Shown here piece by piece: positions 1 to 64,000 of a stretch of DNA of 64,000 nucleotides. Where the stretch lies: NCBI GenBank assembly GCA_016786465.1, contig JAEUWC010000026.1, positions 62,001 through 126,000 of the forward strand, in the 5' to 3' direction. The notes under the pieces are model-generated. The model did not search any database and was not told the origin of the DNA. It worked only from the letters and a program-made list of their open reading frames with translations. Position 1 is the first letter of the stretch, and each line of letters begins with the position of its first letter. The stretch comes from Bdellovibrionales bacterium. GTDB taxonomy: Bacteria > Bdellovibrionota > UBA1018. A program made the position numbers and the translations under genes.

Positions 1-243
1 AAGTCCGAAGCAACGCCTGATTGGATGTCTATCGTTTGTCGCCGGGAAGAAAGTCTGGTCAGCCTGGTCGTGGACCGAATCGGTGATGTCATCGAGGTTC
101 AACCCGAACAAATCGTCCCGCCGCCTGAATCGATTGGAAAATCCAAGAGCGCGCTGGTGACTGAAGTCATCAAAACCGAAGACCGTTTAATCAGTGTCTT
201 AAACTTTAATCATGTCTGGAGGGAACTATGTCAGAAGCTTTAA
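1..243 (+). CDS. cheW: CheW-type chemotaxis coupling protein, C-terminal part
   Basis: This is the last 80 codons of a CheW-like protein whose start lies before the window. The visible part contains [14 protein letters not shown] and a late [11 protein letters not shown] strand, as in the second half of CheW SH3-like folds. CheW links chemoreceptors to the CheA kinase at the inner face of the membrane or in cytoplasmic arrays. The stop overlaps the next gene, a chemoreceptor, by 16 bases, and that gene's GGAGGG ribosome binding site lies inside this frame, so the two are cotranscribed and probably translationally coupled. No cheA is visible; it may lie upstream. A CheV or CheA C-terminal domain cannot be excluded from this fragment alone. 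Confidence 0.8.
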
Positions 244-2156
244 AGATTCCAAGTGTATTGCCTACCACCGAAAGTGACAGCGAACAAAAGATCAAGGCGT
301 TGAATCGATCCATGGCGGTCATTGAATTTGACCTAAATGGAACGATTCTTTCCGCAAACGAAAACTTTCTAAAGACCGTGGGCTATAGCCTTTCGGAAAT
401 TCAGGGCCGCCACCACCGAATGTTTTGCGATCCCGAGTATGCCGAAAGCGCCGAATACAAAAGCTTTTGGGAGAAATTAAACCGGGGCGAGTTCGATTCG
501 GGTGAATACAAGCGAGTCGGCAAAAACGGCAAGGAAGTTTGGATTGTCGCTTCATACAACCCTGTCACCGACGAAACCGGTCGCTTGGTTCGCGTGATCA
601 AGTTCGCCACTGACGTCACGGCCGCAAAAGCGGAACTGAAAGTCAGAACCGACATCATGAACCTGACCAGTATCGTTTCAGAAGCCAACCTTCGAGGCGA
701 CATCCTGAATGCGAACGACAAGTTCATCGAAGTTTCAAAGTACACCCGAGAAGAATTGATCGGAAAGGGTCACAACACGACCCGTCACCCGGACATGCCC
801 AAGGAAGTCTTTAAAGAAATGTGGGCCACCATCGGTCGCGGCAAGATGTTCCGCGGGGTCGTCAAGAACCGCGCCAAGGATGGCACGCCGTACTATGTCG
901 ACGCAGTCATTGCGCCGATATTGGGTGAAAACGGAAAGCCTAAAAAGTACTTGGGCGTTCGTTACGACATCACCGTTTATGAAACCGAAAGACAGAATAT
1001 GCGCGGAATTCTTCGCGCGATTGATTCGTCTTTCGCCTATATCGAATTCGATACCAACGGAAACGTTCAAACCTGCAATAAGAACTTTCAAGACACGATG
1101 GGCTTTTCCCAAGATGAAATCCGGGGGAAACACCACCGGATGTTCTGCGAGCCCGCCTATGTCGCAACAAACGAATACGCGCAGTTCTGGCCCGATTTAA
1201 AGAACGGCCAAAGCAAATCAGGGATCTTTAAGCGCATGACTCGAAGCGGAAAAGAAGTCTGGCTTCAAGCCGTCTATTCACCGGTTACTGACGAAACGGG
1301 CCGAGTGATCAAAATCATTAAATTGGCGACCGACGTCACTGATCAACAGAAGATGATTATTTCCGTCCAGGAAACGTCCACGACCCTGGCCGGAGCCGCA
1401 AGCGAACTGACAGCTACGGCCACCCAGCTCAGTTCGGCAGCACAAAAGACCAGCGAGCAAGCGAATTCCGCAGCGCAGTCTTCGGAAGAAGTCACCGCTG
1501 GCGTCCAAGCGGTTGCTGCAAACGCGGAAGAACTTTCGGCATCCATTCGAGAAATTGCGCGAAATTCTTCGGAATCAGCGCAAATGTCGAAAGTAACCTT
1601 GGCTAAAGCGAATGAAACCAATGCGGTGATTTCGCAACTTGGAAAAAGCAGCCAAGAAATCGGCGACGTGATCAAGGTCATCAGTTCGATTGCACAGCAA
1701 ACGAATCTTTTGGCCCTGAACGCTACGATCGAAGCTGCCCGTGCCGGCGAAGCCGGTAAAGGCTTCGCGGTCGTCGCCAACGAAGTCAAAGAACTGGCCA
1801 AGCAAACCGCAAAAGCGACCGAGGAAATCACCAACAAGATTGGGGCGATCCAAAAGGATACCCATACTGCGGTGGGCGCGATTTCCGGAATTTCGGAAAG
1901 CATGGACAAGTTGAATTCGATTGCCACATCGATCGCTTCAGCGGTTGAAGAACAAACGGCTTCAACCAACGAAGTGTCCCGAGTCGTTGCGGAATCGAAA
2001 AAAGGGGTCGAGCACATCGCCGCTACGATCCGAGTCGTTTCCACGGTTTCTTCCGAAAGCACTGCAGCTTCGGCTCAGACTTTGGAAGCGTCCCGCGGAC
2101 TGAACCAACTTGCTGAAAAGCTGAACACGATTCTGAAACAGGTGAAAAGGAGCTAA
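228..2156 (+). CDS. soluble methyl-accepting chemotaxis protein with three PAS domains
   Basis: A 642-residue chemoreceptor without any hydrophobic membrane span. Three PAS domains (about residues 25-130, 150-255 and 265-375) precede a signalling domain whose hairpin tip contains [20 protein letters not shown] and [15 protein letters not shown]1 and PAS3 are close copies of each other: both carry an HHRMFC motif and end in a TDETGR..ATDVT segment, while PAS2 differs. This architecture is like that of cytoplasmic energy or redox receptors of the Aer/BdlA type, so an internal signal (redox, oxygen, a cofactor) is more likely than an external ligand; the ligand is not visible. The start is fixed by GGAGGG five bases upstream. 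It sits between cheW and cheY in a chemotaxis operon. Confidence 0.93.
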
Positions 2157-2158
2157 CG

Positions 2159-2545
2159 ATGAATAGCCATTCCTACCGTGTATTGGTGGTGGACGATTCA
2201 CGAACCATTCGTCAGTTCGTCAAGGAATGCTTCGAGGGGGAACCCTCGAAGCTGACCTTTGCAGAAAACGGGAAGATCGCTTGCGAAAAGATTCGGTCCC
2301 TGCCCGACCCGGGAGATCGCTACGACTTGATTCTTCTGGACTGGGAAATGCCCGAAATGACAGGGCCTGAACTTTTGGACCAGCTGAACCAATGGGGCAA
2401 CGATACGCCCGTCATCATGATGACCACAAAGAACGAATATTCGGACATCGAGGCGATGCTCAAAAAGGGAGCGCGCGAGTACATGATGAAGCCATTTTCG
2501 AAGGAAATCCTTTTCGAAAAAATTGAGCGGACTTTGAAAGGATAG
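2159..2545 (+). CDS. cheY: CheY-like single-domain response regulator
   Basis: A 128-residue stand-alone receiver domain. It has the acidic pair D12-D13, the phosphoacceptor D61 in LILLDWEMP, the switch threonine T89 in IIMMTTK and the conserved lysine K111 in MMKPF. It has no output domain, so it should signal by protein contact, most simply with the flagellar switch. It starts two bases after the chemoreceptor stop, behind AGGAG, and is followed four bases later by cheR. It could instead act as a phosphate sink or an adaptation factor, which sequence cannot settle. Confidence 0.88.
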   Translation: MNSHSYRVLVVDDSRTIRQFVKECFEGEPSKLTFAENGKIACEKIRSLPDPGDRYDLILLDWEMPEMTGPELLDQLNQWGNDTPVIMMTTKNEYSDIEAMLKKGAREYMMKPFSKEILFEKIERTLKG

Positions 2546-2549
2546 GTTT

Positions 2550-3374
2550 ATGCCCAGCCTAAAAGCAGCCGTCCAACTGGACTACTTCGCCGGCATGATT
2601 GAAAAAGAAACAGGAATTCGATTTTCGGACGGGACCTATTACCAACTGGAAGCCCGCCTGGAAGAATTAGCATCGAAATTTGGATACAAAGCGGGAATCG
2701 AGGAACTTTACCACACGATCCTGGACAACCAAGACCCCGCATTGAAGAAGCTGATCTTCGAAAAAGCGACGAACAACGAAACCTACTTTTTTCGAGACCC
2801 AAAGCTTTTTAACGCTCTTGAAACCCGGTTCATTCCAGAACTGAAAGAAAAATTTGGGGCTCCGATTAGAATTTGGAGCACAGCTTGTTCGTCGGGACAA
2901 GAAAGCTACTCGATCAGCATTCTTTTGCAGAAACTGGGAATACCTGCCGCGGGATTTGATTATCTTTGCAGTGACATCAACGAAGCCATCTTGGAACGCG
3001 CACGCACTGGAAAGTATTCCCAACTTGAAGTCCAACGCGGACTTTCAACGCCGGACCTGATTCGTTACTTCAGAAAATCCACCGTCGATTCTTCTTGGGA
3101 AGTCGTTTCTTCGCTGAAAGACAGTTTACGTTTTGCCCGTATCAACCTTCTAGAAGCCTGGCCGCACAAGAAGAAGTTTCATTTGATTCTGTGCCGTAAC
3201 GTTTTGATCTATCAAAGCATCGAAAATCGGCGCCAAATCATGCGACGCCTGGTCGATGCCCTGGAACCAGGTGGCTACTTGGCAATGGGGGCAGGTGAAA
3301 GCTTGGTTGGAATTTCCGCCGAAATTGTACAGGTCGAGCATAACGGAGCCATTCTTTACCGAAAGAAGTCCTAG
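2550..3374 (+). CDS. cheR: CheR chemoreceptor glutamate methyltransferase
   Basis: A 274-residue protein with the two-domain CheR layout: an N-terminal helical domain, with TNNETYFFRDP near residue 75, followed by an S-adenosylmethionine-binding fold with IWSTACSSGQESYS and the later ILCRNVLIY strand. It transfers methyl groups from SAM to receptor glutamates in the cytoplasm, opposing the CheB encoded next to it. Its length is normal for the family. It lies in the same operon as the chemoreceptor, cheY and cheB, with gaps of four and eight bases. No C-terminal receptor-tethering pentapeptide is seen on the neighbouring receptor. Confidence 0.93.
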   Translation: MPSLKAAVQLDYFAGMIEKETGIRFSDGTYYQLEARLEELASKFGYKAGIEELYHTILDNQDPALKKLIFEKATNNETYFFRDPKLFNALETRFIPELKEKFGAPIRIWSTACSSGQESYSISILLQKLGIPAAGFDYLCSDINEAILERARTGKYSQLEVQRGLSTPDLIRYFRKSTVDSSWEVVSSLKDSLRFARINLLEAWPHKKKFHLILCRNVLIYQSIENRRQIMRRLVDALEPGGYLAMGAGESLVGISAEIVQVEHNGAILYRKKS

Positions 3375-3382
3375 ACCCGCTT

Positions 3383-4453
3383 ATGGAAAAAGTGATCCGA
3401 ATCCTAATCGCCGACGATTCGAGAATGGCCCGTCAGTTTGTACGGACGATTCTTTCCGAATCCCCAGGGTTTGAAATCGTGGCTGAAGCCGTGGATATGG
3501 AGTCCATTCGCAATGCCTGCCAGCAGTTCCCTATTGATGTCGTGCTTTTAGACATGAACCTTTTGGATTGCACGGGCATCGAAGTCATCCAGAATGTCTT
3601 AGCCCCGGTCGGGCTTCGGTCCTTGATTCTCAGCGCGTTCACGCCAGAAGGATCAAAAGAAGCCATTCAGGCCCTGGGCGCCGGCGCGGCCGATGTCTTA
3701 CAAAAGCCTGTGCTGAAAAGTGATGCCGACTACGTGAACTTTTCAAAGGAATTGACGACCAAACTTCGGGCAGTTGCCGGGGGCCAAGCCAGAAACGCTA
3801 CCGAGGCTCGAACATCCACCGATACACAAACAGGAATCGCAGTTTGGCAGGACGCCTTAGCCAAAATGACTTCCATGGACCTGATCACGATTGGGGCAAG
3901 CACCGGGGGAACGGAAGCCATTCACCGTCTGCTGGCTCAGCTTCCAAAAAACCGAAATTATCCGCCGATTTTGATTCTGCAACATATGCCCCCGGTCTTT
4001 ACCAAGGCTTTTGCCGAATTTTTAAGCACGAAAGCGCCTGTTCCCGTTTGCGAGGCCCACGAAGGTCAAGTGATCGAACCCAATCGCGCCTATGTAGCGC
4101 CGGGTGATTATCATTTAACGCTGGAACGAGACCCCAAGATTCAAAAAGTATTTGTTCGATTAAACCAAAGTGAAAGAATTCACGGCGTACGCCCTGCCGT
4201 CGATTACGGATTTGATTCCGTTGCTAGCCTTTTTCCCAAGCGCGCGATGGGGATCATCCTGACAGGAATGGGGCGAGATGGGGCAGAAGGCCTTTTGAAA
4301 ATGAGAAATCAGGGCTGTTTAACGATCGGCCAAAGTGAATCAACTTGCGTAGTTTATGGAATGCCGAAGGCCGCACGCGAAGTCAACGCAACGCACATCG
4401 AGCTTGATCTCGAAAAAATCGCGACAGCGATTACACAAGTTTTGGGAAATTAA
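3383..4453 (+). CDS. cheB: CheB chemoreceptor methylesterase/deamidase
   Basis: A 356-residue protein with an N-terminal receiver domain (IRILIADDSRMARQF; acceptor in VVLLDMNLLD) and a C-terminal methylesterase domain. The catalytic triad is visible as S173 in IGASTGGTEAI, H201 in LQHMPP and D299 in GMGRDGAEG, with spacing like that of enteric CheB. It removes methyl groups from receptor glutamates after phosphorylation by CheA. Both domains and the linker are intact. It is the fourth complete gene of the chemotaxis operon, eight bases after cheR. Confidence 0.94.
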   Translation: MEKVIRILIADDSRMARQFVRTILSESPGFEIVAEAVDMESIRNACQQFPIDVVLLDMNLLDCTGIEVIQNVLAPVGLRSLILSAFTPEGSKEAIQALGAGAADVLQKPVLKSDADYVNFSKELTTKLRAVAGGQARNATEARTSTDTQTGIAVWQDALAKMTSMDLITIGASTGGTEAIHRLLAQLPKNRNYPPILILQHMPPVFTKAFAEFLSTKAPVPVCEAHEGQVIEPNRAYVAPGDYHLTLERDPKIQKVFVRLNQSERIHGVRPAVDYGFDSVASLFPKRAMGIILTGMGRDGAEGLLKMRNQGCLTIGQSESTCVVYGMPKAAREVNATHIELDLEKIATAITQVLGN

Positions 4454-4471
4454 ATAGATCCAGAAAGTCAA

Positions 4472-5230
4472 ATGATGCAAAATCATCCAACTCAATCCAT
4501 GCTAGAAAAACGGCCCATTTCGAAAAAAAGAATACTTCTTGTTGAAGATGATCCTTCCGTATTGAGCATGGTGAAATGGCTTCTTCAAGGACAGTATGAA
4601 ATCATCACCAATGAAACCGGTGCAAATGTTGCTGAACAGGCTTCCGAACACCGAGTTCACCTGATCTTGTTAGACATCCGACTGCCACAAGCGGATGGGC
4701 TAGAAATTTGCAAAGCCCTTCGCGAAACACCCAGCACTGAATCTTTGCCCATTTTGATTTTTAGCGGAAACACAGAAGCGGACGCGCGCGTTGCCGCTTT
4801 TTTAGGCGGTGCAGATGATTTTATCGCAAAGCCCTTTTTACCTGCGGAACTGGTCGCACGAATCGAATCCAAGTTGCACCGCATGGAAAAAGGATGGGGA
4901 ATTAACCCTGATCAGCAAGCTAGCCCCACTAGAAAAATTCAACCTGTAACCGGAATCGAAACGGACCCCAGCCGTTACGAAATCATCGTCAATGGAAATT
5001 CAAAGCGCTTGTCGGTTCTGGAATTTAAGCTGCTGGGTTATTTTCTAGATCATCCCGAGCGAGTCATTCCTCGAGAAGAACTTTTGGAAAAAATTTGGCC
5101 GGAAACCAAGGTGATCGCTCGAACCGTGGACGCACACTTGGTTGCGATACGAAAAGCACTTAAGGAATCGGAATATACCATCAAGGGAATTTATGGCGCC
5201 GGTTACATGCTAACCCGTAAAGAACCCTGA
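4472..5230 (+). CDS. OmpR/PhoB-type response regulator
   Basis: A 252-residue regulator with an N-terminal receiver domain (ILLVEDDPS; phosphoacceptor in LILLDIRLP; lysine in IAKPF) and a C-terminal winged helix (LSVLEFKLLGYFLDHPERV, ending TIKGIYGAGYML), the OmpR/PhoB output domain that binds direct repeats in DNA. It follows cheB by 18 bases and is probably cotranscribed with the chemotaxis genes. No partner histidine kinase is adjacent, so it may be served by CheA or a distant kinase. Two ATGs stand in tandem at 4472 and 4475 with only a weak AGAAAG upstream. Its 3' end overlaps the converging gene by 28 bases. Confidence 0.88.
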   Translation: MMQNHPTQSMLEKRPISKKRILLVEDDPSVLSMVKWLLQGQYEIITNETGANVAEQASEHRVHLILLDIRLPQADGLEICKALRETPSTESLPILIFSGNTEADARVAAFLGGADDFIAKPFLPAELVARIESKLHRMEKGWGINPDQQASPTRKIQPVTGIETDPSRYEIIVNGNSKRLSVLEFKLLGYFLDHPERVIPREELLEKIWPETKVIARTVDAHLVAIRKALKESEYTIKGIYGAGYMLTRKEP

Positions 5231-6024
5231 AACGGTGTGCGCGAAATCCGAAAGTAAAAGGCACCTTCGTACCAGAATCCCTTTTCTTGTTCCTGCGGGT
5301 GCCAATTTTTGAAGTTGGCCTTGAATACCGGCTTAAACTTGCCCGCGCCTGAAATTTGATAAACTTCAAATCCACTTTTCCCAATCGTAATTAAGGATTT
5401 TCCATCCCCAGAAAAAATCGGAAAACCTTCGATGACAGTACCGATGTCGCGCGGACTTGTGGCCGGTTGAGCAAGCTTCCGTGCAGCTTCATATTTTTCA
5501 CGAGCGATTACTTCCATTTTGAGCTTGGAAACAAGCGAAGGCCCATTCAAAATTTCCAGTTCATCGCTTTTCATCAAGCGAGGTTCGACCCATCTTCGAA
5601 GATATTCATGGGGTTTTTCACCCGCGTTCAGAATTGGCTTTTCAGCCTGCAAGAAAAGTCTTCGCACGTAAACCATCGGGGCCTTTTCTTTCGCTCCCGT
5701 CCCTGCCCATTCATGCGGATTCAGTTGAATGCCGACCCAATCCGGTTTTTCTTCGACCACCGGTAACTGGGCGGCAAATCCAAATTCCCCGACCACCTTG
5801 GCTGCATCGTCTGGAGCCACATGCATCGGCACCCACCCACGAGTCTGAACATATAGGGTCATGGGCCTGATCGCCGAAATTGCCGGAGCATTTTCGACTT
5901 TCAAGGGAGACGGTGCGACGCCTCCTTGCTGTTGCCACTGCGTAACCGTAGGTAAAGCGCCGCGCTGGGCGTGCGCACAGACAAGAAACCAACCAAGAAC
6001 CCATGACACCGTGGCTATTTGCAT
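5203..6024 (-). CDS. secreted protein of unknown function, possibly with an SH3-like domain
   Basis: A 273-residue protein with a clear signal peptide (hydrophobic VSWVLGWFLVCAHA, then QRG). A region at about residues 50-125 begins MTLYVQTRGWVPMHVAPDD and reads like a bacterial SH3-type small barrel, but this is only a resemblance. The C-terminal part, with FPIFSGDGKSLITIGKSGFE, has beta-propeller-like spacing. I do not recognise the family. It runs toward the upstream response regulator and overlaps its end by 28 bases. No terminator separates them. Confidence 0.72.
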   Translation of the reverse strand: MQIATVSWVLGWFLVCAHAQRGALPTVTQWQQQGGVAPSPLKVENAPAISAIRPMTLYVQTRGWVPMHVAPDDAAKVVGEFGFAAQLPVVEEKPDWVGIQLNPHEWAGTGAKEKAPMVYVRRLFLQAEKPILNAGEKPHEYLRRWVEPRLMKSDELEILNGPSLVSKLKMEVIAREKYEAARKLAQPATSPRDIGTVIEGFPIFSGDGKSLITIGKSGFEVYQISGAGKFKPVFKANFKNWHPQEQEKGFWYEGAFYFRISRTPFQGSLRVSM

Positions 6025-6204
6025 GATTTCATTTTTCTATGGGATTCTAGGATATTCAACCGCCGCAGCCAGTTGATTGCAGTAAGCAAACAGTTCGAAC
6101 GCTAACGCATTGCATTAGCCCCGATCGGACCTTGTCCCTTTGCTCGGTCCGGGATACCCCGGCGGTTTCGAATAACTACTGTCTCTATTTCAGAGGGGGA
6201 TTTT

Positions 6205-7359
6205 ATGAACCGACTTTTCCTACTTCCGGCTTTGCTTTCCAGCGCCCTAGCGTTTGGCCAAATCAAGCCCGTCAATCGACCCAGCAGCGTTGCGATCAAG
6301 ATGATTCCAGGCACTGAAAAGATTTCGACACCCGTAACCGTCTATTACAAGGACGACGCCACGGGCAGTCGGGTGTCGCAGTCGATGAACTACAACAGCA
6401 CGATCGGCGTCCAGGTGAACGCACCCGAAGTTTGCATTGAAATACAACTTCCTTTCGAACGGTTCACACAATGCGGAATTGCGGTGACTCCGGGAATTTT
6501 GAACCTAGTGAACTTGGATTTGGGCGCCATTGATTTTCAGGTCCCTAGCACGGCTTTCGACGTCGACTTCTTGCCCGAACCCAACATCCACGTCACAGGC
6601 CAGCTTCCTGCAGGCGAAACGGGACGCATGGAAATTAGCGCACCGACCGGAAACCTCGGTTTGACTCGCTTAAACCCTCAAGTCATCAATCTTTACGGCA
6701 GCGGTTCACGCCTGCTGCAAGCGACGGTGACCCCGGTTCGTGGACAACTGGTCCCTTACCTATTTCAAGTTCAGGACTTTCGCGTAGGTTTAAAGATCGT
6801 GCGTGATCCGGTAAACTTTCCTCTACAGGACTGCTCGCCCGGTAAGGAACTGGACTTAAACTTCCTCAGCACGACTTCCGACTCGACTGCCATCAGTGCC
6901 GTGGTCCCTGGAATGATTTCGAAATCCATCGATTGGGTAAAGAACAAGTGGGTTCGCTCTCGATATTCAGACTTGAAGCAAATCCAGTTTCCTGCAGGTA
7001 AGAACGAAACCCTATATTACGGCTATAATTGGAGCCGCGACTACCTTTGCACCAACATGGATTGCATGGCGATGACTTATTTTGATCCTAAAGTTGGAAT
7101 GAGAATTCGTCGGATTGAAGTCGATCACATCCGTTTTTCGGGGTCGACCGGAACCCAGGACATCCCAGGCGAATTCACGGTCTATGAGGACAGAGCTGGA
7201 ACAATTAGCCGACACGATTGTAAGGGCCAGGTGATCAGCAAGTTTAAGACCCGAACGGGAATTGACGTCCTGCCAGGAAAATACACGGTGGAAGTGACAC
7301 ACACACGTCCTGATGGACAAAAAGTCGCGCAGGTCTTCAGGCTGGACTACTCGAAATAA
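6205..7359 (+). CDS. secreted protein of unknown function
   Basis: A 384-residue protein with a typical signal peptide (MNRLFLLPALLSSALAFGQ) and a mature part rich in beta-strand-like segments, with isolated cysteines (VCIEIQL, TQCGI, QDCSPG, LCTNMDCMAM, HDCKG). It is probably periplasmic or surface exposed. The start is supported by AGAGGGGG a few bases upstream of the ATG. The 180 bases before it hold no gene, only a weak hairpin (CGGACC 6126-6131 with GGTCCG 6146-6151). I recognise no family and assign no function. It converges with the esterase-like gene on its right. Confidence 0.75.
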   Translation: MNRLFLLPALLSSALAFGQIKPVNRPSSVAIKMIPGTEKISTPVTVYYKDDATGSRVSQSMNYNSTIGVQVNAPEVCIEIQLPFERFTQCGIAVTPGILNLVNLDLGAIDFQVPSTAFDVDFLPEPNIHVTGQLPAGETGRMEISAPTGNLGLTRLNPQVINLYGSGSRLLQATVTPVRGQLVPYLFQVQDFRVGLKIVRDPVNFPLQDCSPGKELDLNFLSTTSDSTAISAVVPGMISKSIDWVKNKWVRSRYSDLKQIQFPAGKNETLYYGYNWSRDYLCTNMDCMAMTYFDPKVGMRIRRIEVDHIRFSGSTGTQDIPGEFTVYEDRAGTISRHDCKGQVISKFKTRTGIDVLPGKYTVEVTHTRPDGQKVAQVFRLDYSK

Positions 7360-7365
7360 GATCCT

Positions 7366-8712
7366 TTAAGGATAGTAAGGCGAAACAGGCGTCGCGGCGG
7401 CAGGGGTCGGCGTTGTGTGATCAACGTAGATCAGTACGTCATAGTGCTCGGATGGATTCATCAAAATCCCATTTGGATCACCCGCGGCGTCGTTTTCGCA
7501 TTCTAAATACCAATCGGTTTGACCAGCCACCAACCCTTGCAAAACATCCACACCCAGGATCGACATTCCCGTTTGATGAAGAAGCAGGTCCAATGAACGC
7601 GAATCGGTCGGAGACAAAAATGAACCCTGCGATCCTTCCGCCTTAAAGGAAGTCGTTCCGATTGTGAAGGGTCTTAAACCATGGTGATCCCGAAGGTACT
7701 GACCTGCTGAATACAAGTCTTTGGGAAATCCCCACCAGCTGGCCGCACTTCCTTTTTTGGATACATGCGAAGTATGGGTGATCCAGACATACTTCTTTTT
7801 CCCCAATTCATTCACAAAACTGACTAGATTTGCGGCCTGGGCCTGATCTCGTACATTCCAGTGAGCCGACAGCGGAGCATCACGCCCGATGTACTGATCC
7901 ATATGGATCCAACGCGCCAAAAGGTTTCGATAAGCGCGCCCCGCGATCAACACTTGGGGATCGGATGAAGAAATTCCACCAGCTGAAGCAAGCCCCTTTT
8001 CCACTTCCGAAAGCGCTTTTTCGCACGGAATCCTGAATTCATCTGGAACGCCCTTTAGACGATCGGAAATCCGAGCCAGAACCTTCCATTCTCCCCAGTT
8101 TTGCACATCGGCGCCCCAACAATTTTGCCGTATCGCTTTGAGTGATGTTTCTAGGCCCAGCGACGAAGCCGCGTTCGCCTTTTCTATCAGATCTTGAAGT
8201 TCCCAAGTGCGGTCCCAAACGTCGACCCCGCGAAAATAAACTGGATCAGAAGCGTGATCGCGATTCCACTGGCACATGAATTCAACCAGGGATTTCAATT
8301 CTGTGCTGGCGTAATAAAACCCGTTCAAAACGTCTGCGGTCAGAACACCTTCGGTCCCACTTGTGCACGCGTCGATGTACCGTGAAAGGATTTGAGACCG
8401 ATTCCAGCCCGTTTCAAAAAAGACAATTCGGTATCCAAAATCTTGGATCAGTTTTTCAGTCAAGGTCCGTTCGATCTGTTCATAGACTTCGGACCCGTGA
8501 ACGCTTTCACCGATAGCCACCCCTTCGGCCGCTTGAATTTCAGATGCTTTCCACTGAAGAAATGCTTCCGCCGAAAAACGCCCCGCGGCTGATTTGGATT
8601 CTAGGTTTAAAACCCCAGCCGGTAATCCTGCCCCGTAGCTCAAGTTCTGTGAAGCCGCGGTCACAAGGGTGATCCAAGCCAAAGTCGATTCACGCCGAAA
8701 GGTCAATTTCAT
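7366..8712 (-). CDS. secreted erythromycin-esterase-family protein
   Basis: A 448-residue protein resembling the erythromycin esterase (EreA/EreB-like) superfamily. It has GESVHGSEVYEQIERTL, matching the family's GE..HG..E active-site region, and a second family-like segment FRGVDVWDR. The family hydrolyses cyclic esters, but most members have no proven macrolide activity. The N-terminus (MKLTFRRESTLAWITLVTAAS) looks like a signal peptide, which is unlike the cytoplasmic resistance enzymes, so an extracytoplasmic hydrolase is more likely than an antibiotic resistance factor. An upstream in-frame TTG at 8724 is the alternative start; neither has a clear ribosome binding site. It lies 54 bases after the FG-GAP gene and may belong to that transcript. 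Confidence 0.78.
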   Translation of the reverse strand: MKLTFRRESTLAWITLVTAASQNLSYGAGLPAGVLNLESKSAAGRFSAEAFLQWKASEIQAAEGVAIGESVHGSEVYEQIERTLTEKLIQDFGYRIVFFETGWNRSQILSRYIDACTSGTEGVLTADVLNGFYYASTELKSLVEFMCQWNRDHASDPVYFRGVDVWDRTWELQDLIEKANAASSLGLETSLKAIRQNCWGADVQNWGEWKVLARISDRLKGVPDEFRIPCEKALSEVEKGLASAGGISSSDPQVLIAGRAYRNLLARWIHMDQYIGRDAPLSAHWNVRDQAQAANLVSFVNELGKKKYVWITHTSHVSKKGSAASWWGFPKDLYSAGQYLRDHHGLRPFTIGTTSFKAEGSQGSFLSPTDSRSLDLLLHQTGMSILGVDVLQGLVAGQTDWYLECENDAAGDPNGILMNPSEHYDVLIYVDHTTPTPAAATPVSPYYP

Positions 8713-8766
8713 GGGCCCAGTCAAACGCAGGATGGGCCAATTGAAAAGCTCTTTGCCAAAAATTGA

Positions 8767-10341
8767 TTAGGGAACACCCCAAAGTATGGAAATCGTGTCA
8801 TTTCCCGTGTTTGCAACGACTAGGTCAGGTTCTCCGTCGCCATTCATGTCACCTTGCGCGATGGCTCGCGGTAAATCGACACCGGTGTACTGCGCAACCT
8901 GCGTGAAAGCACCTGCGCCATTGTTCTGCAGAACGTAGACCCGAGCTGATCCGTTGGCCGGCACTGCCAGGTCCAGATCCCCATCCCCATCCATGTCAAA
9001 AGCAATGGGTCTGTGGGGAGTGTTCCCCGTAAACTGACTGGATTCGACCCCAAAATCATCGACCGTACCGGCGATGGTGTCTGCTCCAGTAGCTGCTCCA
9101 AGAATCACACCCAAAGTCTGGCCACCTGAACCGGCCGTGTAGACCAGGTCCGGAAACGAATCCCCATTCAGTTGGGCGCTGATCAATCCGTAAAGATCCG
9201 TCATTCCCGTCGGCCGAGTCGTGCCGTTAAACATTGAATTTCCAGCCCCAAAAACACCCGCACCATTATTTAAAAACGTCCGTACCTGATTGGCGCTCCA
9301 AGTGGTTGACGCAACATCCAGGTCTCCGTCTTGATCGTAGTCCCCAAGCGCCAACCACGGACTGTTTTGCCCGGCCGCGTAATTGACCGGACCCGCAACA
9401 AAGGATCCTGATCCATTGTTCAAGTAGACATCAAAACCGTTGCTGGACGTTCGCCCAACCAAAATGTCCGCATAACTATCACCATTCACATCGCCTACGA
9501 CCAAACCGCGGTCTAAGGTCGTATTCGACAAAACCACGGGTGCAGAAAATGTTCCGTCACCGTTACCGTACAGAATCGTGATGTCGTCATCAATCAAGTG
9601 ACTGACGACCAAATCCAGGTGCAAATCACCGGGCCCTTGCAAATAGGCAGCGACTAGGGTCTGGGGGCCGTCCGCACCCGTGGGAAGATCTACACGTCCT
9701 GCCAACGTTCCATCCGACTGCTGAAAATAGAAAGTCAGTTGATCGGTTCCGTAGGTCGCGAACACCACGTCGTCGCGCCCATCTTCATTGAAGTCACCCA
9801 CTGCAAGCCCAAGGGGGCCATCAGCACCGCCAGAATTGGGTCCGACTTGGTCCATGGGCGATGAAAATGCCATCGACGAACCGATGGTCATTCGATCACT
9901 TCCTGAATTTAAGCCCGTTGCAGTAACGTCAAAACGAACCGTTTCAGAAGCGGTGTCGCGGTAATAGATCACTTTTTCGGATTCGCCTGCCGAAAACCCT
10001 ACGGAAGTAATTGCGGCATCCAAACAGTTCGAGGCCAAGTGAAAGCTTCCAGTGGCACTTGAACTTCCTGCAGTCGGCAAAACCCGGTCGTCCAAACTGA
10101 CCAAGACCGCACCTGTAGCCGAAGTCACGTTTTCGTTTGAATCCCAAATCTGTACGCGAACAGGTTGGGAACAAGTTGAAGGACGCTCCCACCAGCGATC
10201 GGGAACAATACCCACTGCCGACGGCGGTCCGGCCGGAACGGTTGAACTTCGAATTCCACGCGAACGAAAACTAAGCGTGCAGGCAGCCATTGCCAGCGAT
10301 CCCAAAAAGACCAGAATCAGACGCGTGTTCAAGTACGTCAT
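8767..10341 (-). CDS. FG-GAP/VCBS-repeat lipoprotein
   Basis: A 524-residue predicted lipoprotein (ILVFLGSLAMAAC, lipobox before Cys). From about residue 150 on it is built of repeated FG-GAP/VCBS units, each with a calcium-binding-like D.N.DG..D core: GDFNEDGRDDVVF, GDVNGDSYADILV, GDYDQDGDLDVAS, DMDGDGDLDLAV, GDMNGDGEPDLVV. These form a beta-propeller typical of surface adhesion or polymer-binding proteins. The start is chosen at the ATG in front of the signal peptide, one base after the stop of the upstream beta-helix gene, so the two are coupled. The ligand is unknown. Confidence 0.85.
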   Translation of the reverse strand: MTYLNTRLILVFLGSLAMAACTLSFRSRGIRSSTVPAGPPSAVGIVPDRWWERPSTCSQPVRVQIWDSNENVTSATGAVLVSLDDRVLPTAGSSSATGSFHLASNCLDAAITSVGFSAGESEKVIYYRDTASETVRFDVTATGLNSGSDRMTIGSSMAFSSPMDQVGPNSGGADGPLGLAVGDFNEDGRDDVVFATYGTDQLTFYFQQSDGTLAGRVDLPTGADGPQTLVAAYLQGPGDLHLDLVVSHLIDDDITILYGNGDGTFSAPVVLSNTTLDRGLVVGDVNGDSYADILVGRTSSNGFDVYLNNGSGSFVAGPVNYAAGQNSPWLALGDYDQDGDLDVASTTWSANQVRTFLNNGAGVFGAGNSMFNGTTRPTGMTDLYGLISAQLNGDSFPDLVYTAGSGGQTLGVILGAATGADTIAGTVDDFGVESSQFTGNTPHRPIAFDMDGDGDLDLAVPANGSARVYVLQNNGAGAFTQVAQYTGVDLPRAIAQGDMNGDGEPDLVVANTGNDTISILWGVP

Positions 10342-10342
10342 C

Positions 10343-12037
10343 TTATGGATCTGCCTCGTAGGCCCCCACATCAATCGCTGTACCCCGGATTCTGGGGCGA
10401 TTCAGTGTTCTAAAATTAGGGTGATCCGGTTTGATCGATGTCGAAAGACCGTGCGACGAAACGTCAATTCCTGCATCAACCGCAGCCGAAGATGCCAAAA
10501 GCGAAAAATTTTCCTGGTCTGGATCGACAAAATAAGCGGATTTTTCAGCTGCATAATGTCCGCGAAGATTTCCAGATACGGTGTGGTTGGGACCTTGAAG
10601 TCCCGACCCCCAGAATGTGAAGCCTGATTTATGATCATAAATCGTATTGACCAATAAATGATTGGATAAGGACGTCGACGATTCAGGTACGCCCAAAAGA
10701 ATCAAGTTGTTCAAGATGCGAATGGGGATAGCGGTGTTGAAAGTGTGAATCCCCTTTCCGCCGCCAACGCCTGGGACCCCGATTGGATTCACAATCGTGT
10801 TATTTGCTAGCGTCAGACTGTATGGACCATACTGTCCGTCCTGCCCTTGTCCCATCGCCTGGTTGACATAGATCCCTGTTCCGGCATTCACCACGACGTT
10901 ACTGTACACCCAAGTATCACGATAACCGATGATGGTAATCCCAGCGCTGACTTCAAAACTTGGATCCGGGTTAATGACATAATTATTGAAAAAACGCCCG
11001 GATGTCCCACCACCGATCTGAATTCCGTTGTTCTGGTAATCGGCAAAAGGTGAACGCCCAAAACCCCGAATGTAATTGTCGTAAACTTCCGTCAAGGATG
11101 AATACCCCACCTGAATGGCTTCGCATCCGATTCGTTCAAGGCGATTTCGGTAAACCTTGGTGCCCACCAAAGGATGACTAAAAACTGGCACGCCGGGACA
11201 ACCGGATACGCTGGTTCGGCCTTGAAAAAACGAGTTTCCGATATAGAAGCCTTCCCCTTCTACGTCGTGAATGTAGTTGTCGTGAAAGACCGTGTTTCGC
11301 TGAACGAATCCTCCGCGAAAGTTGTTGGGATCCGTGTCGCCGCAGTTTCCATCCGTTTTGGCCATGAAGCCGGCAAAACCCGATTGCGCCACTTCGATAA
11401 ATTCACCTTCAAAGTCCGTCGAAAGATCAGAAAAAACCACGGCACTTTGACCGTTGGACGTTCCATCAATTCGAATCCCGTAATAATGATCTTTCGATCC
11501 AGAACCTGTCAGTTTCAGGTAAGAAACCCCGTGAAACTCGATTCCCCGTGAATTGTCGACCTGACCGTTTGAATCTGCGTCGACTGCGTTGCCAATGACA
11601 AACCGACCCTCACAGTTGATCACTTCAACAGGTTGGGCTTCGGTCCCAACCGTCGCTTCGATCCAAAGGCGAGAATAAGGATAGTCACCGCCGCGCAGGC
11701 AAATTCGATGTCCAGGTTGAACCCCTTGAGAAGTACCTATGAACTTAGTCATGGCCAAAGAAGCAGGTGAACCGGTACCCGGCGTGATGATCCGATGGCA
11801 GGTTCCAGGCTGTCCGGTCATCGGATCCGTTTCAGTCATCAATCGGCAAGACACGTTTGTCCGTGCCGCCAAAATTTCAGCTGGCAACGGAAAATCAGCG
11901 GGCCACGAAGGATCCGTCGTCGTGACGGTTTTTACGCTGGTCGCGGTTTTCGCCGTCACCGATGCCTTTGGATTGCAGCCGGCAATCCCTGCCGACAGCG
12001 CAGATAGAATTGTGAATGCCAAAAATCTAGTATCCAT
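10343..12037 (-). CDS. right-handed parallel beta-helix lipoprotein
   Basis: A 564-residue predicted lipoprotein (TILSALSAGIAGC). After a low-complexity TATSVKTVTTTDP linker, the protein has the repeating turns of a pectate-lyase-like right-handed beta-helix: RGIEFHGVSYLKLTGSGS, NYIHDVEGEGFYIGNSF, NRLERIGCEAIQVG, NNGIQIGGGTSGRFFNNYV, NVVVNAGTGIYVNQ. Such folds bind or cleave polysaccharides; no catalytic triad can be assigned by eye. Its start overlaps the upstream esterase gene by 11 bases and its stop abuts the next gene, placing it in the middle of a three-gene operon of secreted proteins. Confidence 0.83.
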   Translation of the reverse strand: MDTRFLAFTILSALSAGIAGCNPKASVTAKTATSVKTVTTTDPSWPADFPLPAEILAARTNVSCRLMTETDPMTGQPGTCHRIITPGTGSPASLAMTKFIGTSQGVQPGHRICLRGGDYPYSRLWIEATVGTEAQPVEVINCEGRFVIGNAVDADSNGQVDNSRGIEFHGVSYLKLTGSGSKDHYYGIRIDGTSNGQSAVVFSDLSTDFEGEFIEVAQSGFAGFMAKTDGNCGDTDPNNFRGGFVQRNTVFHDNYIHDVEGEGFYIGNSFFQGRTSVSGCPGVPVFSHPLVGTKVYRNRLERIGCEAIQVGYSSLTEVYDNYIRGFGRSPFADYQNNGIQIGGGTSGRFFNNYVINPDPSFEVSAGITIIGYRDTWVYSNVVVNAGTGIYVNQAMGQGQDGQYGPYSLTLANNTIVNPIGVPGVGGGKGIHTFNTAIPIRILNNLILLGVPESSTSLSNHLLVNTIYDHKSGFTFWGSGLQGPNHTVSGNLRGHYAAEKSAYFVDPDQENFSLLASSAAVDAGIDVSSHGLSTSIKPDHPNFRTLNRPRIRGTAIDVGAYEADP

Positions 12038-14273
12038 AGATTACGATCTCCGACATTCGCCCACTGTTTTGCAAACGAGTCACTCGGATGTACCGAGTCG
12101 TCAAAGGGGGCTGGGTGTGACGACGCCATTGGTTGTATAGAGACATTGGATCAGAAATGATTTGGGTCCAACTTCCAGGTGTACCCGCAGAAACCAGAAT
12201 CGCTCCTTCGCCTTGATAGTCGCGAAGGTAGATGTCCGTGATTGTCATTTCGCGCCCTAAGTCAATGTACGCGCTGGCTGGAAAGTCGGCGGCATTGTAG
12301 CTGACGTGCCAGTAAGTGATCGGTGCCCCTCCGGTACCCGCTAAAGGATCGCCTGAAAGGGTCTGTTCGTCGACCAACATGCCTGCGTCCCCTTTTCCTG
12401 ATTCATTGGTCACCATGGAAGGGGTCAATACGACTTTCACCGGCACCTGCGGTGCTGGTGCAGGAAGGACCGTCACCGCCACTTCGTCGCTGTGGCTAGC
12501 ACCCAGGTTGTCCGTCGCAGTCAAGCGAAAGACATAGCTTCCTTCAACCAAACCAGAAAGCGCAAGATTCTGACTATTTGTTCCGGACAAGGTCGCTGCC
12601 CCGCCGCTGACTTTTTCCCAGGCATAAGACGCGATCGTTCCATCACTGTCGGTCGCAAGCCCCGAAAGCGTCAGACCATTTGTGGGCAAGGTGATTTGCT
12701 GATCGATTCCGGCATTTGCCACCGGAGCGACATTGACCGGGTATCCATAAAGAACCAGTTCCGACATTCGTCCACTGTTCACCAGTCGAGTCACCCGAAT
12801 GTAACGGGTCGTAATCGGAGGCTGCGTGTGACGGCGCCACTGATTGTACAGGCTTAAAGGATCTGAGATGATCTGGGTCCAATTTCCTGGTGTCCCGGAC
12901 GAAACCAAGATTGCTCCTTCGCCTTGATAGTCACGAAGATACACTTCGGTGATCACCATTTCGCGTCCCAAATCCAGGTACGCACTGGCAGGAAAATCCG
13001 CGGCATTGTAGCTGACATGCCAGTAAGTGATTGGCGCCCCACCGCTGCCAGCCAATGGATCACCCGAAATAGCCTGTTCATCGACTAACAATCCAGCATC
13101 ACCCTTGCCCGATTCGTTGGTCACCATCGCAGGGTTCAGCGCCAGCTTTGCTACCGTTCCGGAAGCCGGTGTTGACGGTGACGGAGAAGGTTCAGGCGTG
13201 GCCGCTGCAACGGTTACCGTCTTGTCATCTGAATGAGTCGCGCCATCGTCGTCTGTCACGGTCAATCGGAAGACGTACGTTCCTTCCAGAAGGCCAGTCG
13301 CCAGCGTGGAAGCCAATCCTGGGTTTTGAATCGTCGCCGAGGGTCCGCTTACTTTCGTCCACGCATAAGTAGAAATGGTACCGTCGCTATCCGTTGCTGA
13401 ACCCGCCAAAGGTGCAGAATTTGTTGGAAGTTGAATCGATGTATCCGAACCCGCATTTGCAACCGGCGCCACGTTGGCCGGAGGTTGTGGTGCCCCGCCC
13501 CGAGTCTTGGTCAAAAACCACGAATAAATATTGTAACTGACGCCCTGGTAAACTTTGTTCCACACCGAGGCGCTATGACCGCAAGTTCCACATCCATCCG
13601 TGGCGTTAGTCAAAAGTGTGTGTCGGGCATCGCCGCCTAGATTGGCAATCGCCAGAACATAGTTTCTCATTCCACCATAGGTGTCGCCGTTACCCATAGC
13701 GGCCCAAATCGGCATGGCATGAGTCACCCAATGCGATTCACTAAAGGCTCCGTCTTGCCAGGTTGACACCGGAACAATGGCCGCAACTTCGTTTGGATAC
13801 AATCCGGCATAGCTCCAAGTCCCTTTGCCCCCGTCACTAATTCCAGTGACGTACAAACGATTGGGATCCACACGGTACTGAGTCTTCAAATAGTCGATGT
13901 AGGTCTTGATCGATTCGCCTGCGCCATTCCAAGACCACATTTGCTGAGGCGAAATCACTAGAAATGGGATTTCAAGCCCCTGTTCAAGAACCTGCGGAAG
14001 GCCGGTATTGTCGACCTTGTGAAGCTGTTCTCCGTTGTTCCCGTTTCCTTCCGCGCGTTCGCCTAATCCGTGAAGGTAGATAATGGTCGGATACAAGTTG
14101 GTGTTCGAATCGTACCCAGTAGGCTTATAAAGCAGATAGCCCACGATGTTTCCAATTTTATGAGGGTGCTGAGTTTGACGAGCCGCCTGTGCGACCTGAG
14201 CCGCCAAGGAAAAAGCGACCCAAATGGACGCACCATAAGCCCCTGCACGACAAAAGGATTTCAGCTTAAACAT
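12027..14273 (-). CDS. secreted alpha/beta-hydrolase esterase with duplicated PKD and discoidin-like modules
   Basis: A 748-residue exported enzyme. After a signal peptide (ending AAQVAQA) comes an alpha/beta-hydrolase domain of the PHB-depolymerase/feruloyl-esterase type (about residues 30-270): IIYLHGLGERAEGNG as oxyanion region, GISDGGKG as nucleophile elbow and a late CGHSASVW histidine. Two units follow, each a PKD domain (VAPVANAGSD, TDSDGTISTYAW; VAPVANAGID, TDSDGTIASYAW) plus a coagulation-factor-5/8-like domain (YWHVSYNAADFPASAY...RYIRVTRL). The ATG at 14273 is chosen because GGGGGA lies nine bases upstream and it starts the signal peptide. It probably cleaves esters on an extracellular polymer held by the C-terminal modules. 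It is first in the operon. Confidence 0.86.
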   Translation of the reverse strand: MFKLKSFCRAGAYGASIWVAFSLAAQVAQAARQTQHPHKIGNIVGYLLYKPTGYDSNTNLYPTIIYLHGLGERAEGNGNNGEQLHKVDNTGLPQVLEQGLEIPFLVISPQQMWSWNGAGESIKTYIDYLKTQYRVDPNRLYVTGISDGGKGTWSYAGLYPNEVAAIVPVSTWQDGAFSESHWVTHAMPIWAAMGNGDTYGGMRNYVLAIANLGGDARHTLLTNATDGCGTCGHSASVWNKVYQGVSYNIYSWFLTKTRGGAPQPPANVAPVANAGSDTSIQLPTNSAPLAGSATDSDGTISTYAWTKVSGPSATIQNPGLASTLATGLLEGTYVFRLTVTDDDGATHSDDKTVTVAAATPEPSPSPSTPASGTVAKLALNPAMVTNESGKGDAGLLVDEQAISGDPLAGSGGAPITYWHVSYNAADFPASAYLDLGREMVITEVYLRDYQGEGAILVSSGTPGNWTQIISDPLSLYNQWRRHTQPPITTRYIRVTRLVNSGRMSELVLYGYPVNVAPVANAGIDQQITLPTNGLTLSGLATDSDGTIASYAWEKVSGGAATLSGTNSQNLALSGLVEGSYVFRLTATDNLGASHSDEVAVTVLPAPAPQVPVKVVLTPSMVTNESGKGDAGMLVDEQTLSGDPLAGTGGAPITYWHVSYNAADFPASAYIDLGREMTITDIYLRDYQGEGAILVSAGTPGSWTQIISDPMSLYNQWRRHTQPPLTTRYIRVTRLQNSGRMSEIVIYGY
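12031..13127 (-). repeat. tandem coding duplication of discoidin-like module, 711-base offset
   Basis: The two discoidin-like modules of the esterase gene align with a constant 711-base offset from 12031-12416 to 12742-13127 with no indel. Markers are TATCCATA at 12031 and 12742, CCGACATTCG at 12050 and 12761, and the segment ending in TCACCAT at 12416 and 13127. The preceding PKD pair is offset by 741 bases because one linker is longer. Differences are mostly in third codon positions while the protein is nearly constant, so this is an internal duplication maintained by selection. Confidence 0.9.
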
Positions 14274-14402
14274 GTTGAGATTCCCCCGAATCCGCCCCAC
14301 TGCTTGGATAGATTCAGTATCGCCTTTTGGTCTTAGGGTCAGAAGATGCGTCAAAACGGACATCCCCAGGAATCGATGATTTTTGTAATCAATTAAAAAA
14401 GC

Positions 14403-14418
14403 CCTTTGAAATCAAAGG
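14403..14418. promoter_or_regulatory. inverted repeat in divergent intergenic region
   Basis: CCTTTGA-AA-TCAAAGG is a 7+7 perfect inverted repeat in the 201-base gap between the leftward esterase operon and the rightward TIGR02147 gene. It could be an operator for the adjacent regulator. Read leftward, it is followed by GC and six T and so also resembles a small terminator (six-base stem, four-base loop). No good promoter hexamers were found around it; a TATAAT at 14466-14471 lies too close to the start codon. Confidence 0.4.
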
Positions 14419-14474
14419 ATAATCAACTCTTGCGCAGGGTGGCGGGCTCTTGTAGCTCTCTCCTTTATAATCAA

Positions 14475-15284
14475 ATGGAATCCCCACGTGAATTTCTGAC
14501 TCGGATCTTTGCCCAGCGGAAAAAGAAGAATCCCCGCTATTCTACCCACGCGCTGGCTCGCGACCTGGGCATCAGCCAAGGCTACGTCAGTTTGCTGCTC
14601 ACTGGAAAACGAAGCATCAACGTGCGCCAAGCTGCGCAGTTCAGTGTCGTCTTGGGACTTTCGTCTGAAGAAACACAGGCGCTGATCGTCGCAGCGATCC
14701 TAGACCAAGATTCAACTTCAAAGTCAAAAGACGTTCTGAAAAAAGCGGCGCTACCGATTATTCCAAAACCGGTTCAAATTGAAGAAATCGACCCCGACCG
14801 TTTCCAAATGATCAGCCAATGGTACCACCTTGCGATTCTCGATCTTTCCACGACGGTTACTTTTCGTTCGGATCCAGCGTGGATTGCTCGACGATTAGGG
14901 CTTGAAATAAAGCAGGTCCAGGACGCACTGGACCGCTTGGTTCGCGTGGATTTCCTGCGACTGGAAAAAGGTCAATACATCAAAACATCGCAACATATTC
15001 AGCTGGATCCTCGCCAATCCCTGAAAGCAGTCCGAGCCTTTCACCGCGAGATGATCGGCAAAGCACAAGACGAACTCAAGAAGGAATCTGCGAACGACTA
15101 TTCGCTAAGGCAGATTTCAGGAACCACTTTGGCGATTTCGCCCACGCGCCTTTCGGCAGCGAAAAAGAAAATCATGAAATTTCAAAAAGAAATGGCTGAA
15201 CTTTTGACGCCAGATGATTGCCACGAAGTTTATCAACTGAACGTCCAGCTTTTTCCCCTTACCGTATCGGAGTCACGCGAATGA
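14475..15284 (+). CDS. TIGR02147-family transcriptional regulator
   Basis: A 269-residue protein of the type described as TIGR02147, known mainly from Fibrobacter and Bdellovibrio-like bacteria. The N-terminus (SPREFLTRIFAQRKKKNPRY, then ALARDLGISQGYVSLLLTGK) is a helix-turn-helix of the Cro/xre kind. The C-terminal half (about residues 115-260) has a second winged-helix-like segment (IARRLGLEIKQVQDALDRL) and the family's MIGKAQDELKK...ISGTTLAISPTRL region. An in-frame TTG at 14406 would add 23 residues but lies in the inverted repeat, so the ATG is preferred. The stop overlaps the next start as ATGA, tying this regulator to the secreted HExxH-ankyrin protein. Confidence 0.82.
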   Translation: MESPREFLTRIFAQRKKKNPRYSTHALARDLGISQGYVSLLLTGKRSINVRQAAQFSVVLGLSSEETQALIVAAILDQDSTSKSKDVLKKAALPIIPKPVQIEEIDPDRFQMISQWYHLAILDLSTTVTFRSDPAWIARRLGLEIKQVQDALDRLVRVDFLRLEKGQYIKTSQHIQLDPRQSLKAVRAFHREMIGKAQDELKKESANDYSLRQISGTTLAISPTRLSAAKKKIMKFQKEMAELLTPDDCHEVYQLNVQLFPLTVSESRE

Positions 15285-16807
15285 AAAACTTGATCCTGGG
15301 CGCTTTCGCGCTTTTACTGATGATTTCAAATAGCTGGGCTCAGATTCCAGCCGAAGGCGGATCCAGCACGATTGGCGGCGGTGGCGACCTGATCCCGAAC
15401 CCCAAACCCGTGGGCGGCTACGAACTTCGGGACCTGGTGGACCCATCCACTTGTAATTGGGTTTCCGGAAAAGACTTTGTGGAAAAATCAGTTGAATTCC
15501 AAAGCATCCTCAGTGCCTTGGACCGACTTCACTGGTTTTTTGCACTGAGCGTGAAAAAAGAAGCAGCTCGACTGTCCTACTGCATAGCGAAGCTGAAACT
15601 GCGAGGATCACCTGACGACCTATTCAACGATGATCAATTAGGTGCCATTCGCGTTGCGTATCGAATGGGAAACTCAGTCTTTTTGGACCAAGACCTTTTT
15701 GAAAATCAGATTTCGGACCGTTCGCGCGCGTGGGTCGTCTTGCATGAAACTTTACATAGCTACCTACCCATGTCCGTATTGGCTAGACCGGCAAAGCACC
15801 GCAATGCTGTCGCCTTGATCCATCAAGCCGAACTTGGGAATCTTGATTCGGTCACCTTCCTGGATCAGATGCAGAAAAACGATTTTGAAATCGCGGCCGA
15901 CCTTCGCCCACTTGCAACCCTGAAGTCGCTTCTTCAGCGTCATTACGATATTCGCGCGACGCCACTGGAATTTGCAATTTCTGGCCACCAACTTTTTTCA
16001 ATCATTGAAAAGACCTATGGCCTTTTTCAGATGGGAATTGGAAGCGCATCGGATGTTGTAAAATTGAAAGGCCTGGTTTCCGCAGGAATCGACGTCCGAA
16101 TCTTTCTGACTTCCCGTTTCCATTTAGAAAATCTGCTTTGGGCATCCTTACAAAACCTAGACTATGGGACGCTTGAAAAGACCCTTCAGGCCGGCGTCAA
16201 TCCGCAAGTTTTAGGAGGTCCGTTAGGCTATGATCGACCGCTTCCCTACGCCATCACGGTCGGAGATCTTCGGTTGGTTCAGCTTCTTTTGGCATCCCCG
16301 TTGATTGATCCCAATCGCGCGCGCGGATCCAGCATCGTTTCAACAGGCTCGCACCTAGCACCGTTACTGGAAGCTATTTTTCTAAAAAATTGGGCAATTG
16401 CTCGAGCCCTGGCCCAACACCCGGCAACCGATCCAAACTTGCAACAAGGGCAGGCATTCTACACGGCGTTGAAATCAGATCACCAAGACTTGGCGATTCT
16501 TCTTTTGAAGCATCCTAGGGCTGCGATTCATTCGTGGGGTTCTTCCGGAACGATCTTGGATTTTGCCGTAGAAAACAGTCGCGCCGATTGGATTCATTTG
16601 ATTTTGGGCACATCCGGAATTTTAGTCGAAAAAATCATTTCGGCAGACCGTGCGTTAGAAAAGGCGGTTTCCCAGGGCAAAAGCGACCTGGTTCAGGCGC
16701 TACTGACCTATCCAGGATTTGACGTCACTTCGAGCCTTAAGCTGACTCGGGACAGAAGAATCAAAAAGCTTTTAAAGTCGTATCGAAAAGCACAACAAAA
16801 AGTCTAA
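15281..16807 (+). CDS. secreted HExxH-motif protein with C-terminal ankyrin-like repeats
   Basis: A 508-residue exported protein (MKNLILGAFALLLMISNSWA signal). The region around residue 155 reads AWVVLHETLHSYLP, giving H155-E156-x-x-H159, the zinc-binding signature of metallopeptidases; a third ligand is not identified. From about residue 300 it changes to ankyrin-like units (LEKTLQAGVNPQVLGG, DLRLVQLLLASPLIDPNRA, NWAIARALAQHPATDPNL, HQDLAILLLKHPRAAIHS, KSDLVQALLTYPGFDV). The combination suggests a periplasmic or secreted peptidase with a protein-binding tail. The start overlaps the regulator stop (ATGA) and the antiporter follows after 20 bases. Proteolytic activity is inferred from the motif alone. 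Confidence 0.78.
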   Translation: MKNLILGAFALLLMISNSWAQIPAEGGSSTIGGGGDLIPNPKPVGGYELRDLVDPSTCNWVSGKDFVEKSVEFQSILSALDRLHWFFALSVKKEAARLSYCIAKLKLRGSPDDLFNDDQLGAIRVAYRMGNSVFLDQDLFENQISDRSRAWVVLHETLHSYLPMSVLARPAKHRNAVALIHQAELGNLDSVTFLDQMQKNDFEIAADLRPLATLKSLLQRHYDIRATPLEFAISGHQLFSIIEKTYGLFQMGIGSASDVVKLKGLVSAGIDVRIFLTSRFHLENLLWASLQNLDYGTLEKTLQAGVNPQVLGGPLGYDRPLPYAITVGDLRLVQLLLASPLIDPNRARGSSIVSTGSHLAPLLEAIFLKNWAIARALAQHPATDPNLQQGQAFYTALKSDHQDLAILLLKHPRAAIHSWGSSGTILDFAVENSRADWIHLILGTSGILVEKIISADRALEKAVSQGKSDLVQALLTYPGFDVTSSLKLTRDRRIKKLLKSYRKAQQKV

Positions 16808-16827
16808 AATTCCTTTATGCTGGGATC

Positions 16828-18126
16828 ATGTTTCAAAGCCTACGCACGACCGACGCCGTTGCGTCGATTTGTTTTCTGACCGCGATCATCCACACTTTTA
16901 GTGTTTCCTATTTTCAAAGCGTGGCTCGAAGGTATCGGTCGGGATCTGTTGCCGAAAATTTATTCCACCTGCTGGGTGAAGTCGAAGTCGTTTTCGGGCT
17001 TTGGGCATTTGTATTCGTGGGCTTTTTAATGTTTTCCGGCGGCACCGGCTACGCGATTCAGTACCTAGAAACTCGAAATTTTACCGAGCCGGCCTTTGTT
17101 TTCGTCATTTTGGTCATGTGCGCCACGCGGCCCGTTCTGGAAGTCGCTCAGCAAGTGATCGAGTCCGTCGCCGCAATGATTCCTTCGAAAATCCTAGGTC
17201 GGTCTTCGGCGTTCTACTTCACCGCGCTTTCGGTCGGTCCCATCTTAGGAAGTTTCATTACCGAACCTGCTGCGATGGCGGTAACCGCCTTGATTCTTCG
17301 AGATCGAATTTATTCGCAATCCATTTCCGATCGTCTGAAGTACGTGACCCTTGCATTGCTTTTTGTAAATGTTTCCATTGGCGGAACCTTGATGCCTTTT
17401 GCAGCGCCCCCAGTTCTAATGGTGGCCCAAAAATGGGGCTGGGACATTCCTTTCATGCTGACGCACTTCGGATGGAAAGCAGCGTGCGCGATTCTGATAC
17501 AAACGGGAATCGCGACTTATTGGATGCGAAATGAACTTTCGGGACTTTCAATTCGGAATGCCGATTCCAAAAAAGGAACATGCCCGGTTTGGGTCAAGCT
17601 TTCCTATTTGGCTTTTTTGGCGGCTACGGTCGCATTTTCCCATCATATGGTTGTGTTTATCGCGGTTTTCTTGTTTTTCCTGGGTCTGGTTTCGGTGACC
17701 CAAGAATATCAAGCAAAAGGCCAGGACGGACAACTGAAGCTTCGTGAAGGGCTTTTGGTTTCTTTTTTCTTAGGAGGGCTGGTCGTCCTCGGCGGACCTC
17801 AACGCTGGTGGCTTGAGCCCTTACTGACTCGACTGGATTCCCTTGCTTTGTTCCTGGGGGCGACTGGGCTCACTGGTGTCACCGACAACGCGGCCTTAAC
17901 TTACCTGGGCGCTCAGGTGCCTGGACTTTCAGACGCGTCGAAGTACGCGCTGGTGGCAGGCGCCGTCACGGGTGGCGGGCTGACTGTGATTGCAAACGCA
18001 CCCAATCCCGCAGGCTTTGGAATCTTAAATGCGTCGTTTGGCAAGGACGGGATTAATCCTGCAAAGCTTTTTGCATACGCTTTGCCGCCGACATTGATCG
18101 CGGCTGCTTCATTCTGGTTTCTTTAG
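16828..18126 (+). CDS. putative Na+/H+ antiporter-family membrane protein
   Basis: A 432-residue integral membrane protein with around ten or more hydrophobic segments. It resembles the 'putative Na+/H+ antiporter' family (DUF1504-like, known from chlamydiae and others), within the larger ion-transporter superfamily. Two half-helix-like segments are conserved in character: VGPILGSFITEPAAMAV and TGLTGVTDNAALTYLG, the second paired with GGGLTVIANAPNPAG. The repeated T-E/D-x-A pattern suits a cation/proton exchange site. It starts 20 bases after the HExxH-ankyrin gene, so all three genes are probably one transcript. The transported ion is not established. It overlaps the converging MarR gene by 18 bases. 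Confidence 0.78.
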   Translation: MFQSLRTTDAVASICFLTAIIHTFSVSYFQSVARRYRSGSVAENLFHLLGEVEVVFGLWAFVFVGFLMFSGGTGYAIQYLETRNFTEPAFVFVILVMCATRPVLEVAQQVIESVAAMIPSKILGRSSAFYFTALSVGPILGSFITEPAAMAVTALILRDRIYSQSISDRLKYVTLALLFVNVSIGGTLMPFAAPPVLMVAQKWGWDIPFMLTHFGWKAACAILIQTGIATYWMRNELSGLSIRNADSKKGTCPVWVKLSYLAFLAATVAFSHHMVVFIAVFLFFLGLVSVTQEYQAKGQDGQLKLREGLLVSFFLGGLVVLGGPQRWWLEPLLTRLDSLALFLGATGLTGVTDNAALTYLGAQVPGLSDASKYALVAGAVTGGGLTVIANAPNPAGFGILNASFGKDGINPAKLFAYALPPTLIAAASFWFL

Positions 18127-18459
18127 TTCTGTGAGTACTCCATCCAGGCCCTGATCAAATCGAATCATAAGGTCGCGCCCCAGACGGGTCAGACTCAGAA
18201 TTTTTTTTCGGCTATCCCTGGGGTCTTCATCGACAAAAAGAGCCTGTTTTCGATTCAAGCGCTTTAAACTTTGGGTCAAGCTACTGGGGTGCATTCCAAC
18301 TGTTTCGGCTAAGCGATTTGGAGCACAACCGGGCATGTCCCGTAAAGTTTCGAGCAACCGATACTGCACCAAACTAAGACCTAAGCGCTGCTCTGCTGCC
18401 TTGTTCAGTGCGTGAAACGCGAGATTCAAATCCACCCATCTTTTTACTTTAGAATTCAT
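18109..18459 (-). CDS. MarR-family transcriptional regulator
   Basis: A 116-residue, small MarR-type winged helix. The recognition part reads NRLAETVGMHPSSLTQSLKRL and the wing DEDPRDSRKKILSLT, both characteristic. MarR proteins bind short palindromes as dimers and are usually released by a ligand. Its start overlaps the otsB stop as ATGA, making it the last gene of the otsA-otsB transcript and a plausible regulator of trehalose metabolism. The 12-base palindrome between otsA and the GH15 gene is a candidate target. Confidence 0.85.
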   Translation of the reverse strand: MNSKVKRWVDLNLAFHALNKAAEQRLGLSLVQYRLLETLRDMPGCAPNRLAETVGMHPSSLTQSLKRLNRKQALFVDEDPRDSRKKILSLTRLGRDLMIRFDQGLDGVLTELKKPE

Positions 18460-19229
18460 TTGCTTCGACTGTCTGCTGTCAATTGAACCAGTTTTTTCAA
18501 TAATGCCGTCATTTCAGACTGGCGCTGAAGAAAATACTGCGCCTGCGAGTTTTTCTTTCGTCCCACCCGAGCCGCGATAATCCGCGTATCAGGCAAAGTA
18601 AACACGTCTTCGTCCGTATCGTCGTCTCCGATGTAAAACGCGCATTTCGTTCCCAGCTTAACCATGGCTTCCAAAAGCGCCACGCCTTTGTGGGGCCCCC
18701 CGGCCGGCACAAGATTCATCACACATTTGCCTAGAATGACTCGAGGTGGATGTTCCAGCGTCGAAATCAAAGAAAAGAGCGCAGCCCGCGCTTCTTTCTT
18801 GTTTCTGGATTTCCTGTAGTGAAGCGCAAGAGAAAATTCCTTGTCTTCGATGAAGACCCCGGGATCTGCCCGCAAGGGTTTCCAACCCTTTTGTAACTGC
18901 GCTTTCCATTGAACGCAGACCTTGCGCGCACGATCCAGCGCGCCCTTTCGCGTGGTCAGGCCTTCAAGGCCATGATTACCGATCAAACGGATCGAAGAAG
19001 CTCGAATACGAGTTTTCAAATCCAAGATTGAACGCCCCGAGATCACGACCACTGGAACTTGCTGGGCAAGCTTGGACAACAAGGATTCAATCTTTTCCGG
19101 AGCACGCGCCGAAGTTGGGGAATTGACGATGGGTGCCAGCGTTCCGTCAAAATCGAACGCGTACAAAGTATCGGTGAAGGAAAGAGATTCCAGCACCTGA
19201 AGCCCTGATTTTTGCAGTAAAGGTTTCAT
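18456..19229 (-). CDS. otsB: trehalose-6-phosphate phosphatase
   Basis: A 257-residue HAD-superfamily phosphatase with the trehalose-phosphatase motifs: DFDGTLAPIV near residue 27 (nucleophile and general acid Asp), VVVISGRS (motif II), and IGDDDTDEDVF (motif IV). It removes phosphate from trehalose 6-phosphate to give trehalose in the cytoplasm. The start overlaps the otsA stop by four bases, as in many ots operons, and its own stop overlaps the MarR gene. Length and motif order are normal. Confidence 0.93.
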   Translation of the reverse strand: MKPLLQKSGLQVLESLSFTDTLYAFDFDGTLAPIVNSPTSARAPEKIESLLSKLAQQVPVVVISGRSILDLKTRIRASSIRLIGNHGLEGLTTRKGALDRARKVCVQWKAQLQKGWKPLRADPGVFIEDKEFSLALHYRKSRNKKEARAALFSLISTLEHPPRVILGKCVMNLVPAGGPHKGVALLEAMVKLGTKCAFYIGDDDTDEDVFTLPDTRIIAARVGRKKNSQAQYFLQRQSEMTALLKKLVQLTADSRSK

Positions 19230-21463
19230 CGCGACGTTTTTCCGTGCAATGCCGCATCCGTCAGGCTGATCCGCCCCATCAACCTTTGGCGACTTCGAAT
19301 CCGTCCGGCATCAATCAACATTCGCCCCGCCCATCGAAAGACGTTGAACTCCTGCACTAGGCCACGCATGGCTCTCATCCTTTCCGTTTGCTCGGAAAGC
19401 GGCATCAAAAGAGCGACCTGAAGCGCCACCGCACATTGATCAATATTGTAGGGATTCACGACCAGCGCTTCTGGCAGTTCACGCGCAGCGCCGGTAAACT
19501 GGCTTAGAATCAAGACGCCTCGGTCGTCGTCGCGTGCCCCGATGAATTCCTTGGCCACTAAGTTCATTCCGTCATGCAAGCTAGTCACCATGCAAAGATC
19601 TGATCCTCGATAGTATTCAAAGACCTGATCGGGTTCGTGGTGTTCTACTTTAAGTATAATCGGCTTGTAACCTGGTCGAGCAAAACGCTGATTGATTCTT
19701 TCTGCCAAAGCTCGAACTTGCTGATCAAAGTTCTGATACTGTTCAATACTGGAACGGCTGGGCGCCGCAATCTGAATGAAGCTGAAACGCCCGACCCATT
19801 CTGGATTCATTTCCATGAGTCTTTCAACGGCCAAAAACCTTTCAACGATGCCCTTGGTATAGTCCAAGCGATCAACACCCACACCTACGTACAGGTTCTG
19901 AGGCAAACCGTTCATCTCGCGAACTTTATACCTGCATTCTGAAATCGACTTTTGCGTCTTGATCCATCGAGGCGGCCATTCGATCGAAATCGGGTAGCTT
20001 TGAATGACGGTGGGCTTGCCGCCGAAACTGACCGTCGAACTTTCCCGGTCAATTCGAGCTTCCAAAAAGCGATCCACCGATTCGATAAAGTGATTGCAGT
20101 GATAAGCCGTATGGAAACCAACCACACTGCTTCCCAACAGACCTTCAAGGATTTCTTCCCGCCACGGACAAATGCCAAAGGCTTCGTGATTCGGCCAAGG
20201 GATGTGCCAGAATGAAATAATCGTCGCATTTGGCAGCTTTTCACGAATCATTTTGGGCAAAAGCGCAAAATGATAATCCTGCACTAAAACGACCGGGTCA
20301 TCGGTTTTTGCTTCTTGAAAGACTGCTTCGGCGAACTTTCGATTGACCGCCACATAGTGGTTCCAGTCTGAACTTCTGAAAGTGGGTCGGGTATGAGCGA
20401 TATGGCAAAGTGGCCAAAGACCCTCGTTTGCAAAACCATAATAATAGCCGGCTTCTTCTTCCGGTGTGAGCCACACGCGTCGGATCTGATACGAAGGTTC
20501 ATCCGGTGGAACCTGCACGTGATCTTTGGCGTCGACGGCTTCCCGATCCGCGCTCCCGCTGCCGTGAGCAATCCACGTCCCTGAACAAGCACGCATCACA
20601 GGTTCTAAGGCCGTCACTAGCCCGCTGGCAGGCACTTGAATTTCAATCTGATCCCCCTTTTTTACGTGAATGTAGGGTTCGCGATTTGAAACAATCAGGA
20701 CTTCGTCCCCGATTAAGTCTTCATTCAGAATCTTTTTCAGAGTCTTGGGCACCCAGGTGATCTGAGCCTCGTCCTTAACGCGTCTTTCACGTTCTAGATC
20801 TCGAACCAAAGCCCTGAGATCTTTCGCCAAAGGAAGCAATTCAGGCGAACGAATTCTGGAAAGCGGTCGCACCAGGCTTTCGCCCCGAAGCAATGCCCGC
20901 ATTCCGGAAACCAAGCCTCTCATAGAAATTTGAGCGATCACCACCGTGATCAATGAAATCACGGCGGCCAAAAGAGCAAAGAATCCAAAAATGTACTTTT
21001 TGGTGTACGTGCTTCTTTTTGTAATGAAACTCATGTCGTGAAGAAGGACGATTTTTCCGCGCTTTTGAACATCCACAGCAAGAATGTGCAATGCGCCGGT
21101 TTCTAACCGAAGAACTGTTCCTGGCGAATCCCCTTCTTGGACTAAAACATCTTGGCATCGAATTTCTTTGGGAAAGGTCTGTGTTCCGTAAACCAAATGG
21201 TTTTTCAGATTACAGAAACCCACCGCAAAAAGTCTTTCATCTTGGATGGCCCGATCGAAGATTCGTTTTACGGATTCGCTCTTACCGCTATGCAGCGAGT
21301 CTACCACTCCGTCTTGTATGGTATTGGCAATCAACCTAGCCCGGATGTCCAAATCTCGGCCGAACCAGCGAAAGGCCAGGACATCGACCAAAGGGACAAC
21401 CCCATAGGCGACCAATCCCAAAACAAGGCCTAACGGCAAGATGAAGCGTAACGAAATTCTCAT
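19226..21463 (-). CDS. otsA: membrane-sensor/trehalose-6-phosphate synthase fusion
   Basis: A 745-residue protein. Residues from about 255 form a complete GT20 trehalose-6-phosphate synthase: VLIVSNREPYIH, VQDYHFALLPKMI, FWHIPWPNHE, VGVDRLDYTKGI, LHDGMNLVAKEF and ILSQFTGAARELP. It joins UDP-glucose and glucose 6-phosphate. In front lies about 250 residues not found in standard OtsA: a membrane segment (ISLRFILPLGLVLGLVAYGV), an extracytoplasmic segment of roughly 130 residues, a second membrane segment (YIFGFFALLAAVISLITVVI) and a HAMP-like linker ending in a charged helix. This is the layout of a sensor-kinase input module, so the synthase may be membrane bound and stimulus controlled. It is first in the otsA-otsB-marR operon. 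Confidence 0.9.
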   Translation of the reverse strand: MRISLRFILPLGLVLGLVAYGVVPLVDVLAFRWFGRDLDIRARLIANTIQDGVVDSLHSGKSESVKRIFDRAIQDERLFAVGFCNLKNHLVYGTQTFPKEIRCQDVLVQEGDSPGTVLRLETGALHILAVDVQKRGKIVLLHDMSFITKRSTYTKKYIFGFFALLAAVISLITVVIAQISMRGLVSGMRALLRGESLVRPLSRIRSPELLPLAKDLRALVRDLERERRVKDEAQITWVPKTLKKILNEDLIGDEVLIVSNREPYIHVKKGDQIEIQVPASGLVTALEPVMRACSGTWIAHGSGSADREAVDAKDHVQVPPDEPSYQIRRVWLTPEEEAGYYYGFANEGLWPLCHIAHTRPTFRSSDWNHYVAVNRKFAEAVFQEAKTDDPVVLVQDYHFALLPKMIREKLPNATIISFWHIPWPNHEAFGICPWREEILEGLLGSSVVGFHTAYHCNHFIESVDRFLEARIDRESSTVSFGGKPTVIQSYPISIEWPPRWIKTQKSISECRYKVREMNGLPQNLYVGVGVDRLDYTKGIVERFLAVERLMEMNPEWVGRFSFIQIAAPSRSSIEQYQNFDQQVRALAERINQRFARPGYKPIILKVEHHEPDQVFEYYRGSDLCMVTSLHDGMNLVAKEFIGARDDDRGVLILSQFTGAARELPEALVVNPYNIDQCAVALQVALLMPLSEQTERMRAMRGLVQEFNVFRWAGRMLIDAGRIRSRQRLMGRISLTDAALHGKTSR

Positions 21464-21485
21464 CGTTGAAACAGACTAATCACAT

Positions 21486-21521
21486 TTTACTTTGATATCA
21501 AATTAAACTATGTTTTCAGGA
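21486..21521 (+). promoter_or_regulatory. candidate promoter giving a leaderless GH15 mRNA
   Basis: TTTACT (21486-21491) and TATGTT (21509-21514) are separated by exactly 17 bases, each matching four of six positions of the sigma-70 hexamers. Transcription would begin about seven bases after the second hexamer, at the GH15 start codon itself. That fits the lack of any ribosome binding site at the proper distance. This is a weak, consensus-based prediction. Confidence 0.3.
21491..21502. promoter_or_regulatory. 12-base palindrome, candidate operator
   Basis: TTTGATATCAAA is a perfect palindrome in the middle of the 57-base gap between the divergent otsA and GH15 genes. It falls in the spacer of the candidate GH15 promoter, where a bound dimer would block polymerase. 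A MarR-family regulator is encoded at the end of the otsA operon and is the obvious candidate to bind it. Confidence 0.45.
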
Positions 21522-23317
21522 TGTACCCTTATGGATTAATCGGGAATTGTCAGGTTTCGGCCCTGATCTCAAACCTTGGCTCGATTTCATGGTTTTGCGT
21601 TCCAAGACCCGATAGCCCGCCCGTTTTTGGCGAAATTCTGGATCCAAGTGGCGGGGCGTTCTCGATTCTGCTTCAAGGCCAGATCGATCCAGCGCAATGC
21701 ACTCAGTATTATCTGGAAAACACCAATATTCTGGTTACGGAAATTCAGAATACGGACCAAGCCCGAATTCGAATCACCGACTTTTGTCCTCGATTTGAAC
21801 AGTTTGGTCGAATGTACCGCCCTGCTTCCATTTTTCGCTGGGTTGAACCCTTGAAAGGTACGCCCGCAATTCAGGTTCTGGTTCAGCCGGTGAATGGTTG
21901 GGACCGCGAACCGGCCCAAGCGACTCGGGGAAACAGCCACGTCCGATACGACCTTGCCGGTGATCAGTTCCGCGTGACTACCGATATGCCCCTGACCCAC
22001 TTGACTGAAGGACTGGTTTATCGGCTTAACTCGAAACATACTTTTGCTTTGACTTACGGTGCGGGAATCGAAGACGACTTAATCCAGGTTTCCGAACGTT
22101 TCTTTAACCAGACGGTTCAATATTGGCGAACCTGGGTCAAGCACTGCACGATACCGACTTTGTTTCAGAAAGAAACCATTCGTTCTGCCCTAGCGCTGAA
22201 ACTTCATTGTTACGAAGACACGGGCGCCATTCTAGCGGCATTAAGCACCAGCCTTCCCGAAGAAATCGGAAAGAATCGAAACTGGGATTATCGCTATTGT
22301 TGGCTTCGAGACGCCCACTTTGTTCTTTCTGCCCTTCATAATTTAGGACACTTCGAAGAAATGGAGGGATTCCTTAGATTTCTTTTAGAAGTCGCAGCAC
22401 AGCTGGGTGAATCCGGAGAAAATCGCCTGGCACCGGTCTATTCTTTGGGCGGAGAACTTCCGTTACCCGAAACCGTGCAAACAAAATGGCGCGGTTACCG
22501 GTCATCTGCTCCGGTTAGAACCCGGAACCAGGCAGCAGAACACATACAGAACGATGTCTATGGGGAAATGGTGCTGACCCTGGTACCCATCTATTTTGAC
22601 CACCGCTTCTTTCATCTGCGAACACCCGAACATGAAAAACTGCTTTCCACATTGGCCGTTCGTTGCGCCGCCGCGATCGGAACGGAAGATGCGGGATTGT
22701 GGGAAATTAGAAACGGTTGGCGAAACCATAGCTTCACCAATCTGATGAGCTGGGCAGGACTTGAACGAATCCATCGAATTCAGAATTCTTTAGGTAAAGA
22801 CTGTCTGTCGGTTGACGCCGCATTTGTGAAAACCCAGATGGACCGAGCCGCAGAAGCTGTCATGCTATCCGAAAGCGAAGGTTCGATCCGAAACGGACCA
22901 AAAGATTCTACTTTGGACGCGTCTTTGGCTTTGGCCAGCATTCTTCGTTTTCCAAATCAGAAGGCTGCAACACACACCTTGACTGAAATTCGAAAGAATT
23001 TAGCCTTGGGCACGCAGCGGCCTTTTTCGTCCTTTTTTTACCGTTACCGTCGCCAAGATGATTTCGGACAGCCGGGTTCGGCATTTTTAATTTGTTCGTT
23101 TTGGATGGCACAGGCCTTAGCGCGCTCGGGAAGAATAAATGAAGCTCAAGAAATCCTGGCCGACGCTGCACAAGCCGCAAGCCCGTTAGGACTTTTTTCC
23201 GAGCATTTTGACCCCGCAGAAAAACTTCAGCTGGGAAATTTCCCTCAGACCTATTCTCACGTCGGTATGATCAACGCTGCTTTTGACGTCAGTCCCGGCT
23301 GGAACCAGGTGCTTTAA
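21521..23317 (+). CDS. GH15-family glucoamylase/trehalase-type glucosidase
   Basis: A 598-residue protein of glycoside hydrolase family 15 in its bacterial cytoplasmic form, with no signal peptide. Family features in order: YGLIGNCQVSALISNLGSI at the N-terminus, NWDYRYCWLRDAHFVL, EHIQNDVYGEMVLTL, DAGLWEIRNGWRNH (catalytic acid region) and LFSEHFDPAEKLQLGNFPQT with SHVGMINAA (catalytic base region). GH15 enzymes release glucose from alpha-glucans; some bacterial and archaeal members split trehalose. The divergent placement against otsA-otsB favours trehalose turnover, but the substrate is not proven. No ribosome binding site stands at a usable distance from the ATG. Confidence 0.9.
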   Translation: MYPYGLIGNCQVSALISNLGSISWFCVPRPDSPPVFGEILDPSGGAFSILLQGQIDPAQCTQYYLENTNILVTEIQNTDQARIRITDFCPRFEQFGRMYRPASIFRWVEPLKGTPAIQVLVQPVNGWDREPAQATRGNSHVRYDLAGDQFRVTTDMPLTHLTEGLVYRLNSKHTFALTYGAGIEDDLIQVSERFFNQTVQYWRTWVKHCTIPTLFQKETIRSALALKLHCYEDTGAILAALSTSLPEEIGKNRNWDYRYCWLRDAHFVLSALHNLGHFEEMEGFLRFLLEVAAQLGESGENRLAPVYSLGGELPLPETVQTKWRGYRSSAPVRTRNQAAEHIQNDVYGEMVLTLVPIYFDHRFFHLRTPEHEKLLSTLAVRCAAAIGTEDAGLWEIRNGWRNHSFTNLMSWAGLERIHRIQNSLGKDCLSVDAAFVKTQMDRAAEAVMLSESEGSIRNGPKDSTLDASLALASILRFPNQKAATHTLTEIRKNLALGTQRPFSSFFYRYRRQDDFGQPGSAFLICSFWMAQALARSGRINEAQEILADAAQAASPLGLFSEHFDPAEKLQLGNFPQTYSHVGMINAAFDVSPGWNQVL

Positions 23318-24267
23318 AACTGAAGCTTGGGATCCATCATCAAAGCCAGCGCATGACCTGAATAGTCAGGTCCAACGGACTGGGTTGACCCGTATCCCTT
23401 GCAAGCGTCACCCGAATGTTTACCGATGATGAACGTCCAATCCGTGGGAATTCCAGCCATCGCATAGGCGCAGATATCAGTGGATGAATTTCCATAAGCA
23501 CGCGGAAACGTCAGGCCGACTCGTTCCATCAAATCACGCAAGGCTAGGTACTTGTATTCTTGGACCCCGACTGCTGTGGGCAAAATATCCGAAAAAGTGG
23601 GGGCCAGGGTCGTCACTGCCCGTGGAAAACCATGTTTTGATAGCCATGCCAAAGTTTCCCGGCGGTAGCGATCATTTCGTCCAGTGATGTACGTCACTTC
23701 TGCTCCACGCTTCACATAATATTGAACCACGGCCTGCGAACCGATGTAAAACTTGGGGTCGTATTTGGGATTCAACATTTGCCGCGTGAATTCTGAATCG
23801 GCGGTGGTCAAAGTTGCATCGATGTCAAAAACGATGGCTCGTGATCCCGGCGCAACCACCCGAACGATCCCTTCGGATCCAGTCCCGTCACGTTCCAAAA
23901 TCATCTTGAATTCAGCCGTCTGCCCGGCCAAAAGACCGTGGGAAGGTTCAAGCCAAGTCGCGATTCCCTGCGTATTCGTTCGCGACTGCCCGCGAAACGT
24001 CCAGGCCGTTTTTCCGGGCAGTCGAATGTAAACGGAAACCGCTTGGTTCTTTACGATCCGTCCCAAAACACGCGACACTTTAAATTCTCCGTTCAAGCGC
24101 CAACCTTCGCCGGGCTTCACAAACTGATCGACAACCCGATGAATCGCCCGAAGTTTTCCCATCTGCGCCTTCAATGCCGCAATTACCGCCGGATCAAAAA
24201 CCTGGGCCTGCGCTGAAGCGGACGTTGAAATCACTAAGGTCAAGAATGCTAAAACGGTTCTATTCAT
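23314..24267 (-). CDS. secreted LNS2/HAD phosphatase-like protein
   Basis: A 317-residue exported protein (signal ending STSASAQ). The C-terminal half resembles the LNS2 domain of lipin-type phosphatidate phosphatases within the HAD superfamily: AIVFDIDATLTTADSEF with the D-x-D-x-T motif, VTYITGRNDRYRRETL as motif II, and GNSSTDICAYAMAGI as the last motif. An Ig-like segment (about residues 60-140) precedes it. It may act on a phospholipid or other phosphate ester outside the cytoplasm. The second ATG is chosen because AGGGG lies six bases before it; this site overlaps the acylase stop. It is the last gene of the pst-pho transcript. It overlaps the converging GH15 end by four bases. Confidence 0.82.
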   Translation of the reverse strand: MNRTVLAFLTLVISTSASAQAQVFDPAVIAALKAQMGKLRAIHRVVDQFVKPGEGWRLNGEFKVSRVLGRIVKNQAVSVYIRLPGKTAWTFRGQSRTNTQGIATWLEPSHGLLAGQTAEFKMILERDGTGSEGIVRVVAPGSRAIVFDIDATLTTADSEFTRQMLNPKYDPKFYIGSQAVVQYYVKRGAEVTYITGRNDRYRRETLAWLSKHGFPRAVTTLAPTFSDILPTAVGVQEYKYLALRDLMERVGLTFPRAYGNSSTDICAYAMAGIPTDWTFIIGKHSGDACKGYGSTQSVGPDYSGHALALMMDPKLQF

Positions 24268-24276
24268 ATTCATCCC

Positions 24277-26664
24277 CTATTTCCCCAAATGCGCTGCCAA
24301 ACTTTTCCAATCCAATTTTTGGTACTGTCCCATTTCGGGCCTTTTTTCCCAGTTCATCGGAAAAATCTGCGACTGAATACTGCATTCATTCCACTTCATC
24401 CAAGGGCTTCCTTGCGATTCTAAATTCTTGTTTTCAGTATCCGCATTAGGTCCAGCCAGTTGGACTCGAACTGTTACCGGTTGGGTCAATTCCACAATTA
24501 AACGGTGCGATGCCCCCCAGACATGCTCGTAACGATTTTCATTTTCCCGGTATTCCGAAGACCCCGGGCTGACGGTTTGAGCGTCTCCGGGTGTCGCCAT
24601 ACTTCCAGATGGAAATAGCTTTTGGGTTCCCAAGTGTTCAAAACTGGCGCGGTGGTAAACCGCCCAAAGCGGAAATTCTTCCCGCCCCAGCGTCTTCATG
24701 TCTTGATCGAAATCTTCAGCCACTTCCGAAAACGCATCCGCCAGAACCGATTCAAAGGATTCCAGGTATTCCTTTTTTGCCGTGTAGATCTGATAGACCG
24801 AAGCTTCAATCAAGCCTGACTTCATTCCGACGCGATCCGAAAGCCGACGGTACCAAGCACAGATCCGGCACGAAGGGTCGGTCTGATACCCTTTGGTCTT
24901 CCATTCGGCCAGCAACGCAATAAATTTTTGGTAACGATCATCTGAAACCTTGCCCTGCCGAATCACGCGGTCGCGAAAGGCAGACTTTGCAAAGCTTTCT
25001 TGAATCAAAGGCGCTAGATAACGAGCGTCCTGCGCCTGATAGTCGCACTGAAGCTTTCGAAAGCTTTCGACATCGTGCTTGGGTGTCGCCTGAAGCAGTT
25101 CTTCGATTCGATGCGCACGAAATGGACGGGAATAACCCCGCCCACCGTGAAAAAGCGCATCTTTAGGCCAGTGGCGGTTGTTGGCCGTCGCCACAAATCC
25201 ACGCTTTGGATTTAAGACCGAAGGGCGATCTTCGGGCGAAAGAACGGGAATCTGGATCAAATCTTGAAGTGTTCGTTGAGCAATCCCGGGTCCGGGTGGC
25301 GACTGTTTTCCAAAAACGCGGCCTACCAGTTGGTAACCGATCCCGCCTGAAGTATCACCGAAAACAAAATTGAACGAGGGCATGCCGACCTGCCGAAAGA
25401 TCTTCTGAACTTCGGCAGAATTTTTGGACGACATAACGGACGTGAAGCTTTGAATGTCGCTTCCTTTCAATTCCAGTCCTGTCCAACGAAGCACCAGTTT
25501 TCGTCCCTTTTCTTCGTCAATCGGAAGCACAGGCATTTCAGTCAGACCCGTCGGACCATCTTCCATTCGGATTCGGTAAAAGCTTTTCCAAAAAATCGGA
25601 ATCTTTACAAAACCCCATTTGAACCAAACCACAGGGCGAATCTTCACCAGGCGACTTGGATCAATATCTGAATCCGAAACCGAACCCAATTCACCCGCAT
25701 CCAAGTAAGAATTGGTTAAACCCCACGCCAGGCTTCGATTGGCACCACTGACGACCAACGGCACACCTGGCAAAGTCGCTCCGATGGCTTCCCACCCCGC
25801 CACTTTTGCTGAAGCCGGTGGCGCGAATTCAGGATGCACCCAATGCCAAAACGGGGGATGCTTTAGGCTTAAATGAGGATCATTGGCTAAAAGCGGCTTT
25901 CCATTCTTGGTCCTAGCGCCTGAAACCACCCAGTTATTGCTGCCGCCCAGATTTTCAGATCGCCCCATCCAATCGGATACCTGAGCCATGACTTCTGCCG
26001 AAGGACGCGTCACGACCGCTGACTGAACTGCCGCTGTTTGGGATTTTTTGTATTCGCCGTCCTTCAGAATGGTGGCGGCCCAAGGCACCGAATGATCTTC
26101 GATGTTCAGCGGCGCGAAGTTTGGAAAATTTTTCTGCTTTCGGGATTCTTCGACTTCGATTTCAAACCCGCGACGGGTTTGATCGAAAGCCTGAAGTAGA
26201 AGCATCCCCACCGAATGCGTCGGTTCCCAGGGATCCAATGCCTGGCCCGTCTTCTTCAGTTCGTACGAATTCCCAGAAGCTTTCAAAGCCTGAAACCCTA
26301 AGTTGACCCCGTCGGCGTAAGCTTGCCACTTGACTTTGAAATCTTCGGGCAAAGTTTGCCAAATGACTTCGGCACGCCCCTGAAAATTCATGATGCGCAT
26401 GAAGAAATCCGTCTTTACACCGCTAAACCCAACGATTTCGGCTGCGCGACCTTGATAGGTTCTTCGTAAAAAATCCATTTGCCAGCCGCGATTGCGTCCA
26501 TGAACCCAACCAAAGCAGCGAAAGGTTTCTAATTCGTCCGTCGCACGAAAATGAATGACACCGTTTGCGTCTTCAAACGTTTCACACCCGGAAGAAGCGA
26601 CAGCCGCCGGCGCCATCAATACTAGTGCGACCCAAAGCCCTACGAATTTCCTGGAAAACGACAT
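24277..26664 (-). CDS. penicillin acylase-family N-terminal nucleophile amidase
   Basis: A 795-residue exported proenzyme of the penicillin acylase family. It has a signal peptide (VALVLMAPAAVASSGC, with a possible lipobox Cys), a small-subunit region with CFGWVHGRNRGWQMDF, and the autocatalytic site GGSNNWVVSGARTKNG with S242 as the likely new N-terminal nucleophile, followed by LLANDPHLSLKHPPFWHWV. Members cleave N-acyl amides (beta-lactams, acyl-homoserine lactones, others); the substrate is not readable here. The gene begins inside the end of phoR (25-base overlap, with GGGAG before the ATG), so it is translated from the phosphate-regulon transcript. Confidence 0.9.
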   Translation of the reverse strand: MSFSRKFVGLWVALVLMAPAAVASSGCETFEDANGVIHFRATDELETFRCFGWVHGRNRGWQMDFLRRTYQGRAAEIVGFSGVKTDFFMRIMNFQGRAEVIWQTLPEDFKVKWQAYADGVNLGFQALKASGNSYELKKTGQALDPWEPTHSVGMLLLQAFDQTRRGFEIEVEESRKQKNFPNFAPLNIEDHSVPWAATILKDGEYKKSQTAAVQSAVVTRPSAEVMAQVSDWMGRSENLGGSNNWVVSGARTKNGKPLLANDPHLSLKHPPFWHWVHPEFAPPASAKVAGWEAIGATLPGVPLVVSGANRSLAWGLTNSYLDAGELGSVSDSDIDPSRLVKIRPVVWFKWGFVKIPIFWKSFYRIRMEDGPTGLTEMPVLPIDEEKGRKLVLRWTGLELKGSDIQSFTSVMSSKNSAEVQKIFRQVGMPSFNFVFGDTSGGIGYQLVGRVFGKQSPPGPGIAQRTLQDLIQIPVLSPEDRPSVLNPKRGFVATANNRHWPKDALFHGGRGYSRPFRAHRIEELLQATPKHDVESFRKLQCDYQAQDARYLAPLIQESFAKSAFRDRVIRQGKVSDDRYQKFIALLAEWKTKGYQTDPSCRICAWYRRLSDRVGMKSGLIEASVYQIYTAKKEYLESFESVLADAFSEVAEDFDQDMKTLGREEFPLWAVYHRASFEHLGTQKLFPSGSMATPGDAQTVSPGSSEYRENENRYEHVWGASHRLIVELTQPVTVRVQLAGPNADTENKNLESQGSPWMKWNECSIQSQIFPMNWEKRPEMGQYQKLDWKSLAAHLGK

Positions 26665-28487
26665 ACGAATTCAGCTCCCTTGCCTGGTTCGCTGGTCACA
26701 AAGACGTTTCCGCCGTGGACCTGCATGATGTGTTTTACGATCGCAAGACCCAAGCCGGTTCCCCCAAGCTCGCGCGATCTTGCTTTGTCAATTCGGTAGA
26801 ATCGTTCAAATAGCCGGGCTTGATGCTCTAAGGGAATACCCGGCCCGTTATCCGCGATTCGAAGAAGTGCCCCGCCCCCCGGTGCGGCTTCCCAAAGAAT
26901 TCGGATCGTTCCCCCTTGCGGGACGTACTTGATTGCGTTTTCCAAAAGATTCGTCATGACCTGTTCCAGGCGACCCGGCTGGGCCAAAACCTGTTCGGCT
27001 TCATATTTAGCCTGAAGTTCATGTTCCTTACTGGTGCGAATTCTTTCTAGGTTGGCCATGACCCGTTCCGTGATTTCACGGGTCGATATCGGCGCCTTCG
27101 CCGTTTCCTGATTCCCAGGAACGTTTTCCAGGGATGACAGATCCAAAAGATCGCTAATCAGATTCATCAGGCGATCGCAGTTCTTTTGAATTTTATTCAA
27201 AAAATCGATTGCGTCTTCGCGTTGCGAAGCAGTCATCGGCTTCTTACCCGACGCTTCAAAGTCGCCCAAAAGCGTATCCGTATACCCCTTGATCGATGTC
27301 AACGGCGTTCGAAGCTCGTGCGAAACGTTAGCGACAAAATCAATTCGGATCTGTTCAGCGCGTTTCAGTTCCGTCACATCGTGGAAAACACCCACCGCGC
27401 CGTAGGTCGGGCCGTCGTCTCGCTTCAATGGCGCCACCGAAATGCTGTAATTCTTCAAAAGACCTTCGGCATGGCTTAAAAGTTTCGTTTCAACGGTTTT
27501 TCCGACTCCATCGGTCAGGGCCGTGTGAAACGCATCCAGAATTTCCGGTGCGCGAAAAATTTCTCGAATCCTGGGACGACGCTTTCCGATATCCCGGCCA
27601 CCGAACATCAAAGCAAAACGCGAATTGAAGAAAAGTGGATTTCCTTCCAAATCGACGGCCAAAATCGCTTCGCTGATACCGCTCATCAAAGTCGAAAGTT
27701 CGTTTCTTTCTCGTTCGATCGTTTCGTTCTTGTTCTTCAAATCCCAGCGGATCTGATCCAAAGCTTCTTCAAGATCTGCCCATTCCCCGTCTTGCCGATC
27801 TGAAAGGTCTTCATCCGTCAGTTCGGTGGTATTCACTTCCACGGATCGCAATTTGCCCTGGGGCAAAACCAACTTGGCTTTCCACAACAGGCGTCCCAGC
27901 GGATTCACCAATCGACGACCCGCCAAAATTGAAAAGACAAAGAAACAGACCGCAATGGCCAGAAAAATCCCGATCAAAGTTCGGTCAAAGAAAGTCAGCG
28001 CTTCTTTCAACTGTCGAAGCGGAACCCAAGTCCTTAAGACCTGGGACTTGGGCAAAACCAAGCTGGCTAAAAGAACCGGATACCCGTCGGCAGGATCCTT
28101 GATCAAACCGTATCCAAAGCCTTTGTTGAAAATGGCACGAACCAGATCGGGGTCTTGCCTGGCCCATTCGGTGCCCGCGTATTTCAAAGGTCGCTCGGGA
28201 AATGTCGAGCAAAGGGCCTTGGATTCATGCAATGCTTCGGGCGCGTATTCAACGATTGAAAAGAAAAGCGATTCGCCGCTATGAGCGGCGCACCAGCTGG
28301 AAAGGTCGCCTTCGACATCACTGCTTAAACTGACCAGGGTCGCCTGCGATTGCTGGGCCGCCTGACGAACAAACCAGTCTTTGAAAACCCAGCGCGAGGA
28401 CAAGCCGGCTCCGCAAAGAAGCAAAACAATAATCAGAAACTGACCGCCGATGAATCGGTTGAAAAGCTTCCACGGGAACTGGGACAT
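26640..28487 (-). CDS. phoR: PhoR-type phosphate sensor histidine kinase
   Basis: A 615-residue kinase. Two membrane segments (about residues 14-32 and 170-192) flank an extracytoplasmic region of about 135 residues. A HAMP-like linker and a PAS domain (TLMSGISEAILAVDLEGNPL) follow, then HisKA with the phosphorylated His in FVANVSHELRTPLTSIKGYT and an HATPase domain (NLLENAIKYVPQGG, IADNGPGIP, GGTGLGLAIVKHI). Together with PhoB and the Pst transporter/PhoU it senses phosphate limitation. The periplasmic part is larger than in enteric PhoR and more like the Gram-positive form. Its 3' end overlaps the acylase gene. Confidence 0.92.
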   Translation of the reverse strand: MSQFPWKLFNRFIGGQFLIIVLLLCGAGLSSRWVFKDWFVRQAAQQSQATLVSLSSDVEGDLSSWCAAHSGESLFFSIVEYAPEALHESKALCSTFPERPLKYAGTEWARQDPDLVRAIFNKGFGYGLIKDPADGYPVLLASLVLPKSQVLRTWVPLRQLKEALTFFDRTLIGIFLAIAVCFFVFSILAGRRLVNPLGRLLWKAKLVLPQGKLRSVEVNTTELTDEDLSDRQDGEWADLEEALDQIRWDLKNKNETIERERNELSTLMSGISEAILAVDLEGNPLFFNSRFALMFGGRDIGKRRPRIREIFRAPEILDAFHTALTDGVGKTVETKLLSHAEGLLKNYSISVAPLKRDDGPTYGAVGVFHDVTELKRAEQIRIDFVANVSHELRTPLTSIKGYTDTLLGDFEASGKKPMTASQREDAIDFLNKIQKNCDRLMNLISDLLDLSSLENVPGNQETAKAPISTREITERVMANLERIRTSKEHELQAKYEAEQVLAQPGRLEQVMTNLLENAIKYVPQGGTIRILWEAAPGGGALLRIADNGPGIPLEHQARLFERFYRIDKARSRELGGTGLGLAIVKHIMQVHGGNVFVTSEPGKGAEFVCRFPGNS

Positions 28488-28513
28488 GGCCGTCAGTATA
28501 GACTGATGAAAGC

Positions 28514-29284
28514 CTAGGGAGCCAGTTTAATGCGGTAGCCAATTCCGCGAACGGTTTCGATCCAATCTGAACAGTTCGAAAGCTTTTTTCTTAGCCCAAA
28601 AATATGGGTGTCGATGGCGCGATCCACGACCGTCACACCGATGCCTTGGACTGCGTCAATCAGCTGATCGCGGGTCAGAACCCGCCCCTGGTTCTGGGCC
28701 AAGGCCAAAAGAAGTTTAAATTCAGATGGGGTCAAAGAAAGGGGTTCTTTTCCGCAACGAACTTCATAGGCGTTCGGGTCAATGACCAAGTCCCCAAGCT
28801 GGATGGTTTTCAATCCCGCTTCGCCCGCCTTGGTTCCCAGGCCAGCCCCCAAAGTTTCGCCCTGCGAAAGCGCGTGGGTAATAGTGGCGCGGCGAATCAA
28901 AGCCCGCACACGGGCCAGCAAAACGGGAATTTCAAAGGGCTTGGTGACATAGTCATCGGCACCTGCTTCTAGCCCAAGCACAATATCGGCGGCTTCCATC
29001 CGGGCAGTGACCATCAGAATCGGAATGATCTTTCCGCTTTCCGATGCTCGAAGCGCTCGCGTGATTTCAAGGCCACTCATTCCCGGAAGCATCCAATCCA
29101 AAAGAATCACGTCATAGGGAAGCGCTTCTCCGGGCAAAGGCCGACGAAGCCGCTTTAAGGCTTCTTCTCCATCGGCTACCGCTTCGACTTGGTACCCTTC
29201 GCGCCTTAAGTGAAGAGTGATCAATTCCTGAATGTCTTGTTCATCTTCGACGACTAAAATTCGGGTTCCGGCGCTGGGTTTCAC
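28514..29284 (-). CDS. phoB: PhoB-type phosphate regulon response regulator
   Basis: A 256-residue OmpR-family regulator: receiver domain (ILVVEDEQDIQELI; acceptor in VILLDWMLPGMSG; YVTKPFE) and winged helix (LTPSEFKLLLALAQNQGRV, DTHIFGLRKKL, VRGIGYRI). Phosphorylated by PhoR, it activates phosphate-starvation genes by binding direct repeats. A linker of about 20 residues (SQGETLGAGLGTKAGEAG) between domains is longer than usual. The start overlaps the phoU stop by four bases, and phoR follows 26 bases later. Confidence 0.93.
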   Translation of the reverse strand: MKPSAGTRILVVEDEQDIQELITLHLRREGYQVEAVADGEEALKRLRRPLPGEALPYDVILLDWMLPGMSGLEITRALRASESGKIIPILMVTARMEAADIVLGLEAGADDYVTKPFEIPVLLARVRALIRRATITHALSQGETLGAGLGTKAGEAGLKTIQLGDLVIDPNAYEVRCGKEPLSLTPSEFKLLLALAQNQGRVLTRDQLIDAVQGIGVTVVDRAIDTHIFGLRKKLSNCSDWIETVRGIGYRIKLAP

Positions 29285-29967
29285 TTTTGGGTGCTCCCGG
29301 CTTGCGCGCCCGCGCCACCACCGTGGCGAATATCTTTTCCGGAAATCGCAAAGATCACGTCTTCGGCGATGTTGGTGGCGTGATCGCCTAGGCGTTCCAG
29401 ATTTCTCGCAATCAAAATCAAGTTCAGGGCGCGTTCGGTGACTTTTGGGTCACCCACGATGTAAGTGATCAATTCGCGGTAAATCTGATTCTTTAGGCCA
29501 TCGACCAAGTCATCCATCGCCAAAACTTTTTCAGCCAGCGCGACGTCGCCACGAACAAAAGCATCCAGACTGAACCGAACCATGGCGCGAACTTCTTCAG
29601 CCATCCGCGGAAGATCGATCAATGGTTTCAGCGGCGGTTCAGTGATGTAGCGCTTGGCATTGTGAGAAATATTCACCGCCTGGTCGCCCATTCGTTCCAA
29701 ATCCGTATTGATTTTAATGACAGCCACAACCAAACGAAGATCCGCCGCCATGGGCGCCTGACGCGCCAAAATCCGAAGACAAGCTTCGTCGACTTCGATG
29801 TGTTTTTGATTCACTTCCTTTTCGACTTCGTAAACGTTGTCAAAAAGTTCCGGCTTGCGCTGAATCAAGGCTTTCAAGGAATCATCCAGGGCTTTTTCGA
29901 CGTAACCGCCCATGGTCAGGATTTTTTCTTTAAGCTGCCTCAGTTCTGAATCGACGCTTCTTTCCAT
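29281..29967 (-). CDS. phoU: PhoU phosphate signalling protein
   Basis: A 228-residue all-helical protein with two PhoU repeats, including VEKEVNQKHIEVDEACLRIL and the second-repeat DLVDGLKNQIYRELITYIVG, with the metal-binding-like ERMGDQAVNI and ERLGDHATNIAED motifs. PhoU links the PstSCAB transporter to PhoR and keeps the kinase silent when phosphate is plentiful. It lies between pstB (17 bases) and phoB (4-base overlap), a common order outside the enteric bacteria. Confidence 0.94.
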   Translation of the reverse strand: MERSVDSELRQLKEKILTMGGYVEKALDDSLKALIQRKPELFDNVYEVEKEVNQKHIEVDEACLRILARQAPMAADLRLVVAVIKINTDLERMGDQAVNISHNAKRYITEPPLKPLIDLPRMAEEVRAMVRFSLDAFVRGDVALAEKVLAMDDLVDGLKNQIYRELITYIVGDPKVTERALNLILIARNLERLGDHATNIAEDVIFAISGKDIRHGGGAGAQAGSTQK

Positions 29968-29984
29968 TTTTGGCCCTTATCCGA

Positions 29985-30746
29985 TCATCCAAATCGGCCT
30001 GTGATGTATTGTTCTGTGCGAGTGTCCTGTGGGTTGGTAAAGATTCGCGATGTTTCACCCGCTTCAACCAATTCGCCAGTCAAGAAGAAGCAGGTCTGAT
30101 CCGAAATTCTGGCAGCCTGCTGCATATTATGAGTCACGATCACGATCGTGACGTCGTTCTTCAAGTTCACTAAAAGTTCTTCAATCTTTGCTGTTGAAAT
30201 CGGATCCAAAGCACTGGTCGGTTCATCCATCAGCAATACGGGCGGATTCACCGCCAAGGCGCGTGCTATGCAAAGGCGCTGCTGTTGCCCCCCAGAAAGC
30301 GAAGTTCCGGGCTGTTTTAACTTGTCCTTCACTTCTTCCCAAAGTGCGGCCTGAACCAATGAACGTTCGACGACTTCGGCCAGAACACTGCGCTTGTGAA
30401 TTCCCGCCAAACGCAGGCCGGCGGCGACATTGTCAAAGACGCTCATGGAAGGAAAAGGATTGGGTTTTTGAAAAACCATTCCAATCCGGCGGCGAACAGC
30501 CACAGGGTCAACCCCCTGGCCATAAATGTCTTCTTTAGAAAGAAGCACGGAACCTTCCACGCGTGCTCCTTCCACTTCTTCGTGAAGGCGATTCAGGCAG
30601 CGAAGAAACGTCGACTTTCCGCAACCCGACGGACCAATCATGGCGTTAATCGTGTTGGGTTCAGCCGAAAACGAAATCCCGCGAACGGCTTGGTGCTTTC
30701 CAAACCATGCACTGACTTCTTTGGTTTCTAAAATCGGATTTGCCAT
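29985..30746 (-). CDS. pstB: phosphate ABC transporter ATP-binding protein
   Basis: A 253-residue ABC ATPase with Walker [10 protein letters not shown], the signature LSGGQQQRL, Walker [14 protein letters not shown] and the switch histidine in [10 protein letters not shown]. The C-terminus ([30 protein letters not shown]) is characteristic of PstB. The reading frame is open 102 bases further upstream, but that part overlaps pstA and lacks homology; the ATG at 30746 has AAGG before it and yields the normal length. It powers the PstCA permease in the inner membrane. Confidence 0.95.
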
Positions 30747-30751
30747 AAATT

Positions 30752-31645
30752 CTAACGCCTTCGAGCCATGATCAAACGCGTAAACAGGTTTAAAGTAAAG
30801 ACAAAGATCACTAGAACGAAAGCCCCCGCCCATGCCTGGCGATGCCATTCTTCGTAAGGACTGATGGCATAGGTATAGATCTGTACCGGAAGCGTCGCCA
30901 TCGGCTGATCCAAACTTAATGACAGAAATCGGTTTCCGAACGCAGTGAAAAGTAGCGGCGCGGTTTCACCCGCTACCCGCGCGACCGCCAGCATGACGCC
31001 GGTCATGATTCCACCTGCACTTCCGCGAAGCACAATCCATAGAACAACTTTCCAGCGAGGCAGTCCCAACGCAAGACCGGCTTCGCGAACATGGTTTGGA
31101 ACCAGCTTAAGAAGTTCTTCCGTCGTCCGGGTCACAAAGGGAACCATGATCACTGCAAGCGCAGCTGCACCCGCGTGCGCTGAAAATCGCTTTAAGGGCA
31201 CGACGATAATCGCGTAGGCAAAAAGGCCGATAATAATGGACGGAACGCTAGTTAGAATATCCGTCGCAAAACGAAGAACATTCCCCAGCTTTCCTTTGCC
31301 GTATTCCGAAAGATAAATCCCTGCGGCGATCCCCCAAGGAATCCCCACGACCGATGCCATCAAAACGATCGTGACCGTACCAACCCAGGCGTTCAGCATT
31401 CCCCCACCCGTTTCGCCAACGGGTACGGGGACTTCAGAAAAGAAGCTCCAGTTCAGTGAACTGCCGCCTTGCTGAAAAACATAAATAAAAACCGAAAGTA
31501 GCGGCGCAATCGCGGCAATCGCCATGACCAAAAGCAAAAGCCGCATCCCACGATTCTTCCATTTACGGCCGAAATCCCGGAAAGAAAGACGATCTCGAAG
31601 ACGTCCGGTGGTGTGCGCTGCCGGCTGCAGGGATACTTCCATCAA
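30752..31645 (-). CDS. pstA: phosphate ABC transporter permease PstA
   Basis: A 297-residue inner membrane permease with about six membrane segments. It has the ABC permease EAA-type loop ([20 protein letters not shown]) and PstA-like [11 protein letters not shown] and [20 protein letters not shown] segments. It forms the channel with PstC. Its start overlaps the pstC stop by four bases (ATGA), and pstB follows after five bases. Confidence 0.95.
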
Positions 31646-32625
31646 TGCGCCGCCTTTGCTGATCTTGAATCCACGCGGTGGACCACAAACCTAGCCATCG
31701 CATTAATCAAAAGCGAAACGACGAAAAGCGAAAGCCCCACCGCTGCCAGTGATGAAAGATGAATTTGGCTAGAAGCTTCGGCGTATTCGTTGGCAATCAC
31801 CGACGCCATGGTCTGCGCTGGTGCGAAAAGTGAAATGTCGATTTCGGCACGATTGCCAATCACCATGGTTACAGCCATGGTTTCGCCCATGGCGCGCCCT
31901 AGACCCAAAATCACAGCACCTAAGATTCCGCTTCGGGCCGTTTGAATCACCGACATGTGGATCATTTCCCAGCGGGTCGCCCCTAAAGCCAAGGACGCTT
32001 CACGCTGGTGATCGGGAATCGCACGAAAAACTTCTTTGCAGATGGCAGAAATCGTTGGCGTGATCATGATCGCCAAAACCAAACCCGCGGCCAGCATTCC
32101 CACCCCAAATGGCGGGCCCTGAAAAAGTGGAATGAACCCAAACGTTTTTCCCAATAGCGGTTGCACGGTGGTTCGAAGCCAAGGTGCCAACACAAAAATT
32201 CCCCAAAGGCCGTAAACCACGGACGGGATGGCTGCCAACATTTCCACCAAGAATCCCATGGTGTCGGCCAGCTTTTTTGGCGCCAATTCGTTTAGGAAAA
32301 GAGAAACCCCCAGGCTGACGGGAACCGAAATGCAAAGCGCCAAAAGCGAAGAAACCACAGTCCCGTAGATAAAGGGACCTGCACCAAAAACTTCTGAAAC
32401 GGGGTTCCATTCCAAAGAAATCAGAAATTTTGCGCCAAAGGTTTGAAACGCGGGGATTGAAAGACGAAAAAGATAAAGCGTCAGCGCTGCCAAAAGCAGA
32501 ATCACACTGGTCGCCACACCGCGAAGGATCCAGAAAAACACTCGGTCGCCCAAATGCAGGTCCCGCTTTTTTACAGGACCGGCTTCGACCGTCTGTGAAA
32601 CTTCAAGAGCGACTGCTTTGGACAT
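31642..32625 (-). CDS. pstC: phosphate ABC transporter permease PstC
   Basis: A 327-residue inner membrane permease. PstC-like features are SLGVSLFLNELAPKKL, LVEMLAAIPSVVYGLWGIFV and the EAA loop REASLALGATRWEMIHMSVI, followed by GRAMGETMAVTMVIGN. An upstream in-frame TTG would overlap pstS; the ATG at 32625, sixteen bases after the pstS stop, is preferred although no clear ribosome binding site precedes it. It partners PstA in phosphate uptake. Confidence 0.94.
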   Translation of the reverse strand: MSKAVALEVSQTVEAGPVKKRDLHLGDRVFFWILRGVATSVILLLAALTLYLFRLSIPAFQTFGAKFLISLEWNPVSEVFGAGPFIYGTVVSSLLALCISVPVSLGVSLFLNELAPKKLADTMGFLVEMLAAIPSVVYGLWGIFVLAPWLRTTVQPLLGKTFGFIPLFQGPPFGVGMLAAGLVLAIMITPTISAICKEVFRAIPDHQREASLALGATRWEMIHMSVIQTARSGILGAVILGLGRAMGETMAVTMVIGNRAEIDISLFAPAQTMASVIANEYAEASSQIHLSSLAAVGLSLFVVSLLINAMARFVVHRVDSRSAKAAH

Positions 32626-32641
32626 AGTGTGGGTCTGCGAA

Positions 32642-33670
32642 TTACTTGAATTGGATGTCGGCGATTTTCTTTTCAATTTTCTTCACAAGTTCCGTCGGTA
32701 ATGGTGCGTAGAACAAAGTTTCTGCCGTCTTTTGTCCATCTTGAACGGCCCATTTCAAGAAGGAAACCAGTTTCTTGCCCTTGTCAGCGGACAAAGTTTT
32801 ATAGACCAAAATATAGGTGAAGCCTGAAATGGGGTAACTTTCCTTGCCCTGCGCGTTGGTGATGGAAACGCGAAAATCTTCGGGAATCTGTTTCAAGCTA
32901 CCCTTGGCAGATTGCGAAACGGATTTCACGTTAGGCTTCACGAAATTGCCTGACGCGTTCTTCAATTCCGCCATTGAAAGCTGATTAGTTTCGGCAAAAA
33001 GGTATTCCACATAACCCACGGTGCCGGGTGTGCTTTTCACAGTTCCTGTGACGCCTTCGTTTCCTTTCGCGCCAAGACCGGTTGGCCATTTCAATGCCGT
33101 ACCTGTTCCGACTTTTTCTTTCCATTCCGCACTGACCTTGGAAAGGTAGTCTGAAAAAATCGCCGTCGTTCCACTTCCATCCGAACGATGAACCACCATC
33201 ACGGGGTGATCTTTCGGAATTGCGACACCGGGATTCAGTTTCGTGATTCGAGCGTCATCCCACTTTTGAATTTTTCCTAAAAAAAGATCCGCGACAATAT
33301 CGGGCGTCATCTTCAACTGAGCCTTCACGCCAGGTACGTTATAAGTCACAACCACCGCACCCAAAACCATGGGGACGTGGACCACTGGGTCCTTTGCTTT
33401 TTGAATCTGTTCATCGGTCATCGGCGCGTCGCTGGCACCGAAATCGACCGTTCGGTCGATCAGCTGACGGATCCCACCACCGCTTCCGATGGATTGGTAA
33501 TTGATCTGAATACTGCGATCGATTTTTTGATAATCTGAAAACCATTTCGAATACAACGGGTACGGGAAGGTTGCGCCTGCGCCGTTGATCAAATCAGCAG
33601 CATTTGCTGCTGCGACCCAAAGCACTGCGGCAAGGGCCAAAGTAGGAAGCTTGAACATGACGTTTTTCAT
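32642..33670 (-). CDS. pstS: periplasmic phosphate-binding protein PstS
   Basis: A 342-residue exported protein (LPTLALAAVLWVAAANA signal). The mature start ADLINGAGATFPYPLYSKWF and the segments VDFGASDAPMTDEQIQ, VHRSDGSGTTAIFSDYL and PGTVGYVEYLFA match PstS and its phosphate-contact loops. It captures phosphate in the periplasm for PstCAB. It is first in the phosphate operon. The 35 bases upstream and the last bases of the neighbouring gene contain a candidate Pho box. Confidence 0.95.
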   Translation of the reverse strand: MKNVMFKLPTLALAAVLWVAAANAADLINGAGATFPYPLYSKWFSDYQKIDRSIQINYQSIGSGGGIRQLIDRTVDFGASDAPMTDEQIQKAKDPVVHVPMVLGAVVVTYNVPGVKAQLKMTPDIVADLFLGKIQKWDDARITKLNPGVAIPKDHPVMVVHRSDGSGTTAIFSDYLSKVSAEWKEKVGTGTALKWPTGLGAKGNEGVTGTVKSTPGTVGYVEYLFAETNQLSMAELKNASGNFVKPNVKSVSQSAKGSLKQIPEDFRVSITNAQGKESYPISGFTYILVYKTLSADKGKKLVSFLKWAVQDGQKTAETLFYAPLPTELVKKIEKKIADIQFK

Positions 33671-33699
33671 TCGGCCAGCTTACCGAGCCAGACGAACGT

Positions 33700-33721
33700 C
33701 TTAGGTTAGGAATTTGTTAGG
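33700..33721 (-). promoter_or_regulatory. candidate Pho box upstream of pstS
   Basis: Read in the direction of pstS, two 11-base units CCTAACAAATT and CCTAACCTAAG stand head to tail, ending 29 bases before the pstS ATG. PhoB/PhoP proteins bind 11-base direct repeats, and CTAAC-type units resemble the Bacillus TTAACA form more than the enteric CTGTCAT form. The site overlaps the 3' end of the hydrolase gene. No convincing -10 hexamer was found downstream, so this is a candidate only. Confidence 0.45.
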
Positions 33722-34770
33722 ACTGATGCGCCTTGAGCGTGATTCCCGCCCTTGACCTTCCAAAAGAGACTTCCGAATCGATGGGGCACCTTGTCAAAAA
33801 GGATCTGCGCCAATACTGCCGCAACCACGGCCGGAGATTCCACCTGAAGGCTGTGCCCCGTTTTCGGAATTTGGACCACGCGAAGCTTCTGCCCCATTTC
33901 GTCCAGCCAAACCCGATGCCATCGAAAAGGGTTCACTTGGTCGGCATCCCCCCAAAGAATCCAAGTGGGGACCGCAATCGAATGCGCTTGCCCCTTGAGC
34001 ATCAGTTTTTTTGCATCAAATGATCGAAGCAGTTGCAGCACATCAGGGCGCGTAAAGAAGCCTTTAAATTCCTGAGAAATAAAACGGAACAAGAATGGTT
34101 CCTTGGCAAACATTCGGCTTCGCATCTGTTCAAAGCCTCCTTCGATCGCGTCGCGAAAGTTTTCCTTCCACTGGTGAATTTCCTGATTCGATCGGTAAAG
34201 ACCTGCGGGCGCCGCCAAGATCAACTTTTCTGGCCCCATGTAATTTCGGCTGACACCGCTGGGGCGGGCCTGTTTGGATTTCTTTACGGCGTAAGCGGCG
34301 CAGACCCAACCCCCTAGGCTATGGCCCATCAGGACTGTGGGTTCCAGGCGGTCCAAGGTTTTGGCGGATGCTTTGAAAAGCTTTTCAAGTGAAGAAAAAC
34401 AGGCTTCATCGTGCAAAAACCCGTGCCAGCCCGGATAATCGACCAGGATGATTTCATCAAACTTTCGGGACAGTAAAGGTGACAGAAGCGAAAATACCGG
34501 AAACCAAGTCAATGACGAATCGCCAAATCCTGGAACGAAAACCAGACGTTCGGTTTTTCGACCGGGGCGTGTTGACGAAGCGACTGGGCCGCGGGCCTTC
34601 TTGCGGGATCGACTTTTGGAAGTCTTCAGCCGCCAAACCCCCAAACCGCTTTCGGGGTGTTCATCCACATAGTGCTGATCCCATTCAAAACCGATCTGTG
34701 CCAACGCTTTGGAACTGATCCAATTCGCCGAACGCAAGATGGGCTTGGAAGGCTTTAATCGAGAAATCAT
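33706..34770 (-). CDS. alpha/beta-hydrolase
   Basis: A 354-residue alpha/beta-hydrolase without a signal peptide. It has the oxyanion region VFVPGFGDSSLTWFP, the nucleophile elbow VLMGHSLGGWVCA, an acidic residue in ILWGDADQVNPF and the late histidine in PKTGHSLQVE. The N-terminal 60 residues are basic (KSRSRKKARGP). Substrate unknown. It lies upstream of pstS on the same strand, 35 bases away, with the candidate Pho box at its 3' end, so pstS may have its own promoter. It is divergent from dabA. Confidence 0.83.
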   Translation of the reverse strand: MISRLKPSKPILRSANWISSKALAQIGFEWDQHYVDEHPESGLGVWRLKTSKSRSRKKARGPVASSTRPGRKTERLVFVPGFGDSSLTWFPVFSLLSPLLSRKFDEIILVDYPGWHGFLHDEACFSSLEKLFKASAKTLDRLEPTVLMGHSLGGWVCAAYAVKKSKQARPSGVSRNYMGPEKLILAAPAGLYRSNQEIHQWKENFRDAIEGGFEQMRSRMFAKEPFLFRFISQEFKGFFTRPDVLQLLRSFDAKKLMLKGQAHSIAVPTWILWGDADQVNPFRWHRVWLDEMGQKLRVVQIPKTGHSLQVESPAVVAAVLAQILFDKVPHRFGSLFWKVKGGNHAQGASVLTNS

Positions 34771-34958
34771 TCGGACTGGTTCCCCCCCTAGGCCACCAGA
34801 ATTGTCCGTTATCTAATCCTCGGGGGTGCAAGCTCGTCAAGCCCAGTGTTGGATCGACTTCAACCCGGTTAACACATGAAGTCATTGAGCTTTTCATTCC
34901 GACTAGCCCAACGTGGCCCCGCATTGTGGATTTGTCGTTTTCAGTTCGTCCAAACTTC

Positions 34959-37430
34959 ATGCTAGTTTCCGCTGCTGTAGCCGTGCAAGAAACCTTTTTC
35001 CAAGAAATCATCGATGACCTTTCGCACTGGCTGCCCACCCAAGGTCCCATCAAGGAATTCATTCATCACAATACACTGCACGCTTACCAAGATCGCCCAT
35101 TTCACGTGGGCGTTCGTGTTTCCAGGCGAATGACCGGTGGCCGCGGAAATCTGAAACTTCACGAATATCAAGATCTGTATCGGCACGGCGAAATCAGCGA
35201 CCGTGCTTTGAAATGGGCCGTTGCGAATGTCGCACACGACAGCCTGGATTCCGCGCAACTGACAAAAGAGCTACTTGAACCCTGTGTTGAAACTGAAGAA
35301 GTTTCCAGCTGGCTTATGCGAAACGGCTTACGAAAAAAGGGCTGGGGCGCGGCTGGTCTAGCTCCAGAAGGACAGACCTACCCGGCGATTTTTCGAATCT
35401 TCGGTCAGTATTACGATCAAGGGATTGCGACCTGGCCGTTTCCAAATTCTTCCGAAGGACTTTACAACGCGGTCGCATCCTTGGTTGAAGCCTCATGGAT
35501 TCCCGTTCGACCTTTTCACACTTCAGTGGCGAAACGCTTGCTTCGATTACCCGCTGAAAAAGCGCTTTCTGAAGTACTGGACGCCTGGCTTGGGGATCAC
35601 AAGTACTACAAACGCTATTTATTAGAAACGGCGCTTGGGCATCCTGGCTGGTCGGGAATGATTCGCCAGTTGGAACTTGAACCTCATTCGATCGTGATTC
35701 CTCGCCCCGGAAGACTGATTGATGCTTTGGCCTTGGAACTGATCGCTGAATATTCACTTTTCTTCGAAACGCTTTCAAAAAAGGGGAAATCAAAAGCGCT
35801 TTTGCTTCCCGATCCTGAAATCGATCTGACCATTCCGGCAGAAGCTGCGAACGATCACCCAGTCAATCGGCCGACTGGGCTGGAACGCCGATTAGAAATC
35901 TGGCAGGAAGCCTACGAACGAACCTACCTAGACAGCTTGGCCTTGGTTCTAAGCCAGAAAAAGGATTCCCAGAAAAAAGAAACTTCAGAAACCGCCGCCT
36001 ACCAAACGATTCATTGCATCGATGATCGTGAATGCTCTTTTCGGCGACACATCGAATTCATCCAGCCCCGGTGTGAAACTTTTGCTTGGGCCGGATTTTT
36101 TTCGATCGACTGCCTTTTTCAAGGCGCGCACGACACGATCCTTCATAAGCACTGTCCCCAACCCATGAAGCCCCGACACGTGATTCAAGAAATTTTGCCT
36201 TCGAAACGCTCGCGCGCCCAAGCCGTTTCAAGATGGCTTCGTTCATTTCACTTAAGCAGCCATCCCAACGGACTGATCCGTGGATGGCTGCTGACCCATG
36301 CTTTGGGATGGGTGACTGCCGTTCGAATGGGTCTAGAAATATTCGTGGGTCCAGGCGAAGACGCCGCAACCTTGGGCGCCTTAGGTCGAATGCTTCCCGG
36401 TTCTGAACTGATTTTGGACAAAGAAAAAGGCTACACCCTAGAAGAAATGGCGGACCGAGTTTTCGGGATGCTGAAAAACATGGGGTTCTTAAGTAAGCCC
36501 CGTCAAGGGTTGACGGTGATCTTCGGTCACGGATCCACAAGTGCCAATAACCCCTACTTTGCCGCTTACGATTGTGGTGCCTGCTCGGGCAAGCCCGGAT
36601 CACCCAATTCACGGGCTTTTGCAAAGATGGCAAACGATTCCCGGGTCCGCGAGATTCTCAAAACGCGCGGGCTGGATCTGGATGGTCAATGGTTTGTGGG
36701 TGCCCTACACGACACCACTCGAGACGAAGTTCAGTATTTTGATGCCCAGGCGATTCCAGGTCACTTTCAAAAAAATTTCGAGAATCTTAAAGAAGACGTG
36801 AATCAAGCCCTTTTGATGAACGCAAAAGAACGCTGTTTGAAGTTTGCCCAGTTACCCCCGAAACTGAATCCGTTAAAGGCCCTGACCGAAGTTCGGCACC
36901 GTTCAACTTCGCTTTTTGAACCCCGTCCAGAAATGAATCACGCGACCAACGCATCCGCGATTGTCGGTCGGCGCGAACTGACCCGCGGAATCTTTTTGGA
37001 TCGCCGCGCATTCTTGAATTCATATGATCCAACAATCGACCCTGAAGGCATCATTCTTACCGGGATTCTTTCGGCAGTCGTACCGGTCTGCGGGGGAATT
37101 AACTTAGAATACTTTTTTTCGCGAACCGATCCCCAAATCTACGGGGCGGGTACCAAACTTCCGCACAATGTTTCTGGACTGATCGGGGTTTTGAACGGAA
37201 CTACGGGCGATCTCTTGACCGGGCTACCCACTCAGATGACTGAAATTCATCCGCCGCTTCGATTGGCGATTTTTGTTGAACAATCTGACGAAGTCGCACT
37301 GCTAGCAGCAAAGCGCAATCCATCGGTATTTGAATGGATTCAAAATGGTTGGGTACGATACCTTTCGATTCACCCTGAAACCGGCAAAATCTTTGAATTT
37401 CGGCAAGATCGAATGGAAAAATGGACATGA
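34959..37430 (+). CDS. dabA: DabA, CO2-hydrating subunit of the inorganic carbon accumulation complex
   Basis: An 823-residue DUF2309 protein. The zinc site of DabA is visible: C353 and D355 in IHCIDDRECSFRRHIE, and H524 and C539 in FGHGSTSANNPYFAAYDCGA, a spacing of 15 as in characterised DabA. The N-terminus LSHWLPTQGPIKEFIHHNTL fits the family. With DabB it converts CO2 to bicarbonate at the membrane, driven by an ion gradient, and so traps inorganic carbon. The ATG at 34959 is chosen because the 11 earlier codons lack homology. The gene ends with a four-base overlap to dabB. Confidence 0.92.
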   Translation: MLVSAAVAVQETFFQEIIDDLSHWLPTQGPIKEFIHHNTLHAYQDRPFHVGVRVSRRMTGGRGNLKLHEYQDLYRHGEISDRALKWAVANVAHDSLDSAQLTKELLEPCVETEEVSSWLMRNGLRKKGWGAAGLAPEGQTYPAIFRIFGQYYDQGIATWPFPNSSEGLYNAVASLVEASWIPVRPFHTSVAKRLLRLPAEKALSEVLDAWLGDHKYYKRYLLETALGHPGWSGMIRQLELEPHSIVIPRPGRLIDALALELIAEYSLFFETLSKKGKSKALLLPDPEIDLTIPAEAANDHPVNRPTGLERRLEIWQEAYERTYLDSLALVLSQKKDSQKKETSETAAYQTIHCIDDRECSFRRHIEFIQPRCETFAWAGFFSIDCLFQGAHDTILHKHCPQPMKPRHVIQEILPSKRSRAQAVSRWLRSFHLSSHPNGLIRGWLLTHALGWVTAVRMGLEIFVGPGEDAATLGALGRMLPGSELILDKEKGYTLEEMADRVFGMLKNMGFLSKPRQGLTVIFGHGSTSANNPYFAAYDCGACSGKPGSPNSRAFAKMANDSRVREILKTRGLDLDGQWFVGALHDTTRDEVQYFDAQAIPGHFQKNFENLKEDVNQALLMNAKERCLKFAQLPPKLNPLKALTEVRHRSTSLFEPRPEMNHATNASAIVGRRELTRGIFLDRRAFLNSYDPTIDPEGIILTGILSAVVPVCGGINLEYFFSRTDPQIYGAGTKLPHNVSGLIGVLNGTTGDLLTGLPTQMTEIHPPLRLAIFVEQSDEVALLAAKRNPSVFEWIQNGWVRYLSIHPETGKIFEFRQDRMEKWT

Positions 37431-39238
37431 TCGCCGGAACCCCGTTTTTCTTACTGGCCCTTCTTTTCCCCTTTTTCGGAGCCATACTGCTTCAATTCTT
37501 GCGAGCCTTTCCGGAAAAAACAATCTACAGGACGGCGAAATCCGTCATGCTGATTCAAACCGCCTGGGTTTTTTTGTCACTCGCTTTTCCCCAAAAATTT
37601 CAGACCCATCTTTTCGTCTGGCATGACTACCATTTCGAAGTTTTGCTCGAATTGGACCTGACCGCAAAAATCTTCTGGGCGCTTGCAACCCTTCTAGGAG
37701 GGATCGTCGTGCGCTTCAGTTTGATTTACATGCATCGCGAGCCCGGCTATTCACGCTTTTTTTCGACGCTCTTTACTTTCCTTGGCGGGGTTTGGATTCT
37801 TGCGGCAGCCGGAAATTTGGACACATTCCTGATTGGTTGGGAAATTTTGGGAATTGCGTCTTTTCTTTTGATCGGATTTTACCGGCACCGCGCGCAGCCG
37901 GTACAGAATGCCGCCATGGTCTATTCCATTTACCGGCTTTGTGATGTGGGTCTACTTGCGGGTGCTTATCTCGAACATAGCGAACTTCGCGGAATGGGGT
38001 TCACCGAACTGATGGGCCCCTTGGGCGCCCAAGGTCTAGCGGCGCTTTCGGATGGAAATCTGTTTTTCATTTCAGTCCTTCTGATTTTTGCGTCGTTTGG
38101 AAAATCGGCTCAAGTACCCTTTAGTTCCTGGCTTCCGCGAGCCATGGAGGGCCCAACCCCTTCAAGCGCCATATTCTATGGTGCACTTTCCATCCACGCT
38201 GGCGCACTTCTGCTTTTGAGAACTTATCCGATTTGGAGCGCTTCCCAATGGGCGACGAATTTGATCCTCGTCGGAGGTGCGGTCAGCGCATTATTGGCTT
38301 CTGGCATCGGCCGAACCGTATCCAATATCAAAGCCCAAATCGCCTATTCTTCCATTACCCAGGTCGGAATCATCTTCATTGAAATCGCAATGGGCTGGAA
38401 AGACCTGGCTTTAGTCCACATCGTCAGTAACGCCTTCTTGCGATGCTATCAGCTTTTGGCTTCCCCGTCCGTCGTCGCCCATCTGCTGCGGGTTCAAGGA
38501 ACCCAAGAAGCAAAAGCTCGCGAACCCAAGCCGCGTAAAAATAGTGCCTTTCATTCGACGTCGTACGCCTTTCTGATGTCAGAAGCCTACCTTCAAGATT
38601 TGGCACGCCTGATCTTCCTTACACTTCCACAAAGGCTTTCTGGATGGTCGATTCGCCGCCCCTATGGAAGTTATCTGATTGGAATTTGCGTATTCGTATT
38701 GGCCTACGCGAAATGGGATTTCAAAATCGGCGCTGCTGTGGGGCTTTCACTGGCGCTGGCAATGGACGCGCTTTGGGATGCGACCCAAGGAAATGGATTT
38801 CAAGATACCGCTTCTTGCCGACGCACTTTCGACAAAACTTCGTTATCCAGCTTCACGTTTTCGATTTCAGTTTCGATGGCCTATCCTTTGGGATGGAAAC
38901 TCGGTGTACTTGAACTGCTTCCCTTTAGCGCCGGGATCATCTTTTGGTGGGTTGTCGCCCGCGTCGCTCTTTTAGGATTCAACAGGAATGAAGTCTACGG
39001 CCCCCCCTGGGTGGTTTATCCCCGCCGGTCGTTCGCGGCATTTATTTCAGTTCTTGGGCTCAGTGGATTTCCGATTTCAACCGTCTTTTTCGGAGAAGAT
39101 CTTCTGCTTCGTGAGATCACTAACGTCCGTCCATCTTTGGCTGTCGCGTTCACTGGAATCTTTATTTTGAACGGAATCGCACTGATCCAAAACTATACTC
39201 GCTTTTTCTTTGAACCCAATCATCCGCAAAAACAGTGA
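37427..39238 (+). CDS. dabB: DabB, NuoL/Mrp-type membrane subunit
   Basis: A 603-residue membrane protein with a dozen or more hydrophobic segments and the proton-conducting antiporter domain of complex I subunit 5. Visible family segments are LFTFLGGVWILAAAGNLDTF, IGWEILGIASFLLIGFY and SSWLPRAMEGPTPSSAIFYG. It supplies the ion-driven half of the DabAB complex. A basic, non-hydrophobic loop (EAKAREPKPRKNSAFHST) interrupts the antiporter domain after the SNAFLRCYQLLASPSVVAHL segment. The start may be the ATG at 37427 (ATGA overlap with dabA) or the one at 37421. A hairpin with a T-run follows. Confidence 0.87.
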   Translation: MIAGTPFFLLALLFPFFGAILLQFLRAFPEKTIYRTAKSVMLIQTAWVFLSLAFPQKFQTHLFVWHDYHFEVLLELDLTAKIFWALATLLGGIVVRFSLIYMHREPGYSRFFSTLFTFLGGVWILAAAGNLDTFLIGWEILGIASFLLIGFYRHRAQPVQNAAMVYSIYRLCDVGLLAGAYLEHSELRGMGFTELMGPLGAQGLAALSDGNLFFISVLLIFASFGKSAQVPFSSWLPRAMEGPTPSSAIFYGALSIHAGALLLLRTYPIWSASQWATNLILVGGAVSALLASGIGRTVSNIKAQIAYSSITQVGIIFIEIAMGWKDLALVHIVSNAFLRCYQLLASPSVVAHLLRVQGTQEAKAREPKPRKNSAFHSTSYAFLMSEAYLQDLARLIFLTLPQRLSGWSIRRPYGSYLIGICVFVLAYAKWDFKIGAAVGLSLALAMDALWDATQGNGFQDTASCRRTFDKTSLSSFTFSISVSMAYPLGWKLGVLELLPFSAGIIFWWVVARVALLGFNRNEVYGPPWVVYPRRSFAAFISVLGLSGFPISTVFFGEDLLLREITNVRPSLAVAFTGIFILNGIALIQNYTRFFFEPNHPQKQ

Positions 39239-39272
39239 ACTAGCTTGCATTTCAACTTGACGCACTGCCTGG

Positions 39273-39316
39273 GGCCTTGGGGAATTAAAGTTTTTCAGAC
39301 AAAGGCCTTTTTTTTT
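39273..39316 (+). terminator. candidate rho-independent terminator after dabB
   Basis: GGCCTT (39273-39278) pairs with AAGGCC (39302-39307), directly followed by nine T. The six-base stem and 23-base loop are not ideal, but the position 34 bases after the dabB stop and the T-run support termination before the phospholipase-D-like gene. Confidence 0.5.
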
Positions 39317-39358
39317 AAATACGCCGTGCTAGCCATTAATTCCATCCAAGGAGCTTGC

Positions 39359-40600
39359 ATGAAGAACAACGTCTTGTTGTCTGCGTTTTTGGCCCTGATG
39401 GTCTTCGGTTGTGCCGGAAAGAAGGAGAATCTGGATCTGGTTCATCTTGAATCCGAGCAAGCAAAGGCAAAAGCAGCGAAACCTTCGCCCGCCTACTTGG
39501 TTCAATCGGTTCCCGAAGAATTGACGGTTGCGCTTCCAAATCTAGCGCTCGCTCAAGACACCTGGATCAAGCTGATCAGCGCTTCGAAATCTTCCATCGA
39601 CATCGAACAGATGTACGTTTCGATGCAAACCGGTGAAGCCCTGGATCCTGTCTTTACCGCCCTGCAAGCCGCTGCCAATCGTGGGGTGAAGATTCGAATG
39701 ATCCTTTCCAAGAACATGATCACGTCAGACCCAGCGGGCCTGGCCCAGATGAAAACGATCAAAAATATTGAGATCGGCGTATTGGACCTAAAGGCCATGA
39801 CCGGCGGAATTCAGCACGCGAAATTCTGGATCTTTGACCATTCGAAGATTTTCGTCGGGTCTCAGAATTTTGACTGGAAAGCCTTAAGCCAGATTCACGA
39901 ATTGGGCGTAGTCGTCGAAGACCCAACCACGACTCAGCGCCTGGACACGATTTTCGCTACCGACTGGGAAATGGCCAAAACAGGTAAACAGCCTAAGACC
40001 TTTCTTTCGGCTCAAACGATCTTAAGCGATCCGACGATCGATATGTCATCCAGTCCTGCAGTTCTGAACCCTCAGGGGATGCCTGCAACGATCGATGTGA
40101 TTTTGGGTCAGATCAAGTCCGCTAAGAAATCCCTTCAGATTCAAGTCATGGATTACAACACTTCTTCATCCAGCACGGGATCAGCCTGGACTGAAATTGA
40201 CGACGCCTTGGTCGACGCCGCGAAACGCGGTGTGAAAGTCCAACTTTTGGTTTCGCACTGGAACACGACGTCGCACGCCATTGGCGCCATCAAGGCTCTT
40301 CAGGGTAAGAACGGAATCGAAGTGCGGATCTGCACCCTTCCGGAACACTCGAAGGGATTTATTTCCTATGCTCGAGTGATTCACAGCAAGTACATGGTGA
40401 TCGATTCAACCCGTCTTTGGATGGGAACCAGCAACTGGTCACGGGGCTATTTCTACGCGACAAGAAATACGGATTTCTTATTTGATCGGCAAGCGATGGC
40501 CGACGAAGCGAGCCAGGTTTTCGACGTCCTTTGGAACGCGCCGTTCACTGAAGCCGTCGATGCGAACAAGGCCTATCCTGAACCTCGCAAAGGAAGCTAA
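39359..40600 (+). CDS. phospholipase D-family lipoprotein
   Basis: A 413-residue predicted lipoprotein (LLSAFLALMVFGC; Phe at the -2 position is unusual). It carries two HKD motifs of the phospholipase D superfamily: H153-K155-D160 in QHAKFWIFDHSKIFVGSQNF and H342-K344-D349 in IHSKYMVIDSTRLWMGTSNW. Two complete motifs indicate an active phosphodiesterase or transphosphatidylase. Its exported position suits a phospholipid or cardiolipin-type substrate, though nuclease members also exist. The start is set by AAGGAG eight bases upstream; the longer frame beginning at 39245 runs through the terminator and is not used. Confidence 0.88.
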   Translation: MKNNVLLSAFLALMVFGCAGKKENLDLVHLESEQAKAKAAKPSPAYLVQSVPEELTVALPNLALAQDTWIKLISASKSSIDIEQMYVSMQTGEALDPVFTALQAAANRGVKIRMILSKNMITSDPAGLAQMKTIKNIEIGVLDLKAMTGGIQHAKFWIFDHSKIFVGSQNFDWKALSQIHELGVVVEDPTTTQRLDTIFATDWEMAKTGKQPKTFLSAQTILSDPTIDMSSSPAVLNPQGMPATIDVILGQIKSAKKSLQIQVMDYNTSSSSTGSAWTEIDDALVDAAKRGVKVQLLVSHWNTTSHAIGAIKALQGKNGIEVRICTLPEHSKGFISYARVIHSKYMVIDSTRLWMGTSNWSRGYFYATRNTDFLFDRQAMADEASQVFDVLWNAPFTEAVDANKAYPEPRKGS

Positions 40601-40615
40601 GGATCCCTTCGCCCT

Positions 40616-40765
40616 TTAAGGGTTAGAAATCGTCGCCGGCAAAGCGATCTTGGTGGATTCGGCGCTGCTCGATGATTTTTCGCGAACTGCCGTGACAATT
40701 GCCATGGTCAGGGATCCCACGACCCCGGCAACCAAAACCCACACCACCCAAGTCAGTTTTTTCAT
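40616..40765 (-). CDS. 49-residue predicted membrane peptide
   Basis: A short frame immediately after the aminotransferase on the same strand, overlapping its stop as ATGA. The peptide starts MKKLTWVVWVLVAGVVGSLT, has one hydrophobic span (residues 5-27) and a polar tail rich in Ser (EKSSSSAESTKIAL). AGTAGGACAG in the end of the aminotransferase gives a ribosome binding site. The coupling and the positive-inside start support a real gene. Function unknown; it may anchor or modulate the neighbouring enzyme. Confidence 0.62.
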   Translation of the reverse strand: MKKLTWVVWVLVAGVVGSLTMAIVTAVREKSSSSAESTKIALPATISNP

Positions 40766-42009
40766 GTCTGTCCTACTTTCCACATTTTCAGGCCTTCTTG
40801 CATTCGGGCCTGGAATTTTGAATCCAAAACGTCGCTACAAACAGCGTACCGGATCAGGGGTTCGCCGCTTGGTCCGGTGAAATGAACGCCCACGATTCCG
40901 GTTTGGTCAATCACCCTTCGATTGAAGGCTTCGGCTTGCGAAATCCCCTTCATCTTTGCTTCTTCGATCAGATCCACGCCAAACGCGCGGTTTGGAACTT
41001 TCCAAAGCGTGAAGAACCCAGCATTGGTTTCACACGCAGGTTCTAAACCGGCTTCTTTTAATGTTGGAACCAGCCAATTCAATCGCCCCTGATACATTTC
41101 GTAAAGATCGTTCAAAAGCTTTTTCGTGCCCGCGCGGTCCTTGAAAAGTTCACCGTATGCCGCCATCAACGAAGGAACCGGGCCCGAATCCGTGTTTCCC
41201 TTGACCAAAATAAAGTCTTCGATGAAGTCCTTGGATCCCAGTGCTACACCCAGGCGGGCTCCAGGATCGCTAAAAGCTTTTGAAACCGAAAAAAGTTCAA
41301 TCCATTCCAGTTCCGGAAAATCTTTGGCGACTTGGCAAAGCGGAATGTGATTTTTTCCACCTAAAGTCGTGTACGCACCGTCATTGACCAACCGGGTCTT
41401 GTTTTGAATGCAATGCTGAATCAGCTTCACCCATTCATCCCGCGAAGCTCCACGCGCGGCTGGATTTCCGGGGCGAATCACAAAAATCAAATCCGCACGC
41501 GATCCAGAAAGCGCAGCTTCCAATGCGCCGGTATTCAAGACCATTCCGTCTTCACTGGATAAAGGCCAAACCAAGCGCTTTGCCGCAAAATAGGCCTGCG
41601 ACCAGGTTCCGATGACGTCATAAGCCGGAAGGTTAGAAACCACCTTGAACTGCGAACGATCTTTTAAATGTAAACCACAAGCCAAAGGCATCAACGCGCC
41701 TGCGGTTTTAATCCCTGCAATCGGGACGGCCTTGAGTTCCGGGTGCGCATCTAGGTCAAAATCAGCAAAAGCGGAAACCAACCCTTCGCTGAAGCGGTTT
41801 AGGTTCTTGTCTTCGGCATAGGTGTGAAGGTCAAATTCGGTAGAAAGCTGAAACCTGGATTTCAAGTCGCGAAGTTCCTTAGGAGGGATCGTATCGGGAT
41901 TGCCCAATGAAAGATTCAAAGCCTTTTGTCCCGATTTCTGTTCGTATTCGCGAATCAGAATGTAGATCAGCTGAAAAAGATTGATGCCACTGGCTGGAAG
42001 ACTGCGCAT
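40762..42009 (-). CDS. PLP-dependent class I/II aminotransferase
   Basis: A 415-residue fold-type I aminotransferase. SLGNPDTIPPKELRDL opens the N-terminal part, FVIRPGNPAARGASRDEW corresponds to the substrate and cofactor loop, and K244 in LFSVSKAFSDPGARLGVALG is the Schiff-base lysine. The C-terminal GPSGEPLIRYAVC contains the arginine expected to hold the substrate carboxylate. LL-diaminopimelate, aspartate and alanine-type enzymes share this layout, and the substrate cannot be chosen from sequence. It is followed by the coupled 49-residue membrane peptide. Confidence 0.85.
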   Translation of the reverse strand: MRSLPASGINLFQLIYILIREYEQKSGQKALNLSLGNPDTIPPKELRDLKSRFQLSTEFDLHTYAEDKNLNRFSEGLVSAFADFDLDAHPELKAVPIAGIKTAGALMPLACGLHLKDRSQFKVVSNLPAYDVIGTWSQAYFAAKRLVWPLSSEDGMVLNTGALEAALSGSRADLIFVIRPGNPAARGASRDEWVKLIQHCIQNKTRLVNDGAYTTLGGKNHIPLCQVAKDFPELEWIELFSVSKAFSDPGARLGVALGSKDFIEDFILVKGNTDSGPVPSLMAAYGELFKDRAGTKKLLNDLYEMYQGRLNWLVPTLKEAGLEPACETNAGFFTLWKVPNRAFGVDLIEEAKMKGISQAEAFNRRVIDQTGIVGVHFTGPSGEPLIRYAVCSDVLDSKFQARMQEGLKMWKVGQT

Positions 42010-42033
42010 ACGCGAAGTCTAGACCCGAAAGGT

Positions 42034-44349
42034 CTATTCGGCAATGTGCAGACGTTTGCTGGATCGGACTTTGCCATTGAGCGGCGCGACCGTATCGGCT
42101 TCGGATAGAATTCGATGTTTCAAGCTTGCCGCTGAATCGCCAGGAAAGCGCGCCTGAAGTCGGGCTAAAGCACCCGCAACCGCGGCTGCCGCAATAGAAG
42201 TCCCTTTGCGCTTGGAGGTCTTGCGTCCGCGCGGAAGAAGCGTCGTCACGCCGCTTCCAGGCGCTGCGATTTCAACGAGGCGGTCACTGTAATTGGAATA
42301 GTGACCGGAAATTTCCAAAAGATGATCGTTGGAATCCACAGACGCCACTGCCAATAGACCGGGATGATTGCCGGCCAAGGCGGCTGGAAAAATCGGCGCA
42401 TCTTCAAGTCGGTCGCCGCGATCGCCCGCTGGGACCACCAAAAGAACATCCGACTGATCGACTAGATCCAAGATGTTTCGGAACACTTCTGCTTGCACCC
42501 GGGTTCCCCACCCCAAAAGCACGATTTTCGCTTGCTTTGAAATCGCGTAGCGAACACCCGCGTATAATGATGCGCTGGTTGTGATTCCATAGGGATTAAA
42601 AACTTTGATGGGCAGAATCCGTGCTTCGGGCATTAAAGCAGTAATGACCCCGGACATGACTGTGCCATTTTCAGCATCATCGGCGGGGCGTGAATCATGC
42701 GAAACAAAGTCCCATCCATAGCGGTCAGCTACGCCCGGGTTTAGGTCCAAACGAAGCATCGATTTCAAAACCGGGTGATTGTAATCCATTCCCGTATCCA
42801 AAACGGCCACGACGGGACGTTCTTCGGGGTTTGCGAAACTGACGGGCGATGGTGCCCGTTTTGAAAGTCCGATCTGGCGTGCCCATCCCTGCTTGCGTGC
42901 GGCGTTTACAAATTCTTCTAGCCGCGATTCTGCGACTTCTTCTTCGCCATTTTCATTCACTGCCGTTTGATCAGGTTCGTCTGCTTCCACTTTGTAAGCC
43001 CGATCGTACTGCGCGTAACGGTACCAACGGTAAGGCAGGAAAATCGTTTCAACCAAAGACCGACCCAGGACCTTAAAGAAATTTTCCTTCGGGATATCTC
43101 CGTCTTTGAACTGCGGCCTAGGTAAATTTTCATCCGGAAGGACGATGTTTTTGGTTTCAGGCGCTGACTGCGCCTGTTTCATCATGGCCGGAGCATTCAG
43201 TGATGCCAAAACCGTAGGCGAAGAAGACTGAATCTGGCGAAGAATTGCGCCCACTGGGATTGGAAATTTTGGATCCGCCTTTGCAATCGATCCTGATTCA
43301 AAACTTTGCGCAATCGTCAGGCGGTACCTGGGGTCGTCGATCCATTCATAGACCATTCCGGCGGCGATCTGCGAACGAAGTCCCGTACCTAGAAAATAGA
43401 TTCTTTCTTCCTGCGGGGTCCCTGGGTTTTCAATCAAAGTTCCGTCCACCTTGGCCAAAAGTGGAAGCTGCCCCAAACTAGGAATCAGTTCGTCTAAACT
43501 GCGTTCGATGGCACGTGTGGACGCTTTCAAGAATGCATCCGACCTAGCTACCTGAATCCCTACGCTGTAACCGGCATATGCGCCCGCCACATCAAAAAAG
43601 TAGCCTTTGCCTTCGACCGCAATCGGATGGTTTCCAATCGGATTCCCCCAAAGGTCTTCAACCGACCATTCCACTTCAAGACCGACCCGATAACTGGCGT
43701 GCTTGACTGAAAGCCAAGCAAAGAAAGCTTCTAGACGAAAACCGCTGCCTAGATCCAAACCGGTGTGGCTATCAAAGGGCCATTTCCCGCTTTCATCAAA
43801 GGTTCGTTCAAACCAGTTGGGTTCAAACGAAATCTTTTTCAGCGGAAAATCGTTTTTGTTCTTTCCAATCCCGTCGTTGAAAGGCGTCGTGAACTGCCGA
43901 TCAAACCCATAGAAAGTCTTTTCGCCCCTTTCGCCTGTACGCAGCGACAGTTCGTGTACTTTTAATTTCAATTGCGCCACCGGCGTGTAGGATCCTGGCC
44001 AAACATAGCGTTCGACTAAGGCCTGTTGCATCGATGAAATCTTATGGCTTTCCTTAGCCAAAACAGGTCGTGGCAAAGTCCCTACGGGATCTGCGACGAT
44101 GAACTTTCCAGAATTCTGAAATTTGGTTTTTAGCTTTTCGACAAAATCATCGCCAAATGCGCGGTTTTCGCCGTTGGGAAGTTCCACCTGAACCAGCGGC
44201 GTTTCTTTCCAAGTCACCACCCGCTTCCCTTCAAAGACGGGGGCTGGCGCCACAGGATCCGCGGGGCGCTTTTTTCCGGCTGCAAGGGCACTTTCGCCCA
44301 AGATCGCCGTCAGCCCCAAAAATGCAAAGCAAAAAACCTTCTTCTTCAT
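42034..44349 (-). CDS. exported subtilisin-like protein with altered catalytic site
   Basis: A 771-residue exported protein (LGLTAILGESALAAG signal). Residues about 510-771 form a subtilase S8 domain: VVAVLDTGMDYNHP (D518) and KGTSIAAAAVAGALARL (S718). The region that should hold the catalytic His reads DAENGTVMSGVI, with N561 in its place, and the oxyanion Asn region reads VVPAGDRGD, with D643. It is therefore probably not a working serine protease. The first 500 residues are unrelated to subtilases; their start (VELPNGENRAFGDDFVEKL) is similar to the protein encoded just upstream. The start overlaps that gene as ATGA, so the two act together. Role unknown. Confidence 0.8.
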   Translation of the reverse strand: MKKKVFCFAFLGLTAILGESALAAGKKRPADPVAPAPVFEGKRVVTWKETPLVQVELPNGENRAFGDDFVEKLKTKFQNSGKFIVADPVGTLPRPVLAKESHKISSMQQALVERYVWPGSYTPVAQLKLKVHELSLRTGERGEKTFYGFDRQFTTPFNDGIGKNKNDFPLKKISFEPNWFERTFDESGKWPFDSHTGLDLGSGFRLEAFFAWLSVKHASYRVGLEVEWSVEDLWGNPIGNHPIAVEGKGYFFDVAGAYAGYSVGIQVARSDAFLKASTRAIERSLDELIPSLGQLPLLAKVDGTLIENPGTPQEERIYFLGTGLRSQIAAGMVYEWIDDPRYRLTIAQSFESGSIAKADPKFPIPVGAILRQIQSSSPTVLASLNAPAMMKQAQSAPETKNIVLPDENLPRPQFKDGDIPKENFFKVLGRSLVETIFLPYRWYRYAQYDRAYKVEADEPDQTAVNENGEEEVAESRLEEFVNAARKQGWARQIGLSKRAPSPVSFANPEERPVVAVLDTGMDYNHPVLKSMLRLDLNPGVADRYGWDFVSHDSRPADDAENGTVMSGVITALMPEARILPIKVFNPYGITTSASLYAGVRYAISKQAKIVLLGWGTRVQAEVFRNILDLVDQSDVLLVVPAGDRGDRLEDAPIFPAALAGNHPGLLAVASVDSNDHLLEISGHYSNYSDRLVEIAAPGSGVTTLLPRGRKTSKRKGTSIAAAAVAGALARLQARFPGDSAASLKHRILSEADTVAPLNGKVRSSKRLHIAE

Positions 44350-45299
44350 TTTGCCGTATGGATCATCACGCGATCGCCGACTTGGATTCCGCGTGAATCC
44401 AAGATTTGATCGACTTGGGCTTCAGTCGAAACCCGGAAAACCCTTGAAGCACGTACCAGCGCGACGGCTTTGAACACCGAACAACTTGAATCCGTGTCTT
44501 CACGCTTGGCGTAGACTTCAAACTTTTCGCCTTCGTTCAGTTTGGCCTGAAGCCCCTGATCGAAAATCAAGGTACCCTGTTCGGCGTTCCATTCACGAAC
44601 GGTGGCCGACCAACCCAGACGTGCTGATTCTGCCGATTGCGCAAGGGCCTCGGTTCCTGCTTTCATGGCCGCGCGAAGGACTTTTCCGAACGGAGTATTG
44701 ATCACCAGCGATGGGCCCGTAGAAATCTGACCAAAGTCGATATCAAAAGAAAGTTCTCCGGAATAAGTGCGTTGGTCTTTTGAAGTTCGGGCAATCGCCA
44801 TGCAGCCGGATCGATTGCATTGATAAACCCCAAAATCCATTCCTAAAAGCCCCAACGTGGCCTTCACAGATCCCGAAACGCTTTGAACGACCGACGTTTC
44901 TCCTTGGGCCAGCGAATACCCCACGCGAACCCCAATCTGAGTCAGATTTAATTCAACCGTGGAAAGAGCCGCCCGAATTTCAATCCATTCATCGCAGCTT
45001 CCGACATCAAACCCTTGCGCACGACTGAAGGGCGCAAAAAACCCCGTTTCAGTGACCGCAGTTTCCAGGTACTGATTCAGGTCGTTTGAAAGATCAATTC
45101 GGTTTCCGCCGGGTAAAGTAAACGGAAGTGTGGCTACCGGCTTGAGGATCACGGGGCGAACGGGCCGCGCAGTTTTGGGCGTTTCCGCTGGCGGCGGCGT
45201 CGAATTTCCGGGGCGCTTACCTCCGGCGCCTTCGGCAGGCCCGATTCCCAGCAAAGCCGCCACGACCCAGGTCAGTAAACTTGATTTCTTAAAATTCAT
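44346..45299 (-). CDS. exported protein paired with the subtilisin-like protein
   Basis: A 317-residue exported protein (LTWVVAALLGIGPAEG signal) with a Pro-rich linker (NSTPPPAETPKTARPV). Residues about 57-90 (PFTLPGGNRIDLSNDL, then TETGFFAPFSR) resemble the start of the downstream protein and loosely recall CsgG-type outer-membrane secretion proteins, but this is not secure. Two Cys in YQCNRSGCMAIAR and a C-terminal GIQVGDRVMIHT strand are visible. It begins GGAG-CGTTT-ATG; that ribosome binding site lies in a strong inverted repeat. Confidence 0.7.
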   Translation of the reverse strand: MNFKKSSLLTWVVAALLGIGPAEGAGGKRPGNSTPPPAETPKTARPVRPVILKPVATLPFTLPGGNRIDLSNDLNQYLETAVTETGFFAPFSRAQGFDVGSCDEWIEIRAALSTVELNLTQIGVRVGYSLAQGETSVVQSVSGSVKATLGLLGMDFGVYQCNRSGCMAIARTSKDQRTYSGELSFDIDFGQISTGPSLVINTPFGKVLRAAMKAGTEALAQSAESARLGWSATVREWNAEQGTLIFDQGLQAKLNEGEKFEVYAKREDTDSSCSVFKAVALVRASRVFRVSTEAQVDQILDSRGIQVGDRVMIHTAK

Positions 45300-45302
45300 A
45301 AA

Positions 45303-45375
45303 CGCTCCGATGCTTCGCCAATCGTTTGGCGAAAAGCTGAACTTCCCAGCTTCTTACATGGAGCTTCTCGGAGCG
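45303..45375 (-). promoter_or_regulatory. mRNA hairpin masking a ribosome binding site
   Basis: In the transcript of the leftward gene, CGCTCCGA (45375-45368) pairs perfectly with TCGGAGCG (45310-45303), and the latter contains the GGAG of the ribosome binding site. Inside the loop a second perfect stem, TTCGCCAA-ACGA-TTGGCGAA (45333-45314), stacks close by. A competing pairing, AGCGC (45389-45385) with GCGCT (45376-45372), would take up part of the masking strand. This is the layout of a translational switch; its trigger is unknown. It occupies most of the 130-base gap after motB. Confidence 0.55.
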
Positions 45376-45429
45376 CTCACAGCGGCGCTTCAGGACTTTA
45401 AGACCGAGCGTTACGCTTTTATTGAGGAA

Positions 45430-46218
45430 TTATGGATTTTCGTACAGGTTATTCAGGATGATCACTTCGATTCGACGATTCGCACCGCGTGAATACGTGT
45501 CTTGAATCGAACCGGCCGTTTTAGGTTTCGCTATGGGTCGATAATGTCCATAGCCCGCAGCACCGATTCGAGCAGGATCAAGATCAAAGCGCTTCACCCA
45601 ATAGCGAACCACCCAAGTGGCGCGCGCTGCCGACAGTTCCCAGGAACTGGGGAACTGCGTTTTTGAAGCTTCGCCTTCGTCGGCATGTCCTTCGACGCGG
45701 ACCAGGCGGCGGGTTGCGCGAACGACGCGTGCAATTCGATCCAGGACAGGTCGAAGGTCTGCGCGAACTTCGACTTCGCCGGGATCGTAAAAGTCGCGCG
45801 CGTTCAGGCTGATCACTAAACCGCGCGAATCGTACTTCATGTCGGGCTTCGCCCCAGGTTCGGTAGTCGACGCTTCTAAATTGATCGATTCTTCCAGCTG
45901 ATCACGAATTTCTTGCATCGCGGGATCAGGGTCTTGCGACGTATTGGATTTTCCTGCCGGCAGCGAAATCACACGCCCACCCGGCGGTTCGGGTTGTTCA
46001 AATTGGTTGACGGTTTCGCCACCGCCTGCGCCCTGAAGGTCAATCGTACCCCCTGCAAATGCAGCGCGGATACTGGCAGCGACGGCCTTCATTTTTTCGG
46101 CGTCTTGTTTACTCATGGCAAAAAGCATCACGAAAGTTGCAAACAAAAGCGTGACGAAGTCGGCGTACGAAACTAGCCATCGCTCTAAGTTCACATGCTC
46201 GGGATGCTTTTTTTTCAT
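45430..46218 (-). CDS. motB: flagellar motor stator protein MotB
   Basis: A 262-residue protein with a short cytoplasmic start, one membrane segment (WLVSYADFVTLLFATFVMLF) containing the proton-binding D20, a plug/linker region and a C-terminal OmpA-type peptidoglycan-binding domain (VRVEGHADEGEASK, ELSAARATWVVRYWV, NRRIEVIIL). It anchors the stator to the cell wall and conducts ions with MotA. It follows motA after 14 bases. Confidence 0.94.
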   Translation of the reverse strand: MKKKHPEHVNLERWLVSYADFVTLLFATFVMLFAMSKQDAEKMKAVAASIRAAFAGGTIDLQGAGGGETVNQFEQPEPPGGRVISLPAGKSNTSQDPDPAMQEIRDQLEESINLEASTTEPGAKPDMKYDSRGLVISLNARDFYDPGEVEVRADLRPVLDRIARVVRATRRLVRVEGHADEGEASKTQFPSSWELSAARATWVVRYWVKRFDLDPARIGAAGYGHYRPIAKPKTAGSIQDTYSRGANRRIEVIILNNLYENP

Positions 46219-46232
46219 CTAGATCGGATTCC

Positions 46233-47012
46233 CTATTCTTTTGCGCTGTCTTCGGTTCTGCGCAGGTGTTCTTCGACGAAGACTTCCAGTTTTTCTTGCA
46301 AAAAGTGCGGGTTCAAACCTTCTTGAATGCCAACCACGCCCAGCTTGACGACTTCCTTGGCCACCATCCGCTGGGTGGCTTTGCGCTTGATCTTGGTGCC
46401 CCATGGAATCAGTAGCAAGTTGGCAATGCCGACCCCGTAGACGGTTGCGACGAACGCGACGGCGATACCGGCGCCTAGTTTGTCCATGCCCCCACCCAAG
46501 TTTTCCATGACGTGAATCAAGCCCAAAACGGCGCCGATAATCCCGATGGTGGGCGCGTAACCGCCCGCGCCTTCAAATACTTTTCCGGCTGCTTCTTCTT
46601 CTTCAAACGCCAGAAAAATTTCCGTGTCGATGATTTCTTTGACGGTGTTGGGTTCAAATCCGTCAATGACGTACTTGATCGTCTTTTTGAAAAGCGGATC
46701 CAAAATGGATTCACGCTGCCCTTCAACGGCCAAAACCCCTTCTTTACGAGCAATCGTCGCGATTCGAATGATTTCATCAATCAGCGGACGAACATCCATG
46801 TTGACGTTCTTGTAGATCACCCCGATCAGGCTGAAGGCCTTTTTCACGTCACTTTGCGGATAAGACAGAAGCATAGCGCCCAATGTGCCGCCGACCACAA
46901 TCAGTGCCGCCGTTCCTTGCATGATCGAAGAAATGTGGCCGCCTTCTAGAATTTGGCCGCCCAAGATCGATGAAATGCCCAGCAACGTCCCTATCAGTGA
47001 TGCTAAATCCAT
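46233..47012 (-). CDS. motA: flagellar motor stator protein MotA
   Basis: A 259-residue membrane protein with four hydrophobic segments, the charged cytoplasmic loop between segments two and three, and the typical GGYAPTIGIIGAVLGLIHVM and AVAFVATVYGVGIANLLLIP segments. With MotB it forms the torque-generating ion channel. It follows flbD after six bases, giving the transcript flbD-motA-motB, an order seen in many flagellated bacteria. Confidence 0.95.
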   Translation of the reverse strand: MDLASLIGTLLGISSILGGQILEGGHISSIMQGTAALIVVGGTLGAMLLSYPQSDVKKAFSLIGVIYKNVNMDVRPLIDEIIRIATIARKEGVLAVEGQRESILDPLFKKTIKYVIDGFEPNTVKEIIDTEIFLAFEEEEAAGKVFEGAGGYAPTIGIIGAVLGLIHVMENLGGGMDKLGAGIAVAFVATVYGVGIANLLLIPWGTKIKRKATQRMVAKEVVKLGVVGIQEGLNPHFLQEKLEVFVEEHLRRTEDSAKE

Positions 47013-47018
47013 AGTCGC

Positions 47019-47246
47019 TTACCTTTCAGTGGTCTCGATTGTCGCACTCGGTGGTTCTTGATGAATGCGCTTCCAATACTCCGTTGCCTTCTGGATCACT
47101 TCTTCGCAGGTTTCTTTCACCATCAATTTTTCGCCCGCTTGGTTTCCCCAAAGCGTGATGACGGTATCCGGCGTCGCTTCGACGCTCTTGATCAGATCCG
47201 CATTCAGAAAAAACTTTTTTCCATTCAGACGACTCAGCTCGATCAT
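47019..47246 (-). CDS. flbD: FlbD-family flagellar protein
   Basis: A 75-residue small protein matching the FlbD family: MIELSRLNGKKFFLNADLIK followed by TPDTVITLWGN and a C-terminal helix. FlbD proteins of this small type (not the Caulobacter regulator) are commonly encoded directly before motA; their exact role is not settled. A longer frame starting 66 bases upstream exists, but the family begins at this ATG, which has GGGACGAG upstream. Confidence 0.88.
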   Translation of the reverse strand: MIELSRLNGKKFFLNADLIKSVEATPDTVITLWGNQAGEKLMVKETCEEVIQKATEYWKRIHQEPPSATIETTER

Positions 47247-47355
47247 TCGTCTCGTCCCGGTAAACCGGTCCTCGCCTAAAATCTCGGGCCGACTTACGCC
47301 TGCCCTGGTCAACTCATGTTTTTAGTGTAACCTTTTGAAAGATGGAGTCAAATCG

Positions 47356-48627
47356 ATGAATGTCGCGGGACTGATTCTTTCAGCCGTCGGAATGGGAATT
47401 TCGATCGGGGTACTGCTGCATCAATCCATTTTTCCGCGGGCAAGTTGGGCCGGAATCGCGGCCCTGTTCATGGTCGTGTTTCTGGTTACGTACCGATTCG
47501 TCAGAAACGGGCACGCTCGTAAAAACATCACGAAAACCGTTGGTGCTTTGACGCTTTTTCTTCTTCTTTTTGCCGCTAAGACCGCATTCCAGAAAAAGGC
47601 ACTTTGGGCGATCGCCGAACCGTATCCACTTCCCGCTTCGATTCCGGACGAAACGCAGTTCAAAAACGGCAACTGGTCGCTTCGCCCTTATTTCTATGTC
47701 CTGGGTGCTTGGCCGAATCGATTTCCAGTTCAAGTCGATGGCGAACAGATTTTTCATCAACTGCCCTACGCCAAGGGACCTCCGCATCAGTTTTACGGAT
47801 CCATCATCGCACGTTGGAAACAACCCAACGTCCGACTGATCTTTGAAGGACCCAAGACCCCAGCCGGCGCAAGCGACCCTGCACTTCTGAAAATCTGTTT
47901 AAGTTCTGATCCCTGGTCCAAGCCCAAGTCGACGGGACTGCCTCGTGAAATCGGAATTTCCGAATGCTGGAGAGTCCGAGAAGCCGCACTGGAGCGCCAT
48001 CTGGGAAGTTCGATATTCGCCCAAGACCGGCTTCGTTGGTTTGAAGTCGAAAACCCCGCTTTGACAGAAGCCGAACGCCCCAAAGGAATTCATCTGTCCA
48101 AGCGAACCGATGACTTCGTCGAAGACCGCTTTATCTGGATCACTCCGAAAGGACATCATCAAGCGATGATTCTGATTCGCCAGTTTCCGGAAAATCATGA
48201 AAATTTGCGTTCAGAACTGGATGATTCCGCACCGGCGTATCGAACTTTGCTTCAAGCCGTGCAAAGTTCGCGAGTCTTTGGAAGCCTGGATGCGGGCCGC
48301 ACCTGGACCGATCGAGCGCTTTCGGAAACTCAATTTTCGAAGCTGGACCGCGTTCAGGATTCTCGAATTTTTTATCAGAAAATCGCTGAAATTCAGGGCC
48401 TACTGCTTTCTCGAATCAGCGTGGATCCCCGAGGCTTTGAACCGATCTTCCATTTCGGGGGGCTTTCCCACGTCCTTGCAGCACGATCGATTCAAGAAAA
48501 GAATTTCGCGGTTTCAGCGATTGCAAAACCCAACCTCTTTGCCGCTTGGCGCTACGCAATGGACATTGCGCCCCAAGATCCTAGATCCCAGCGATTGGGT
48601 GATCTGTACCAGTCCATCGCCAAGTGA
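47356..48627 (+). CDS. membrane protein of unknown function
   Basis: A 423-residue protein with three hydrophobic segments near the N-terminus (VAGLILSAVGMGISIGVLL, WAGIAALFMVVFLVTY, VGALTLFLLLFAA) and a large soluble part of about 330 residues, probably extracytoplasmic, which I do not recognise. The ATG at 47356 has GGAG eight bases upstream; the earlier TTG at 47335 is rejected. It is transcribed away from flbD-motA-motB from a 109-base divergent gap, but no functional link to the motor is shown. Confidence 0.75.
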   Translation: MNVAGLILSAVGMGISIGVLLHQSIFPRASWAGIAALFMVVFLVTYRFVRNGHARKNITKTVGALTLFLLLFAAKTAFQKKALWAIAEPYPLPASIPDETQFKNGNWSLRPYFYVLGAWPNRFPVQVDGEQIFHQLPYAKGPPHQFYGSIIARWKQPNVRLIFEGPKTPAGASDPALLKICLSSDPWSKPKSTGLPREIGISECWRVREAALERHLGSSIFAQDRLRWFEVENPALTEAERPKGIHLSKRTDDFVEDRFIWITPKGHHQAMILIRQFPENHENLRSELDDSAPAYRTLLQAVQSSRVFGSLDAGRTWTDRALSETQFSKLDRVQDSRIFYQKIAEIQGLLLSRISVDPRGFEPIFHFGGLSHVLAARSIQEKNFAVSAIAKPNLFAAWRYAMDIAPQDPRSQRLGDLYQSIAK

Positions 48628-48860
48628 CCCCCAAGCGACTTCCCGTTGGGCTTGATCGTCAGTTTTCTGACGGTGCCTGAAATTGGCGCTTGCGGCATCA
48701 AACGGGCCACAATTGTTATTAGTTCCTGAATTCAAGGTTTTACGCCTGCTTTGGCCGAAAAACACCCCTGCCGAAAAAAGGCCCTGATTTTTGGCCCAAA
48801 AATCGCGTCATTTGCTTTTGACCGGAAACTTTCAAAGCACGGATATCGCGTAAGTTCTTT

Positions 48861-48897
48861 TGACATTCCGACCGATAAGTCCTCGAGAGGAGTGTCA
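48861..48897 (+). promoter_or_regulatory. nine-base-stem inverted repeat before the lipoprotein operon
   Basis: TGACATTCC pairs with GGAGTGTCA (one T-G wobble) around a 19-base loop, and TTTT follows. The loop carries the sigma-28-like ACCGATAA. As DNA it may be a promoter/operator; as RNA it may be a leader hairpin or a weak terminator. Confidence 0.4.
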
Positions 48898-48945
48898 TTT
48901 TCGGTTCCCCAGTCGGTGAGTCTGGCCTGATTAAAGGCTCATCAC

Positions 48946-48964
48946 TTTGACCAAATTCTGGTCA
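48946..48964. promoter_or_regulatory. perfect inverted repeat TTGACCA-AATTC-TGGTCAA
   Basis: A 7+7 perfect inverted repeat with a five-base spacer, 70 bases before the first lipoprotein start codon. Its size suits a dimeric repressor or activator site, or a leader hairpin. No binding protein can be named. Confidence 0.45.
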
Positions 48965-49034
48965 ATCTGCGAATCGATTTGACCCAAGTGAACGCATGAA
49001 CTTTGCAGCATTCAATTCGGTTGGGGAGGTCAGG

Positions 49035-50105
49035 ATGGGTTGCACGCATCGTCTGCGCGCCTTAGGGCTCGCGCTTCTCGCGCTATCGATCGCCGCTTCC
49101 GGATGTTTTTCGACCGAAGCTTCCAAAAGCTCTTCGGCACAGAATACAGCTTCCGGCGCTGTCGCTTCTTCAAGCCAGGCTCTTACGGGTTCGATCCCAT
49201 CAGGAGCAAAGGCTGCAAAGATTGTTTTTCGCCAAGCTTTCCCACAAGGAAGCTTCGACCCTCCTCCTGCAATTGGAACACCCGCCGCCGTGGGCAGCGG
49301 TGCGCGCGCCATGCGCGTTTTCAACGCAGACGGATCTTTGATGGCCACAGGTGGACCGACGAATTCAAACTGGCCCAAGTGGTTGGCCAACGTTGAAATT
49401 GGAATCACCGGAAGCGCAAACGCACAGGGAACCAATCCCGATTGCGCACGCTTTTCAGCAGCGGGCGAAGACACCGCAACCACTTGCGATTGGGGCCAAG
49501 CCCTTTCGCCACCCGTTGCGGGTACGGCGGAACCGTGTGGCGCAGCACCTGGTCTTTACCGCGTATCCGAAATGGATTGCGCAAACACGGGTTATACTTT
49601 GGCCAATGGAAACGGCGGCCCAAACGACGCCGTGTACATTCGCGCAAGTTTCAGCCGAAACACCAGCTACTTGGGTTCGGGCGAAAACATCATGGTGGTT
49701 TTAGAATACGCGGCTTCGGCGTTGAATCCAGCACCGGCAAATCCGACCACCTGCTTCACAGGAAGTTTGTTTACGCCCACCAACACCGGTTGCGCTGACC
49801 AAGTTTGGCAGGCTTTTTTGAAACGCGACGGAAACGACGTGGTTCAGCCCTACTTGCTTTTGGTTCCGCCCCATTTTGCGCATATTTCGCAAGCCGCAAA
49901 CAGCAGCGGGATGGGAATCGTCACCAAGCAATTCTTCCTGCCTTTGGCGGCGGATTCGTCTTTGACCACTTTGCAGATCAGCCGAATCAAAGCACTGGCG
50001 ACAGGCGCAACTTTTCAAGCCGTCTGCAACGGTGCCGCAACCCCGGCAAACTCGGCGCTTTGTGTGGGCATGGTTTTTCACTCGATGACTTTCTATAGGA
50101 TGTAA
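49035..50105 (+). CDS. large-operon lipoprotein 1, unknown function
   Basis: A 356-residue predicted lipoprotein (ALLALSIAASGC, C24 lipidated). After a Ser/Ala-rich linker it is mostly beta-strand-like with paired cysteines. Its C-terminal part (NDAVYIRASFSRNTSYLGSG, then an FFLPLAADSSLTTLQISRI segment, ending MTFYRM) resembles the end of the next protein. The ATG at 49035 is chosen over 48996 because GGGGAGG stands five bases before it and it opens directly into a signal peptide. The stop and the next start share a base (TAATG). No known family recognised. Confidence 0.8.
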   Translation: MGCTHRLRALGLALLALSIAASGCFSTEASKSSSAQNTASGAVASSSQALTGSIPSGAKAAKIVFRQAFPQGSFDPPPAIGTPAAVGSGARAMRVFNADGSLMATGGPTNSNWPKWLANVEIGITGSANAQGTNPDCARFSAAGEDTATTCDWGQALSPPVAGTAEPCGAAPGLYRVSEMDCANTGYTLANGNGGPNDAVYIRASFSRNTSYLGSGENIMVVLEYAASALNPAPANPTTCFTGSLFTPTNTGCADQVWQAFLKRDGNDVVQPYLLLVPPHFAHISQAANSSGMGIVTKQFFLPLAADSSLTTLQISRIKALATGATFQAVCNGAATPANSALCVGMVFHSMTFYRM

Positions 50106-53100
50106 TGAAACTAAACAGAATTAGGATTCAGACAAATAGCGGAAGAAAGGTTCCTGGCAAAAGTGCCTGGAACACCGCCGTTTTTTGCGTCTTGATTTCA
50201 GGAAGCCTGACCGGTTGCTACGACGCCAAGAAGACCAACCGTTCGACGACTTCGACCACGACCGTTGCTTCAGAATACGAACTGGGAATGAAGGTCGTCT
50301 TTCAGCACGAATCTTTTTATTCACTGGTGGAACCGCAAAGCGGAACCAGTTGCGCCGGGGATGCTCGCACTTTCTATAAGGCTTGGAACCATCCTGCGTC
50401 CGCAGGCGGCACACCACCGACGACTACGACCTTCCCTTCTTCAAGCTACGACGTGACCCAAACGCAAAAGCCCAGCTGGATCAAAAACGTCGCAGTCGAT
50501 TTAACGGATTCGGCGGCCCAGATTCCTGCCAACCTTTCAAAATCCTGTTCCCTTGGCGTTTCAAGCACGCTTCCGCCAGTTTCAACTTGCGCCACTTTTG
50601 ATTACGGGTCCGTGAACGGAATTCCCGCAACGCTTTCGGGCGCCGTGATTCTTTTTGGCGGCCAAACCGACGTCAACAGCGTCAGTCCTTCGCAAAGCTG
50701 CGGAATGGTTCAGGCGCTAGGTGCCGAAAACTTCTGTTCGTCGACGATGCATGCTTTAGGAATCGATACTCTTTCCGCATCCACTTCGCTGACGACTTCG
50801 GGAAATTCAAATCCGTTGACGCCGGGACTATTGGGGACCTCGACGCAAAATGATTCGATTTCAAACTGGGTGAATCTGACCCAGCTTGCAGGTTCGTCTG
50901 CAACGGTTCCGCCGCAATTGTCATCAGCGAATTTGGCGTATTCTTCCGAAATGGGAAAATTGATTTTGTTTGGTGGGATGTCGACCGTATCCAGCTTGGG
51001 CGCAGGCACTGCAACAACGGGATCCGATTCAGCGGACGTCTGGACCTATGATCTAGCGACTCAGGCGTGGACTCGGCAGACTCCGCCTGCGAACTTAAGC
51101 GTTGAAGTCTACAACATGATCGATCAAGTCCCAGGCGGCTACGATTTTTATCCGCGTACTTTGGGTGCTCGCGCAAACTTTGGATTCATTTCGGTTCCGG
51201 GCTTGGGCCTTCAAACGATGACCCCTGGCGATGCTAGCGGTGGCTTGTTGGCTGTTTCAGGAATTCCGGCTTACACCAACTTAAATACCATCGACACGAC
51301 TGAACGCATCGTTGTGGTGGGCGGCAATCTGCCTTCGCGAGTTTCAGTGGGATCGATGAAATTCAATCCCACTTTCGGCCCCGAATTGATCGATCTTCAA
51401 GATCCTGAAAACGCGATTTCAGGTGTGGCTCAATACGTTGAAAGTTTTCACACCCAATGGATGTCCAATTCAAACCTCAGTTCACAGCTGGGCCCCGAAC
51501 TGATCACGGAAGAATGGACCAACATCGGTGCTGCGCCTGCTCGTCGTGTTTCTGCGACCAACCAAATCGCGTCGGGGCAGTTTGTTGTGGCCACTGGATT
51601 CAATTTCAATTTTCCAAACACCATGGCGTCACCTTCGGCTTCACCTAGCCCTGTCGGACTTCGAATCGGAACTCGCACCGACACGCCGGGCGCGTCACCG
51701 ACTCCGACTCCGGTTGCAGCACCCCGATACACGATCGGACAGATGCTTTTGCATCCCGACACTTTAACCGGAATGGACCAGTACCCACTGGATTGGCGTC
51801 AAGCGACCGAAGATACAGTCGCCCCCGTTAACCCCAACCAAATCATTCCCGAAGTCGGCGGCGCTTCTGTTCTTCCAGGTTTTAACCTTTTGGCCAACGA
51901 TATCGTGATCGTCGGTGGAAGCACTTGCCGCGACTATATTAATGATGCTTCAGTTCAGACCCCGGTCTGCCTTTTTGGTGAATCGGGTTACGACGACGAT
52001 ATGAACACGACGACTCCGCGCTTGACGGTGGATTCGCATCGTTACTTTCGATTGGGCAGCTTGCCTTTGACCAAAAGTTCGCTTCCGCACGTTGCGGGTG
52101 TTCCGAATTATCAACTTCCCGCAAATTTGGGCATGGCCGGAACACCACCGAAGCGCGCAGGAATGGCGTCGGCCCGCGGACAGGATTCCAATGGCAACGT
52201 CATCAATGTTTACTGGGGTGGAATGTCGGCTGCGACTGATGTGGGAAGTGCGCCGGCGCGGGACCAGGTGCACGTCCTTTATAATGCTGGAACTTTGGCC
52301 GTTCCCGTTCCGACTTGGCTGAACTTGGATGCTCCAAACCCGAAACCTGCTGCGCTGACGAACGCGGCGATGGTCTTTAGCCACACGACTGGGAAATTCT
52401 ACCTTTTTGGCGGCCTGGCCACGACCAGCGGATTAGCCACGATGGATGAAACCTGGGAACTGACCCTTTCAGGAACCTGCACATCATCCGCCCCCGTTTG
52501 CGTTCCGACCTGGCGAAAACTTTCACCGACCTGTTTTCCTAACTGCCCGGGCAAACGTCGGTCTCACAAGATGGTCGAAGTGAACTATGCGATGAAAGTC
52601 GGCTTGAACGTCGACCCCGCGACGCATAAGCCGGATTGCAGCGATTCGGCGAATCCGTGTTCTTTTGGTATTTTCATGATGGGAGGATCGCCAGACGGTT
52701 TCCAACTTTTGGATGATCGCTGGATGTTTGATCCGACAGCCGCCAACGGAAATGGCCATTGGCAGCGCGCGATGGCGATTCCCGCGCGTCACTCGTCGCA
52801 TATGGCGACGGTCGATCTTTATGTTCCAAGTTCAGATCGCCGTTACAAACGCGCATTGGTCTTTGGCGGCGAAATGGGACTTCAAGATCCTTTTTACACC
52901 GTCAGCGGAGAATTCTTTGTTCCGCAAACTTTGGGCGACACCTGGATCTATGATCTTGAAACCAATCAATGGCATCGTGTCAGGCTTTTGGGTCAGGGCT
53001 ACACCACCAGCGTTTCAGCTTCCAGCGAAGCGGAACTTCGCCAAAGCTATATTACGGATCCGACCAACGTGGCCGCCGCTGCTCGCTTTAACGAACTTTC

Positions 53101-54577
53101 AGCTTTGACGCCGCCAGCGCTGGCGGGCGGGGTCATGGTGACACGAACTTTCCCAGGGGCCACCGCATCGGCCGCGACACCGCTTGAACCGCTGAAAGTT
53201 CCCGAAGTCTTCTTGTTTGGCGGGCGCAAGAAAGACGGAAGCTATCTGCCTTTGACTTCGGTTTACAAATTCTGCATGGGAACGGGCGGCGAAAACGACG
53301 TCAACGCACCTATTTCTTCAAGTGGAACGGACGACGCGTCCTGCGATCACTATGATGCAACCGACAACCCAAATTCACCGTACCCCACCACGGATTATGT
53401 CGGACGCTGGCTTTTGAAATCACCTGCCGTCACCGGACTTTCGACGGCATCGCAAAGCTTTCAAGGCGCGGGTACTTACGACCCGACTCGTGACCGAATC
53501 ATTCTGGTGGGCGGACGGTCTTCGAATGCTGCCGTCACGCACACCACTGGGCTTGAAACCACGGGCTTTGGTGCTGGTTCAGTTCAGGTTTTGGAATACA
53601 CACCGCCTTCGCGAACTTCGACCGCGGCCACAGCGGCTGAACGAAATGGCGCGTGGACAGCGATTGGCAACTGCACGCCGACGACCGGAAGTCTTTCGGT
53701 TCCGACAGGCCGTTACGGACACACGTTGACCTATGATGGTGCTTCTAACCAACTGGTTATGACCGGCGGTTACGACCAATCCGGCGCGCTTTTGGCTTCG
53801 ACCTTGGATTACGCCATTCAACCAGGACGTCAGTACCTAAGCCCTGAAGTTTGGACCGCGAAGTATTATCCGTTTTTGGTCGGTGGCTATTCGATTACAG
53901 TGGGTGATCAAAACACGGCGCCTTCGACTGTGACTTTTACGCCGCCGGCAGCGGGCTGCTACGTTTGGGTCAAAAAGACAGTCTTTGGAAATTCGATTGA
54001 TGCGACAACGACTCAGCCGCCTTTGACCGGCGTTGCACACGCGGCCGCCGTTTCGCTTCCAGCTTCCGGATACAACACGGGTTACTATTCTTTCTTTGAT
54101 GACCGCTGCACCAACGCAAACCCAGTCATCACTGGCGATCCGCTTTTAAGCCGTGAAAACGCCGGCGGCGTTTACTTTGACATCGACCGATCCAAACTGG
54201 GAGCAAGCGAAAATCTGCTTCTGCACCTGACCTTTATTCCGCTAGGAACCCGTAACCTTCGCCCAGACGGCGCAAGAATCACGCAGAAAGAATCTGCCGT
54301 CATGGAAGTCCATCTGGTTCGCACCGGCGAATCGCAGTCGACTTTGATCAATACGCTTCAACCAAGGTACGTGCAGTACGCGGAAACGCAATCGTCTTAC
54401 CCTCAAGTCGTGAACCGTCTTGCGGTCATGTCGCCGCCTACCGGCGAAATTCGTCAGGAACAAATCGTCATTCCTTTGACGCAAAGTCCAGACATTGACC
54501 GCATCCGAATCAACCGCCAAAGCGGCAGCGCGATCCTGATCGACGCTAGCCTGTATCGGATGGGAGGTTCGCAATGA
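50105..54577 (+). CDS. large-operon lipoprotein 2, 1490 residues with Kelch-like propeller repeats
   Basis: A 1490-residue predicted lipoprotein (FCVLISGSLTGC). The central part has repeated Kelch-type units with a double glycine and a later Trp: GKLILFGGMS..DVWTYDLATQAWTR, GKFYLFGGLA..ETWEL, RALVFGGEMG..DTWIYDLETNQWHR, RIILVGGRSS, QLVMTGGYDQ. These make one or more beta-propellers. A C-terminal domain (GGVYFDIDRSKLGASENLLL, IDRIRINRQSGS, ASLYRMG) is shared with lipoprotein 1. A Ser/Pro/Thr-rich linker (PSASPSPVG, ASPTPTPVAAP) lies near residue 520. Its size suggests a surface structure or adhesin. The gene overlaps both neighbours. Confidence 0.85.
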   Translation: MKLNRIRIQTNSGRKVPGKSAWNTAVFCVLISGSLTGCYDAKKTNRSTTSTTTVASEYELGMKVVFQHESFYSLVEPQSGTSCAGDARTFYKAWNHPASAGGTPPTTTTFPSSSYDVTQTQKPSWIKNVAVDLTDSAAQIPANLSKSCSLGVSSTLPPVSTCATFDYGSVNGIPATLSGAVILFGGQTDVNSVSPSQSCGMVQALGAENFCSSTMHALGIDTLSASTSLTTSGNSNPLTPGLLGTSTQNDSISNWVNLTQLAGSSATVPPQLSSANLAYSSEMGKLILFGGMSTVSSLGAGTATTGSDSADVWTYDLATQAWTRQTPPANLSVEVYNMIDQVPGGYDFYPRTLGARANFGFISVPGLGLQTMTPGDASGGLLAVSGIPAYTNLNTIDTTERIVVVGGNLPSRVSVGSMKFNPTFGPELIDLQDPENAISGVAQYVESFHTQWMSNSNLSSQLGPELITEEWTNIGAAPARRVSATNQIASGQFVVATGFNFNFPNTMASPSASPSPVGLRIGTRTDTPGASPTPTPVAAPRYTIGQMLLHPDTLTGMDQYPLDWRQATEDTVAPVNPNQIIPEVGGASVLPGFNLLANDIVIVGGSTCRDYINDASVQTPVCLFGESGYDDDMNTTTPRLTVDSHRYFRLGSLPLTKSSLPHVAGVPNYQLPANLGMAGTPPKRAGMASARGQDSNGNVINVYWGGMSAATDVGSAPARDQVHVLYNAGTLAVPVPTWLNLDAPNPKPAALTNAAMVFSHTTGKFYLFGGLATTSGLATMDETWELTLSGTCTSSAPVCVPTWRKLSPTCFPNCPGKRRSHKMVEVNYAMKVGLNVDPATHKPDCSDSANPCSFGIFMMGGSPDGFQLLDDRWMFDPTAANGNGHWQRAMAIPARHSSHMATVDLYVPSSDRRYKRALVFGGEMGLQDPFYTVSGEFFVPQTLGDTWIYDLETNQWHRVRLLGQGYTTSVSASSEAELRQSYITDPTNVAAAARFNELSALTPPALAGGVMVTRTFPGATASAATPLEPLKVPEVFLFGGRKKDGSYLPLTSVYKFCMGTGGENDVNAPISSSGTDDASCDHYDATDNPNSPYPTTDYVGRWLLKSPAVTGLSTASQSFQGAGTYDPTRDRIILVGGRSSNAAVTHTTGLETTGFGAGSVQVLEYTPPSRTSTAATAAERNGAWTAIGNCTPTTGSLSVPTGRYGHTLTYDGASNQLVMTGGYDQSGALLASTLDYAIQPGRQYLSPEVWTAKYYPFLVGGYSITVGDQNTAPSTVTFTPPAAGCYVWVKKTVFGNSIDATTTQPPLTGVAHAAAVSLPASGYNTGYYSFFDDRCTNANPVITGDPLLSRENAGGVYFDIDRSKLGASENLLLHLTFIPLGTRNLRPDGARITQKESAVMEVHLVRTGESQSTLINTLQPRYVQYAETQSSYPQVVNRLAVMSPPTGEIRQEQIVIPLTQSPDIDRIRINRQSGSAILIDASLYRMGGSQ

Positions 54578-56661
54578 TTTTCAGTTTCTGGGCAAAAACT
54601 GCCGAAAAGACATCGGGTATGAAAGCCCTTTTGAACCAAGCCTTCGCTTTAATCGCACTTGGCGTATTTGCTACCGGTTGCACAAACCTTGGCAGCAATG
54701 CGCGCGCACGTTCAGGAACTTCAACAGTCACGACCACCGACGGAAGTTCCTATGGCCTTTCGATTTCGCAGGTCCTACTTTCACCCCTGGATGCATCTTC
54801 TGGCACAATCACCATCGTCGGCACAAACCCCGGTGACCTGGGCGCGGCTTGCGACCCAAGGCTTCAGCCTGCTGAAATCGGTGAAGACGGCGAAGAAAGC
54901 ACGGAAACGAAAACCCCTGGTGAACTTTGCAGCTGCACTTACCGCTACATTCGCAACGGCACCACTGGCGCGTCGGATGAACAGTTTAGCCAGCAGGCGA
55001 CCTATGCCGAAAGCAACATCGTACGCTGTTCGTTTCCTTCCACTTCGATCTTGGCGGGAATTCCTTACGTCGATATTCAGGTTCGGAAAATCAAAGACAA
55101 TATTTTCAGTAATCCCATTCGCTATAATCTAACGGGCGGGGAATTCCTGGATCCGACCAGCCCCAATTCTTTTGTCCAGGTCAATCGCTACCAGTGCCGC
55201 GACCGCGTTCGTCTGGGGCTTGGGTTTCAACAAGTCGGCGACGGAGCCGAATGGGCGCCGTACAATCCGATTCTAAGTGAAGACCCAAAGCTCAGTTACC
55301 CATTGAACTTTTACTATACGAACTATTTTCAATCGATGCAGGCTTTCATCGCGTTGAATTCCGCTAGTGGCGGTTCAGGTGAAGAAGGCGGCGATGGCGG
55401 GGGCGGCAATACCAACCCCTGGATTTGTCCGACCGTCCCAAATGATCCCAACGTTGGAATGCAACTGGGTCTTTTCAGTGTTTCACCTGACAGTGGCGGA
55501 AGCATTCGGATCTTCCCGCCCACGGGCAGCGTCTTTGACCGATCGACTTTTTTCTTAGCTAGAAAAAAATCGGGAATCTTCACGCTTCCAGTGAACGCCT
55601 ATGGCGCACCTGGAATTCCAACCAGTGATTTAGGAAATCTAGGGCCACAGGTTGAAACCGATCTGGGATCCCTGGGCTATGGCGTTCCGCCGATTGTGCA
55701 AACCAACGGCACGGAAACTTGCCCAGACACCAGCGTCCCGATTCCTGCAGGTTTCCGCTGGGTCAAAGTCTGGCAATTCCGCGCATCTTTAAGCCCAAGG
55801 CAACAACCGGATCCAAACGGACGCTTCGCCCGAAGCGCGATCATGTGCAACCCTGGGAATGCGATCCCTAGTCCTACTGCTAGCGGAACACCTGGATTTG
55901 TTTTTGGAAACTGCGAAGGCGGTACTGAACTTCCCGTGGATGATTCACGCTTTGCTTCACGGGCGTACATCCCATCAAGTACAGACAGCCAAAATCCGGT
56001 TACCCAGAACGCTTGCTTGGAACTGAATCACCCGAACTTTGCCACCTGGCAGACGCCTTGTAATGACCCGTCAAACGGTGGCCCAGGTTCGGGTGCTGGT
56101 TGCACGGCAACCAATACCGGAACTCAGAAACCTGCCTATGCTTCCATGGGATTGGCTCTGGCTTCTGACATTTGGTATTTTCTTCAAGCGCCTCCGACTG
56201 GAGCTAGCCCAAGCGCCGGCGGATCCACGGGATCCAACGGAATCTGCGGCGGCGGCGGAAACCTAGACAATATGAATCTTTGTTCGGCGTCCCCTGCAGC
56301 TGGATACCCGACGTTCAACCAAGCAATCCCTTTTAGTACCGAAGTGAACTTCGCGCCATTGGACCCTGCGGGCCAACAGCGCTATGATTTTGTTTACACG
56401 GTTTCGCCGACCACGGTGAACTTGAACGAAATGCTGAATCCGGGAAGCACGATTTCACTGCCTTACGTCCCGTATCGGTTTTATCCAGGCGGATGTGTTT
56501 CAGGCGATCCGAACAATCCTGCGTTTGCCGGTGATTGTTCTGCTGACCAGAAAATTTCATACGGGATCAAAATTCACGATGTGGGACAAAACGGGGACAG
56601 TACCCCAGGTAGCACCGGGCGTCCGCCGGTCTTTCCGGTCTGCGCGCTTCAACCGATTTAA
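54574..56661 (+). CDS. large-operon lipoprotein 3, cysteine-rich, unknown function
   Basis: A 695-residue predicted lipoprotein (FALIALGVFATGC). GGGAGG lies six bases before this ATG, which overlaps the previous stop (ATGA), so it is preferred over the internal ATG at 54619. The N-terminal 220 residues parallel lipoprotein 4: a C-x-C-x-YRY motif (ELCSCTYRYIRNG), a following VRCSFP, and FVQVNRYQCRDRV. A Gly-rich stretch (GGSGEEGGDGGGG) divides the protein. Many cysteines suggest disulfides outside the cytoplasm. I recognise no family. Confidence 0.8.
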   Translation: MIFSFWAKTAEKTSGMKALLNQAFALIALGVFATGCTNLGSNARARSGTSTVTTTDGSSYGLSISQVLLSPLDASSGTITIVGTNPGDLGAACDPRLQPAEIGEDGEESTETKTPGELCSCTYRYIRNGTTGASDEQFSQQATYAESNIVRCSFPSTSILAGIPYVDIQVRKIKDNIFSNPIRYNLTGGEFLDPTSPNSFVQVNRYQCRDRVRLGLGFQQVGDGAEWAPYNPILSEDPKLSYPLNFYYTNYFQSMQAFIALNSASGGSGEEGGDGGGGNTNPWICPTVPNDPNVGMQLGLFSVSPDSGGSIRIFPPTGSVFDRSTFFLARKKSGIFTLPVNAYGAPGIPTSDLGNLGPQVETDLGSLGYGVPPIVQTNGTETCPDTSVPIPAGFRWVKVWQFRASLSPRQQPDPNGRFARSAIMCNPGNAIPSPTASGTPGFVFGNCEGGTELPVDDSRFASRAYIPSSTDSQNPVTQNACLELNHPNFATWQTPCNDPSNGGPGSGAGCTATNTGTQKPAYASMGLALASDIWYFLQAPPTGASPSAGGSTGSNGICGGGGNLDNMNLCSASPAAGYPTFNQAIPFSTEVNFAPLDPAGQQRYDFVYTVSPTTVNLNEMLNPGSTISLPYVPYRFYPGGCVSGDPNNPAFAGDCSADQKISYGIKIHDVGQNGDSTPGSTGRPPVFPVCALQPI

Positions 56662-56667
56662 GGAACT

Positions 56668-59103
56668 ATGAAAACGAAGAATGATCTGTTCAAAAACTTG
56701 GGAATCGCAGCCGCAATGGCCATCACCGTTGCTGCGTGCACCAATATTGGCGGAATCAAATCCAATCGTTCTAGAACCAACCCCACCACCCTGGGGCTGA
56801 CTTCGTCCACATATACGATTTCTTCGATCAACGTCGATGATCCAGAACCTGTCGTCAGCCCAAGTCCTGGGGCAACTTCAGATCCCGTTTCATTTACGAT
56901 TTTCTTTGACCAGGCCCGTTCGGCGACCCCACTGACCACGCCTTGCAAAAGTGGCGACAAAAGCTGTTATTGCTATTACCGCTGGACCGAAACCGGATTC
57001 AGCAACGGCCAAGCCGTCAGTTACGACCGCGAAGATTTTAGCCCCATCGATCAAGTTCTACCGTACATGGTCGTTTGCGATGGGCCACAGAACTATGCCA
57101 ACGAAATTGACGTGGGCACGATCGTAAACGTCACGGTCAAGTCAGCTGAAAACAATTCAACGACCTTTACATCCAACACCTATCAGTACCGCCGAACGTC
57201 AGGAACGGGAATGGGCAGCTTAGGTGATTTCCAGGATGCGGTCGGCGCCAGCTTTGCCAATATCCATCGCTATTCTTGCTACGAAACCCGAAGAACCGTT
57301 CGAAAGATTTGGAACGAAGTTCAACAGATCGAAGGGCAAGACGACAATTCATCAACCACGAACGTCTTGATGGCTTCTGCATTTTGCTCGGGGACCAAAA
57401 GCACGGCCGGATGCAAGTTAGCTCCGGCAACACTTGATTTTTCGACCCAGTCGTATTGGTACAATATGTACATCCGCAACACGGATCGCGGTCAGATCAA
57501 CGCATCGACCATCATCGATGAAGCAGGAACCGGAATGGTCTGCCCAAAAGTGAAAGAAGTGCTTTGGGCGCAGTCGCCGGACTTCTATCCTTTAGATACG
57601 TCTTTTGCACTTTCGGTGACCCGCACCGCCCAGTTTCGCGTCGGTGTGGAAGCCTTTAGCAAATTGAAGATCGAAAACGACTTTGGAAGCCAAGACACTT
57701 CCTGCAATGAATCCGCAGACGCAGGTGCGGGCGCTGGCGCAGCCGGCGGCGGCGAAAACAAGGGCGATAAGCTATTGACCAAATCGTGTATCGGATTTGC
57801 AGCTAAACCCAGCCCAGCAGGCGCATGTCCGACGATTCGCTTAGCCAACGGAACGCTGAAGCCGACTTATCGCCTTCGTCGCTTCATTACACTTTACCCG
57901 CTTCGTTACCACACCGATGGAACGGTTCGGGATGATTCACAGCCGCGCGATTATGTTTACGTCTTGGATCGTCCAGTTTCTGCCCCCGGTATGGATCCGA
58001 CGCGTCCCTACACGATGCGCGGTCCGAAGCCCTGCCCTTTTGCGTTCTATGACGAAATGGGGGTCTTGGGTGATCCAATGGATCCGAACTATGCGGGCGG
58101 AATGCCTGGATATGCCGCGACCAATTTTCCGGGTTGGAACGGTACGAACGTGGATGGAATGGAATTTCCGTTCATGGATCGTAAATCGATGGTTCCTTCA
58201 CAAGATCGGAATGCGAATTCCTGTTCCGCAGCGATTCCGCTTTTGAACGATTCCAAATCCGTCTGGTCACTGACCACGATCAATCGAAAGAACCCCGTTT
58301 ACAAACGCCTCTTCGTTCGCCCTCAGCAAGCGTGGGCCCCTCATTACGAAGAAGACACCGCTTTTGAAGCCTGCGCGCCGGCGCCTGACGTGCCCAAGGA
58401 CCCTCCGATCCATTTCGCAAAAGATCCTGCTACAGGAAACGTCAGCTATTGCGCAGAAGCGTATCCGACCCAAAATCCGTTTGTGTCAAAAGTCGATACG
58501 CCACAAGCGCCAAGCATGAACATTCCAGGCTATGTTTCACCCTACACTTCACACGTGGTGAAAAATTCGGCCAGTGCCAGCTGCACCAATTCAAGCCTAG
58601 ATTTAAGTTCGATCGTTTCGAAGTATCCGCCGAATCCATCGCTGGGATCTTCGACTTTCTGCGCCCCAGGAACGCAAGCGACGGTTGGGCCCGCCTGGCA
58701 CCCAAACAATTACCTGGTGGATTCGAATACTCCGCGCGCTGGAAACGTTTGCAGCAACGGCGGAAATTATGATGCGCTATCCAACACCTGCTACTATTGC
58801 GCACATCAGACTTGCGATCGCACCGTTTCAGCGCCAAGCAGTGCCGCTTGGCCGTTCTTCCCGCTTTTGGCCCGCCCCGAACGGGTGGAACAGGCAATCA
58901 TGTCGGATACGACTTACAATTGCACCGTCACCTATGACAACGGCCTTGGAAAAATGGGAAAGGTAACCCCCAACCAAGGTTGCTGCGGAACAGCGGTCCA
59001 AGTTTGGACGGGGTTTGACAGTTCGGCAGCTCCGAATATCAACCGTGCGAACACCACTGCACACCTCGAGCCGGATCAACAGTGCCTCATTCCCCAGTAT
59101 TAA
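56668..59103 (+). CDS. large-operon lipoprotein 4, cysteine-rich, unknown function
   Basis: An 811-residue predicted lipoprotein (AAAMAITVAAC) with AAGGA before the ATG, six bases after lipoprotein 3. The N-terminal part repeats the pattern of lipoprotein 3 (KSCYCYYRWTETG, MVVCDGP, FANIHRYSCYETRRTVR), so the two are paralogues. The C-terminus is especially rich in cysteine (NTCYYCAHQTC, NQGCCGTAVQVW, PDQQCLIPQY). A Gly/Ala run (ADAGAGAGAAGGGENKG) lies near residue 350. The end overlaps the pseudouridine synthase gene by 22 bases. Function unknown; probably a cell-surface component acting with the three proteins before it. Confidence 0.8.
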   Translation: MKTKNDLFKNLGIAAAMAITVAACTNIGGIKSNRSRTNPTTLGLTSSTYTISSINVDDPEPVVSPSPGATSDPVSFTIFFDQARSATPLTTPCKSGDKSCYCYYRWTETGFSNGQAVSYDREDFSPIDQVLPYMVVCDGPQNYANEIDVGTIVNVTVKSAENNSTTFTSNTYQYRRTSGTGMGSLGDFQDAVGASFANIHRYSCYETRRTVRKIWNEVQQIEGQDDNSSTTNVLMASAFCSGTKSTAGCKLAPATLDFSTQSYWYNMYIRNTDRGQINASTIIDEAGTGMVCPKVKEVLWAQSPDFYPLDTSFALSVTRTAQFRVGVEAFSKLKIENDFGSQDTSCNESADAGAGAGAAGGGENKGDKLLTKSCIGFAAKPSPAGACPTIRLANGTLKPTYRLRRFITLYPLRYHTDGTVRDDSQPRDYVYVLDRPVSAPGMDPTRPYTMRGPKPCPFAFYDEMGVLGDPMDPNYAGGMPGYAATNFPGWNGTNVDGMEFPFMDRKSMVPSQDRNANSCSAAIPLLNDSKSVWSLTTINRKNPVYKRLFVRPQQAWAPHYEEDTAFEACAPAPDVPKDPPIHFAKDPATGNVSYCAEAYPTQNPFVSKVDTPQAPSMNIPGYVSPYTSHVVKNSASASCTNSSLDLSSIVSKYPPNPSLGSSTFCAPGTQATVGPAWHPNNYLVDSNTPRAGNVCSNGGNYDALSNTCYYCAHQTCDRTVSAPSSAAWPFFPLLARPERVEQAIMSDTTYNCTVTYDNGLGKMGKVTPNQGCCGTAVQVWTGFDSSAAPNINRANTTAHLEPDQQCLIPQY

Positions 59104-60107
59104 GCGAAACGCTTGAGCTGACTTTGGAAGGACCCTTGGACCGACTGGACGTCGCGTTGCTTAGCGCGCTCAAGGCTCAAGAAGGAATTTTCACAAGCCT
59201 GTCACGCGCGCAGCTTAAGTCGTGGTTTCACGAAAAAAGAATTCGGCAAACGGCTCCTCATCGACGAACGGCGCAAGCCAGTGATTCGCTAGGAACGGGA
59301 CAATCGGTTCGACTGGAAATTCTTTACCGCAAAGACGAACTGGAAATTCGCGCAGAAGGATTGATCGCAAAAAAAATCGAACTTCCCGTGATCTTTGAAG
59401 ACCCAAGCCTTTTGATTGTTCACAAACGCAGCGGGGTTCCCAGCGTTCCTCAGGCCCCTGACGAATCAGAAACGGCCGTGGGTTTTGCCCTGGCCCGAAC
59501 ACCTGGAATCTTTAAAGTCGGAACCGAAGACGGACCTGGTCGAACCGCACTTGAATCCGGCGTCCTTCACCGGCTAGACACCGGCACCAGCGGGCTTTTG
59601 GTTTTCGCAAAAAACAATCCTGCGTTTTCCACCCTTCGACAGGCTTGGAAAGCGGGCGATGTTCGAAAGAAATACCGCGCACTGGTTCGGCTAGAAACGG
59701 AACTGGATTTGGATCAGGTCCCGCGCGAAATCCGATTCGACCTAGGTCATGACCCAAAATCAAAAAAAAAGATGCTGGCACTGACTTCTGAAGATCTGAA
59801 AATTCGTGGCAAACCATTGCCCGCGGTCACCCTGATTCATCAAGTCCGACCCATCCCTAAACGAACTGGACCTTTCTTTGACTACGACCTTGAAATTGAA
59901 ATTCAAACCGGGGTCATGCACCAAATCCGCTGCCACTTGGCGTCCATCGGGCTTCCGATCCTGGGCGACCGGGTCTATGGAAATCAGCCAGCTTCCCGTC
60001 TTTTTCTGCATGCCTGGCGCTTAAGCCTTCCCCATCCCGAATCCCAGGGGCTTCGCATCGACGTCGAAGCAATGCTGCCGTGGGTCACGGCGCCTGTTGC
60101 CCCTTGA
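59082..60107 (+). CDS. RluA-family pseudouridine synthase
   Basis: A 341-residue protein with an S4-like N-terminal part (LDRLDVALLSAL, LSRAQLKSWFHEKRI) and the RluA catalytic domain: LLIVHKRSGVPSVPQAPD, HRLDTGTSGLLVFAK with the catalytic Asp, VRKKYRALV and HQIRCHLASIGLPILGDRVY. It isomerises uridine in rRNA or tRNA; RluD-, RluC- and RluA-type targets cannot be separated here. The start is a GTG inside the end of lipoprotein 4 (22-base overlap). Confidence 0.9.
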   Translation: MPHSPVLSETLELTLEGPLDRLDVALLSALKAQEGIFTSLSRAQLKSWFHEKRIRQTAPHRRTAQASDSLGTGQSVRLEILYRKDELEIRAEGLIAKKIELPVIFEDPSLLIVHKRSGVPSVPQAPDESETAVGFALARTPGIFKVGTEDGPGRTALESGVLHRLDTGTSGLLVFAKNNPAFSTLRQAWKAGDVRKKYRALVRLETELDLDQVPREIRFDLGHDPKSKKKMLALTSEDLKIRGKPLPAVTLIHQVRPIPKRTGPFFDYDLEIEIQTGVMHQIRCHLASIGLPILGDRVYGNQPASRLFLHAWRLSLPHPESQGLRIDVEAMLPWVTAPVAP

Positions 60108-60138
60108 ACCTGCACCCCAAGTCCCTTAAGGTCACCTC

Positions 60139-60954
60139 ATGGGAAAAAATGCTCGCAGTCTTTGGCTAATCCTCGCACTTTCTTGTTCCGCGATGGCGCA
60201 GACCGCGCCTGCTTCGCCCGATCAGATGGAAATTTTTCAGGCAATTTTGCCATCGGGCAAAGTCTTGGAAGCTAGAATCACTCCCGTCTATCCGTGGCAT
60301 TTCACTTTCAGCACCTACCTTTTGGTCGAAACCGGCGAAAATCCGTCGGCTTTCGTTGCCCCGCACATCAAGTGCAAGGGTGACCCTAGTTTAGGTTGGA
60401 CCTGTTCACGCGTCGGTTCAGCGTACCTAGGTGATCCGATTCAAATCGAAATCATGCCCAGTCAGCGGTTACAGGGCTATTACGACCTTCACATCCAGCA
60501 GTTCGTGATTGACCCCACTAGCCAAAAGCCCGTTGCGACGACTGCGCAAACGGTTCTGGATTTGTTGCCTTCCTATTCGCTTCCGCGAATTCGTACGATT
60601 TCATCCCTGTCACGCCCCCAAGGGCCAGACGGCCCGGAATACGACCTTCACTTCGTCGATCGGGGCGGGTTTATCGCCCTAGAAGGCAAAGAAATTACTC
60701 CAGGACAGATTCTCAGTTTTAGCCTGCTTCGGCGCGGAGAATGTTTCGGATATGACCAGGTTTACGTCGCCTGCACCGGTGGAAGAAGTGATCCGACAAC
60801 TCGGGACGATCTCTGGGTCGCACACAGTTTCCAACAGTCCTATATGCGCCCAGGGTTCACGGAAAGACGAATGGTGTCGGCACAATTGAAGCTCTACTCT
60901 TACGAAACTCAAAGTGCTTGGGTCGTTCACGACGACGGGTTTACTTGGAAGTAA
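60139..60954 (+). CDS. exported protein of unknown function
   Basis: A 271-residue protein with a signal peptide (LWLILALSCSAMA, then QTAPAS). The mature part has beta-rich segments and isolated cysteines (IKCKGDPS, WTCSRVG, GECFGYDQVYVACTGG) and is probably periplasmic. TTAAGG stands eight bases before the ATG. It follows the pseudouridine synthase by 31 bases and converges with the SpoVR gene seven bases away. No family recognised. Confidence 0.72.
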   Translation: MGKNARSLWLILALSCSAMAQTAPASPDQMEIFQAILPSGKVLEARITPVYPWHFTFSTYLLVETGENPSAFVAPHIKCKGDPSLGWTCSRVGSAYLGDPIQIEIMPSQRLQGYYDLHIQQFVIDPTSQKPVATTAQTVLDLLPSYSLPRIRTISSLSRPQGPDGPEYDLHFVDRGGFIALEGKEITPGQILSFSLLRRGECFGYDQVYVACTGGRSDPTTRDDLWVAHSFQQSYMRPGFTERRMVSAQLKLYSYETQSAWVVHDDGFTWK

Positions 60955-60961
60955 GAATCGC

Positions 60962-62488
60962 CTAAACAAATCTTTCCGTGAATTCTCCGCCGGCGTACGT
61001 ATAGACTTTTTTCTGTCCGTCGACGTCGGTTTCGACATTCACGGGTCTGCGCCAGATATCTGAAAGCGCACGCATACTTTCACGCGCGTACTTGACATCC
61101 AAATCCAGGCCTTGATGTTTGTGCCAAAGAAGAAGTTCGCCCTTGTTCTGGAAATTTCCGTCCATCACGTAAATCATGGGCTGCCCACGATTGGTCATCG
61201 AAAATAAAAGCTTTTCTTTGACCTTTTTAAAATCGCGATCCGCGATTTCATACTGATTCGTGCGGCGGTTGAATGCATAGGTGTAAAGCTTGAATCGTTC
61301 AACGAATTCTTCGGTCAAATATTCGTCAATAAAAGTCACGTCATTGCAAACGCGGCGGACTTCAAAAATTTTCTGGCGGCCCTGCCCAAGCTTGGTATCC
61401 CACCGTGCCTTGGCCACCATGTCGTCGCATTCGTCGTATTCTTTTCCAAACTTGCCACGGTTCCACCGGTCTTCGATGTCTCGAAAAAGTTCGATCCCGA
61501 TCTTGTATGGATTCACGCGCCCGGGCTGCATGACCAGCGTTCCTGCGTGGCTATCTGCAAAATCGATGATTTCAGAATCTTTCAACGCTTTTTCGGTCAT
61601 GATTTTCGAGTGCCAGTAGCTAGCCCACCCTTCGTTCATGATCTTGGTCTGAATCTGTGGTGCAAAATAATAGGCTTCGTCGCGCACAATCGAAAGCACG
61701 TCCTGTTCCCAGGTTTCCAAGGGCGCATTTTGAAGCAAGAAAGCCAAAACGTCTTTTTGCGGTTCTGAAGGATGGCGCTTGGCCCTTTTCGCCATTTCTT
61801 CGGCCTTCTTCTTTTGTTCTTCGACAAAATCGGGCGGATTAATAAACTTGTCCATGTACGAACGGTCTGAACGAAGCTTTCCCGTTTCCTGCGAACTGGC
61901 CGGATCAGGATCTTTGTCGGTGACCGACTTTCCTTGGGTAAAGGGCAAGTACGGATCAATCAGGTTTTCCAGGGTCAAGCAGCGGTCAATGAAAGTTTCC
62001 ACGCGGTCTTGACCATACTGGTCCATGTAATCGCGGATACGGACGGCGTGGTTTGCCATCTGGTCCAGCATTTTGCGGTTGGTTTTTGAAAACCAATAAT
62101 TGTTCTTAAAAAAGTCCACGTGCCCGTAAACGTGCGCCATGACGATCTTCTGATCGACATAACTATTGCTTTTCATCAAGTAGGCGTACGAAGGGTCGGT
62201 GTTGATCACCATTTCATAAATTTTTTGAAGACCCCATTCATAGCCCTTGGACATCTGGTCGTAATCCATTCCAAAGCGCCAGTGCGGGTAACGAACGGGA
62301 AACCCGCCCAAGGAAGCCAACGAATTGATCTGGTCATAGTCGACCATTTCAAAGACGGTTTCGAAAAAATCCAATCCAAAGCCGCGCGCGTATCCTTGGA
62401 TTTCGTCGCGAAGCTTCGCCAGTTCCGGGGTCAGGTTGGTGTCGGATCCCATGGCTGCCATGCTATTGTCTTTTCCCGCCTGCGGCAT
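60962..62488 (-). CDS. spoVR: SpoVR-family protein
   Basis: A 508-residue protein of the SpoVR/YcgB family: IQGYARGFGLDFFETVFEMV, PVRYPHWRFGMDYDQM, IVMAHVYGHVDFFKNNYWFS and MNEGWASYWHSKIM. Its biochemical function is not established; the family is tied to spore cortex formation in Bacillus and to stress and starvation in other bacteria. It lies nine bases after the YeaH gene. Alternative ATGs occur at codons 10 and 13; no clear ribosome binding site decides. Confidence 0.92.
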   Translation of the reverse strand: MPQAGKDNSMAAMGSDTNLTPELAKLRDEIQGYARGFGLDFFETVFEMVDYDQINSLASLGGFPVRYPHWRFGMDYDQMSKGYEWGLQKIYEMVINTDPSYAYLMKSNSYVDQKIVMAHVYGHVDFFKNNYWFSKTNRKMLDQMANHAVRIRDYMDQYGQDRVETFIDRCLTLENLIDPYLPFTQGKSVTDKDPDPASSQETGKLRSDRSYMDKFINPPDFVEEQKKKAEEMAKRAKRHPSEPQKDVLAFLLQNAPLETWEQDVLSIVRDEAYYFAPQIQTKIMNEGWASYWHSKIMTEKALKDSEIIDFADSHAGTLVMQPGRVNPYKIGIELFRDIEDRWNRGKFGKEYDECDDMVAKARWDTKLGQGRQKIFEVRRVCNDVTFIDEYLTEEFVERFKLYTYAFNRRTNQYEIADRDFKKVKEKLLFSMTNRGQPMIYVMDGNFQNKGELLLWHKHQGLDLDVKYARESMRALSDIWRRPVNVETDVDGQKKVYTYAGGEFTERFV

Positions 62489-62497
62489 TTAGGGGCA

Positions 62498-63619
62498 TCA
62501 TTTGCCCTTCCCCAAGAAATCTTTGATCGACTGTAAAATTCCGTCCTTGTTTTCGATCTTCGAAAGAATGACGGAATCATGTTCGGTCCCAAAGAATTCT
62601 TTCAGATCTTTATAGAACTGACCTGATCCATAGCGGCTTTCGACCTGGCCGTAGCAAAACGTGTTCACCAACGGCAAAAGTTCCTGCTTCAAAAGATCCA
62701 AGCAAAGTTTCGTGTCTTCGCCTGACCAGTTGTCGCCGTCTGAAAAATGAAACGGATAAATGTTCCAGTCTTGCGGCGGATAATCATTATCGATGATCTT
62801 TTGGCAAAGCTTATAAGCCGAAGAAATCAAGGTTCCGCCGCTTTCGCGGGTTTTGAAAAAAGTCTGTTCGTCGACTTCGCGCGCGGTCGCGTCGTGAATG
62901 ATGTAACGGGTTTCAATGCCTTTGTACTGTGAACGAAGCCAGGTATCGATCCAGAAGGCTTCGGTCCGAACAATTTCTTTTTGCTCGTCGCCCATCGAAC
63001 CCGACACGTCCATCATGTAAATGATGACCGCATTGTTTTCATGACGAACGTCGGTTTTCCAAGACCGGTACCGCATGTCGCTTTTGATCGGCACGATCAC
63101 GGGCTTATCGGGGTTATAGGTTCCCGATGCGATCTGGCGACGCAAAGTTTCTTTGAAAGTGCGCTTGAAATGACGAAGGCTGTTCGGCCCTTGGTTCGCA
63201 ATCCCGGTGTATTTTTCCGTTTTTGCGCGAACCGTGTTGTGACCTCGCGGTTCAATCTTGGGCAGTTCCAACTGTTCGCCCATGATTTCGGCCAATTCCT
63301 GCAAAGTCAGATCGACTTCTAATCCGTGTTCGCCTGACTGGTTTCCGGCCTGACCTTCTCCGCCTTCACCTTCTTGCGGATCACCCGAACCCCCGACCGG
63401 ATCACCGGGCTGGCCATCCCCTTGCCCCACCCCACCGGCTTCTTTATCCCCGTACTTAAAATGCGGGATTTCGATCTGAGGAAGCGGAATGGACACCATG
63501 TCCTTTCCCTTGCGGCCGATCATTTCGCCGTGGGTGATGTACTTTTTCAGATCCTGCTTGATCTTGCCCTTCACGATGTTGCGGAAGCGGGCATGATCGC
63601 GGTGGATATTGTAGATCAT
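62498..63619 (-). CDS. YeaH/YhbH-family protein with a von Willebrand-like domain (DUF444)
   Basis: A 373-residue protein of the YeaH/YhbH family. A Gly/Asp/Gln-rich low-complexity stretch (residues 60-95, [16 protein letters not shown]) precedes a conserved part with [14 protein letters not shown], a MIDAS-like [18 protein letters not shown] and [11 protein letters not shown]. The family is encoded with the PrkA/YeaG kinase and acts in stress responses of unclear mechanism. It stands between the kinase (68-base gap) and SpoVR. Confidence 0.92.
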
Positions 63620-63687
63620 TGCAACCTAGGCCGGCTTCGCTTGCCGTCGGGCATCGAGTTTTTCATGGATTGCCAAAACCCCACTGA

Positions 63688-64000
63688 TCAGCTCCGTTTC
63701 TTCACATCGCCGCGAGCAAAGATGCTGGCGACGAAATTCAACACGTCCGTTGAACACACTTCGCAGTATCCGTAATTCTTGATCAGTCTGGACTTCACGA
63801 CGTCGATCTTTTCCTGGGTGGAACGATCCACGACGTTTGAAACCAACGAAGTCAGCTTGATGGTGTCCTTCTGATCTTCAAACAACTTCAGTTCCAATGC
63901 CTTGTGCAAGCGTTCATTGGTCTTGTAATCAAAGGTGCGTCCTTCGATCGCAAGCGCACCGATGTAATTCATGATTTCGCGCCGGAAATCATCTTTGCGG
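63688..64000 (-). CDS. prkA: PrkA/YeaG-type serine protein kinase, C-terminal end
   Basis: The visible 103 codons are the C-terminus of a PrkA-type kinase; the start lies beyond the window. [20 protein letters not shown] and [15 protein letters not shown] match the end of PrkA/YeaG proteins. The frame is open to the window edge. PrkA joins an AAA+ module to a kinase-like domain. Its place upstream of YeaH and SpoVR on the same strand gives the well-known prkA-yeaH-spoVR grouping. Confidence 0.88.

Follow-up and report, generated by a model that had tools for sequence, protein, structure and literature searches.

Prey recognition in predatory Bdellovibrionota has been described in Bdellovibrio. 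There, mosaic adhesive trimer (MAT) fibres recognise prey; they are phage-fibre-like and carry changeable binding tips (PMC10769870). In Vibrio, the large putative lipoprotein TasL is proposed to serve target-cell contact. It would provide selective cell-cell contact in T6SS killing (PMC9040878).

We analysed a stretch of 64,000 nucleotides, called here the window, from the genome of an uncultured bacterium of the Bdellovibrionota order UBA1018 (proposed Bdellonasales). It contains four consecutive genes, P1 to P4. The likeness to MAT fibres and to TasL is a functional parallel, and homology is not claimed in either case. MATs resemble phage fibres, whereas P1 to P4 are predicted lipoproteins without a fibre family match. 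TasL is a single protein tied to a T6SS, whereas P1 to P4 form a four-gene operon without adjacent secretion genes.

Two more comparisons concern single domains. P2 shares repeated Kelch motifs with the Kelch and galactose-oxidase central-domain propellers (PF13418, PF24681 and PF13415). However, its propeller is nested in another lipoprotein domain at a fixed site, and several lineages lack it. The beta-sandwich topology predicted for P1 resembles that of the galactose-binding-like jelly rolls of Eph receptors, gingipain K3, CBM22 and the alginate and chondroitin CBMs. P1 differs from them in having no Pfam or PDB profile match, and its identity and TM-scores to them are low. Surface lipoprotein complexes are a known kind of structure. 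The protein families described here are absent from the libraries searched.

Gene layout and neighbourhood

A first-pass annotation of this DNA had described four consecutive lipobox genes at 49035-59103, coupled by overlaps of 1-4 bases or a six-base gap. The open reading frames, all on one strand, the lipobox cysteines and the junctions are borne out (Table 1). The junctions are a 1-base overlap (P1/P2), a 4-base overlap (P2/P3) and a 6-base gap (P3/P4). An in-frame ATG at 48996 is an alternative start for P1 and would add 13 amino acids. All four genes are single-copy in the window's genome, where P2, P3 and P4 each match only themselves and P1 has one match.

Table 1. Features of the four-gene cluster and its borders (positions in the window).
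Feature	Position	Strand	Description
Gap 5' of P1	48628..49034	+	407 bp; likely promoter site
P1	49035..50105	+	356-aa predicted lipoprotein; single jelly-roll domain (predicted); lipid Cys24
P2	50105..54577	+	1490-aa predicted lipoprotein; P1-like core with nested Kelch propeller; lipid Cys38
P2 core, N-terminal half	50219..50605	+	Residues about 39-167; corresponds to first half of P2 homologues without propeller (~340 aa)
Kelch propeller insert	50606..54034	+	Residues about 168-1310; Pfam Kelch models above cut-off
P2 core, C-terminal half	54035..54574	+	Residues about 1311-1490; corresponds to second half of short P2 homologues
P3	54574..56661	+	Predicted lipoprotein of 695 aa, rich in Cys (18 in all); lipid Cys36
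P4	56668..59103	+	Predicted lipoprotein of 811 aa, rich in Cys (26 in all); lipid Cys24; P3 paralogue over first half
RluA-type pseudouridine synthase gene	59082..60107	+	3' of P4; 22-bp overlap with P4

No sigma-70-type promoter matched in the gap before P1. The scans for sigma-70 promoters and terminators gave fewer matches than in shuffled sequence. At the other end, many of the order's families have the RluA-type gene next to P4. It is probably co-transcribed with P4, yet it probably stands outside the system.

The order P1-P2-P3-P4 on one strand is found in the window and in 16 other genomes. A chance origin of the cluster is unlikely, because homologues share order and strand in these 16 genomes. 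The flanks change among families. Upstream are motA/motB in the window's family and an aminopeptidase M17 and an HrpB helicase in family f2; family f6 has an acyl-CoA dehydrogenase as a neighbour. The homologues are mostly linked, with two exceptions: P1-P2 and P3-P4 lie about 20 kb apart in genome G025 and on different contigs in G051. No conserved secretion or pilus gene was found beside the operon at the loci compared across families, where the neighbours are housekeeping genes and variable. This agrees with the first-pass annotation, which had seen no such gene alongside.

The conserved membrane protein gene 407 bases upstream of P1 (47335-48627, + strand) encodes a 430-aa protein without a Pfam match, which has membrane helices at its N-terminus and a sizeable soluble portion. 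Eight loci of the window's family, the window included, retain this gene in the interval from motA/motB to P1. Divergent from the operon, a gene at 44346-47012 (- strand) adjoins motA and motB; its match to the FlgT C-terminal domain is weak and below the cut-off. Just 3' of the operon region lies a SpoVR and DUF444 (YeaH-type) pair, a conserved stress module (60962-63619, - strand). Farther upstream, a DabA-type inorganic carbon transporter gene is followed by a Mrp/NuoL-like partner (34926-39238, + strand).

Dependence on the flagellum and coupling to the Tad/Kil system were both considered and rejected. FliG is present in 55/55 genomes of the order, operon-less ones included. Likewise, the Tad marker RcpC is present in 53/55, among them all seven genomes without the four genes. 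It means that neither machine requires the operon.

Two paralogue pairs and a nested propeller

Profile comparison resolves the operon into two old pairs of paralogues: P1 and the P2 core form one, P3 and P4 the other. The profiles of P3 and P4 align with an hhalign probability of 99.0% over 320 columns, and the homology covers their first halves. This agrees with the first-pass annotation, which had called them cysteine-rich paralogues. The other pair was missing from that annotation: P1 and the short P2 forms align at 98.7% over 268 columns. Cross-pair controls between unrelated profiles gave 17.5% and 5.4%. In direct BLASTP, P3 and P4 match weakly (E 0.006), and P1 and P2 give nothing, so that only profiles join them. 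These weak or null single-sequence matches indicate that the duplications are old. Many of the 18 and 26 cysteines of P3 and P4 fall in invariant columns. The P4 of genome G045 (L040:12371-15229) carries an insertion of roughly 170 amino acids after YPTQNDN.

The Kelch-type protein already recognised among the four is P2. Several Pfam Kelch models exceed their curated cut-offs in it: PF24681 with 61.6 bits (cut-off 50), PF13418 with 48.4 (21.6) and PF13415 with 40.9 (22). By pattern and by eye, P2 has about 11-12 Kelch-like repeats, which would be enough for two propellers. More precisely, P2 is a P1-like protein of about 340 amino acids with a Kelch region of about 1150 nested at one fixed site. 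The boundaries in the window are CATFD on one side and TGYYSFFDDRC on the other. In every propeller-bearing orthologue where both motifs could be located, the Kelch region lies between CATFD and TGYYxxxDxxC. A second Kelch protein occurs in the window's genome (open frame of 851 aa, G000:C1:31039-32706; loci L154, L155 and L157-L159).

Short proteins of about 340 amino acids stand in the place of P2 in the operons of families f2 and f3, and likewise in genomes G038, G039, G040, G044 and G045. At the propeller site, these short forms carry a few residues or a linker rich in Pro and Thr. The C-terminal half of the P2 core shares up to 53% identity with them. In the divergent family f6, the P2 of two genomes shows Kelch-like repeats. 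On a tree made from P4 alone, with many forks unresolved, the short form needs three changes and is nested at least twice inside propeller-bearing lineages. An early propeller that was lost repeatedly would fit this tree; gains are an alternative.

Apart from the Kelch models, the searches were negative. P1, P3 and P4 have no family above cut-off in Pfam or NCBIfam, and no known family in the PDB sequences. The family alignments (A1, A3 and A4 against Pfam, A2 against NCBIfam) gave nothing convincing. In Pfam, neither P1 nor the short P2 members match a CBM family or one of F5/8 type. P2 has no phmmer match in PDB sequences at E <= 1. None of the four window proteins matches a fibre or MIDAS/VWA-type domain in Pfam or NCBIfam. 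No single known system matching all four was found. A search of the available literature for Kelch lipoproteins in Bdellovibrio and for prey-recognition lipoproteins in Bdellovibrionota found no paper.

Structure models were made for P1 and P4. The AlphaFold2 model of P1, built with 15 orthologues, has a pLDDT of 79 and a pTM of 0.78. In Foldseek against the PDB, it comes closest to the ligand-binding domains of Eph receptors (E 3e-5), followed by the gingipain K3 adhesin domain (E 5e-4) and alginate- and chondroitin-binding modules (about 1e-3). Identity is about 10%, and the TM-scores are low: by query they are 0.2-0.3, and by target they reach 0.5 at most. Eph receptors, gingipain K3 and these CBMs all present ligand-binding beta-sandwiches of the galactose-binding-like type. 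The model makes a jelly-roll fold class likely for P1, but no particular type of ligand. Considering the low TM-scores and the absence of a sequence family, P1 may work like such a domain, and the likeness is taken as an analogy. The P4 model is weak (pLDDT 67, pTM 0.65) and has no PDB match at E < 0.001.

Predicted envelope location and occurrence in the order

The lipobox cysteines are C24 in P1 (AASGC), C38 in P2 (SLTGC), C36 in P3 (FATGC) and C24 in P4 (TVAAC). Among orthologues with a covered N-terminus, lipoboxes were detected automatically in 19/23 for P1, 16/21 for P2, 21/26 for P3 and 30/36 for P4. Most of the remaining ones show a lipobox by eye; the P1 of genome G024 (L037) has no lipobox cysteine. 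Aspartate at position +2 retains lipoproteins in the inner membrane of E. coli. It occurs in 0/86 detected lipoboxes, although this rule comes from E. coli and may not hold in Bdellovibrionota. From these signals we infer that the four are outer-membrane lipoproteins. The many invariant cysteines of P3 and P4 would fit an oxidising extracytoplasmic location.

The genera JAMPXJ01 and CAIRTR01 are assigned to UBA1018 of Bdellovibrionota at the ranks of class, order and family in a 2026 paper, which introduces the names Bdellonasia/Bdellonasales and infers a predatory lifestyle of the class from its Kil/Tad system (PMC13200544). We searched 369 Bdellovibrionota genomes (55 of the order and 314 others) with profiles of P4, P1 and the P2 core. 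P4 is present in 46/55 genomes of the order, and P1 and the P2 core in 40/55 each; all three gave 0/314 elsewhere in the phylum, including three genomes of the same class outside the order. P3, searched within the 55 genomes of the order, is present in 40. When 84,980 species genomes were scanned for a P4 pattern, 41 loci came up, by label nearly all Bdellovibrionota-type or unclassified MAGs. One of the 41 carries, by title alone, a Nitrosovibrio label.

One or more of the four genes occur in 48/55 genomes of the order. The other seven have none. Since several of these seven are close to completeness, the lifestyle does not require the set. Presence of P1/P2 and of P4 is associated (40/2/6/7; Fisher p 2e-4, uncorrected for phylogeny). 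P3/P4 without P1/P2 occur in six genomes, one of them with clean synteny (G046), and P1/P2 without P3/P4 in two, both incomplete. This asymmetry suggests P3/P4 as the base and P1/P2 as the dependent part. In G046 (L044), the interval from the upstream membrane-protein gene to P3 has no P1/P2, and the flanking synteny is intact. A second, free-standing P1 homologue lies off the operon at L145:4801-5802 (G033, contig C70).

The first-pass annotation had proposed a dedicated surface complex. Its dedicated part is well supported: a fixed gene order despite changing neighbours, joint presence and absence, and confinement to one order indicate a co-evolving gene set. Three points hint at the surface or adhesive part: a ligand-binding fold is predicted for P1, P2 contains the nested Kelch propeller, and the class is predicted to be predatory.

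Possible functions of the gene set

We read P1 to P4 as outer-membrane lipoproteins that are specific to this lineage and act jointly in the envelope, most likely as a surface recognition or attachment complex, with a probability of about 0.4. After export and lipidation, the four proteins would reside in the outer membrane. There, P3 and P4, disulfide-rich paralogues, would make the base. P1 and the P2 core, paralogous galactose-binding-like jelly rolls, would serve as the ligand-binding parts, and the Kelch propeller would project from one P2 loop as a large, evolutionarily dispensable head. P1 and P2, the latter often with this head, could then bind a glycan or a protein on another surface. 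We infer the outward exposure, the physical complex, the glycan or protein ligand, and prey or another cell as the target. No transporter exporting lipoproteins to the surface was identified, which counts against this reading. Its stronger form is doubtful: an undescribed cell-recognition complex that would define one order of probable predators, with a paralogous base, two jelly-roll receptors and a removable Kelch head altering the target range.

The proteins could instead face the periplasm, since default Gram-negative sorting leaves outer-membrane lipoproteins directed inward. They would then be a scaffold, for example round the polar flagellum or the pointed anterior pole, and bind nothing outside. 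The operon does adjoin motA/motB and the weak FlgT-like gene in the window's family, and a thick polar flagellum and a pole shaped like a bottlenose are described for the class (PMC13200544). However, families f2 and f3 have no motAB adjacency, and the universal FliG indicates that flagella do not need the operon. Ligand-binding folds and long Ser/Thr-rich tethers also suit exposed proteins better. Such a scaffold is rather unlikely. The same folds could speak for nutrition. Galactose oxidase combines a Kelch propeller with an N-terminal CBM32 sandwich, and the P1 model has jelly-roll matches of CBM type, so P1/P2 might capture or process glycans, the galactose-oxidase-like Kelch domain acting on polysaccharide, in a role like that of Sus-type lipoproteins. 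But no conserved glycoside hydrolase, TonB-dependent receptor or sugar transporter lies beside the operon, and several lineages without the propeller retain the rest of the set. A nutritional role is rather improbable.

A protective surface coat, S-layer-like or a matrix anchor without a specific ligand, would account for proteins that are very large, disulfide-rich, near-universal in the order and moderately diverged. Yet they lack a self-assembly motif and match no S-layer family, the weak P4 model has no convincing match to a coat protein, and the P1 fold indicates ligand binding. We rank this coat among the improbable explanations, below the nutritional one. Finally, the separable pairs of G025 and G051 could be taken as four independent lipoprotein genes clustered by chance. 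The synteny largely refutes this: order and strand are kept in 17 genomes despite diverged sequences and changed flanks, with a joint phyletic pattern. Such a reading is hardly credible.

To our knowledge, little besides genome sequences is available for predatory Bdellovibrionota beyond the small number of cultured genera. The four genes are nearly universal in this order, undetected elsewhere in the phylum and outside the family libraries. This makes them a candidate for the order's distinctive surface. The presence or absence of the propeller offers a natural comparison, in which one can ask whether the P2 head sets the target range.
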